Assembly (NCBI GenBank): GCA_029880585.1
Contig: JAOUOC010000007.1
Location: 1-35,680 of the forward strand
DNA: 35,680 nt
Direction: 5' to 3'
Source of the DNA: Gammaproteobacteria bacterium
GTDB taxonomy: Bacteria > Pseudomonadota > Gammaproteobacteria > Enterobacterales > Kangiellaceae
Part shown: positions 1-35,680 of the stretch, piece after piece
How the letters are laid out: each line of letters opens with the position of its first letter
Numbering within the stretch: position 1 is the stretch's first letter
Notes under the pieces: model-generated
What the model was told of the DNA's origin: nothing
What the model saw: the letters and a program-made list of their open reading frames with translations, nothing else
The model's database searches: none
Made by a program: the position numbers and the translations under genes

Positions 1-3000
1 CTGACTGTACCATTGAATTGCAGAAGCAATATTAGTCAGTTGAATATTACTTGGTGTATCCGGATCAATCTCTGCAACATAACTGATAATTAATCGTTGA
101 TCTGCACCAATTGCCGCTGCAGCTGACATCATAGTGAAAGTAATAGAACAATCCGGCTCTCCGAGGAAGCTGATCTGATAATCTGTATCTTGTACCAGAA
201 CAGCAGAAACAGGTGTTATTCCATCTGCTGCAAAAATTTGAGCAGTAATACCCGTTGGTGCATTGGCACACATGCCACCAGGTGTTGGATTGGGCAATTG
301 GTCTTTTACTGTTACATCCCAGGCTGGAGATGTTCCCGTATTATGTACATTAATAATAAAGGTGCCAGGCTGTCCTAATCGCAAGGTATCTGGCCCAGTT
401 TTTTCGAGAATCAGGACATCAGGTTCAATAATGGTTGTCGTATTACTCGTTCCCGACTGCCCGGGATCTTGAGTTGCACCATAGGTATAATCAGCAGTAT
501 TGGCAAATGTTAATCCATTGACGTTAACAGCAGAATCATTAACCAGTAATTGTATTTCAATGACAACTTGCTCATTAGCCGGAATATCAATACCGATATT
601 TGGATCTTCAATAATCAGATTTTTACTATCACCGGTATTAACTGGAGTCCATGGCTGACTGCCCGAAATTTTACTTACACTGACAAAACCGAGATCTGCA
701 GACAATCCATTCAAATCATCCAGAATTCTGACATTGTCCAATGGTGTGGGCGAAGGGATTGATGGAACAGTAATCTGGTAAGTGATGGTTTCACCAATCG
801 TTACTTGCGTTTGACTGGTTACCTTGCTCAAAGCGCTAGGCTGGGTAATAAGACTGGCAGTTACCGGCGCAGAGAAATAATCATTCTCAACTGGCGCGCC
901 ACTTCCATCTCTTTCATTAACATTGATACCATCCAGACCAGTCCATTTGGCAACAACACTATTGGTCAGTTGTTGTCCTGGTTGGGCCGAGGGTAAAACG
1001 TCAACCGCATAGGTTAATGTGACTGTTGCACCTTCAGGAACATCAATATCTGCTGTTCCACTGGCCAAATCCCATCTCAAGGTTTGAGCAGTTGCAACGC
1101 CATCACCCGCAATAATCGGTTCACCTATTGTATTCCCTGTACCTGTAATGCTGGCACTTCCTGCTTGATAAGCCATACCCAGAGTTAGACTGTCTTCAAT
1201 CACCAAATCAAAAGCGGATGAGAAATTAGCACCACTGTCCGAAACTAACGTCACAGTGTAAGTCAACACATCGCCTGGATTTGGTGCTATGGTAGGAGAA
1301 ACGGTTTTGTTAACATTGATAGATGGCTCAACAATATTCAATTGCGCGCTGGTTGCAGTAACCGGAACCGGTAAATCAGCATGGGTATAAGATGCTGTAT
1401 TATCAAATGATATTCCGGCATTGGCAAAACTGTTATTCGCCACTCGGGTTTGCAAAATTACAATTGCCTGTTCACCAGCCGGAATTTGAGCAATCGCCAG
1501 ATTTACACTTTGTCCGCTAGTGGTATCAGTTAAGGCAATTGGATTACCAGCCAAATCCACTGCAGAAGCTGATAAATAGGTAAGCGCATCATGAAGTTGA
1601 TCCGTTAATACCACATTGCTCAGTGCTGCACTAACGGGTGTCGAAGGAATGGTGATAGTGTAAGTAACTGTATCTCCAATGGTGACTTCATTGGTTGCAG
1701 GTACTGAGATTACCTTGCTTAATGGTGTAGCACCCACCACATTGGACAAATAAAATGAAGAGATAATGCCATCAACAAATTGTTGCCCTGAAGACGAAGG
1801 TAATGACCAATACTCGCCCAGACTTGCTGCATTATTCCAGGTTTGATTGGCGCCAAAATCAGTGTAAAAGCCTATCTGATAATCAACGACTACACACTGC
1901 CCTGCCAAAACAGGTTTGATTATTTGTATTTGTAACGTACCACCTCTGGTCGCCGGCAATGTCAGTAAATAATCGGCACCTTGTGTAGCATTGATACCAC
2001 CAATACTCACCGTTAATCCACTAATACTGACTTCATCAAATTGGGTGGCTAAAACATCACTGATCAGAACATCATAGGCTGGGGCGGCAGGTGATGCGAC
2101 ATTACAGGATTGCAACTGGAAGGCGACAGTATCATTTGCCACATCGACATTCAGTGGCGTTGCCATGGTATTGCTGACGCCATTCCCGACTTTGCTCAAG
2201 TTCGTCATAACCGGTTGCAATAGGGTGATGGTGGCTGTAGATTGTAAACGAGCAGGGTCGACCACTGTGACACCATTGACATCGAGATAAGCTAACGTTG
2301 CTGTATTGGTTAGACTTGTAGAAGGTTGTTGAGTTATTCCGGCATCGGGTAAAACTCTGGCAACATATTCAATCACAATTGAATCATTTGGCGTACCATC
2401 ATTACTCGGATTGTTGGTAACAGTGGAAAAATTCCAAGCCAGATTACCTGTGTCACCATTAGCTGGTTGGCTTGCCAAAGTATAATTAAAGACAGAAGCC
2501 CCTGAAGCTGGCGTAATGGCAACCAATGAATCAAATGCCATACCAGCAGGCAATACATCCGTCACAGCTACTGATTCAGTGACACCTTCTCCCAAACTGA
2601 GAGCCAAACGATACGTCACTGTATCCCCAATTCGAACAGTAGAATCATTGGCTGTACTACCATCTGTGATCCAGCTGTCAGACACTACCGATTTAACAAG
2701 TGAATTGTTATCAACGCTCGTCAATGTGACGGATATTGCGGTAACACAATAATCATCAGGTGCTGTAATTGTAGGGCAACCTGTTCCATCTCTTTCAGAT
2801 GCAGTTGCGAAATCTAATGAACGCCAATCCACATGGGCAGTATTGTTAAAACTGACGGCCGTACTGGTATTAACCACTGCCTGATAGGTTAACACTAACG
2901 TTGATCCCGCCGGTAAATCTAATGACAGGTCACCATTGCCCTGTCCCCAGATTATTTCTCCAGTCGGTTCTATCAGTGGGATATCAATAAAACCTGCAAC

Positions 3001-4650
3001 AGGAGCTCCATCTATCTGTGCTGTTGGCGTAAAAGCTGAATTTAAATCCAGATAAGGTGAAAAAGTGTCAAAAACATTGATGTTAAACGCTGTTGAATCA
3101 CCATTATTGGTCAGGCTAATCTGGTACTCAATAATGCTACCGCCACTTATAGGTGCAGGGGTAATGACTGTAGCAGTTTTGCTCGCCACTAATTCTGCTT
3201 CTACCAAAGTCATGCTGGCTGGCAAGCTATCTACGACATTAACCTGTGAAGACGCCAAACCATTAGTTCGGTTAAAGGTGTAAGAAACCAGATTATCAAA
3301 TACATCACCACGATTATTATTGCTGGTGTTTTGTACTTCCACAGTCATATCGATGACAATTTGCCCGCCAGCAACGATATCTATTCCCGTAGCAATATCT
3401 TCCAATATAACATTGGTTGAAGTGCCGGTATTGGTTAAACTCCAACTACCACCAGATACAACAGATGCGGATACAAAGTTTATATCCGTTGCCGATGCTG
3501 CCAAATTATCACGGATTTTCACATCATAAAGCGGGAAATTGATGGGTGTTTCCGGAATCGTAATTTGATAAACAACCTGTTCACCAATAGTTGCAGTAGT
3601 CTGGGTAGCCGTCTTTAAAGCAGGACTTGGCGTCTGAATATTGATTACCGTTGGATCAGAGGCTTCTCCTGGTGCTGATGTGCCGTTAACAAAGGGATCG
3701 TCACTGATGGTTGATACGGTATCAGAAGTTAAATCAGCCTGATTGGAAACCGTATCACCATTGACCAGACTCGAAGCAAGATTAATTTTAAATTCGACAA
3801 TAATTTCACCATAACTGGTCAAATTTAATGGCGATCCATTACCATATAAATGAAACTCGCCAGTTATATTGTTAAAGGTGTAGGTTGTCCCCGGTGGCAA
3901 ACTCACCATAGCAAAAGTATTGGTATCAAAAAATGCAGGATTAAGGGTGTCGGTAATATTGATATTAGTAAACAGGGTATCAATATTGTAAAGTCGTAAT
4001 CGGTACTGAATGGTATCGCCTGGAGCACCAAAGGTTGCAGGATACTGGGTAGTGGTTAAATTGTTGGCTGTTTTTTGAAAAAAGTATCCTGTTAAACCGG
4101 TTGTCAATAAATGGCTATCTTCATGATCACTGATTGTTGTGGTTCCATCTGTCAGGGTTCGGGCGTATGTTCTACGACTATATGTAGCGCCGACAGGCGG
4201 TTCATCAGCACTAAACCATTGAGTTGCACCCGCCACATTGATTAAATCAACACCATCTCCTGTATCCGTCGGCAGTGCATCCAGTTCGCTGGTATAAGTT
4301 ATGATCAAGTGCTCAGATGGACCAATCACCGCTGCACTGGATAGCATGGTAAACTGAAGTTCGCAGGTTGGAGAACCTGAGTAAGTAATGGTGTAATCTA
4401 TACCCGGAAGCAAACTGCCCGCCAGAGGTGTTACGCCATCAGCGGCAAACATCTGCGCCGTTACTGAGGCGGTTGGATCAAAATCACACATCCCTGCCGT
4501 AGGCGTATCAGGTAACAAATCGAGAATGGTGACATCCCATGCGTCACTACCACCAACATTTTGCACATCAATGGTAAAGTCAGCAGAAATGCCAAGATTT
4601 AATGTTGTGGCCGGACTGGTTTTTGTCACAATCAGATCAGGCTCAGCAAT
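1..4650 (-). repeat. Degenerate internal protein repeats of the giant exported protein
   Basis: The clearest pair of homologous units lies about 4.2 kb apart. One unit (about 4650-4200) runs from EPDLIVTKTSP through DAWDVTILDLLP and GMCDFDPT to ITYSGSPTCELQFTM. The other (about 430-1) runs from EPDVLILEKTGP through PAWDVTVKDQLP and GMCANAPT to ISFLGEPDCSITFTM. Between them are further units with a TIGxxVxYxITIPxTP core, near 3560, 1670 and 790 among others. Repeats are visible at protein level; the DNA has diverged, so they are old duplications rather than recent tandem copies. Confidence 0.75.
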
Positions 4651-5565
4651 TAAAAGTGGTGCTGAAATACCCCACTCACCAGGCAATTCGGTAAATTGTT
4701 CATCTGGTTGAATTATGCCATCTTCATCAATATCAATGTCCCTGTCAAACCACCATTGAGCGGTATTGAAAAATGAAAGTCCTGCTACGTTGGTTACTAC
4801 ATCATTGAGTACCAGCGTTAATTCAACAATGATCTGCTCGCCGGGATTGATAATTGACAAGGGTTTGTAACAAAGGCTGGTTCCAGTCCATGCACCACAG
4901 ATAGATGTTGGTGTCGGTTGATCTTCAGGAACCATCACGACCGGAATACCACTTCCCTTGTAATAGGCGGTAATGCCAACAAATGATAAATCAACGCCCA
5001 TAGCTGCAATGTCATCGAATAACACAACATTACGCAATTCATTGGGCGAAGGAGATCCCAGTCCATCGTTCATATAGGGCAAGGTCAGGGTGTAAATAAA
5101 TGGCTCACCAATGGAGACACTCGTTTTGCCAACAGGATTTTGCTTGTCTATGGTTTCTGCCGGAATAAACAAATCCTGACAGTTATTACTGGAACCATAG
5201 TCAGAACCATTAACAAACCAGATCTTGTGCTCAATGTTGGCGCAAGCCATATTCCCGGTAAATACCACATTGTTAAACACAATCAAATAAATGGAAGGAT
5301 CGTTGGTTTGAAAACTGATGGTTGCCGTTAATGGATTATCAGCAGTAAAGTTTTGAAAGGTACAATCGGTATCAATACTGATTTGTGTTGGAATAGGATA
5401 TCCTGCAGCACCATCTACCACACCAAAAAAAGGGCTAGCTGAACAAAATTCACCCGCCTTTACTGAAGTTGACAAAAACAGTACAAGCAAAAATGCAATT
5501 TTGGCAAGTATCGAACCAACCATTCCAAAACTGTAATTCTTATTTTTGACTGAACTGTCCTGCAT
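1..5565 (-). CDS. Giant exported DUF11-like repeat protein, 3' end off window
   Basis: The minus-strand frame is open without a stop from the ATG at 5565 to base 1 (1855 codons). The ORF track omits it because no stop lies in the window. The start follows GAGGGG about 6 nt upstream; an ATG 4 nt earlier hits a stop after nine codons. Residues 1-38 are a signal peptide (hydrophobic ILAKIAFLLVLFLSTS, likely cut after VKA). The rest is Thr/Asn/Asp-rich, Lys/Arg-poor beta-type sequence made of degenerate repeats. Recurrent cores read like GETITYQITVPS or AEPDLIVTKTSP, followed by a D-x-LP-like turn. These are typical of DUF11/conserved-repeat and isopeptide-type domains of large surface or fimbrial proteins. 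No anchor or secretion domain is visible because the C-terminus is missing. Only 29 bp separate it from the AgmX-like gene, so it is probably the last gene of the motor operon. A surface-adhesin role is inference. Confidence 0.9.
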   Translation of the reverse strand, partial: MQDSSVKNKNYSFGMVGSILAKIAFLLVLFLSTSVKAGEFCSASPFFGVVDGAAGYPIPTQISIDTDCTFQNFTADNPLTATISFQTNDPSIYLIVFNNVVFTGNMACANIEHKIWFVNGSDYGSSNNCQDLFIPAETIDKQNPVGKTSVSIGEPFIYTLTLPYMNDGLGSPSPNELRNVVLFDDIAAMGVDLSFVGITAYYKGSGIPVVMVPEDQPTPTSICGAWTGTSLCYKPLSIINPGEQIIVELTLVLNDVVTNVAGLSFFNTAQWWFDRDIDIDEDGIIQPDEQFTELPGEWGISAPLLIAEPDLIVTKTSPATTLNLGISADFTIDVQNVGGSDAWDVTILDLLPDTPTAGMCDFDPTASVTAQMFAADGVTPLAGSLLPGIDYTITYSGSPTCELQFTMLSSAAVIGPSEHLIITYTSELDALPTDTGDGVDLINVAGATQWFSADEPPVGATYSRRTYARTLTDGTTTISDHEDSHLLTTGLTGYFFQKTANNLTTTQYPATFGAPGDTIQYRLRLYNIDTLFTNINITDTLNPAFFDTNTFAMVSLPPGTTYTFNNITGEFHLYGNGSPLNLTSYGEIIVEFKINLASSLVNGDTVSNQADLTSDTVSTISDDPFVNGTSAPGEASDPTVINIQTPSPALKTATQTTATIGEQVVYQITIPETPINFPLYDVKIRDNLAASATDINFVSASVVSGGSWSLTNTGTSTNVILEDIATGIDIVAGGQIVIDMTVEVQNTSNNNRGDVFDNLVSYTFNRTNGLASSQVNVVDSLPASMTLVEAELVASKTATVITPAPISGGSIIEYQISLTNNGDSTAFNINVFDTFSPYLDLNSAFTPTAQIDGAPVAGFIDIPLIEPTGEIIWGQGNGDLSLDLPAGSTLVLTYQAVVNTSTAVSFNNTAHVDWRSLDFATASERDGTGCPTITAPDDYCVTAISVTLTSVDNNSLVKSVVSDSWITDGSTANDSTVRIGDTVTYRLALSLGEGVTESVAVTDVLPAGMAFDSLVAITPASGASVFNYTLASQPANGDTGNLAWNFSTVTNNPSNDGTPNDSIVIEYVARVLPDAGITQQPSTSLTNTATLAYLDVNGVTVVDPARLQSTATITLLQPVMTNLSKVGNGVSNTMATPLNVDVANDTVAFQLQSCNVASPAAPAYDVLISDVLATQFDEVSISGLTVSIGGINATQGADYLLTLPATRGGTLQIQIIKPVLAGQCVVVDYQIGFYTDFGANQTWNNAASLGEYWSLPSSSGQQFVDGIISSFYLSNVVGATPLSKVISVPATNEVTIGDTVTYTITIPSTPVSAALSNVVLTDQLHDALTYLSASAVDLAGNPIALTDTTSGQSVNLAIAQIPAGEQAIVILQTRVANNSFANAGISFDNTASYTHADLPVPVTATSAQLNIVEPSINVNKTVSPTIAPNPGDVLTYTVTLVSDSGANFSSAFDLVIEDSLTLGMAYQAGSASITGTGNTIGEPIIAGDGVATAQTLRWDLASGTADIDVPEGATVTLTYAVDVLPSAQPGQQLTNSVVAKWTGLDGINVNERDGSGAPVENDYFSAPVTASLITQPSALSKVTSQTQVTIGETITYQITVPSIPSPTPLDNVRILDDLNGLSADLGFVSVSKISGSQPWTPVNTGDSKNLIIEDPNIGIDIPANEQVVIEIQLLVNDSAVNVNGLTFANTADYTYGATQDPGQSGTSNTTTIIEPDVLILEKTGPDTLRLGQPGTFIINVHNTGTSPAWDVTVKDQLPNPTPGGMCANAPTGITAQIFAADGITPVSAVLVQDTDYQISFLGEPDCSITFTMMSAAAAIGADQRLIISYVAEIDPDTPSNIQLTNIASAIQWYSQ

Positions 5566-5594
5566 ACATTCCCCTCAATCGTTTGGGCTTAGCG

Positions 5595-6938
5595 CTAATT
5601 GGGAGGTAAAAAGTTAAGCGGTAATGTTAATGTCATTGAGCCAACATCTTCTTTGGCTCCAAAATTAAATTTCAATACCCGTTCAATAATTTTCTGATGC
5701 AGAGAATCGGAATTCATATCACTTGAATCAATAGAGCAGGCTGACACACTACCATCAGACTCGATAGTGATTCTCAAAATAATCGTTCCCTGTAATGTAG
5801 GATCATTACGTAATTCACGATTGTAGATACGGAAAAGTGGACCTTTGTATTTTTCAAGAACCTGTAGAATATCTTCATCACTTCTTGATGGTGGCAGGCC
5901 TCCACCTACAGCGCCTTCATCGCCAATGTAATCGGTGCCAATATTACTTTCCACACGTGAAAAACTGATTCCGCTAATACCGGAAATATTGCCATCAACA
6001 CTGCGGCTGAGATTAGTGGTGTTAATACCACTAGTTCCTGTAGTGGCTTGAGTGCTAATAATTGATCGAGTCGACACAACATTTTGACCAGCATTTGACA
6101 GATTTGCCTGCGAACCCAAACGTTGGTCGATATCATTGTCCATCAAATCAGAAAACTCATTTTTTAATGCCAATAAACCGGAAGATTCAGCCTTTTTTCG
6201 AGCGTCTTTTTTCTGCTGCTCGGTAGGCTTTTGCTTACTTGAATCTGTTTTATCAGATGCTTGCTGCTGATTTTGCTCCTGTGGTTTGGGAGGTGGTGGC
6301 TTTTTCTCCTTAATCAGCTTTGCAAACCTTTCTGGCATTTCTTCCTCAACTGTCATATCTCTCTTTATTGGTTCCCATAGAGTAATCAGATAAGACAACA
6401 CTATAGTTGCAAATAGGGTAATCCATAAAATATGACGATAACGCTTCTCATCTTCCCCCTTACTGTTCCAAGGCATAACCACTTTATGGAAAGGAACAAC
6501 ATTAATCTCGCCTTCACGTTCAATAACAAAGGCATCCTTGGCTTCCTCTTCGATTTCCTCAAGTATTGATAGTTCATCTTCGAGTTCAAGAATATAACTT
6601 TTAGAATCAAACAGTTGATGACGAATAATTTCATGCTGTTCATGTAGTTTTTCAACTTTTTCATCATGATTGGCAATCGAGTTTTGAATTCGCTCTATTC
6701 TGCTCTTTGCGGCATTGGCATCCAGATCGCCCCAAAAAAGATGTGAACCTCCAGCATTTTCCAGTTCAGTTAATTTTGCAAGCAGTTCAGATAATAATTG
6801 GTATTTATCAGCCTCTCTTTCAATCTTGTCGAGTTGCTTTTCAATATCTTGTATTTTTTCATTTATTCGGCCATAGTGGTTGTATGCCGAACTCAGTTCG
6901 GTTTTGAGGTCATATTGCTGTTTCATCAACTCATTCAT
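5595..6938 (-). CDS. AgmX/PglI C-terminal domain protein (TonB-like trans-envelope protein)
   Basis: This is a 447-residue protein with TonB-type architecture. Residues 1-140 are a charged, heptad-rich coiled coil. One membrane segment lies near 169-188 (ILWITLFATIVLSYLITLW). A proline-rich stretch (KEKKPPPPKP) and a Gln/Ser/Lys-rich linker follow. The last 80 residues (IYNRELRNDPTLQGTIILRI, then a V-x-x-C segment and LPLNFLPP) match the AgmX/PglI or TonB-like C-terminal fold. A protein of this kind spans the periplasm and transmits force from an ExbB/ExbD-type motor to outer-membrane partners. The membrane segment lies in the middle, which puts a large coiled coil in the cytoplasm; TonB itself has only a short N-terminal tail there. 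It sits 3 bp after the upstream ExbD gene and 29 bp before the giant repeat gene. Confidence 0.82.
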   Translation of the reverse strand: MNELMKQQYDLKTELSSAYNHYGRINEKIQDIEKQLDKIEREADKYQLLSELLAKLTELENAGGSHLFWGDLDANAAKSRIERIQNSIANHDEKVEKLHEQHEIIRHQLFDSKSYILELEDELSILEEIEEEAKDAFVIEREGEINVVPFHKVVMPWNSKGEDEKRYRHILWITLFATIVLSYLITLWEPIKRDMTVEEEMPERFAKLIKEKKPPPPKPQEQNQQQASDKTDSSKQKPTEQQKKDARKKAESSGLLALKNEFSDLMDNDIDQRLGSQANLSNAGQNVVSTRSIISTQATTGTSGINTTNLSRSVDGNISGISGISFSRVESNIGTDYIGDEGAVGGGLPPSRSDEDILQVLEKYKGPLFRIYNRELRNDPTLQGTIILRITIESDGSVSACSIDSSDMNSDSLHQKIIERVLKFNFGAKEDVGSMTLTLPLNFLPPN

Positions 6939-6941
6939 CAG

Positions 6942-7433
6942 CTACTGCCCCTGAGATGATTTTTGAATAACAGCTAAAGAAATTTTGGCGTATCCGGCAC
7001 TGGTACAACTGGACATAATTTTCTTTAACAGACTAAACTGCGCCCTTCGATCAGCCAGAATGTTAACTTCAGGCAGCTCTTCTTCGTCGGTAACAAGCGT
7101 TCTACTTCTCTGAAGTTCCAACTCGTTTTTAATTTCCTCAATAATATTGGCCTGACGATTAACCACATCCGGCGTATCAGCAACCACCTTGCCCTGAATT
7201 AAAATATTCTCAGGTGTTACCAGAATAACCACTGTTTCCTTTGGTTTGGTTTCAACAACAGAGGCAGGCAAAGTAATCACTTTGGGATTTTGTAATGCCT
7301 CATCAGAAGCTGAGTTAGTTAACAGGAAGAAAACCAGAATAGTAAACACATCCATCAGTGATGTTAAATTCATGCCCGGCGTTTTTTTATGGTTACGCGC
7401 CATTCTCTTCATTCGACGGCTATCATGTCTCAT
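6942..7433 (-). CDS. ExbD/TolR family protein with canonical Asp
   Basis: This 163-residue proton-channel subunit has a basic cytoplasmic tail (MRHDSRRMKRMARNHKK), one transmembrane helix (GMNLTSLMDVFTILVFFLL, about 20-38) and a periplasmic domain. Asp28 in LMDVF occupies the position of the proton-carrying aspartate of ExbD and TolR. The ATG overlaps the stop of the upstream ExbD gene by 4 bp, a sign of translational coupling and equal expression. With the MotA/TolQ/ExbB subunit it should form an inner-membrane stator-type channel that powers the AgmX-like protein encoded next. Assignment to the broad family is firm; the cargo of the motor is not known from sequence. Confidence 0.9.
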   Translation of the reverse strand: MRHDSRRMKRMARNHKKTPGMNLTSLMDVFTILVFFLLTNSASDEALQNPKVITLPASVVETKPKETVVILVTPENILIQGKVVADTPDVVNRQANIIEEIKNELELQRSRTLVTDEEELPEVNILADRRAQFSLLKKIMSSCTSAGYAKISLAVIQKSSQGQ

Positions 7434-7981
7434 GGCGCATCACCTATCGAAATGTCAGGAAACAAAACTTTTCTTTCAGTTTGAGGCTCTCCACCATCTT
7501 CAGCCGCTTTTTTGATTTCGGCGCCTCTGACAGCATCCATTACGCCGACTAAATTTCGATATTCAATATCAGGTTCTAATAAAATCAAGGCATCCAGTTT
7601 GTCAGGATAACTGGCTTTAATTTTTAAAAGATGCTTGCTTAATGCGGGCAGATCATAAATCTGTTTCTCATTAATTGGTTTGGTAGGCTCCTGAACCAAA
7701 CCTTCGACATAATTTTTATTATCAATTTTGTTCATCTTGGCAATCACTTTTTGATTGCCTCTCAACTCGATAGAACCCTGACGAATAATCACTTCAATAT
7801 TCATCTGAGGCTTATCATCAGCTTCGCTGGGCGCACCGCCCTGCAGATTCAACTCTAAAATTGTAATACGAGAAAAAACCGCAGAAACCAGCAAAAATGG
7901 AACCAGCACTACCATCAAATTCAAAAAGGCAGTGATATCCAGTTCTGGAGCTTCTTTTGATCTTCCCGGACGTCGTCTCAT
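7430..7981 (-). CDS. ExbD/TolR family protein with Asn at the proton-carrier position
   Basis: This 183-residue ExbD/TolR-like subunit has a short basic tail (MRRRPGRSKEAPELD), one transmembrane helix at about 16-36 (ITAFLNLMVVLVPFLLVSAV) and a periplasmic domain. When aligned with E. coli ExbD (INVTPFIDVMLVLL), the essential Asp is replaced by Asn21 (codon AAT), and a Pro lies mid-helix. The protein is full length and its reading frame is intact, so it looks like a working, specialised partner rather than a decaying copy. It starts 5 bp after the ExbB-like gene and overlaps the Asp-bearing ExbD gene by 4 bp. It probably forms a heterodimer with that paralogue, leaving one proton site per pair; this is inference. 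Confidence 0.88.
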   Translation of the reverse strand: MRRRPGRSKEAPELDITAFLNLMVVLVPFLLVSAVFSRITILELNLQGGAPSEADDKPQMNIEVIIRQGSIELRGNQKVIAKMNKIDNKNYVEGLVQEPTKPINEKQIYDLPALSKHLLKIKASYPDKLDALILLEPDIEYRNLVGVMDAVRGAEIKKAAEDGGEPQTERKVLFPDISIGDAP

Positions 7982-7986
7982 AAAAC

Positions 7987-8733
7987 TTACTCTTGTGCTT
8001 CAGAGTTTTCTTCGTTATCGGGTTTCTTACCTGTTTTTTTTGCTGATCTGGTTGATGCAATATCTACCTTTGCGTCATTTTGACGCTTGGTAGTGAGAGA
8101 AATTATATTCAATACTTTTACCGAGGCCATCTCCAGGCTATCTACAATCTCTGCAGTTTTAGATGTCAAATAAGCGTGAACAATCAATAAAGGAATACCT
8201 GCCATCAAACCAAAAGCTGTTGTGTTCATTGCTACCGAAATACTGGCTGAAAGCAAGTCAGCCTTTTCAGCTGGGTTTGCTTTGGCAACAGCGGTAAATG
8301 CTGCTATCAAACCCATAATGGTTCCTAGCAATCCCAGCAAAGTCGAAATATTGGCTAACAATGCAACATAAGGCGTTCTTTTTTCCAGCTGAGGAATAAT
8401 TTCCATCATACCTTCTTCCATTGCAATTTCAATGTCCTCTCTTCTTCTGACTTTACCTTGACGCTCAAGCCCCAGACTCAACAGTTTGCTGATAGTTGAT
8501 TCATCATCATTCTCAACCATCTCTCTGGCTTGCTCAAAATCACCATCAGTCAATACAGGATGTATCTTTTCCCACATTCTTCTGTTGATTTTGCTTTCTT
8601 TCACCAGCTTTATGTATCGCTCTATAGCAATTGCCAAACCAAATGCGAAAACAATCAGGATTGGGTACATAAATGCCCCACCTGTTACAAAAAACGCTAC
8701 TATTGTGTCAATGACATTCGCAATCATATCCAT
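7987..8733 (-). CDS. MotA/TolQ/ExbB proton channel family protein
   Basis: The 248-residue protein has three membrane segments: about 13-33 (FFVTGGAFMYPILIVFAFGL), 122-145 (LANISTLLGLLGTIMGLIAAF) and 165-187 (VAMNTTAFGLMAGIPLLIVH). A long charged cytoplasmic loop lies between the first two. The LLGLLGTIMGLI block and the N-T-T-A-F-G-L block are hallmarks of the MotA/TolQ/ExbB family. The C-terminal 40 residues are charged and poorly ordered. GAGG lies 9 nt before the ATG. It is the first channel gene, followed within 5 bp by two ExbD-type genes. It should form the pentameric inner-membrane pore of the motor. Confidence 0.93.
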   Translation of the reverse strand: MDMIANVIDTIVAFFVTGGAFMYPILIVFAFGLAIAIERYIKLVKESKINRRMWEKIHPVLTDGDFEQAREMVENDDESTISKLLSLGLERQGKVRRREDIEIAMEEGMMEIIPQLEKRTPYVALLANISTLLGLLGTIMGLIAAFTAVAKANPAEKADLLSASISVAMNTTAFGLMAGIPLLIVHAYLTSKTAEIVDSLEMASVKVLNIISLTTKRQNDAKVDIASTRSAKKTGKKPDNEENSEAQE

Positions 8734-8773
8734 TGGATAAACCTCAAAGTTATATTTGGAACAAACACTCGAA

Positions 8774-9079
8774 TTATTTCTGCTTTTGAGTTAATTGGTA
8801 AAACTTTAACTCTCTCTCAAAAACCTGCTTTTCTATCATCTTGTTCTTATCATCATGTAACTCGGAACTCAACGCTGTCTCAACACCAACTTCAGAATCC
8901 TGCCAGGGAACAATGTACAAAGATTTTGGTGCTTCCTTGTTTCCAATGATAGTAAGTCCTGATAAGGATTTTGTCTGAGTTGGCTTGTTGTTTCCATTTT
9001 CACTGGCCACAACAAAACCACTCATTAATAGAGCAACAAAAGATAAAATCAATATAATGACTGAATAAGCTTTTTTCAT
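8774..9079 (-). CDS. Small exported protein of unknown function
   Basis: The ORF track starts this at a GTG (9112), but I prefer the ATG at 9079. From there the protein begins MKKAYSVIILILSFVALLMSG, a standard signal peptide with probable cleavage after VVA. The mature part is about 80 residues. It has a short conserved-looking block (LSGLTIIGNKEAPKSLYIVP) and a charged C-terminal helix (IEKQVFERELKFYQ). I do not recognise a named domain. It is the first gene after the hairpin at 9209-9238 and lies 40 bp upstream of the ExbB-like gene, so it is probably co-transcribed with the motor genes and acts in the periplasm. Neither candidate start has a convincing ribosome-binding site. Confidence 0.65.
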   Translation of the reverse strand: MKKAYSVIILILSFVALLMSGFVVASENGNNKPTQTKSLSGLTIIGNKEAPKSLYIVPWQDSEVGVETALSSELHDDKNKMIEKQVFERELKFYQLTQKQK

Positions 9080-9208
9080 ACTTATATAATACAAAGTAAT
9101 TACGCTAATCACCTGAAATAAAAGACAATTTTGTGAACTGTATATGATTGTAGGCTAATATTTGTGAAAGGGTTTTCAATTCAATCAAAAATATTGGTTT
9201 TTTTGAAG

Positions 9209-9238
9209 AAAAACATCTACTCAGCTGATGATGTTTTT
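9209..9238 (-). terminator. Hairpin with T tract between TPR lipoprotein and motor genes
   Basis: A perfect 9-bp inverted repeat (AAAAACATC / GATGTTTTT) flanks a 12-nt loop. It lies 19 bp after the stop of the small TPR lipoprotein gene. In the minus direction the right arm runs into TTTTTCTT. The stem is AT-rich, so termination may be partial. It may split the region into an upstream TPR operon and a downstream channel-adhesin operon. Confidence 0.45.
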
Positions 9239-9256
9239 TTAATATAATTTTGTTTT

Positions 9257-9874
9257 TTACAATCTACGCTTAACATCTGCGAGCCAAATCTTAACGGTTT
9301 CATCCTCTTCATACTTTAAATAGGTTTCAAATTGCTCGTAGGCACAGCGATAATCTTGCAAATAAATATCACAAAGCACACCCAGATTTCTAATCGCGGG
9401 TAAATAGGTCGGATTAGAAATTATGGCTTTTTCATAGGCTTCTCTGGCTTGCTGGAATTTTCCCTGTTTACGATAGATTAATCCCAATTCATTATTAGCA
9501 ACCGCATTACCAGGATCCAGTTCAAGTGCACTTTTCAAACTCTCAACAGCAGGGTCAAGCTTTTCAGTTTTATGGTAAGCAATAGCCAGATTAATGAAAG
9601 GTGCAGGCAATTTTTTCTCACGGGACACAACCTCTTTTAACAAATTTATGGCTGGTTCATATTTGCCCTGTTTGAGCAAATCAATCGCCTGATTAAATTG
9701 ATTTTGAACAGTGGAACTCACTCTTACCTTACTAAAATCACTTGCAGGACTGGCGGCAGTCTTCTTGTTAGTCGGTCCGGACGCACAAGCCGACAACAAA
9801 AGCATAATAAAAAGAAACAATATTTTGTATTGATACATGTAATTGGCAAACAAGCTGTTTAAATTCCCGAACAT
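9257..9874 (-). CDS. Small TPR lipoprotein
   Basis: This is a 205-residue lipoprotein. The hydrophobic stretch ends in a clear lipobox (LLLSAC, Cys30), so it should be lipidated and anchored in the envelope. The ATG at 9838 (MYQYKILFLF) would give a more usual signal peptide and may be the real start. Residues 55-190 hold three to four tetratricopeptide repeats, for example APFINLAIAYHKTEKLDPAV and AVANNELGLIYRKQGKFQQA. The C-terminal helix carries an acidic EEDETVKIWLADVKRRL segment. TPR lipoproteins act as protein-protein scaffolds; compare PilF/PilW in type IV pili and the TPR parts of Glt complexes. It lies 11 bp after the large TPR lipoprotein gene. Confidence 0.85.
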   Translation of the reverse strand: MFGNLNSLFANYMYQYKILFLFIMLLLSACASGPTNKKTAASPASDFSKVRVSSTVQNQFNQAIDLLKQGKYEPAINLLKEVVSREKKLPAPFINLAIAYHKTEKLDPAVESLKSALELDPGNAVANNELGLIYRKQGKFQQAREAYEKAIISNPTYLPAIRNLGVLCDIYLQDYRCAYEQFETYLKYEEDETVKIWLADVKRRL

Positions 9875-9885
9875 TGATTATGGTA

Positions 9886-12800
9886 CTAATGTGTCTGAAT
9901 GTCTATATTGGCCACCTTTGCTTCTTTTGTCGCCATTTTTGATTTTCCAGATTTAATATCACTATTAATAGTTTGCTTTATATGCGTCAAAATACTACTT
10001 TCCTGCTCAGTTTTTGCGTATCTGGCTGGTATCAGATTAGCCAACTTGCCAATACTCTTTTCAACCCACTGGTTATAAATACCAACCGAGATTAGTTCAA
10101 CATTCTTTTTATGGACATTAATGGCTTTATCTTCAAAAGGAAAAGCCTGTTCTTCAATTACCAGTTCGTACTGCTCCAACTCGAACTCGTCCAGATTTGA
10201 CGGTCTTTCCGACTTGAGCATCGATACATTAAATTCATAGTATATCTCCGCCAAATAATAAGTTGCCGCAGCAGTCACCTCTGCCACATTGTAATCGAGT
10301 AATTTGGTGTAACCGTCAATCGCTCGTTTCATGCTTTGTTTTTTCTTACGCAAATTGACCTTAAATGGCTTGGACAAAGCTATTTTTTTGTATTGTTCCA
10401 ATAAAGGTTCAGTTAAAACCAGAGAGGCTTTTGCAGCCAGATATTTGGTTCTGTCGGTTCTTTCTTTTCCGGCATTTTTATCCAATGAAACAATAGCTTT
10501 TAACTCATTGATATAACTATTACGATTATTTTTCTTCAATTGAATATCAGCAATTTTCTGTCTGATTTCTATTGAATGCTCCAGGGGCTTTGGAAACATT
10601 CTGACGATTTTGTAGTAAACGCTCAGCGCCTTGTCATCGGCATTCATTAATTCATAGGAATCTGCAGCCTGATAATAGGCATCACGAACCAATTCACCAT
10701 CTTTGGGATTTTCTGCAGCAACTCTCTCATACTCTGAGGCCGATTTCAGATATTGCGCATCTTCCTTGTATACATAGGCCAGTTTCTTGGTGATTTCTTT
10801 TTGGTACTTATCTTTTGGATAAGATTTACGATAACTCTCCAAAACCGGAATTGCCTGTTTCCATTGCTTGGCCATAATCAATGAAGTAGCACCATCATAT
10901 TGAGCTGTTGAGCGAATTTTTGAAGTTGGTGTTACATCAGCAACTCTCAAGAAATGCTTTGCGGCCAAAATATAATTTTCAAGCTTTTGCGCCTGCTCAC
11001 CCTGCTTATAGATAGATGCCGCCAGATTCTCTATCAAACCTCTATGATCCTTGTCTGTGCTTGGTGTTAATTTTAATGCCTGACTGTATGCAGGTTCTGC
11101 CTGCTCATATTGCGCCAGTTCAAAAGATGAATGTCCAACAATCATCCAGGCAGTTTTATGTAAATTTCCCTCAGCTTTGGGATATTGACTCACAACCCGA
11201 CGACCATAATTTATAGCCTGTTGATAATCTTGCATTTCAAATAAGTCATTGACCGCAGCCACTAACACCAATGGAGCGTCCTTGTGTTGCGGAAACTGTT
11301 CAGCAAATCGTACAGAAACCCTGATGATTTCACGTTTAATTGAATTACGTTGTGCCTGACTAACTGTTTTTAAATGTTCACGATAGGTATAAACAGCTGC
11401 ATAACCGGCACTATCTGATTTCTCATGCAAAGGATAATTGTAGGCAGTTCTTTCAAATTCCTGACCGGCACTCAAGAAGTCCTTGTTTTGCAACATCATT
11501 TCTGCCAACTGATTGTTTAGACCAGGTGTTTGCGGCTCTCTGGGAAAGGATTTCAGGTATTTTCGATACCAGACAATCGCTTCCTGATAATGTTGTTCGC
11601 GCATTTTGTAGAATCTTCGATCCTGAAATAACGCATGATAATGTCCTGCCAAATCATAGATATTGGATTTGAGAAATTCATAGGCTTTCTCATTGGCTTT
11701 AACATCATAAATCATCCAGTATTTTGATTCGAGGTCGTAACTGGTTGCAAACTTTTTCTTGGCTTCAATAATCAATTTAGGGAAACCACCATCTTTGAAA
11801 ATTTCAATCGATCTCATATCAAAGAAAACAGCTTCTTTTGAATCGGGATACAAGCCGGTGTATACCTGATAGGTTTCAGCTGCATCGGCAAAACGGCGCT
11901 TGGAATGATAATGCTCAGCTAAATGACTATAAATGCTGGCTTCATAAAAACGGCGGCCATGCTTTTTAAAGAAATCTTCTATCGCTTCAGCTCCACCTAA
12001 ATAGGAGAAACTTAAACTGACAACACGGAAAGTATCGCTAATATGTTTTTTCTCAATTTTATTGCGGCTATTTTCCAAATCGTATCCGTTGGCAATTTTG
12101 TAATCCAGCACACCAATAAAGTTTTGCAAGGCTCGCTCGTGCAACTCCTGTTTAAAGTAAGACCAACCCTGCTTGTAAAGCGCAAACTCATAAAACTCTG
12201 ACGCTTCACCTATATTGATGATCGATTGATAATAGTTTTCCGAACTTTCATATTTTTTTCTGGCAAATTCATATTCTCCACGTCGGAAGTTAGCCTCTTC
12301 AATATGTCTGGATTTGGGATATTGTTTCACCAAATCATCCAGTGTTTTCATGGCTATTTCAATTTCTCCCAGATCTTCATAAGCTCTGGATAATTGATAT
12401 AAAACCTGATCATTGCGCTCATAGTAGGGATATTTGGTTAACAGCTTTTTGTACAAGGCAATAGCCTCTTGTGCACCACTGACTTCACCCGCTTCCGGAA
12501 GCACAACAGCTGATTTGTCAGCAGCCACTTCAATTTCCTGACTGGCTCTTTCGCTAAATTCTTTTTCCGATTCAGATAAAACCGCGATAGGACTATCGGC
12601 AGCCATAGTGTCTGCGCCTGCGACAGATTTCAGCTCTCTTTTTGATGTGTTTGAAGAAGTACTGATTGCCGGCAGTGTAACAGATGAACCTGCCTGAGCA
12701 GGCTTTAGGTTGCTTTCCGTTAAATTTGTGGCCGTTGATGCTGCACTGTCTTCAGACTCGTATTCTTTTTTGATTTTCAGATCCGCCAGCCTTCGCATTG

Positions 12801-13008
12801 CTTCAGGTGTCAATGATGATTCCGGCGCCTGCTTTAAGAATTGTTCATAACTGCTCAAGGCCTTATTCAAACCATCTTCTACTTTTTCATCTTTAATTTC
12901 AATGTTCACCAGATTAAGACTGGCAAGGGTATTGCTATTATTGGTACTGGCACAGCCAGACAACAAGCCAATCAGAGAAATCAACAATAATGAATTGCGT
13001 GGGTTCAT
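9886..13008 (-). CDS. Large TPR lipoprotein
   Basis: The protein is about 1040 residues. The ORF track begins at a GTG (13017) that overlaps the upstream gene by 8 bp. The ATG at 13008 is better: CAGGTG lies 6 nt upstream and MNPRNSLLLISLIGLLSGC ends in a lipobox (Cys19). After a Ser/Ala-rich low-complexity linker (to about 180), the remainder is a superhelix of many TPR units, such as DQVLYQLSRAYEDLGEIEIA and AQYDGATSLIMAKQWKQAIP. Such proteins scaffold periplasmic parts of envelope machines. Size and context recall the TPR components of the myxobacterial Glt system, but family identity was not tested. It is translationally coupled to the 710-aa gene, with the upstream TAA ending 1 bp before this ATG. 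Confidence 0.87.
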   Translation of the reverse strand: MNPRNSLLLISLIGLLSGCASTNNSNTLASLNLVNIEIKDEKVEDGLNKALSSYEQFLKQAPESSLTPEAMRRLADLKIKKEYESEDSAASTATNLTESNLKPAQAGSSVTLPAISTSSNTSKRELKSVAGADTMAADSPIAVLSESEKEFSERASQEIEVAADKSAVVLPEAGEVSGAQEAIALYKKLLTKYPYYERNDQVLYQLSRAYEDLGEIEIAMKTLDDLVKQYPKSRHIEEANFRRGEYEFARKKYESSENYYQSIINIGEASEFYEFALYKQGWSYFKQELHERALQNFIGVLDYKIANGYDLENSRNKIEKKHISDTFRVVSLSFSYLGGAEAIEDFFKKHGRRFYEASIYSHLAEHYHSKRRFADAAETYQVYTGLYPDSKEAVFFDMRSIEIFKDGGFPKLIIEAKKKFATSYDLESKYWMIYDVKANEKAYEFLKSNIYDLAGHYHALFQDRRFYKMREQHYQEAIVWYRKYLKSFPREPQTPGLNNQLAEMMLQNKDFLSAGQEFERTAYNYPLHEKSDSAGYAAVYTYREHLKTVSQAQRNSIKREIIRVSVRFAEQFPQHKDAPLVLVAAVNDLFEMQDYQQAINYGRRVVSQYPKAEGNLHKTAWMIVGHSSFELAQYEQAEPAYSQALKLTPSTDKDHRGLIENLAASIYKQGEQAQKLENYILAAKHFLRVADVTPTSKIRSTAQYDGATSLIMAKQWKQAIPVLESYRKSYPKDKYQKEITKKLAYVYKEDAQYLKSASEYERVAAENPKDGELVRDAYYQAADSYELMNADDKALSVYYKIVRMFPKPLEHSIEIRQKIADIQLKKNNRNSYINELKAIVSLDKNAGKERTDRTKYLAAKASLVLTEPLLEQYKKIALSKPFKVNLRKKKQSMKRAIDGYTKLLDYNVAEVTAAATYYLAEIYYEFNVSMLKSERPSNLDEFELEQYELVIEEQAFPFEDKAINVHKKNVELISVGIYNQWVEKSIGKLANLIPARYAKTEQESSILTHIKQTINSDIKSGKSKMATKEAKVANIDIQTH

Positions 13009-13009
13009 T

Positions 13010-15142
13010 TTAAACACCTGCCATTTCCGTTATTAGGTTTAAGTTATGACCATCTGAACCATTTAAGGAAGCCCGTTCCTCGCTGTTAGTTTCTGATGAT
13101 GACTTTTGTTGCTCCTGCATTTGTTGTTTCTGATTTTGCTGTTGTTGATTTTGCAGTTCTAATAACTCCTGTTCTTTTTCAAGTTGTAGCTTTCTTTCCT
13201 GAATAGCTTTTATTTCAGCATCGGATTCTGCCTTGATTGCCCTGTCATAATTTTCTGCCATTGCAAATCTGGCTTTGATCTGATAACTCTCTAATCTTTT
13301 ACGTCTTCTGTCTAACTCGTTAATCGCCAAAGTTTCCATCAGATGTCCCTGTTTAGCCTGCACACCTTCTAATCGTCTTTTGGTATTTTCAATCTGAGCT
13401 CTGATTCTGGTGATAGGAATCGTGTATCCCTCATAACTTTGCGTTGCTGCCTGACGAGTTCTTACAAATGAATTGTATGCTTCTTTTTCTTTTGCGATGA
13501 CATCATCCAGCGACATCAGACTCTTGTGAGAATCTGTCAAACGTCTGTCGTATTCACGGTAAATATTCCACAGAACCACGCCTTTTAAGCGTTGGAGCCT
13601 TTGATAGGATTGCCCGGATTTTGATGGAATTTTTCTTTCCAGTTGCGCAATACGGTTCAGGTAAAATCTTTCATTGGAGAAAGCTAAAAATTCCGGTCTG
13701 GGTTGCACCAAAATATTATTCAGCTTTTTAGCCAGATTATCTCTCTGCTCAACGCGCAATCTTAACTTGCTGTCGATTTGTTTAAATCGTGCTTCAATAG
13801 CAGGTAGCAAAGGTTCAATGTATGCACGCCTTTTGGCAATAATGTCTTCGTATGCATCCAGACTGGTCAATGCATGATCCAGTGTTTCGTTGAGCTTATC
13901 CAGATCCTTGTAATTCTGATAAAAACTTTGAAACTCGGCCGATGCCATCAAAGACAGAATATAATGCGTTTCCGGTGTTTCTGGCAATGTTCGTAAATTG
14001 ACCAGCCAGTTTTCATCTTTAAGATGACGCTTATCTGTCATGGCCTTTAAAAACGATCCATCACGAACCATGCGAATAGATTGATCCAGTCTCTGAATTT
14101 CAGCCGTAAACTGATTAACCGCATAGTGATAAAGATTGGCTGCTTTGCCATAAACCTGCAATTTGCTGTAGGCATAAGGCAGTGCCATCATGGATTCCTG
14201 AACTGACTCATCTGTGATGTTGCGTTCATGCAATAATGTCCAGGGAACGATTGCTCTTTGGTATGATTCATCAGACAAGGCTGCCCAACCTGAACCTAGC
14301 AATGCCTGATTGGAAAAAGGGCCATCAAGGCGGACCCTGTCAAAGAAATCTTTTGCCTGTTTGGGGTCAGCCAGTGAATTATTCTTGTCCATAAAGAAAT
14401 TGGCCAACTTCAAATTAACCTTGTCTTTCAGGGCTGCCAGTGCAGGATCATCTGTACTGATCCGTCCCAATGAGTTGTACAAGGAAAAAGCTCTTTCCGG
14501 CTGATTATTTAGCAGAAAGGCGGTAGCGTAGTTGTAATGCCAATATCCTTCCAGATGTTCAAAGCCTCGTGCTTTTTCAAAACTCTCAATCGCCTTTGAA
14601 TATTGTCCAATGGAGACATAACTTAAGGCTTTGAGATAATCAGCATCAGCAATTACTTGCTCTGCCTGATCGCCAGATATTGATGTAGTGCTCTCTTCAT
14701 CATCTGAATTTGATACAACCGCTTTTTGCTTAATCGACTCCAGTACTACAATTGCGCCTTGAGGGTCATCTTTTTGATACAACAGATTGGCAAGAGCCAA
14801 TACCGCTCTATTACGAGTTAATAAATCAACCTCACTGCCCAAAACTGCTCGAATGGCCTTGTCAGCTCTTTTGTGCATGCGATATTGCAATTCAATTTCA
14901 CCAACAGAAAAATCAGCCAGATTATGATGTTTTGCAAGACTGTTAAGTTGTCTCTCATCAACTTCATAGAACTGAGCTAACTCGGCATCAAGACTAGCCA
15001 GAGCTTCAAAATATTTTTGCTGATGTGCGTAAAAGAAAACTTCACCGAGATGTAAATCCTTAAGCTCATCACGTGCAAAAAACTTGCTGGCATTGACCGG
15101 CAAGCTCAAAACAAGAATCATGATAGCAGGAAGGACCCTCAC
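13010..15142 (-). CDS. Exported TPR and coiled-coil protein
   Basis: This is a 710-residue protein. The GTG start is supported by AGGAG 7 nt upstream and by the signal peptide it opens (MRVLPAIMILVLSLPVNA, likely cut at VNA-S). Residues 20-330 contain TPR-like helical pairs (AEQVIADADYLKALSYVSIG, YWHYNYATAFLLNNQPERAF). Residues about 400-660 are long charged coiled coil, and the tail is Gln-rich (LELQNQQQQNQKQQMQEQQ). It is probably a periplasmic scaffold of the same machine as the two TPR lipoproteins. It lies 9 bp after the small coiled-coil gene and is coupled to the large TPR lipoprotein gene. No enzymatic motif is visible. Confidence 0.85.
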   Translation of the reverse strand: MRVLPAIMILVLSLPVNASKFFARDELKDLHLGEVFFYAHQQKYFEALASLDAELAQFYEVDERQLNSLAKHHNLADFSVGEIELQYRMHKRADKAIRAVLGSEVDLLTRNRAVLALANLLYQKDDPQGAIVVLESIKQKAVVSNSDDEESTTSISGDQAEQVIADADYLKALSYVSIGQYSKAIESFEKARGFEHLEGYWHYNYATAFLLNNQPERAFSLYNSLGRISTDDPALAALKDKVNLKLANFFMDKNNSLADPKQAKDFFDRVRLDGPFSNQALLGSGWAALSDESYQRAIVPWTLLHERNITDESVQESMMALPYAYSKLQVYGKAANLYHYAVNQFTAEIQRLDQSIRMVRDGSFLKAMTDKRHLKDENWLVNLRTLPETPETHYILSLMASAEFQSFYQNYKDLDKLNETLDHALTSLDAYEDIIAKRRAYIEPLLPAIEARFKQIDSKLRLRVEQRDNLAKKLNNILVQPRPEFLAFSNERFYLNRIAQLERKIPSKSGQSYQRLQRLKGVVLWNIYREYDRRLTDSHKSLMSLDDVIAKEKEAYNSFVRTRQAATQSYEGYTIPITRIRAQIENTKRRLEGVQAKQGHLMETLAINELDRRRKRLESYQIKARFAMAENYDRAIKAESDAEIKAIQERKLQLEKEQELLELQNQQQQNQKQQMQEQQKSSSETNSEERASLNGSDGHNLNLITEMAGV

Positions 15143-15151
15143 AACAGACTC

Positions 15152-15715
15152 CTACCAATCCTTAAAGGCAATTGGTTGGCCTGAACCACTTTGACCAGCA
15201 ACAACAACTTCTACAAATTTGGGGCCAACACCTTTTTCCAATCGGTAGCTGGCATTTTTTTGAAAGGTATCACCGGAACTGTCTCTTGCAACAAAGCTGA
15301 CTTCAACCATGTGATTGCCGCTTTTGGCATTACCCGTATATATTCGCTGAACTGCTCCTGCTCTTAACGCTTCAACTTCCTTGAAGGTGTAGGCATGATA
15401 GGCAACAATCTTGTTATTGACCTTGACTTGCATGCCATCAATTTCAAAATTGTTATTTCCGGTTAAAGATACAAAAACAGAAAATTGAGTATTGGAAGGG
15501 AACAGTAGTTTTTCTTCAAGATTTTTCAATTCAGAAGTTAATCCAAGTACATCTTTTTTGATGTCCTGCACCTGTTCATCAATACCTTTCAGTTCGTCCG
15601 ATGAAACTTCTGCAGCATGCAGGGAAATACCCGACAACACAAAAGTAGCGAATATTAAATTGAGAATAAATTGTTTGATCCAATGAGGTTTAAATGTGTA
15701 CACTTTAACAGTCAT
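15152..15715 (-). CDS. Small exported coiled-coil plus beta-domain protein
   Basis: This 187-residue protein is the first gene of the TPR set. Residues 14-35 form a signal peptide (FILNLIFATFVLSGISLHAA). A heptad-rich segment follows (LKGIDEQVQDIKKDVLGLTS, to about 70), then a beta-rich domain of about 110 residues (VFVSLTGNNNFEIDGMQVKV; HMVEVSFVARDSSGD). From memory, homologues near TPR/ExbB/ExbD clusters in gammaproteobacteria are sometimes labelled AraC regulators. There is no helix-turn-helix here and the protein is clearly exported, so that label would be wrong. The fold resembles an Ig-like or carboxypeptidase-regulatory type domain, but I cannot assign it. It is likely a periplasmic part of the machine. 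Confidence 0.75.
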   Translation of the reverse strand: MTVKVYTFKPHWIKQFILNLIFATFVLSGISLHAAEVSSDELKGIDEQVQDIKKDVLGLTSELKNLEEKLLFPSNTQFSVFVSLTGNNNFEIDGMQVKVNNKIVAYHAYTFKEVEALRAGAVQRIYTGNAKSGNHMVEVSFVARDSSGDTFQKNASYRLEKGVGPKFVEVVVAGQSGSGQPIAFKDW

Positions 15716-15891
15716 CCCGTTTCTGCTGAAACCTTTGCAAAATCAATGATATAAATTTACATCACCCTCTACGATCTTACTTCAAACCAGTAGACATTCT
15801 GATGAATCTTCTACACATTTGTTAAATATTGAGAACCAGATAACGTTTGGTTTGTGTCATATGTCCGTAATTCTCTCCTTAAAGGGCTCTT

Positions 15892-15963
15892 ATGCCTGTA
15901 AATTCAACTAATAACACCAAATCATTTCGTCAAATAGTTGACATCATTTCGCCAGCAAGATAG
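15892..15963 (+). other. Possible 23-residue leader ORF upstream of deoB
   Basis: ATG at 15892 has AAGGG 5 nt upstream and opens a 23-codon frame (MPVNSTNNTKSFRQ...) that ends in TAG at 15963, 33 bp before deoB. The proposed deoB promoter lies inside it, so it could only be translated from a promoter further upstream. It may be chance. Confidence 0.2.
15918..15933 (+). promoter_or_regulatory. Weak candidate RutR-like operator upstream of deoB
   Basis: CAAATCATTTCGTCAA matches the E. coli RutR consensus TTGACCAnnTGGTCAA (recalled) at 9 of 14 fixed positions. It matches the strong deoA-side site at 12 of 16. It ends 4 bp before the candidate -35 of deoB. Another dyad, GTCAA-ATAG-TTGAC, overlaps it, and ATCATTTCG recurs 22 bp downstream. 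Confidence 0.3.
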
Positions 15964-15966
15964 TCT
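15938..15966 (+). promoter_or_regulatory. Candidate deoB promoter
   Basis: A perfect -35 (TTGACA, 15938-15943) is followed after 17 bp by a weak -10 (TAGTCT, 15961-15966), 30 bp before the deoB start. The poor -10 suggests a promoter that may need activation, or that this is not the real one. Confidence 0.4.
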
Positions 15967-15996
15967 CGATCTTTTGATTTTTAAGGCGAAATTCGC

Positions 15997-17187
15997 ATGG
16001 GAAAAGCGATTTTAATCATTCTGGATGGCCTGGGTGTTGGTGATGCACCTGACGCAGATGCATACGGCGATCTGGGTAGCAATACTTTAGGCAATATGTC
16101 AAAAAAAGTGGGCGGTATTCACGTCCCCACTCTGGCCTCACTAGGCCTTGGAAATATAGCCCAAATTGAAAATGTACCTCCCAGTAAAAATCCCAAAGCA
16201 TTGTTTGGACGACTGGAAGAAATTAGTGAAGGAAAAGATTCTACCACAGGCCATTGGGAACTGATGGGCGTTGTTACCCAAAAAGCTTTTCCAACTTATC
16301 CAGATGGTTTCCCAGAAGAATTAATTGAAGAATTTACCGCAAAAACAGGCTATGGTGTTTTGGGAAACAAGGCTGCCAGTGGTACTGATATTATCAATGA
16401 ATTGGGAGATGAGCATCTTGCAACTGGCAAATTGATTGTTTATACATCGGCAGATAGTGTGTTTCAGATTGCGGCTCATGAGGACGTGATAGATCATCAT
16501 GAATTATATCGTGTTTGTGAAATTACAAGAGAATTTCTTAAACCGCCACACCACATAAGTCGGGTAATTGCCAGACCTTTTAAAGGTAATTCCAATGCCT
16601 ATGAAAGAACACCTTATCGACATGATTATTCTATTGATCCGCCAGGTGAACTGATACTTTCCAACCTGCAAAAACATGGTGTAAAAGTCAGCTCTATTGG
16701 CAAGATATACGACTTGTATAATGGACAAGGTATTGATGAAACACATACCTCCCACAACAATGCTGAAGGCATGGCGCAACTTGAAAAATTATACAGCCAA
16801 CCTGCCGAAAATGATGAGCTGATACTTTTGAATCTGGTTGATTTTGACATGCTCTGGGGACATAGAAACGACCCTGTTGGGATGAAAAATGGTCTTGAGG
16901 AATTTGATCGGTGGCTCGGTAAGTTTTTACCCCAAATGCAGGCTGGTGATCTATTAATGATGACAGCTGATCATGGCAATGACCCGACGATGCCGGGTAG
17001 CGATCACTCCAGAGAGCATGTACCCATTATTGCCTATCAGGCTGGTGTAACTGACAAAGATGATTCTGATCCCGGGCACAGTAATCTTGGTATTCGCAAG
17101 GGATTTATGGATGTTGGCGCCAGCTTTATGGACTATTTTAACTGTAATACCCATACAAAAGGTGTCAGTTTTTTGTTAAAAACCTGA
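15997..17187 (+). CDS. deoB: Phosphopentomutase
   Basis: The enzyme interconverts (deoxy)ribose 1-phosphate and 5-phosphate, linking nucleoside phosphorylase products to central metabolism. At 396 residues it is close to the usual 390-410. The alkaline-phosphatase-superfamily metal sites are visible: IILDGLGVGDAPDAD at the N-terminus, the DSTTGHWELMG block with the phosphorylated Thr, DFDMLWGHRND, TADHGNDPT and SDHSREHVPI. AAGGCGA lies about 8 nt before the ATG. It is the only deo gene on the plus strand and ends 1 bp from the stop of the convergent TetR gene. It supplies deoxyribose 5-phosphate to the aldolase encoded in the facing operon. The cytoplasmic location and function are secure. 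Confidence 0.97.
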   Translation: MGKAILIILDGLGVGDAPDADAYGDLGSNTLGNMSKKVGGIHVPTLASLGLGNIAQIENVPPSKNPKALFGRLEEISEGKDSTTGHWELMGVVTQKAFPTYPDGFPEELIEEFTAKTGYGVLGNKAASGTDIINELGDEHLATGKLIVYTSADSVFQIAAHEDVIDHHELYRVCEITREFLKPPHHISRVIARPFKGNSNAYERTPYRHDYSIDPPGELILSNLQKHGVKVSSIGKIYDLYNGQGIDETHTSHNNAEGMAQLEKLYSQPAENDELILLNLVDFDMLWGHRNDPVGMKNGLEEFDRWLGKFLPQMQAGDLLMMTADHGNDPTMPGSDHSREHVPIIAYQAGVTDKDDSDPGHSNLGIRKGFMDVGASFMDYFNCNTHTKGVSFLLKT

Positions 17188-17188
17188 G

Positions 17189-17803
17189 CTAGACTCTTAC
17201 ACTGGTGAGTATCATATTAACGACATCGTCAGTTTTTTGCTGATACTCATCTTCATTATATGGCTCATCATTGTTGAGTATTTCTATCTGGTTTTCAAAG
17301 TCGGCGTAATGCTGAGTGACTGACCAAATCATATAAAAAAGCACATAGGGATCTACGGGCTTTATTCTGCCTTCTTGCACCCAATTTTCAACAATCTGTT
17401 TTTTATCTTCAAACCAGTTTTTAAATTCAGTTCTGAGAAAATCGCCTGCGACGGTAGCACCATGTAAAATCTCATTAGCCCATACTTTTGAAGCAAGTGG
17501 ACGGTTACGGGAAAATTGCATTTTGGCTTCAACATAATGGGTTAATGCTGTTTTGGGGTCCTGATATTGATCAAAAACTTCCGCAGCATCCATCCATTCG
17601 ATCAAAATTCTCTCCAGAACAACACGATATAATTGCAACTTGGTTTTAAAATAATAATGTAGATTAGATTTGGGTAGCCCTGCCTTTCTGGCAATCATTT
17701 CTGTGGTAGCCCCCTTAAAACCAAAGCGTGCGAAAACTTGCTCTGCAGCCTGAATAATTTTTTTTTCGTTGGTTTCCCGAATAATTTCTTTTTGATCTTT
17801 CAT
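17189..17803 (-). CDS. TetR family regulator, RutR-like
   Basis: The 204-residue protein has an N-terminal TetR helix-turn-helix (AEQVFARFGFKGATTEMIAR, then KAGLPKSNLHYYFKTKLQLY). Its C-terminal ligand domain resembles E. coli RutR: SRNRPLASKVWANEILHGA and the strongly RutR-like block MIWSVTQHYADFENQIE. RutR binds uracil or thymine and controls pyrimidine metabolism. Here the gene is the last of the deoA-upp-cdd operon, whose enzymes make and consume thymine and uracil, and a RutR-type operator lies at the operon promoter. I infer an autoregulated repressor that senses a free pyrimidine base. It is not certain that it is the orthologue of rutR, since no rut genes are in the window. Confidence 0.85.
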   Translation of the reverse strand: MKDQKEIIRETNEKKIIQAAEQVFARFGFKGATTEMIARKAGLPKSNLHYYFKTKLQLYRVVLERILIEWMDAAEVFDQYQDPKTALTHYVEAKMQFSRNRPLASKVWANEILHGATVAGDFLRTEFKNWFEDKKQIVENWVQEGRIKPVDPYVLFYMIWSVTQHYADFENQIEILNNDEPYNEDEYQQKTDDVVNMILTSVRV

Positions 17804-17837
17804 CTTACATTTTTCGATTCATATTCAATTACTATTT

Positions 17838-18761
17838 TCAAATCAGCGCCGGATGATAGTCAAAAGACGACTGTCTACAACAATTTTCCAACAGGGTTTG
17901 TGTTGCCTGTTTTTGGCTTACTTTTCCTTGTGCTTCTACCAAAACAACACGAGCAATTGATTCAAAGGCATTTTCGCGCCCCGAAAGCCGCAATTGATTT
18001 AGGGCAACGGTAAAAGCCAAAACACTGGGGTTGTATGCTGCATTTTCCAGAGTTTTACCAAAATAAGAATTGTCATCGTCGGTAATAATGACGCATCCTG
18101 CCAAATTTTGTGTGTAGGGTGCATAGCATTCTGATGCGAGTTTTAAGGCCATTGCAACGGCTTCATCAGAATTGTCACCTTGCAATTTAGGTGTGTTTTT
18201 TTCAGTTTGGTCTACTGATAATCCTGAATTATTATTTTGAAGATCAGCGGGTTTGAAGGCTGCTGGTAATAATTGCGATAACAACAGATCAGGTCTGTTT
18301 ATTTTTGACATCTTGCTATCTGGCAAATAAATTGGTAATTCTTCAGCCTTGCTCAATTCAAACATGAACTGTCGGCAATGTCCGCAAGGAATTTCTGAAA
18401 TGGCAATAGCAGTAGTCGATTGTCCATTCATCCAGGCATTAATGACTGCAGATTGTTCAGCATGCAAAGTATTGCCGAGGGAAACGCCTTGAATTTCAAG
18501 ATTGGAACCAAAAAACAGATCACCATAACCATTGGATTTCAAATCACCAAGTGCAATGGCGCCAACTTTAAAATCTGAAACAGGGGAATGAGAATAACTT
18601 TCTGCAACCGCAAGCAAATCAATCATTAATGTTTTTAAATCAATCGATAAGCTGGAGCAAATAAATTGACAGACTTCAGAAGAAAGCATACCTCCATGAT
18701 TCCCTATGCTGTCCAACTCTTCTCTGAAATCTGTCAAAAGCTTCGTGATTTGCACATTCAT
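17838..18761 (-). CDS. cdd: Cytidine deaminase
   Basis: It deaminates cytidine and deoxycytidine to uridine and deoxyuridine, feeding the thymidine phosphorylase and uracil phosphoribosyltransferase of the same operon. At 307 residues it is the long homodimeric E. coli type, with a catalytic N-terminal domain and a degenerate C-terminal copy. The catalytic motifs are HAEQSAVINAW (zinc His and proton-shuttling Glu) and PCGHCRQFMFEL (two zinc Cys). The C-terminal domain (CYAPYTQNLAGCVIITDD) keeps the fold but not the zinc set. GGAG directly abuts the annotated ATG, so the GTG two codons downstream (18755), spaced 6 nt from it, may be the real start. It lies 34 bp before the TetR gene. Confidence 0.95.
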   Translation of the reverse strand: MNVQITKLLTDFREELDSIGNHGGMLSSEVCQFICSSLSIDLKTLMIDLLAVAESYSHSPVSDFKVGAIALGDLKSNGYGDLFFGSNLEIQGVSLGNTLHAEQSAVINAWMNGQSTTAIAISEIPCGHCRQFMFELSKAEELPIYLPDSKMSKINRPDLLLSQLLPAAFKPADLQNNNSGLSVDQTEKNTPKLQGDNSDEAVAMALKLASECYAPYTQNLAGCVIITDDDNSYFGKTLENAAYNPSVLAFTVALNQLRLSGRENAFESIARVVLVEAQGKVSQKQATQTLLENCCRQSSFDYHPALI

Positions 18762-18772
18762 CTCCAGGCTAC

Positions 18773-19327
18773 TTACCTCGATATATCAATTTTGGGTAAA
18801 TCCAGTCCCTTCTGATTTTTAATTTCATCTTCGGTGCAGCCGACCAATTCGTGAGGAAACACCAGCCATTCATCGGTTTCTTCAAGATAAAAATCAGGCT
18901 GGATGTTAGTCACATTATTGTTTGGCTTGTAATAAACTGTCGCAACTTTGATGGTTGAAGGTGTATTTTTACGGCATTTTATTTTTATCTTCTTCAACAA
19001 GGCATCAATAGAACGGCCACTATCAAACACGTCATCTACAATCAACAAATTATCTTCTGACTCAATGTTATCAATAATATATTCAAGGCCGTGAACTTTT
19101 ACCTTCTTTTGTTGCTGCATACCTATGTAGCTACTGGTTCGTATGGCAATGTGATCGGTTTTGACACCGTAATATTCCATAATTTCCTGTACTGCAATTC
19201 CTGTTGGGGTTCCACCGCGCCAAATGCCTACAATAAACTCCGGTTTAAAACCGCTTTTTAAAATATGGATGCCAAGTTCAAAAGATTTATTCAACAAATC
19301 CTCGGCACTGATAAAAACTTTATCCAT
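18773..19327 (-). CDS. Purine-type phosphoribosyltransferase (probable hypoxanthine phosphoribosyltransferase)
   Basis: The protein transfers phosphoribose from PRPP to a base, probably hypoxanthine or guanine/xanthine. The PRPP-binding loop is plain: LLIVDDVFDSGRS. An N-terminal IVGIWRGGTPTGIAVQE strand-loop and a C-terminal hood (YYKPNNNVTNIQPDFYLEET) complete the type I PRTase fold. The ORF track begins at a TTG (19336); the ATG at 19327 (MDKVFISAEDLL) is more likely, giving 184 residues. It is embedded between upp and cdd, 11 bp before cdd, so purine base capture is co-expressed with pyrimidine salvage. The exact base preference cannot be read from sequence. Confidence 0.82.
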   Translation of the reverse strand: MDKVFISAEDLLNKSFELGIHILKSGFKPEFIVGIWRGGTPTGIAVQEIMEYYGVKTDHIAIRTSSYIGMQQQKKVKVHGLEYIIDNIESEDNLLIVDDVFDSGRSIDALLKKIKIKCRKNTPSTIKVATVYYKPNNNVTNIQPDFYLEETDEWLVFPHELVGCTEDEIKNQKGLDLPKIDISR

Positions 19328-19382
19328 TACTTCCAACCTTCTAATAAACTACTTTTCAAAAACTTTATTAATAACTTCCAAT

Positions 19383-20009
19383 TTATTTGGTACCAAATAT
19401 TTTGTCGCCAGCATCCCCAAGCCCGGGAATGATGTAACCGTCTTCATTAAGATGATCATCAATACTGGCTGTATAAATCTCAATCTCCGGATGTTTGCTG
19501 ATAATGAATTCCAACCCTTCAGGTGCTGAAACCAGAACCAGACAACGTATGTCCTTACATCCTGCTTGCTTTAACAATTCAATAGTTGCATTCATTGAAC
19601 CACCAGTAGCCAGCATAGGATCGATAATCAGGGCAATTCGCTGATCGATGTTGTAGGCCAATTTTTCGAAGTAAGACACAGGTTGCAGTGTCTCTTCATC
19701 ACGATATAAACCTACCACACTAATTTTGGCACTTGGCATCATCTGCAAAACACCATCAAGCATACCGATACCAGCTCTTAAAATAGGCACTACTGTGGCT
19801 TTTTTGCCTTTGATCTGTTGTCCCGTAATCTCACCATTCCAACCTTCAAAACTGTAATTTTCCAACTGAAGATCCTTGGTTGCCTCATAGGTAATCAGAC
19901 TGGCAACCTCTGAAGCCAATTGTCTGAAACTGCTGGTGCTTTGATCTTTTTGTCGCATCAAACTTAACTTATGTTTGACCAGCGGATGCATAATCTCATG
20001 AACTGCCAT
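19383..20009 (-). CDS. upp: Uracil phosphoribosyltransferase
   Basis: This enzyme makes UMP from uracil and PRPP. Its 208 residues match the family. Motifs include [13 protein letters not shown] at the N-terminus, [14 protein letters not shown], the PRPP loop [15 protein letters not shown], and the C-terminal uracil-binding segment [25 protein letters not shown] precedes the ATG at good spacing. In this operon it recaptures the uracil released by the phosphorylase from deoxyuridine, competing with any RutR-like sensor for free uracil. Confidence 0.97.
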
Positions 20010-20049
20010 ATTTCACCTTTGTTACTTAACTCCCATTTAAAATACCTTT

Positions 20050-22443
20050 TTAATCACCATAAGGTATCCAGACATTTTTCACCTCACAGGCTTCGCGTAA
20101 AAACTGCCTTTCCTTTCCTGTTCGATACCAGTCAAATGCTTTACCATAATTCACCCAGGTACGCTTAAGATTGGTTGCAGAGGCCATCTCAACCATTTTG
20201 CAACCTTCAATACTACCGTGATACCAAACACCTTCCACCTGTTGGTGCTCTGACAAAACTTTCATCAATGAATCTTTATCTCCGGTGATGATGTTAACAA
20301 CACCAGCAGGCATATCAGAAGTTTCCAGAATCTGATAAAAGTCAGTTGCCAGCAGAGGTGCTGACTCAGATGGAATGATAACAACTCGATTCCCCATAGC
20401 GATGGCAGCTGATAACAGAGAGACAAAGGCAAGCAAAGGTGTATCATCAGGGCAACCAATTGCCATAACGCCAATCGCTTCATTCATTGCTAACGTGACA
20501 CCATGCATAGGTGGCTGATGAACCGCACTGTCGTATTTATCTGCCCAGGCAGCATAGGTGAATATCTGTGAGATTGCCGCATCAAATTCGGTTTCTGCCT
20601 GTTTTTGTGTATAGCCAGCTACCTGCTTCAATCGTTCACAAAATTCGCCTCGTCGATAGGCAAGATTCTCAGCCATAAAATAAAGAATTTGGGCACGGAA
20701 ATGGCCGTTAGATTGACTCCAGCTTCCGGCTTTAAAGGCGGCTTCTACTGCATTTCTGACATCCTTACGATTACCTTCGCTGATTCTGCCACAGTCTGTA
20801 CCTGTAGGAGAATGCACCACGAGCGAGTACCCACCGTCAGGGCGTACCTGCTTGCCATTTATATAAAGTTTTGCAGTTTGATCAATTGCAGGAAAATCAC
20901 CCTTGTCAGTTGTGTTTTTTATAGTTGATTTTGCCCCTTTATTCGCTTCTTTTTTGGATTTGCCCTCGAGATAAATCGGATTGGCAGGCTTCATATATTC
21001 ATGCATTCCTTCCATTCCGCCTTCCCGACCAACACCTGATTCTCTGTAACCACCAAAACCACAGGATGCATCAAACTGATTGGTGGTGTTAATCCAAACG
21101 ACACCAGCCTTTATTTGTGGTGCGACATCCAAAGCTCGGTTAATATTTTCTGACCAGACACTGGAAGCGAGTCCGTAACGGGTGTTGTTGGCAAGAGTAA
21201 TAGCCTCAGATTGCTCTCTGAAACTCATCACACTGAGAACCGGACCAAAAATTTCAACATTAGCAGCAACATTGCTGGTTTCTACATCTGTCAAAAGTGT
21301 TGGTAGACAGAAGCAACCATCTTTGGGAGAAGACAGCTTGGGTTGCCATTTGGTTGCTCCCTCAGCCACACTTTGTTCAACAATAGATAATATTCTTTGC
21401 TGTTGTGATGGATCGACTATCGCGCCAATATCGGTATTTTTATCCAGAGGATCGCCAACAATCAGTTTTTTCATTCTGGCTTTCAGTTTTTCAACAAACT
21501 TCTCTTCTACTGTCTCCTGAACCAACAATCTGGAACCAGCACAACAAACCTGCCCCTGATTAAACCAGATGGCATCTACAATACCTTCTACAGCGCTATC
21601 CAGATCGGCATCATCAAAGACAATAAAAGGAGATTTACCGCCTAACTCAAGGGTGATTTTTTTGCCTGTTCCTGCAGTTTTTTCACGGATAATTTTGCCA
21701 ACTTCAGTTGAACCGGTAAAAGCGATTTTGTCTATATTTTCATGGGTCACAATAGCATTACCAACAACGCCATCACCAGTAACTACGTTCACTACACCTT
21801 TGGGTAAACCGACTTCCTCAAAAACTTCTGCCAACATCAAAGCACTTAAACTGGTGTATTCTGCAGGCTTTATCACCACACAGTTACCGGCTGCAATGGC
21901 GGGCGCAATTTTCCATGCTGCCATCAACAATGGAAAGTTCCACGGAATGATCTGACCTACCACACCCAATGGAACAAAATCAGATAGCTCACTATCCATT
22001 AACTGTGCCCAGCCAGCATGATGATAAAAATGCCTGACCACTAATGGAATATCAATATCTCTGGATTCACGAATTGGTTTACCATTGTCCATAGATTCAA
22101 TTACGGCAAATTCTCTGGAACGTTTTTGAATAAGACGTGCAATAGCGTAAAGATACTTGGCTCTGCCATGTCCACCTAGCTTTTGCCATTCAGGTTGTGC
22201 AGCTCTTGCTGACTGAATTGCCAGTTCTATACTCTCATCACTTGCTTGAGAAATTTTTGCCAGCAATTTACCATTGGATGGATTTTTTGATTCAAAAAAC
22301 TGACCTTTGTTTTGCTGATACCATTGACCATTGATATACATACCAAAACCTTTTTTATGGTCTTCAAGCCATTGATCAATCTTGTCATGACCTTCCGGTG
22401 CTGGTCCGTAACTCATCTTTTTAAATATGTCCGAAATTTTCAT
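20050..22443 (-). CDS. Tandem-domain aldehyde dehydrogenase (ALDH16-like)
   Basis: The 797 residues hold two ALDH modules. Domain 1 (about 35-495) is complete: GQIIPWNFPLLMAAWK, FTGSTEVGKII, the general base ELGGKSP and the catalytic Cys in FNQGQVCCAGSR, then EIFGPVLSVMSF. A Lys/Ser-rich linker follows (about 505-525). Domain 2 (about 530-797) keeps the NAD-fold half (MAIGCPDDTPLLAFVSLLSA, VVNIITGDKDSL) but has no Cys/Glu catalytic site and stops early. This two-domain plan is that of the ALDH16 family, whose human member has lost the Cys. Position directly after deoC suggests it oxidises the acetaldehyde made by the aldolase to acetate; this is inference from context. It lies 38 bp after deoC and 40 bp before upp. 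Confidence 0.9.
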   Translation of the reverse strand: MKISDIFKKMSYGPAPEGHDKIDQWLEDHKKGFGMYINGQWYQQNKGQFFESKNPSNGKLLAKISQASDESIELAIQSARAAQPEWQKLGGHGRAKYLYAIARLIQKRSREFAVIESMDNGKPIRESRDIDIPLVVRHFYHHAGWAQLMDSELSDFVPLGVVGQIIPWNFPLLMAAWKIAPAIAAGNCVVIKPAEYTSLSALMLAEVFEEVGLPKGVVNVVTGDGVVGNAIVTHENIDKIAFTGSTEVGKIIREKTAGTGKKITLELGGKSPFIVFDDADLDSAVEGIVDAIWFNQGQVCCAGSRLLVQETVEEKFVEKLKARMKKLIVGDPLDKNTDIGAIVDPSQQQRILSIVEQSVAEGATKWQPKLSSPKDGCFCLPTLLTDVETSNVAANVEIFGPVLSVMSFREQSEAITLANNTRYGLASSVWSENINRALDVAPQIKAGVVWINTTNQFDASCGFGGYRESGVGREGGMEGMHEYMKPANPIYLEGKSKKEANKGAKSTIKNTTDKGDFPAIDQTAKLYINGKQVRPDGGYSLVVHSPTGTDCGRISEGNRKDVRNAVEAAFKAGSWSQSNGHFRAQILYFMAENLAYRRGEFCERLKQVAGYTQKQAETEFDAAISQIFTYAAWADKYDSAVHQPPMHGVTLAMNEAIGVMAIGCPDDTPLLAFVSLLSAAIAMGNRVVIIPSESAPLLATDFYQILETSDMPAGVVNIITGDKDSLMKVLSEHQQVEGVWYHGSIEGCKMVEMASATNLKRTWVNYGKAFDWYRTGKERQFLREACEVKNVWIPYGD

Positions 22444-22481
22444 AGTCTGTTCGCTTTTGTTTTGATTACAGATTCAAATTG

Positions 22482-23471
22482 TTAACTTATGGGATGACGA
22501 TGGAACGCAGAGTATCGTCCGGTAACATGATGCTCCAATTGACGCTCAATATCAGCTAACAAGCTGGATGCACCAAAACGAAACATTTCAGGATTTAACC
22601 AATAATCTCCAAGCTCTTCTTTCATCAACACCAGATAATTAATCGCATCTTTTGCCGTACTAATTCCACCTGCAGGCTTAAACCCAACACGATAGCCTGT
22701 TAGCACCTGATAATGCCTGATCATTCTGGTCATCACCAGACTAACTGCCAAATTAGCATTGGTTGATTCCATACCTGTAGAGGTTTTTATAAAATCACTA
22801 CCAGCCATCATGGCAACCATTGAAGCTCTTGCTACATTATTCAAAGTACTCAACTCACCAGTCGAAATAATGGTTTTCATGTGAACATCTGAACCGCAAG
22901 CTTTTTTGAAAGCTTTTATTTCATCATAAAGCTGCTGCCATTTTCCGTTTAATACCAGACCGCGTGTGATTACAATATCAATCTCTTTGGCGCCTGCCGC
23001 AACCGAATGTTTGATCTCTTCCAGACGTGTCGCAAAAGAGGAAAGCCCAGCCGGGAATCCTGTGGAAACTGCAGCAACAGGAATATCAGTTCCTTCAAGT
23101 GCTTTGACGGCAACAGGAACCATTTCGTGATAAACACAAACAGCACCAGTTGTGATATTCAAGTCTTCAACTTCAAGTGCCTTTTGTAGTTCCAGACTAA
23201 TGGGATTTTTAGCCTTCGCGCACAACCGCTTCACCTTGCCAGGGGTATCCTGACCAGATAAAGTTGTTAAATCAATACATGAAACTGCTTTGAGTAGCCA
23301 GGCTGCTTGCCAGGCTTTTTTCAATGAACGTCTTTTCGTCAGGGTGTTTACCCGACGTTGAATAGCACTGAAATTAACACGAATATCATCAACCCATTGC
23401 ATTTTTAATTCAACACCCGGGTTATGTACACCGTGAAATGATTTCACCACTGAACTGTCTTGTGCATCCAT
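22482..23471 (-). CDS. deoC: Deoxyribose-phosphate aldolase
   Basis: It cleaves 2-deoxyribose 5-phosphate to acetaldehyde and glyceraldehyde 3-phosphate. At 329 residues it is of the longer, eukaryote-like type; E. coli DeoC is about 259. It carries a 70-residue N-terminal extension (FSAIQRRVNTLTKRRSLKKA) before the barrel. The first barrel strand is AVSCIDLTTLSG. The Schiff-base Lys is in SDFIKTSTGM, and the second catalytic Lys is in VGFKPAGGIST. AVSTGFPAGL and GAKEIDIVI are further family marks. It sits 39 bp after deoA and 38 bp before the aldehyde dehydrogenase, which gives a compact route from thymidine to acetate and glycolysis. Confidence 0.96.
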   Translation of the reverse strand: MDAQDSSVVKSFHGVHNPGVELKMQWVDDIRVNFSAIQRRVNTLTKRRSLKKAWQAAWLLKAVSCIDLTTLSGQDTPGKVKRLCAKAKNPISLELQKALEVEDLNITTGAVCVYHEMVPVAVKALEGTDIPVAAVSTGFPAGLSSFATRLEEIKHSVAAGAKEIDIVITRGLVLNGKWQQLYDEIKAFKKACGSDVHMKTIISTGELSTLNNVARASMVAMMAGSDFIKTSTGMESTNANLAVSLVMTRMIRHYQVLTGYRVGFKPAGGISTAKDAINYLVLMKEELGDYWLNPEMFRFGASSLLADIERQLEHHVTGRYSAFHRHPIS

Positions 23472-23510
23472 AATTAAAGCTTACCTTTTCTATCTATTTG
23501 TTAAAACTTT

Positions 23511-24866
23511 TTACGCTGTAATTCTTTTTAAAATAACCGAATTTCCGACTGTTATACTTTCTGAATCTTTTGTCGAATTCTCAGCTATATCTTCAAATTT
23601 ATAAGCCGATAAAATTCTTTTGGTTACCGAATCAATCTTCGACTCATCGTTGATATGCAACATTAGTAAAGGTTCTTGATCATCAACTTTATCACCAATT
23701 CCTTTTATCTGTGAAAATCCTACAGCATGATCAATACGATCGGTTACCAATCTTCTTCCACCACCAATTTCTACAATTGCATTGCCTAATGCTCTGACAT
23801 CAATCGATTTAACTCTACCATTTTGAATATTTTCTGCATAAACGGGGATTATTGTGCCAGCTTGTTCCAAATATTTTGCAGTACTGGATAACAGATCAGA
23901 AGGACCACCCAAAGCAACCACCATTTCTTCAAACTTCTCAGCGGCCAGACCTGAATCTAAAACCTGATTGATTTTTATTTTTGCCTGTTTGGAATCTCCT
24001 TCCAACCCGCTGGAAACTAATAGCTCGGCTACCAACTCGACAACAACCTGATGTAATCTGGCTTCTCTTTGTTTGCCAGTTAAATAATCTATGCTTTCAT
24101 GAACTTCCAGAGCATTTCCCGCAGTAAAACCCAAAACCTGAGACATATCAGTAATCAGTGCAGTTGTTTTTAACCCCAAACCTTCACCAACCTCAGCGAT
24201 ATTCCTTGCCAAATCTTCTGCCATTTGTTGACTGGCGGCAAATGCACCACTGCCTGTTTTAACATCCATCACCAATGCATCAAGCCCTGCTGCCAACTTT
24301 TTGGATAATATCGAGGCGGTAATTAATGGTATGGACTCTACCGTCGAAGTTACATCCCGAATGGAATACAGTCGTTTATCTGCTGGTGCCAATTCAGCTG
24401 TCTGTCCAACTATTGCACAACCGCATTGAGAGACAACTTTTTGTAATTGGCTAATATCGGGGGTGGCATTGTAGCCGGGAATGCTTTCCATTTTATCCAA
24501 CGTTCCACCCGTATGACCTAGCCCTCTTCCTGAAATCATTGGTACATAAGCACCACATGCAGCCAAAATCGAGGCAAGCATCAAACTGACCTTATCACCA
24601 ACACCACCTGTTGAATGCTTGTCTACCACAGGTCCTGAAAAGTTATAACCTGACCAATCCAGAGTTGAACCAGAATGTTGTATTCCGCTGGTCAGTGCTA
24701 CACCTTCTTCACGAGTCATACCCTGAAAAAAGACAGCCATGGCAAAAGCAGCTACCTGACTATCAGAAATAGACTGATCGACCAATCCATCAACAAAAAA
24801 TTGGATTTCTTTTGCGGTAAGAATACTACCATCTCGCTTTGCACGAATTAATTCTTGAGCCAACAT
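23511..24866 (-). CDS. deoA: Thymidine phosphorylase
   Basis: It phosphorolyses thymidine and deoxyuridine to the base and deoxyribose 1-phosphate. Its 451 residues span the usual alpha domain, hinge and C-terminal alpha/beta domain. Motifs are the phosphate-binding VVDKHSTGGVGDKVS, the family signature SGRGLGHTGGTLDKMESIPG and VMDVKTGSGAF, with DRIDHAVGFSQIKGIGD near the end. It is the first gene of the seven-gene minus operon. The Shine-Dalgarno AGGTGA (24876-24881) lies 9 nt before the ATG and is itself the edge of a 16-17 bp repeat array. Expression is probably controlled by the operator at 25085 and perhaps by the leader. Confidence 0.97.
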   Translation of the reverse strand: MLAQELIRAKRDGSILTAKEIQFFVDGLVDQSISDSQVAAFAMAVFFQGMTREEGVALTSGIQHSGSTLDWSGYNFSGPVVDKHSTGGVGDKVSLMLASILAACGAYVPMISGRGLGHTGGTLDKMESIPGYNATPDISQLQKVVSQCGCAIVGQTAELAPADKRLYSIRDVTSTVESIPLITASILSKKLAAGLDALVMDVKTGSGAFAASQQMAEDLARNIAEVGEGLGLKTTALITDMSQVLGFTAGNALEVHESIDYLTGKQREARLHQVVVELVAELLVSSGLEGDSKQAKIKINQVLDSGLAAEKFEEMVVALGGPSDLLSSTAKYLEQAGTIIPVYAENIQNGRVKSIDVRALGNAIVEIGGGRRLVTDRIDHAVGFSQIKGIGDKVDDQEPLLMLHINDESKIDSVTKRILSAYKFEDIAENSTKDSESITVGNSVILKRITA

Positions 24867-24875
24867 AAATTTCAG

Positions 24876-24939
24876 TCACCTGATAATCATTACTACCTGA
24901 TAGTCGTTACTGCCGACTATCATTTCTACCTATAATCAT
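24876..24939 (-). other. Two overlapping upstream ORFs in the deoA leader
   Basis: uORF1 (24939-24907) encodes MIIGRNDSRQ. uORF2 (24923-24876) encodes MIVGSNDYQVVMIIR. Each ATG has AGG five bases upstream. uORF2 ends in a TGA that is part of the deoA Shine-Dalgarno AGGTGA. Translation is not shown; they may be by-products of repeat expansion. Confidence 0.35.
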
Positions 24940-24944
24940 TTCTA
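24879..24944 (-). repeat. Four imperfect 16-17 bp tandem repeats in the deoA leader
   Basis: Units on the plus strand are CCTGATAATCATTACTA, CCTGATAGTCGTTACTG, CCGACTATCATTTCTA and CCTATAATCATTTCTA, followed by CCTAAC. In mRNA sense, the unit boundaries give AGG-TAGAA-ATG or AGG-TAGTA-ATG at three points, so the array repeats a Shine-Dalgarno-like plus ATG pattern. The nearest unit supplies the AGG of the deoA ribosome-binding site. Confidence 0.8.
24898..24922. promoter_or_regulatory. 25-bp dyad in the deoA leader
   Basis: TGATAGTCG and CGACTATCA are perfect 9-bp inverted arms around TTACTGC. In RNA this would be a 9-bp stem with a 7-nt loop, 31 nt before the deoA start. It could be a protein operator or an RNA hairpin, and it straddles two of the tandem repeat units. 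Confidence 0.5.
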
Positions 24945-25070
24945 CCTAACTTTAACAAACAAATTTGCCGGTTAGAATTTTCCTGACAGAATCTTAAAAA
25001 TCAGGTTCACTATACAGCGCAACCACTTGTTATATTTGGTAATTTCTAGATTGCTTAACATAGACGCGCT

Positions 25071-25100
25071 ATGATAAATCAATCTTAACCATTTGGTCAA
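25071..25100 (-). promoter_or_regulatory. Candidate deoA operon promoter
   Basis: Reading minus, TTGACC (-35, 25100-25095), 18 bp, then TATCAT (-10, 25076-25071). Transcription would start near 25064, giving a leader of about 198 nt. The -35 is the right arm of the RutR-like operator, so bound repressor should block polymerase. Confidence 0.55.
25085..25100. promoter_or_regulatory. RutR-like operator
   Basis: TTAACCATTTGGTCAA matches the E. coli RutR consensus TTGACCAnnTGGTCAA (recalled from the literature) at 13 of 14 fixed positions. The operon it faces ends with a RutR-like TetR gene. Confidence 0.65.
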
Positions 25101-25120
25101 CTTTGTCAAAACAATATAAT
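25092..25120 (+). promoter_or_regulatory. Candidate promoter of the TraB/GumN gene
   Basis: A perfect -10 (TATAAT, 25115-25120) has a poor -35 (TTGGTC or TTTGGT near 25092-25098) that lies inside the RutR-like operator. The repressor could therefore act on both divergent genes. Confidence 0.45.
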
Positions 25121-25227
25121 CGTCGATATCAGTTCAAATTTTGGTAACTCTATGTTACTTAACTATTGTCTTCGTTTCTCTGTCTCCTTAAAATGACTAA
25201 AATCAAATTGTAAATAAGGAATGGTTT

Positions 25228-26118
25228 ATGAAATTTAATATTACTCAAAAAATTATCAGATTCTTTTTAACCTTGTGTTTTGGACTCACAGCTTCCTCAT
25301 CTGTGCTTGCAGACAATGGAAAACCTGATTTTTGGAAAGTTGAAAATAATGATGTGACTGCTTATATCTTTGGCTCTATTCACATGGGTAATGAGGCCAT
25401 GTATCCACTCCCTCAGGAAATCCAAAATGCTTATCATGCTTCAAAAGCATTGGTTGTTGAAGTTAATCTGACGCCTCAAGTTCAGGCTGAAATGATGGGG
25501 TTAATTCAGAAATACGGTATGGATATGCAAGTTTCTATGGATAAAAGATTAAGCGCTGAAGGATTTGCTGTTTTCCAAAAAGCTTGCAAGGAAAAACAGT
25601 TACCATGTCATATATTCAACATATCTAAACCCTGGCTTGCTAGTCAACAAATATCAGTAATGGATATGCAATTGTTGGGGTATAAAGAAGAGCTGGGGAT
25701 AGATCGGTACTTTCTTTCCATGGCTCAAAAAACAACAAAAGAAATTATTAGTCTGGAAACAGCGGAAGACCAATTACAAATTATGGATGGATTTAGCGAA
25801 CAACAACAAGAAATGATGTTAATGAATGCAATCAAGGCAAAACCTGAAGACTACAAAGCGCTATTTGATGCCTGGCAAAATGGTGATGATAATGCAATGA
25901 TATCAACATTTAAAAAAGATCTGGAACAGCCTGGTGCAAAGGAAATGTATCTAAAGCTTTTTGATGAACGTAATGTAAAAATGGCGGACAAGATAGCCAA
26001 ATTGATCAATAGCAAAAAGCCAGTTTTTGTTGTGGTTGGTGCGGGTCATGTTGTTGGTGAGAATGGTTTGGTGAATTTGCTTAAAGAGAAAGGGTTTAAA
26101 CTGACGCAGCTTCAGTAA
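25228..26118 (+). CDS. TraB/GumN family exported protein
   Basis: The 296-residue protein has a signal peptide (FFLTLCFGLTASSSVLA, cut before DNGKP). It belongs to the TraB/GumN family, a possible metalloprotease-like fold. Near the N-terminus is IFGSIHMGNEAMYPLP, carrying the GxxH motif; at the C-terminus is VVVGAGHVVGENGLVNLLKE with the second conserved Gly-His. AAGGA lies 7 nt before the ATG. It is monocistronic and followed by a terminator-like hairpin. It is divergent from the deo operon and shares its control region. Its substrate is unknown. Confidence 0.9.
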   Translation: MKFNITQKIIRFFLTLCFGLTASSSVLADNGKPDFWKVENNDVTAYIFGSIHMGNEAMYPLPQEIQNAYHASKALVVEVNLTPQVQAEMMGLIQKYGMDMQVSMDKRLSAEGFAVFQKACKEKQLPCHIFNISKPWLASQQISVMDMQLLGYKEELGIDRYFLSMAQKTTKEIISLETAEDQLQIMDGFSEQQQEMMLMNAIKAKPEDYKALFDAWQNGDDNAMISTFKKDLEQPGAKEMYLKLFDERNVKMADKIAKLINSKKPVFVVVGAGHVVGENGLVNLLKEKGFKLTQLQ

Positions 26119-26140
26119 TTCTTTGCTGTGTATAATATTA

Positions 26141-26166
26141 GGCGGATTAACTAAAGTCTATCCGCC
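26141..26166. terminator. Convergent terminator hairpin after traB and vapC
   Basis: GGCGGAT and ATCCGCC form a perfect 7-bp GC-rich stem with a 12-nt loop, followed on the plus strand by CCTTTTAG. The right arm includes the last codons of the PIN toxin gene. It probably ends the TraB-family transcript. Confidence 0.6.
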
Positions 26167-26591
26167 CCTTTTAGTTCCCAAGGGTCTAATAACTGAACGC
26201 CACTTTGCTGCATATCTTTTGTATTACGAGTTACAACGACCAAATCATACGCCAATCCTGAAGCTGCAATCAATCCATCAATTGCTGGCATAGGTTTGCC
26301 GGTCTGCTCAGCAGAACCTTGAATACGTCCCCACTGGATAGCAATATCCAAATCAAGTGGAATAATTCGCCCTTCAAATCTATTCTTTAAATCTTCTTCA
26401 ACCCACAATTTAATTTTTTCTTTACGATTTTCATCTGAAACCTTCTCAATTCCTTTTTCAATTTCACCAAAGGTCAAAACACTTACATACAGCTCGTATT
26501 CTTCTTGAGACTCTATCCATTTTGTCAAATTTTGATTGGGTTTTGGTTTGAATAATTCTGAAATAACACAAGTATCTAGCAGATAACTCAT
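26151..26591 (-). CDS. PIN-domain toxin (VapC/FitB type)
   Basis: This is a 146-residue type II toxin, expected to be an Mg-dependent RNase. The acidic PIN residues are visible: Asp in LLDTCVISELF, Glu in VLTFGEIEKGI, Asp in PAIDGLIAASG, and the final polar cluster VVTRNTKDM. The C-terminus (VQLLDPWEL) is typical of the FitB-like subgroup. Its ATG overlaps the antitoxin stop by 4 bp, so the pair is translationally coupled. The gene is intact. The RNA target cannot be predicted from sequence. Confidence 0.93.
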   Translation of the reverse strand: MSYLLDTCVISELFKPKPNQNLTKWIESQEEYELYVSVLTFGEIEKGIEKVSDENRKEKIKLWVEEDLKNRFEGRIIPLDLDIAIQWGRIQGSAEQTGKPMPAIDGLIAASGLAYDLVVVTRNTKDMQQSGVQLLDPWELKGADRL

Positions 26592-26842
26592 AATTCAATA
26601 TCTCTTGGTAAATCTTTGTTTCTTGAAATATCTAATGAAATATCTTTAAGCGGAGATGAATTAAAAAAACTGATCAGGTCAATTTCAGGTTTGGTTATTT
26701 TTTTGTAATCATCATAAGACATAATGACAACGGCTTTTTGCCCATGTCTGGTAACAAATTGAGGCTCATGACACATGGCTTGTTCAACCACCTGACTGAA
26801 TTTTCCTTTTGCATCCTGAAGCTGCCAAATACTCTTTTTCAT
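26588..26842 (-). CDS. Phd/YefM-type antitoxin
   Basis: This 84-residue antitoxin has an N-terminal DNA-binding fold (WQLQDAKGKFSQVVEQA, then PQFVTRHGQKAVVIMSYDDY) typical of Phd/YefM. Its C-terminal tail (FFNSSPLKDISLDISRNKDL) should wrap the toxin. It precedes and overlaps the PIN toxin gene. The promoter (26875-26903) and the 12-bp palindrome at 26858 fit conditional autorepression by the antitoxin-toxin complex. Confidence 0.92.
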   Translation of the reverse strand: MKKSIWQLQDAKGKFSQVVEQAMCHEPQFVTRHGQKAVVIMSYDDYKKITKPEIDLISFFNSSPLKDISLDISRNKDLPRDIEL

Positions 26843-26857
26843 ATTAACACCAAATCA

Positions 26858-26869
26858 CAGACTAGTCTG
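26858..26869. promoter_or_regulatory. Operator palindrome of the first toxin-antitoxin pair
   Basis: CAGACTAGTCTG is a perfect 12-bp palindrome between the -10 and the antitoxin start. A further GACTAG half follows directly. This is the expected place for antitoxin binding. Confidence 0.6.
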
Positions 26870-26874
26870 ACTAG

Positions 26875-26903
26875 ATAGTAAAATTTAAAACTTATATTGT
26901 CAA
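26875..26903 (-). promoter_or_regulatory. Promoter of the first toxin-antitoxin pair
   Basis: Reading minus, a perfect -35 (TTGACA, 26903-26898), a 17-bp spacer and TACTAT (-10, 26880-26875), 32 bp before the antitoxin ATG. Confidence 0.65.
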
Positions 26904-26930
26904 TGACAAAAAATTTTTTCTATCAGCTCT

Positions 26931-27578
26931 CTATACTCTATTATCTATTTCTAACGTAATTCTCGGCATATAGATATAGACCAACATCGCAATAATTGAC
27001 CCCAACCATGCCAACGCCATATCCTTGTGTGCATCCCAAACATCCCCCTGAGTTCCCAGATAGGCAATACCCAAATCACCACCAAAAAATTCTGCTGCAG
27101 CCCATTCAATTAATTCAAATAACATAGAGGTTGACATCACCACATTCACTGCATAAAAGTAACACCAGACATCAGTTGCTCGCGATTTTTGTGAAAAAAC
27201 TTCAAACAAGGGGACAAATAAAAGCAAACCATAAACAAAGTGTATTAAACGGTCAAAATGATTTCTTTCGAAGCCCAACATATCATTCAAAGACTGTCCA
27301 AAGATTGCTGTTGTCCATTCATTATAAGGAACTTCAGCATAAGTATAGTGCGCACCGACTTCATGCAAAGTCAGAAAAATGAACATCATGATATAAGAAG
27401 CATTGGAGAATTTAACATGCTTTCTTAGCCAAACCATCAGCCCCAGATAAATAACCACCAAAACATTTTCCAACATCCAATCATCACGAAATAGTGGGTT
27501 AATTGCCAAAAGAATCCATTCGATGGAGAAAATAATAGCAAGTATTTTGACGAGTTTATCTTGATTGATTTTATTCAC
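26931..27578 (-). CDS. DUF2238/YjdF family inner-membrane protein
   Basis: This is a membrane protein of about 215 residues with roughly six helices, for example ILAIIFSIEWILLAINPLF, VLVVIYLGLMVWL, YGLLLFVPLFEVF and LGSIIAMLVYIYM. Conserved polar blocks are TLHEVGAHYTYAEVPYNEW, RNHFDRLIHFVYG, FELIEWAAAEFFGGDLG and TQGDVWDAHKDM, the marks of the YjdF/DUF2238 family. The ORF track starts at a TTG that abuts the ribosome-binding site. The GTG at 27578, 6 nt after AAGGAG, is the better start. Its function is unknown; the His/Asp/Glu blocks in the membrane could bind metal. It seems monocistronic. Confidence 0.88.
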   Translation of the reverse strand: MNKINQDKLVKILAIIFSIEWILLAINPLFRDDWMLENVLVVIYLGLMVWLRKHVKFSNASYIMMFIFLTLHEVGAHYTYAEVPYNEWTTAIFGQSLNDMLGFERNHFDRLIHFVYGLLLFVPLFEVFSQKSRATDVWCYFYAVNVVMSTSMLFELIEWAAAEFFGGDLGIAYLGTQGDVWDAHKDMALAWLGSIIAMLVYIYMPRITLEIDNRV

Positions 27579-27795
27579 AAACAACTCCTTGTTAATTTCC
27601 TTTAACCTTAAAAGCCTGAAATGTTTTTACTACATTAATAACAATGTTGTGAAATTTGAAAGTTAAACCTCACAAAAAGTTCATTTTTAGTGCGACTTGA
27701 TTGAAATAATTAACATGAAATTAATCTCTCATATAAGATACGAAGAGAGTTCCCACATTCACGGGAATACCAATTTATTGCAACAATAACCTTTA

Positions 27796-28119
27796 CTAAC
27801 TTTTTGGTTTAATTTTAACTGCTGTTCCGTAGGCCAACAGCTCTGCTGAGCCCTGTAGGATTGTAGAGGTAGTGAAGCGTAAAGTAACAATACCATTTGC
27901 ACCCATAGATTCCGCCTCCTGGATCATTCTATCAACGGCTTGCTCTCTGGCTTCAGCTAGCATTTTGGTATATTCAGGAATTTCCCCCCCAACAATTGTT
28001 CTCAATCCTGCAATAATATCCTTACCAATATGACGAGCTCTGATTGTGTTCCCCCTAACCAAACCAATAGTTTCTTCTATTTCAAAATCCTTAAATTCAT
28101 CCTGAGTAGTCATTTTCAT
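27796..28119 (-). CDS. YbjQ/UPF0145 family protein
   Basis: This small cytoplasmic protein has 107 residues and matches the usual YbjQ length. Typical blocks are IGLVRGNTIRARHIGKDI, GLRTIVGGEIPEYTKML, REQAVDRMIQEAESMGANGI and the end ELLAYGTAVKI. The family has sometimes been called heavy-metal-binding, without firm proof, and forms a pentameric dodecin-like fold. Its ATG overlaps the stop of the upstream small membrane protein gene (TAATG), so the two are translationally coupled. The ATG two codons later is an alternative start. Confidence 0.92.
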   Translation of the reverse strand: MKMTTQDEFKDFEIEETIGLVRGNTIRARHIGKDIIAGLRTIVGGEIPEYTKMLAEAREQAVDRMIQEAESMGANGIVTLRFTTSTILQGSAELLAYGTAVKIKPKS

Positions 28120-28331
28120 TATTTTTCTATCTCCTTTGAGTAATAATCATCTTCTTTATTTTCCAGCCTTTCTTTCAAAACCTTAACAAATAATATTCCC
28201 ACGCCCGCCAAAACAAACAAGCCAATCAAACCAAAAGGAAAAGCAGCAATCATCCCAAATATCATTGCCAACAAATAGAGAACAGCTATTACTCCAAGAA
28301 ACGAGTATGCCCATTTTTCGTAGTTATCCAT
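28119..28331 (-). CDS. Small two-helix membrane protein coupled to the YbjQ-family gene
   Basis: This 70-residue protein has two membrane helices in succession (YSFLGVIAVLYLLAMIFGMIAAF and FGLIGLFVLAGVGILFV) and a charged C-terminal tail (KERLENKEDDYYSKEIEK). I recognise no named family. The stop-start overlap with the YbjQ-family gene suggests a functional pair, perhaps a membrane anchor or partner for that oligomer. AGGAG precedes the ATG. Confidence 0.75.
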   Translation of the reverse strand: MDNYEKWAYSFLGVIAVLYLLAMIFGMIAAFPFGLIGLFVLAGVGILFVKVLKERLENKEDDYYSKEIEK

Positions 28332-28378
28332 ATTTATACTCCTTTTTTAATTGCTGCTTTTATGACGTTGTATTCATC

Positions 28379-28852
28379 CTAAAACGGAATATCATCATCA
28401 AAATTATCGCTAAATCCTGAATCTTGTGCTGGTGCTGGACTGGTACTTTGATCCATTTGTGGTGGTTGCGATTGTGAAGGGGCACCAGAAGAACCACCTT
28501 CTGAACGTCCACCGAGCATTTGCATTACACCATTAAAATCAACAACCACTTCAGTTGTGTAACGATCCTGGCCCTGTTTGTCTTGCCATTTGCGGGTTTG
28601 TAATTTGCCCTCAATGTAAACTTGCGAACCCTTGCGCAGGTATTCACCAGCAATTTCGGCCAACTTGCCAAAGATTGAAATACGATGCCATTCTGTTTTT
28701 TCCTGCATCTGTCCTGAATTTTTATCTTTCCAGCTTTCACTGGTTGCCAGACTCAAATTGGCAATCGCGCTACCATTTGGCGTGTAACGCACTTCCGGAT
28801 CTTGTCCCAAACGCCCTACTAAAATCACTTTATTAATGCCACTGTTGGCCAT
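28379..28852 (-). CDS. ssb: Single-stranded DNA-binding protein
   Basis: The 157-residue SSB has an N-terminal OB fold ([59 protein letters not shown]). A Gly/Ser/Pro/Gln-rich flexible linker follows, then the acidic tip DDDIPF, which docks partner proteins at replication forks and repair sites. GGAG lies 8 nt before the ATG. The gene order ssb - MFS transporter - (divergent) uvrA is common in gammaproteobacteria. I saw no LexA box near it. Confidence 0.98.
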
Positions 28853-28950
28853 TGTTGTTCTCCTAAAACTCGATTAAATTTTTTAAACTTTTTCAATTTT
28901 AAAATCTGTAACTTACAAAATATTTAAACTTGATTTCCCCAATCACAAGA

Positions 28951-30318
28951 TTACTGTCTACTATATTTCTCTAAGCTCTTGGGATCAAGCTGGTTTTTAT
29001 CTGCTTTTAAATAAACTGCTCCTGCTTCAGGCAATGCAACTGCTTCAGAAACACCTTCAATCGCGCGAATTTCTTCTATCAGAGAAGAAAACTTTTCTTT
29101 GGATAACCCAGGCATAGTCAAAGTGTACGAGGTGACTGCAGGCGGATTTTTTAATCCCAAAGAAAAAATAGCCCAGAGCATACTGACAAAAGCCCCTACC
29201 AGATAAATGCCGTTAGCACCATAATATTGCATTATTAAGCCGGCTGTTGGTCCACCTAAAAAAGCGCCTGCAAACTGACAGGTCGAATAAACCCCTAACG
29301 CTGTTCCTTTGCCAGAAAGTGGTGCAATTCTTGATACCATCGAAGGCAACAGCGCTTCCATCAAATTAAAACCGGCGAAATAAAAAATCAGTACTACAAT
29401 CACAGATGTCAATCCGGGTTGATAACTTCCTAATAAAAACTGCACCAAAGCTATCACCAGAACAGCAATCATCATCACTCTTGCATGTTGGCGTTTTTTT
29501 TCTGCAAAAATAATCATAGGCAGCATAATTAGCACGCCAGCAGCCATGGTACCAAGATAAATCCAGCTGTGTTCAGTCAGCTCAACACCCAGATCAATCA
29601 AACGGGTTGGAAAGGTCACAAAAAAGGCCGTCAGCAAAAAATGCAGGGTAAAAATACCAAAATTCAAACGCATCAACTGGCCGTCTTTAAAAATGCTATT
29701 AAATTGATTATGGGTAGCAATGGCGTCTCTTTGTTCAAATCTGGTTTGAGGGTCAGGTGTTACAAACTGAACAATACCCATTGCAACACAGGCCAAAACT
29801 GCCGTAGAGATAAAGATGCCTTTTAAGCCAAACCACACAGTCATGACAGGCCCAAGAACCATTGCCAGAGTAAAGGCAATTCCTATACTCATACCGATAC
29901 TGGCCATAATTTTGGTTCGCTGTTCATCTCTGGATAAATCTGCTGCCAATGCCATCACTGCACTGGCAATGGCCCCGCCACCTTGTAAAAAGCGACCAAC
30001 AATCACACCATAAATATGATCACTGAAAGCGGCAACCAGACTACCAATGACAAACAGACTAAGCCCCATCAGAATTATGGGTTTGCGACCATATTTATCA
30101 GACAACCAACCAAAAGGTATTTGAAAAACCGCTTGTGTTAAACCATAAGCACCTATTGCCAGACCAATCAAGGCAGGCGTATAACCTTGCAGTTGCTGAC
30201 CGATTACACTAAAAATTGGTAACAGCATAAAAAGCCCAAGCATTCGTAATGCGAAAACACTACTTAGTGTGATTGCAGCTTTTTTTTCTGTTGAATTCAT
30301 CCCCGAATGACTAATCAT
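28951..30318 (-). CDS. MFS transporter, YajR-like with C-terminal soluble domain
   Basis: This is a 12-helix major facilitator protein of 455 residues. The motif-A loop is [15 protein letters not shown] after helix 2, and helices 4-5 carry [20 protein letters not shown]. The last 60 residues after the membrane domain ([31 protein letters not shown]) form a small ferredoxin-like domain, as in E. coli YajR. The substrate is unknown. The ATG at 30300 (MNSTEKKAA) is an alternative start. The gene lies between ssb and uvrA, a conserved position, and is transcribed away from uvrA. Confidence 0.9.
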
Positions 30319-30391
30319 CTTTGCGCTTACTACCCTTTACGAGTTATCATACCCAGTTGTTTTTTCAATCGGGTATTATACAGAATCAGTT

Positions 30392-33223
30392 ATGGAACAT
30401 ATAGAAGTTCACGGTGCTAAAACGCATAATCTTAAGAATATCGATGTTACACTTCCTCGCGACAAGCTGATCGTTATTACTGGTCTGTCAGGTTCAGGCA
30501 AGTCCTCACTTGCCTTTGACACTTTATATGCTGAAGGGCAACGTCGCTATGTAGAGTCTTTATCTGCCTATGCCAGACAGTTTTTATCCTTAATGGAAAA
30601 ACCCGATGTTGAACATATTGAAGGCTTATCGCCTGCTATTTCCATCGAACAAAAATCCACTTCGCATAATCCACGCTCAACCGTTGGAACTATAACAGAA
30701 ATTTATGACTATTTAAGACTATTATTTGCTCGGGTTGGCACTCCCTTTTGCCCGACACACAATGCGGCTCTGGAAGCACAAACTGTTAGTCAAATGGTTG
30801 ATCATACTTTGGAACTGCCCGAAGAAAGTAAAATGTTATTGCTGGCACCTGTGGTCAGGAATCGTAAAGGCGAGCATTTGCATCTGTTTGAAGAGTTGCA
30901 GGCAAAAGGCTATGTAAGAGCAAGGGTCAACGGTGTAACTTATGAACTCACAGAAGTACCCGCATTGGAGCTTCATAAAAAGCATACCATTGAAGTGGTG
31001 GTTGATCGTTTTAAAGTAAAGGCCGACATGAAGCAACGACTGGCTGAGTCCTTTGAAACTGCTCTTGAGTTAAGCGATGGTCTGGCATTAATAGCACCAA
31101 TGGAAGAAGATTCCGACATCGAAGAAATTTTGTTTTCTGCAAAGTTTGCCTGCCCTGAATGTGGCTATAGTTTGTCAGAACTTGAGCCCAGATTGTTTTC
31201 TTTTAATAATCCTGCTGGCGCATGCCAAACCTGTGATGGATTGGGCGTTGATCAGTTTTTCGATCCTGATCAGGTTGTCGTTAATCCGGAAATTTCATTA
31301 TCCGGTGGCGCTGTCAGAGGTTGGGACAAGCGCAATGTCTATTATTTTCATATGCTTAAATCTCTTGCCAAACACTACAGCTTTAGTCTGGAAGAACCCT
31401 ATGAAAAACTGGACCAAAAAATAAAAGATGCCATCTTGTATGGTAGCGGTAAAGAGAAAATAGACTTTACTTTTGTTAACGACCGGGGCGACATTTTGAC
31501 CCGTCAACACACCTTTGAAGGTGTAATCCCTAATATGCAGCGGCGTTACAAGGAAACCGAATCAATTGCGGTAAGAGAAGAATTACAAAAGCTGATGACG
31601 ACTCAATCCTGCCCTTCATGTTCAGGCTCTCGCTTAAAGGAATCAGCCAGACATGTTTTGATTGCTGACAGAAATCTTCCTCAAATTGCCCATTTGGCCA
31701 TTGATGAGGCCATGATGTTTTTCCGTGATCTGAAACTGGAAGGTCAGCGCGGACAAATTGCAGAAAAAATATTAAAAGAAATTGTTGCTCGACTGGAGTT
31801 TTTGGTCAATGTCGGTCTGGATTATTTGTCGCTGGAAAGAAGTGCCGAAACCTTATCAGGTGGTGAAGCTCAGCGGATAAGATTGGCCAGTCAAATTGGT
31901 GCAGGTCTGGTTGGTGTCATGTATGTACTGGATGAACCATCCATTGGTTTACATCAAAGAGATAATGAAAGATTATTGAAAACACTATTTCATTTAAGAG
32001 ATCTGGGCAATACAGTCATTGTAGTTGAACATGATGAAGATGCCATACGTCAGGCTGATCATATTCTGGATATTGGTCCCGGCGCCGGTGTTCATGGTGG
32101 AGAAATTGTTGCTCAAGGTAAACTGGATGATATTCTCAACAATAAAAACTCTCTAACAGGCCAATACTTGTCCGGTCAGCAGGAAATTGCCATCCCCAAA
32201 CAAAGGCATACCGCTAAAGATAACCAACATCTGCTACTGAGTGGTGCAAGAGGAAACAACTTGCAAAATGTCACTTTGAAACTACCAGTTGGAGTAATGA
32301 CCTGTGTGACAGGTGTTTCCGGCTCAGGTAAATCTACATTAATTAATAATACCTTGTACCCCATTGCAGCAACCAAACTGAATCGGGCAACCAGTTTGAA
32401 GCCCTCTTCTTACGACAAATGTGAAGGTATGGAGTTTTTTGACAAGGTCGTCGATATTGATCAAAGCCCTATTGGCAGAACACCGCGCTCCAATCCTGCC
32501 ACTTACACTGGCATATTTACGCCTGTTAGAGAATTATTTGCTGGCACTCAAGAGGCACGATCTAGAGGTTATAAACCCGGACGCTTCAGCTTTAATGTCA
32601 AAGGAGGACGATGTGAGGCATGTCAGGGAGATGGCGTGATTAAAGTTGAAATGCACTTTTTGCCAGATGTTTATGTGCCATGTGATGTCTGTAAAGGCAA
32701 GCGATACAACAGAGAAACCCTGGAAGTCATCTACAAGGGAAAAAACATTCATCAGGTACTGGAAATGACGGTAGAAGATGCTGTAGATTTTTTTGATGCC
32801 ATTCCGGTTATTGCCAGAAAACTTAAAACCTTGATGGATGTTGGTCTGTCCTATATTAAGCTTGGCCAGTCTGCCACCACCTTGTCAGGAGGCGAAGCGC
32901 AGCGAGTCAAATTATCGCGCGAATTAAGCAAAAGAGATACTGGCCAAACAATTTATATTCTGGACGAGCCTACAACAGGACTACATTTCCACGATGTTAA
33001 ACAGTTACTGGCGGTACTCAATAAACTCAGAGACCATGGTAATACCATTGTGGTTATTGAGCATAATCTGGATGTAATAAAAACAGCTGACTGGATCATC
33101 GATCTAGGCCCTGAGGGTGGCAATAAGGGTGGGCAAATTATTGCAGAAGGAACTCCCGAAACCGTAGCACAAAGCAAAATCTCTCATACCGGTAGATTTT
33201 TAAAAGAACTTTTGGGAAATTGA
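30392..33223 (+). CDS. uvrA: Excinuclease ABC subunit A
   Basis: UvrA is the damage sensor of nucleotide excision repair; it loads UvrB. The 943-residue protein is full length and very close to E. coli UvrA. It has two ABC ATPase modules: Walker [12 protein letters not shown] (about 31) and [11 protein letters not shown] (about 642), with signature motifs [14 protein letters not shown] and [14 protein letters not shown]. It also has two zinc modules, CPECGYS...CQTCDGLG (about 253-280) and [10 protein letters not shown]...CDVCKGKR (about 740-770). No ribosome-binding site precedes the ATG, and a -10-like TATTAT lies 12 bp upstream, so the mRNA may be nearly leaderless. It is followed 4 bp later by a glycosyltransferase gene. 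Confidence 0.99.
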
Positions 33224-33227
33224 TCGG

Positions 33228-34466
33228 GTGAGTGTAAAAGTTTTAGTCATAGGTTATGTCTGGCCAGAACCAAAGTCATCTGCTGCTGGTAGCCATATGC
33301 TTTCATTGCTAAGGCTCTTCAAACAACAGAATTGGCAAGTGACCTTTGCCACGCCAGCGCAAAAAACCGAACATATGATTGATTTAAGTCTTGAAGAAAT
33401 CGAAACTGCAGAAATTCAGCTCAATGATTCTTCTTTTGATGATTGGGTTAGCAAACTCCAACCTGACATAGTCATGTTTGATCGTTTTATGATGGAAGAA
33501 CAGTTTGGTTGGCGAGTAGAACAAGCTTGTCCGCAAGCACTCAGAATTCTGGATACCGAAGATCTGCAAAGCCTGAGAAATGCAAGACATAAAGCAATAA
33601 AACAGGATCTGAAATTTGAAATTTCAGATTTGCTTTCTAGTGATCTGGCTAAAAGAGAAATTGCAGCAATTTATCGCAGTGATCTGTCACTGATTATTTC
33701 AGATTATGAAATTACACTTCTACAAAATCATTTTCAAATTTCTGACTCACACATACATCATCTACCCTTTATGCTCGACCTGAAAAAATTGGATAGTGAT
33801 TCTCCAGACTTCGAACAGAGAAATCATTTTGTCACCATTGGCAACTTTCGCCATGAACCCAATTGGGATGGTGTACTTTATTTACAATCTATCTGGCCAT
33901 TGATCAGAAAAGAATTACCGGAAACTGAATGTCATATTTATGGTTCCTATCCACCGAAAAAAGCAACGCAACTGAATAATCCGAAAAATGGCTTTTTAGT
34001 TAAGGGTTGGGCTGAAGATGTAAATGAAGTGATGAGAAATGCCAGAGTATGTTTGTCTCCCCTACGATTTGGCGCCGGGATAAAAGGCAAGTTTATAGAT
34101 GCCATGCAATGTGGTACGCCGATAGTTACTACAGATATCGGCGCTGAAGGCATGACAGGTGATTTACCCTGGCCAGGACTGATTGCCAATGATGTAGAAT
34201 CAATTGCCAGGAATGCTGTTGAACTCTATCAAAACAAAAATTTGTGGAATAAAAACCAACAAGCAATTCAACCATTATTGAAAGATCGCTATGAAGGGGA
34301 AAAATTGGGTAAAGAATTGATTGCGAAGATTTCTCTGTTACAAAATAACCTGACTCAACATAGACAGCAAAACTTCATTGGTGCAATGTTAAACCATCAC
34401 ACCATGAAAAGTACCCAATATATGTCTAAGTGGATTGAGGTGAAGAACAAGCTGGAAAATGATTAA
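33228..34466 (+). CDS. GT4-like glycosyltransferase (group 1)
   Basis: The 412-residue protein starts at GTG 4 bp after the uvrA stop, preceded by ATCGG. The N-terminal domain has the start of a GT-B fold (VKVLVIGYVWPEPKSSAAGS; LQPDIVMFDRFMMEEQFGW). The C-terminal domain carries the donor-binding region of GT4 enzymes: VTIGNFRHEPNWDGVLYL, ARVCLSPLRFGAGIKGKFID, then AMQCGTPIVTTDIGAEGM with the usual Gly/Pro-rich loop. It probably transfers a sugar in envelope or polysaccharide synthesis; donor and acceptor are unknown. Its stop overlaps the stop of the convergent PIN toxin gene by 4 bp. Coupling to uvrA is probably only transcriptional. Confidence 0.87.
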   Translation: MSVKVLVIGYVWPEPKSSAAGSHMLSLLRLFKQQNWQVTFATPAQKTEHMIDLSLEEIETAEIQLNDSSFDDWVSKLQPDIVMFDRFMMEEQFGWRVEQACPQALRILDTEDLQSLRNARHKAIKQDLKFEISDLLSSDLAKREIAAIYRSDLSLIISDYEITLLQNHFQISDSHIHHLPFMLDLKKLDSDSPDFEQRNHFVTIGNFRHEPNWDGVLYLQSIWPLIRKELPETECHIYGSYPPKKATQLNNPKNGFLVKGWAEDVNEVMRNARVCLSPLRFGAGIKGKFIDAMQCGTPIVTTDIGAEGMTGDLPWPGLIANDVESIARNAVELYQNKNLWNKNQQAIQPLLKDRYEGEKLGKELIAKISLLQNNLTQHRQQNFIGAMLNHHTMKSTQYMSKWIEVKNKLEND

Positions 34467-34858
34467 AGTAATTTTAAACCGTAAGATTCGTATTTTGACA
34501 TATCTCCATCCATAGAAACCAAATTATAATCTCCGGTTATAGCCTGCCATACCAACATTCTGTCAAAAGGGTCTTTATGCTCCAAACGTGGCAAATTATG
34601 AAATGAAGAACTAACCTGAGCATCCAGTGGAATGCAATTTATCCCCATTTTTGAAGCAAGTTCTGGAAAATCTTCTGGTTTTGCATCACTGAGTGATAGC
34701 CTTCCCAAAGAGTATTTCAAAGATATTTCCCACAGAGAAATACTCGATAAACAAACCTCATTATATGGGTCTTCTAAAATATCCAAAATATGTCTGGATA
34801 TTTTAGTAGGCGAGAAAATCAACCACAGGAAAATATGTGTATCTATCAATAATCTCAT
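34463..34858 (-). CDS. PIN-domain toxin (VapC type)
   Basis: This 131-residue putative RNase toxin is distinct in sequence from the one at 26151. PIN residues are Asp in LLIDTHIFLWL, Glu in SSISLWEISLKYSLGRL, Asp in HKDPFDRMLVWQA, and Asp in LVSMDGDMSKY. The SLWEIxxK and DPFDRxLxxQA blocks are typical of the COG3744-type PIN subgroup. Its start overlaps the antitoxin stop by 4 bp and its stop overlaps the glycosyltransferase stop by 4 bp. Confidence 0.93.
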   Translation of the reverse strand: MRLLIDTHIFLWLIFSPTKISRHILDILEDPYNEVCLSSISLWEISLKYSLGRLSLSDAKPEDFPELASKMGINCIPLDAQVSSSFHNLPRLEHKDPFDRMLVWQAITGDYNLVSMDGDMSKYESYGLKLL

Positions 34859-35100
34859 GATGATAAAAATTCTTCATCATCCATTTTAAAATTAGAGGCA
34901 AGAGAAAAACTTCCCTTGTTTTCGAGCAATCCAAATTTCCTTTTTTCACTTAACGCTATGTATTTATCAACCGGAATTAATACTGCAGCAGCTTCTTTTC
35001 TTTTCCCATAACTCACGAGATACTCCTGCCCCTCCTCTTTAACCTGCTTGATAATATCGGAAAATCTGGCCTTAAATTCTCCTACTTGCACTTTTTTCAT
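34855..35100 (-). CDS. Phd/YefM-type antitoxin
   Basis: The 81-residue protein has the Phd/YefM N-terminal DNA-binding fold (VQVGEFKARFSDIIKQVKEE, then EYLVSYGKRKEAAAVLIPVD). Its acidic C-terminal tail (FSLASNFKMDDEEFLSS) should neutralise the toxin. AGGT lies 5 nt before the ATG. It is followed by the coupled PIN toxin gene. Two palindromes and a good promoter lie just upstream. Confidence 0.92.
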   Translation of the reverse strand: MKKVQVGEFKARFSDIIKQVKEEGQEYLVSYGKRKEAAAVLIPVDKYIALSEKRKFGLLENKGSFSLASNFKMDDEEFLSS

Positions 35101-35116
35101 AGTGACCTACATTCAC

Positions 35117-35128
35117 AATCATATGATT
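35117..35128. promoter_or_regulatory. Operator palindrome of the second toxin-antitoxin pair
   Basis: AATCATATGATT is a perfect 12-bp palindrome 17 bp before the antitoxin start. An AAATCAT half site recurs at 35136. It is positioned for autorepression. Confidence 0.5.
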
Positions 35129-35151
35129 TAGTTTAAAATCATCACATGGTT

Positions 35152-35181
35152 ACTATAGACTTATTCTTGACAAGTTGTCAA
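35152..35181 (-). promoter_or_regulatory. Promoter of the second toxin-antitoxin pair
   Basis: Reading minus, a perfect -35 (TTGACA, 35181-35176), an 18-bp spacer and TATAGT (-10, 35157-35152), 51 bp before the antitoxin ATG. Confidence 0.6.
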
Positions 35182-35184
35182 GAA
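35164..35184. promoter_or_regulatory. 21-bp perfect palindrome over the -35
   Basis: TTCTTGACAA-G-TTGTCAAGAA has perfect 10-bp arms and covers the -35 of the toxin-antitoxin promoter. It lies 12 bp after the stop of the DsrE-family gene. It lacks a T tract, so an operator is more likely than a terminator. Confidence 0.55.
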
Positions 35185-35196
35185 CGTTTTAAGCAA

Positions 35197-35680
35197 TCAA
35201 GGCAACAACGCATACCCTTCAGATTGAAGTTCAGCCAAAGTAGTCATGGCCGACAATGCAATCTTGACTTGCGGTACATAATCTTTTTTCTCAAACCCAT
35301 AAAAATAAGCACTTTGAGCACACACATAGAATTTAACACCCTTCGAATGAAGTTGTTCTATCAGGTCAAGATTTGGATTGTCTGATTTATGTTTCTTTTG
35401 ATAAGCCTGATGATTTACACCATCTTTAGTGGCCGCGCCATGTAGTACAACAGTAATATCCATATTTTCCAGTTTCACACCATTGAGAGCATGCATATTG
35501 ATAAATCGGGCAACACTTTCTAATCTTCTGCTTAATTGGTCAAGCTCATTGCCGGTTTTTGTTACATCAAACACCACCTTGTAAGTAAAATCTTTCTTTA
35601 GAGGTCTGTCTCTGTCTTCCGCCTTAAATACAGGACCATAGTCTGTAAAAACAGGACCTTTTATAGCTTCTTTTGAAAAT
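35197..35680 (-). CDS. DsrE-family protein, 5' end off window
   Basis: The frame stays open from the stop at 35197 to the right edge. The ORF-track start (a GTG at 35577) is internal, because in-frame sequence (VFTDYGPVFKAEDRDRPLKK) continues upstream. About 161 residues are visible. The fold is that of DsrE/DsrF-like proteins: YKVVFDVTKTGNELDQLSRR, DITVVLHGAATKDG, then EQLHSKGVKFYVCAQSAYFYGF with the family Cys, and the helix VKIALSAMTTLAELQSEGYAL. Such proteins act in sulfur trafficking or have unknown roles. The segment before the domain suggests an exported form, but the N-terminus is missing. Confidence 0.85.
   Translation of the reverse strand, partial: FSKEAIKGPVFTDYGPVFKAEDRDRPLKKDFTYKVVFDVTKTGNELDQLSRRLESVARFINMHALNGVKLENMDITVVLHGAATKDGVNHQAYQKKHKSDNPNLDLIEQLHSKGVKFYVCAQSAYFYGFEKKDYVPQVKIALSAMTTLAELQSEGYALLP

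Follow-up and report, generated by a model that had tools for sequence, protein, structure and literature searches.

The engineered systems closest to the locus considered here are leaders in which units of a Shine-Dalgarno (SD) sequence and a start codon are repeated in tandem. In Bacillus, such units placed 15–21 nt apart raise output, and their start codons are needed (PMC9723656). Each start initiates the reporter in Gram-positive hosts, giving separate protein bands, with only one start being used in E. coli (PMC9723656). Ribosomes that have terminated can search ∼40 nt for an SD (PMC5972666). In the Beggiatoaceae, TAACTGA repeats before start codons have been proposed to be regulator sites (PMC4679880). 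At the level of transcription, DNA binding by E. coli RutR is abolished by uracil, with the effect of thymine being disputed (PMC6245113).

We analysed a tandem array lying upstream of deoA, the first gene of a putative operon for nucleoside breakdown, in an Aliikangiella-like marine bacterium. Positions refer to the window, i.e. the whole 35,680-nt stretch of DNA that was analysed, and the array, leader and promoter features are all on the minus strand. The array lies below a promoter and a RutR-type operator that are both conserved, and it has the appearance of an ordinary duplication specific to the lineage rather than of a demonstrated switch.

The tandem array upstream of deoA

TRF reported a repeat with a period of 16, 4.2 copies, a 74% match and a score of 77 (span 24878–24947), with the units themselves spanning 24882–24947. 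In transcript order, these are unit 1 (24932–24947; AGGTAGAAATGATTAT, 16 bp), unit 2 (24915–24931; AGGTAGAAATGATAGTC, 17 bp), unit 3 (24899–24914; GGCAGTAACGACTATC, 16 bp) and unit 4 (24882–24898; AGGTAGTAATGATTATC, 17 bp), followed by the ribosome-binding site of deoA itself. The original prediction placed the array at 24876–24944; there is a tandem array at this location, but these limits leave off three bases of unit 1 and stop within the SD region of deoA. It also described four AGG-N5-ATG units, which is correct for units 1, 2 and 4 but not for unit 3. The latter is degenerate and has lost both the AGG and the ATG, reading GGC-AGTAA-CGA with three T-to-C differences from unit 4. Units 1 and 2 hold the starts of two upstream open reading frames (uORF 1 and uORF 2, respectively), and only these two units have ∼14 identical bases in common.

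The tandem repeat is real. The intergenic region (361 bp) was dinucleotide-shuffled 3000 times and the window as a whole shuffled 100 times without a TRF score of 77 or more being obtained, and chance acting on composition therefore does not account for the array. Where shuffled leaders were searched for AGG-N4-8-ATG, 31% had at least one and 0.4% had three; since the units are copies of each other, their three SD-plus-ATG cores represent a single event. Sampling 174 kb of this genome turned up higher-scoring arrays than that of deoA at several sites, so one such array per 36-kb window is not unusual here. A second copy of the array was not found in the genome, and a dispersed element was rejected, with neither the array nor the dyad described below being present elsewhere. 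Searches gave no Rfam match up to E = 1 (riboswitch and attenuator families) and no intrinsic terminator or attenuator.

For comparison, we used six relatives with this deoA, taking one genome per species. The array is absent from all six, while the operator and promoter are retained, and alignment of the full array to the upstream regions of the relatives was not above shuffles. AGG-N5-ATG repeated at a 16-nt period gave scattered matches in the relatives, in unrelated sequences. Conservation thus lends no support to a function for the array. In two relatives, L138 (AGGTAGCAATTAATTATG) and L136, the ribosome-binding region of deoA is similar to the unit, in matching register (single-test p 0.006–0.02), hinting that deoA's own ribosome-binding site is a plausible source of the repeat. 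In Aliikangiella marina (L029 3690–3731), a different duplication, of 21 bp in two copies, is found upstream of deoA, indicating that this spacer accepts tandem duplications.

The operator, promoter and deo gene run

A RutR-type palindromic operator (TTGACCAAATGGTTAA; 25085–25100) overlaps the −35 hexamer TTGACC of the predicted deoA promoter (25071–25100; TTGACC, 18 nt, TATCAT). The operator has one mismatch to TTGACCANNTGGTCAA, which we take to be the RutR box consensus. The promoter was predicted by a consensus scan that, by itself, was not above shuffle expectation. All six relatives retain the operator box, 95–291 nt upstream of deoA, a TATtAT-type −10 hexamer lies 18 nt past TTGACC, and the pattern TTGACCAA.TGGT.A...TT....TAT.AT is invariant in the deoA promoter region of all seven genomes. 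A related palindrome, TGGACTAAACGGTCAA, is contained in the E. coli rutA-rutR spacer.

A second box is present upstream of deoA in four relatives (L134, L137, L138 and L003), with a weaker one in L135; no second RutR box was found inside the array. TTGACCANNTGGTNA was also considered as a marker of further operators; it has two more exact matches in the genome, both within coding frames, and these were put down to chance.

Placing the start at the predicted −10 plus 7, the predicted deoA leader is ∼197 nt long, up to the ATG (24867–25063); leader lengths in the relatives are 58–254 nt. The array is ∼130 nt downstream of the operator-overlapped promoter. Given a conserved promoter above it, the array is probably transcribed as part of the deoA leader. 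Transcription starting below the array, which the original prediction named as the case against it, is unlikely given the conservation of the promoter in the relatives.

The minus-strand run consists of deoA (thymidine phosphorylase, 23511–24866; NCBIfam TIGR02643, 618.9 bits, cut-off 570.7), deoC (deoxyribose-phosphate aldolase, 22482–23471; TIGR00126, 154.9 bits, cut-off 117.3), an aldehyde dehydrogenase gene, upp, a phosphoribosyltransferase gene, cdd and a TetR-family gene, with deoB convergent, and we infer that it is an operon. Within the run, the 797-aa product of 20050–22443 contains two stretches of aldehyde dehydrogenase sequence, the second of which looks divergent, and the phosphoribosyltransferase-like protein between upp and cdd (18773–19336) scores under every curated cut-off. 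At 26151–26842, near a TraB/GumN-like gene, two overlapping small genes resemble, by eye, a PIN-domain toxin and a Phd-type antitoxin.

The last gene in the run (17189–17803) encodes a TetR regulator matching PF08362 (E 3e-47), and the best solved relatives of this protein are E. coli RutR (E 2e-38). Against TIGR03613 it scores 162.6 bits where the cut-off for a strict RutR equivalog is 368, and it is therefore named RutR-like. A PF08362 regulator is likewise encoded on the deoA contig of several relatives. As judged from sequence, the conserved control of deoA is transcriptional and would act at the RutR-type operator. From the operator and the gene order together, a regulon can be predicted for the deo genes in this family and put to the test.

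Upstream reading frames, dyad and access to the deoA start

The two uORFs of 10 and 15 codons that had been proposed are both found in the sequence. uORF 1 (24907–24939; MIIGRNDSRQ*, 10 codons plus TAA) has its ATG at −73 and its stop at −43 relative to deoA. uORF 2 (24876–24923; MIVGSNDYQVVMIIR*, 15 codons plus TGA) has its ATG at −57 and its stop at −12 and, as had also been stated, ends inside the deoA SD: its TGA is part of AGGTGA, 12 nt before the deoA ATG. The ATG of unit 4 (−24) is an internal start in the uORF 2 frame, giving 4 codons. uORF 2 and unit 4 share the reading frame of deoA, which is closed only by the TGA at −12. A start, an SD and a stop close to the start of the downstream gene are all present in the deoA uORF, and 34% of shuffled leaders have a uORF stop 5–20 nt ahead of the deoA ATG. 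No uORF conservation was seen in the relatives examined.

A perfect 9-bp dyad across two units, the last of the structural features originally described, was confirmed at 24898–24922 (TGATAGTCG-N7-CGACTATCA). The predicted hairpin has a stability of −12 kcal/mol, and the uORF 1 stop TAA falls in its 7-nt loop. By chance, a dyad of 9 bp formed in 2.8% of shuffles; among four-unit arrays mutated at random, 4% had one. The end of the unit, GATTATC, is a near-palindrome, so that any unit can nearly pair with any other, and the dyad could have been perfected by template-switch correction (PMC8794818).

The ribosome-binding site and start of deoA (24864–24881; AGGTGACTGAAATTTATG) have the form AGG-N12-ATG, and AAGG-N12/13-ATG is found at deoA in five of the six relatives. 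SD pairing energies were calculated assuming the standard anti-SD GAUCACCUCCUUA, the assembly being without the 16S 3′ end; deoA gave −8.2 kcal/mol, compared with −4.1 to −5.0 kcal/mol for the uORFs. The predicted opening energies were 5.2 kcal/mol for the unit 1 start, 9.4 kcal/mol for unit 2 (uORF 2), 13.0 kcal/mol for unit 4 and ∼5.8 kcal/mol for deoA. Where the number of units was varied from zero to four, the predicted opening energy of the deoA start ranged from 5.4 to 7.5 kcal/mol with no trend. Nor is the deoA start predicted to be masked in a way that a uORF would lift, as opening costs 5.8 kcal/mol with the array and 6.5 kcal/mol without it. The flat opening energies therefore give no support to models in which uORF translation unmasks deoA or in which unit number sets its exposure.

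Accounts of the array and comparison with known systems

We consider it probable that the array is a duplication confined to this lineage, and since drifted, in the leader of a deo operon under RutR-type control, with the repressor rather than the array providing the main control. A 16–17-bp segment with AGGT and ATG, for which the ribosome-binding site of deoA is the hinted source, would have been duplicated in tandem in the deo leader in this lineage only. The copies would afterwards have drifted, with the signals of unit 3 being lost, and two units, through their near-palindromic ends (GATTATC), would have given rise to the dyad. The operon transcript would include the array. The uORFs are perhaps translated weakly, uORF 1 most readily, and some ribosomes ending at the TGA may pass on to deoA, which would be independent of the uORFs through its own stronger, exposed SD. 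By analogy with E. coli RutR, the RutR-like protein would repress at the operator over the −35 and be released by a pyrimidine base.

This duplication is favoured by the absence of the array from relatives that keep the operator and promoter, by leader lengths that vary freely (58–254 nt) and by the divergence of the units, of which unit 3 is degenerate. The likeness of the unit to the L138 and L136 ribosome-binding regions and the RutR-like gene at the end of the putative operon are also consistent with it. Modelling points the same way: the deoA SD is predicted to be the stronger, opening of the deoA start to be barely altered by removing units, and the uORF 2 and unit 4 starts to be more buried than that of deoA. 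Against it, three SD-plus-ATG units lie at 16–17 nt, within the 15–21-nt range that boosts engineered leaders (PMC9723656), and the last uORF stops exactly in the deoA SD. The absence from relatives is also compatible with a recent useful novelty, the proposed ribosome-binding-site origin comes from short AT-rich matches with the whole-array alignment not being significant, and the transcription start is a predicted one.

The best of the alternatives is a functional tandem-RBS leader, in which ribosomes are loaded at the units and translate uORF 2, and reinitiation at deoA raises output, as in a bicistronic design. On its geometry, passive reinitiation at deoA from the uORF stop is possible: the stop is 12 nt before the ATG, and an SD within ∼40 nt is reachable by post-termination ribosomes (PMC5972666). 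The spacings between the units, 16, 33 and 17 nt, can also be set beside the 15–21 nt at which engineered SD-plus-start leaders work, these needing their start codons. However, the engineered starts each initiated the reporter itself, with E. coli using only one, whereas here a TGA closes the frame. A uORF stop at this place is, moreover, common by chance, the uORF 2 and unit 4 starts are buried in the predicted hairpin, and the arrangement is not conserved. We regard such a leader as unlikely, and the fuller proposal, that it is a natural one derived from the duplicated deoA ribosome-binding site with a uORF into the deoA SD raising output, as slightly less likely again.

It is more doubtful still that a protein or a small RNA binds to the array or to the dyad, on the DNA or on the leader. 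A repeated motif with a perfect dyad would suit such a role, for which the Beggiatoaceae repeats are a precedent, but no second array or dyad was found in the genome (the nearest match to the dyad has 3 mismatches, equal to that of a reversed control), there was no Rfam match, and a unit length of 16–17 bp does not correspond to an integral number of helical turns.

The originally proposed slippage-prone contingency locus, with a fast-changing unit number tuning deoA, is very improbable: its position in the leader is suitable and units 1 and 2 hardly differ across 14 bases, but the units as a whole are 74% alike with one of the four degenerate, the high-purity 7/8-bp arrays of the genome differ in kind, and predicted access to the deoA start is independent of unit number. 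These 7/8-bp arrays, which make up most of the higher-scoring arrays in the 174-kb sample, are perfect or near-perfect, have 7–16 copies and differ in sequence. Most of them closely flank an open frame or sit at its end, some are at contig ends, and they include CTCGAAA x15 (L166 4538–4644), AGTTGCT x15 (L170 681–786), TCTCTAAC x16 (L176 10185–10310), GAGAAATA x10 (L169 3733–3810) and AACTATT x7 (L165 1140–1188). As slippage loci, these make better candidates than the array at deoA.

If the units do load ribosomes, the locus would be a natural case of a leader that synthetic biologists have made by hand, and it would show a duplicated ribosome-binding site evolving into a coupling uORF. If they do not, one copied segment has yielded several ‘uORFs’ at once, and uORF counts within a repeat are thus not independent evidence.

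Among known systems, the closest analogue is the engineered multiple-RBS leader, which likewise has tandem SD and start-codon units, 15–21 nt apart, before a gene (PMC9723656); such leaders are designed, whereas the deoA array is natural, degenerate and closed by a TGA before deoA. With the bicistronic design and natural coupling (PMC5972666), the locus shares a short open reading frame running through the downstream SD and stopping just before the next start. Here, however, the uORF is predicted, and the deoA site is predicted to be open without uORF translation. The Beggiatoaceae TAACTGA elements (PMC4679880) are also direct repeats immediately before a start codon in a gammaproteobacterium, but they are identical 7-mers at 169 places, in contrast to one array of degenerate 16–17-bp units with SD-like cores; it is the 7/8-bp arrays of this genome that recall the Beggiatoaceae heptamers. 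E. coli RutR is matched in having a TetR protein with a YcdC-type C-terminal domain, a palindrome related to TGGACTAAACGGTCAA and pyrimidine genes. It differs in that the regulator here is under the RutR equivalog cut-off and in that the predicted target is the deo operon rather than rut or carAB.

Follow-up and report, generated by a model that had tools for sequence, protein, structure and literature searches.

The deoxynucleoside operon described here is very probably autoregulated and induced by a free pyrimidine base, its putative repressor being a RutR-family protein that has been re-targeted to this pathway. The operon lies in the window, the whole 35,680 nt stretch of DNA that was analyzed (contig JAOUOC010000007.1, GCA_029880585.1), which comes from a host of the family Kangiellaceae. 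A RutR-type site overlaps the promoter of deoA, the first gene; the site is conserved together with the regulator, the ligand pocket of the regulator is conserved, and the regulator co-occurs with deoA.

We infer DNA binding, repression and the role of the base as the inducer from sequence, and the process can be pictured as follows. A dimer of the regulator would bind to TTGACCAaaTGGTTAA over the -35 element of deoA, thereby blocking RNA polymerase. Pyrimidine deoxynucleosides imported into the cell would be cleaved by DeoA, which would set thymine or uracil free. The base would then fill the pocket formed by W70, Y90, W160, Q164 and Q172, causing the repressor to be released from the operator. 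The entire deoA-deoC-ALDH-upp-prt-cdd-tetR operon would thus be induced, the regulator included, which amounts to autoregulation. As the regulator gene is located inside its own target operon, the operon and the repressor would rise together upon this release.

The operon and the operator at the deoA promoter

The features of the window that are needed for the description are as follows.

25085..25100, unstranded: predicted RutR-type operator, palindrome TTGACCAaaTGGTTAA when read toward deoA (1 mismatch to the consensus; conserved)
25095..25100, minus strand: -35 element of the deoA promoter, TTGACC, inside the operator (18-bp spacing to TAT(T/C)AT the same in 7 genomes)
25071..25076, minus strand: -10 element of the deoA promoter, TATCAT (18 bp after TTGACC)
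23511..24866, minus strand: deoA, thymidine phosphorylase, first gene of the operon (TIGR02643, 619 bits, cut-off 571)
22482..23471, minus strand: deoC, deoxyribose-phosphate aldolase (TIGR00126, above cut-off)
20050..22443, minus strand: two-domain aldehyde dehydrogenase (ALDH), 797 aa (match to 6mvr, E 1e-266, residues 1-796)
19383..20009, minus strand: upp, uracil phosphoribosyltransferase (TIGR01091, above cut-off)
18773..19336, minus strand: prt, phosphoribosyltransferase, class only (PF00156; under every equivalog cut-off)
17838..18761, minus strand: cdd, cytidine deaminase (NF006537, 247 bits, cut-off 153)
17189..17803, minus strand: RutR-family TetR regulator, last gene of the operon (TetR_N and PF08362; RutR structures as best PDB matches)
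15997..17187, plus strand: deoB, phosphopentomutase, convergent with the regulator gene and 1 bp past it

The genes from deoA to tetR run in one direction with gaps of 11-46 bp, and together they cover the whole conversion of pyrimidine deoxynucleosides into the base, glyceraldehyde 3-phosphate and acetate. The aldehyde dehydrogenase, which is matched over its full length by what we take to be a bacterial ALDH16 (6mvr), is likely to oxidize acetaldehyde. As the preliminary description had it, the operon ends with a TetR protein carrying the RutR-like block MIWSVTQHYADF, and thymine and uracil are products or substrates of the operon: DeoA releases the free bases and Upp consumes them. The convergent deoB gene belongs to the same pathway, and its upstream region has no match to TTGACCAnnTGGTCAA at up to 3 mismatches.

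Elsewhere in the window, positions 5595-15715 hold an operon of ExbB/TolQ-type, probable ExbD/TolR-type, TonB-like and large TPR-rich proteins, possibly an energized envelope or gliding-type system. Two PIN-domain, VapC-like proteins are encoded at 26151-26591 and 34463-34858.

The putative operator, TTAACCATTTGGTCAA at 25085-25100, agrees with the RutR consensus TTGACCAnnTGGTCAA at 13 of the 14 fixed positions, the remaining one being a mismatch, and is the sole match in the window at up to 2 mismatches. In the direction of deoA it reads TTGACCAAATGGTTAA, and the first six bases of this sequence are the -35 element. Both the fit to the consensus and the identity of the site with the -35 of the deoA promoter had been claimed before and hold on inspection, TTGACC being located inside the site and separated from TATCAT by 18 bp. 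The distance from the end of the putative operator to the ATG of deoA is 218 bp. When the 350 bp 5' of deoA are shuffled with their dinucleotides preserved, none of 1000 shuffles equals the site, in the host or in any of six relatives.

Two other elements upstream of deoA were considered and rejected. TTGACA at 25109, which would be the -35 of an overlapping second promoter-like match, is not kept by the relatives. The deoA leader at 24878-24947 contains three to five degenerate copies of a repeat unit close to ATAATCATTTCTACCT and a hairpin, GATAGTCG...CGACTATC; as an attenuator this hairpin was rejected on account of a fold z-score of only -1.9 and the absence of a terminator. This part of the leader is shorter in most relatives.

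The regulator and its ligand pocket

The regulator is 204 residues long. It scores 161.1 bits against PF08362 (TetR_C_3, the YcdC-like C-terminal domain; cut-off 25) and 45.1 bits against the TetR_N helix-turn-helix (cut-off 24), and its fold is fixed by the match of its sequence to the solved structures of E. coli RutR, which are its best matches in the PDB. It lacks the HTH_DeoR domain (PF08220), which places it outside the DeoR family.

The structure of RutR with uracil shows stacking of W77 and W167 on the ligand, a bond from Q171 and a water-mediated contact with Y97, while Q179 of the second subunit is close enough to reach it (PMC10891134). These residues correspond to W160 and W70 (W167 and W77), Q164 (Q171), Y90 (Y97) and Q172 (Q179') of the regulator, and all five are invariant in the alignment of the nine members of its group. 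The same holds for K45, which corresponds to K52 of E. coli, the acetylation of which abolishes DNA binding by RutR (PMC10891134).

This conservation of the pocket suggests that the regulator may respond to uracil or thymine. The pocket residues are, however, common to almost every RutR-family group in the survey, and hence cannot tell uracil or thymine apart from a related ligand or discriminate between inducers. The regulator and the operator might then be correctly assigned while the inducer is a nucleoside (thymidine or cytidine), deoxyribose 5-phosphate or a phosphorylated pyrimidine. Such signals have a precedent in the classical deo regulators of E. coli, as DeoR senses deoxyribose 5-phosphate and CytR senses cytidine. 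An inducer of this kind is nevertheless unlikely: the regulator retains all five uracil contacts, among them the two stacking tryptophans and Q164 (Q171 in E. coli), and the operon itself both liberates free bases, through DeoA, and uses them up, through Upp. A free base is preferred as the inducer in what follows.

Conservation of the site and origin of the regulator

Orthologues of the regulator, 54-63% identical to it, are present in eight related genomes, in every one within a deo/cdd cluster. Seven of these genomes, those of alignment A1, comprise six from the family of the host, including Aliikangiella marina and two Kangiella/Kangiellaceae genome bins, and one from the sister family; the ninth member of the group, G067, was found in a survey of the order. 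The linkage between the regulator and the deo/cdd genes is thus seen at 9/9 loci. In the family of the host, deoA was found in 6 of 40 genomes, all six of which have the regulator.

The link between operator, regulator and operon that had been predicted from the single sequence stands up to comparison: the deoA operator is kept in all six relatives for which the deoA upstream region is available, and these retain the operon and the regulator as well. TTGACC, 18 bp and TAT(T/C)AT, with the operator at the same position of the promoter, recur in 7/7 genomes of the group. The half of the dyad that lies inside the promoter spacer is also conserved, which the constraint on the promoter alone would not demand.

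The usual layout in the relatives is a divergon, with deoA-deoC-ALDH transcribed one way and nupC-cdd-tetR the other. Five relatives have two putative operators in the shared intergenic region, one for each promoter, and a sixth, in which the operons are separate, has one site before deoA and one before nupC. The regulator of the relatives therefore appears to control the nupC-cdd-tetR operon too, as judged from these sites. The nupC gene of the host is located elsewhere in the genome with no site upstream, so the importer would not be co-regulated there as in the relatives.

Deo operons outside the group provide a control. Of the 12 deo loci to which a RutR-like gene is linked, 11 have a site with up to 2 mismatches, as against 0 of 17 control operons, nearly all of which are canonical deoC-first operons in genomes that have a RutR-like gene elsewhere; as the loci are related, these counts are not phylogenetically independent and a p-value overstates their independence.

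The same box accompanies the nearest relatives of the regulator outside the group (45-53% identity), which are regulators of alphaproteobacterial clusters. Their neighbors, where examined, are of the dihydropyrimidine dehydrogenase, dihydropyrimidinase and N-carbamoyl-beta-alanine hydrolase types. A RutR box is found within 250 bp upstream of the regulator genes of this type at 56 of 64 non-Burkholderiales loci, compared with 5 of 1391 random windows.

These results bear on the possibility that a different transcription factor acts at the palindrome and that the RutR-like gene just happens to lie nearby. It draws on the motif counts: matches to TTGACCAnnTGGTCAA at up to 3 mismatches number 3 in the window against 2.5 expected, which is the chance level, so the count itself proves nothing and the case rests on position and conservation. 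The co-occurrence of site and regulator, absent from the control operons, and the presence of the same box before homologous regulators in the alphaproteobacterial pyd clusters make this possibility very improbable. A scan of the host genome with a looser form of the motif at up to 1 mismatch gave 30 matches, compared with 23 for a reversed control. As 13 of the 14 other matches inspected (some 15 more were left out) are inside long reading frames (zapE-like, amylase-like, mreB and others), no further target of the regulator is claimed.

In the tree, the deo-linked group is located near the regulators of the alphaproteobacterial pyd clusters; its monophyly is weakly resolved, being kept in 63% of bootstrap trees, with the long row L181 beside it. 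E. coli RutR and the second alphaproteobacterial paralogues fall together (100/99), apart from the group of the regulator, and the branch between the two sides is strongly supported (99/97). The host genome has no match to RutA, no preA/pydA (dihydropyrimidine dehydrogenase) above cut-off, no DeoR-type helix-turn-helix (PF08220) and no second RutR-like gene, these absences being provisional in a draft that is 92% complete and consists of 384 contigs. A different contig of the genome carries a pair of LacI-type genes side by side.

That the regulator is simply the RutR orthologue with a single additional target, as its ungapped identity of 36% to E. coli RutR, the same pocket and the same operator consensus might indicate, is scarcely tenable and largely refuted by the tree: E. 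coli RutR lies with other paralogues beyond the 99/97 branch, the regulator reaches 162.6 bits against the RutR equivalog TIGR03613 where the cut-off is 368, and in the draft of the host there are no detectable rut or pyd genes to regulate. Judged by its sequence, the regulator is a RutR-family protein different from the E. coli RutR orthologue, and it is best read as a member of that family re-targeted to deo rather than as RutR with a new site.

Several further arrangements were seen among the loci surveyed. Many pyd clusters among the alphaproteobacterial loci L064-L140 have two RutR boxes about 33 bp apart (at about 9880-9940 in most loci) upstream of a pair of RutR-family genes, which suggests paired regulators or two stacked dimers. 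In Burkholderia (L092, L118 and L123), a RutR-family regulator is located about 10 kb or less from homologues of deoA and nupC; these loci have no recognizable RutR box, and the RutR motif may have diverged there. A second RutR-family paralogue (36-38%) of the Kangiellaceae and the sister family, in which the equivalent of K45 is an arginine, occurs at L050-L052 with no RutR box nearby; at L050 it has, unexpectedly, cobQ and an alpha-ribazole phosphatase-like gene as neighbors.

A second case of deo linkage is found in family f7 (L044, L154, L155, L156 and L157), the RutR-family gene of which falls on the same side of the tree as E. coli RutR. The five regulators form one clade (100/99), separate from the Kangiellaceae-type group. 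Their loci contain genes for a TonB-type receptor, an Exo_endo_phos (endonuclease/exonuclease/phosphatase-family) protein and a phosphatase-like protein together with cdd, deoA, upp and nupC, and look like loci for the utilization of external DNA or nucleotides. RutR boxes precede cdd-deoA or the receptor gene in 5/5 genomes and, apparently, deoB in some. On balance, deoxynucleoside catabolism seems to have acquired a RutR-family repressor on two or more occasions, in the Kangiellaceae with their sister family and in f7, with the base freed by DeoA rather than deoxyribose 5-phosphate as the signal.

Comparison with known systems

A literature search for RutR together with deoA, thymidine phosphorylase or TonB, with the RegPrecise tables outside its range, returned no prior report; none of the articles covered pairs RutR with thymidine phosphorylase, and the three that mention both RutR and deoA are, to judge by title and abstract, E. 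coli promoter, PdhR-regulon and riboswitch studies. The RutR regulons of 68 proteobacterial genomes, according to portions of the study that describes them, have a mosaic distribution with taxon-specific changes of the motif; RutR is cast there as a regulator of pyrimidine catabolism, and those portions of the main text do not name the deo genes (PMC5343134).

If the proposed mechanism is correct, some marine bacteria induce the use of deoxynucleosides by means of the free base, unlike the classical deo signals. The system would then be an example, open to testing, of a well-characterized sensor family that has moved to a neighboring pathway while retaining its operator and ligand pocket, and automatic annotation as RutR can give the wrong target pathway.

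The regulator shares with E. coli RutR (YcdC; TIGR03613/PF08362) the fold family, the uracil contacts, the K52 equivalent and the consensus TTGACCAnnTGGTCAA. It differs from RutR, which acts on rut and car, in being only 36% identical, in belonging to a separate clade and in its location within and predicted action over a deoxynucleoside operon. With the alphaproteobacterial pyd regulators it has 45-53% identity and the same box, which in their case is directly upstream of their own gene, whereas their neighbors, where examined, are genes of reductive pyrimidine catabolism and not deo genes. DeoR and CytR of E. coli likewise control deo and nucleoside-utilization genes, and so does DeoR* of Shewanella, a regulator of the Crp family (PMC3223726), but the protein families of all three are unrelated to that of the regulator. 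This marine group thus appears to have taken over a RutR-family repressor for the breakdown of deoxynucleosides, which in E. coli is the job of unrelated repressors.
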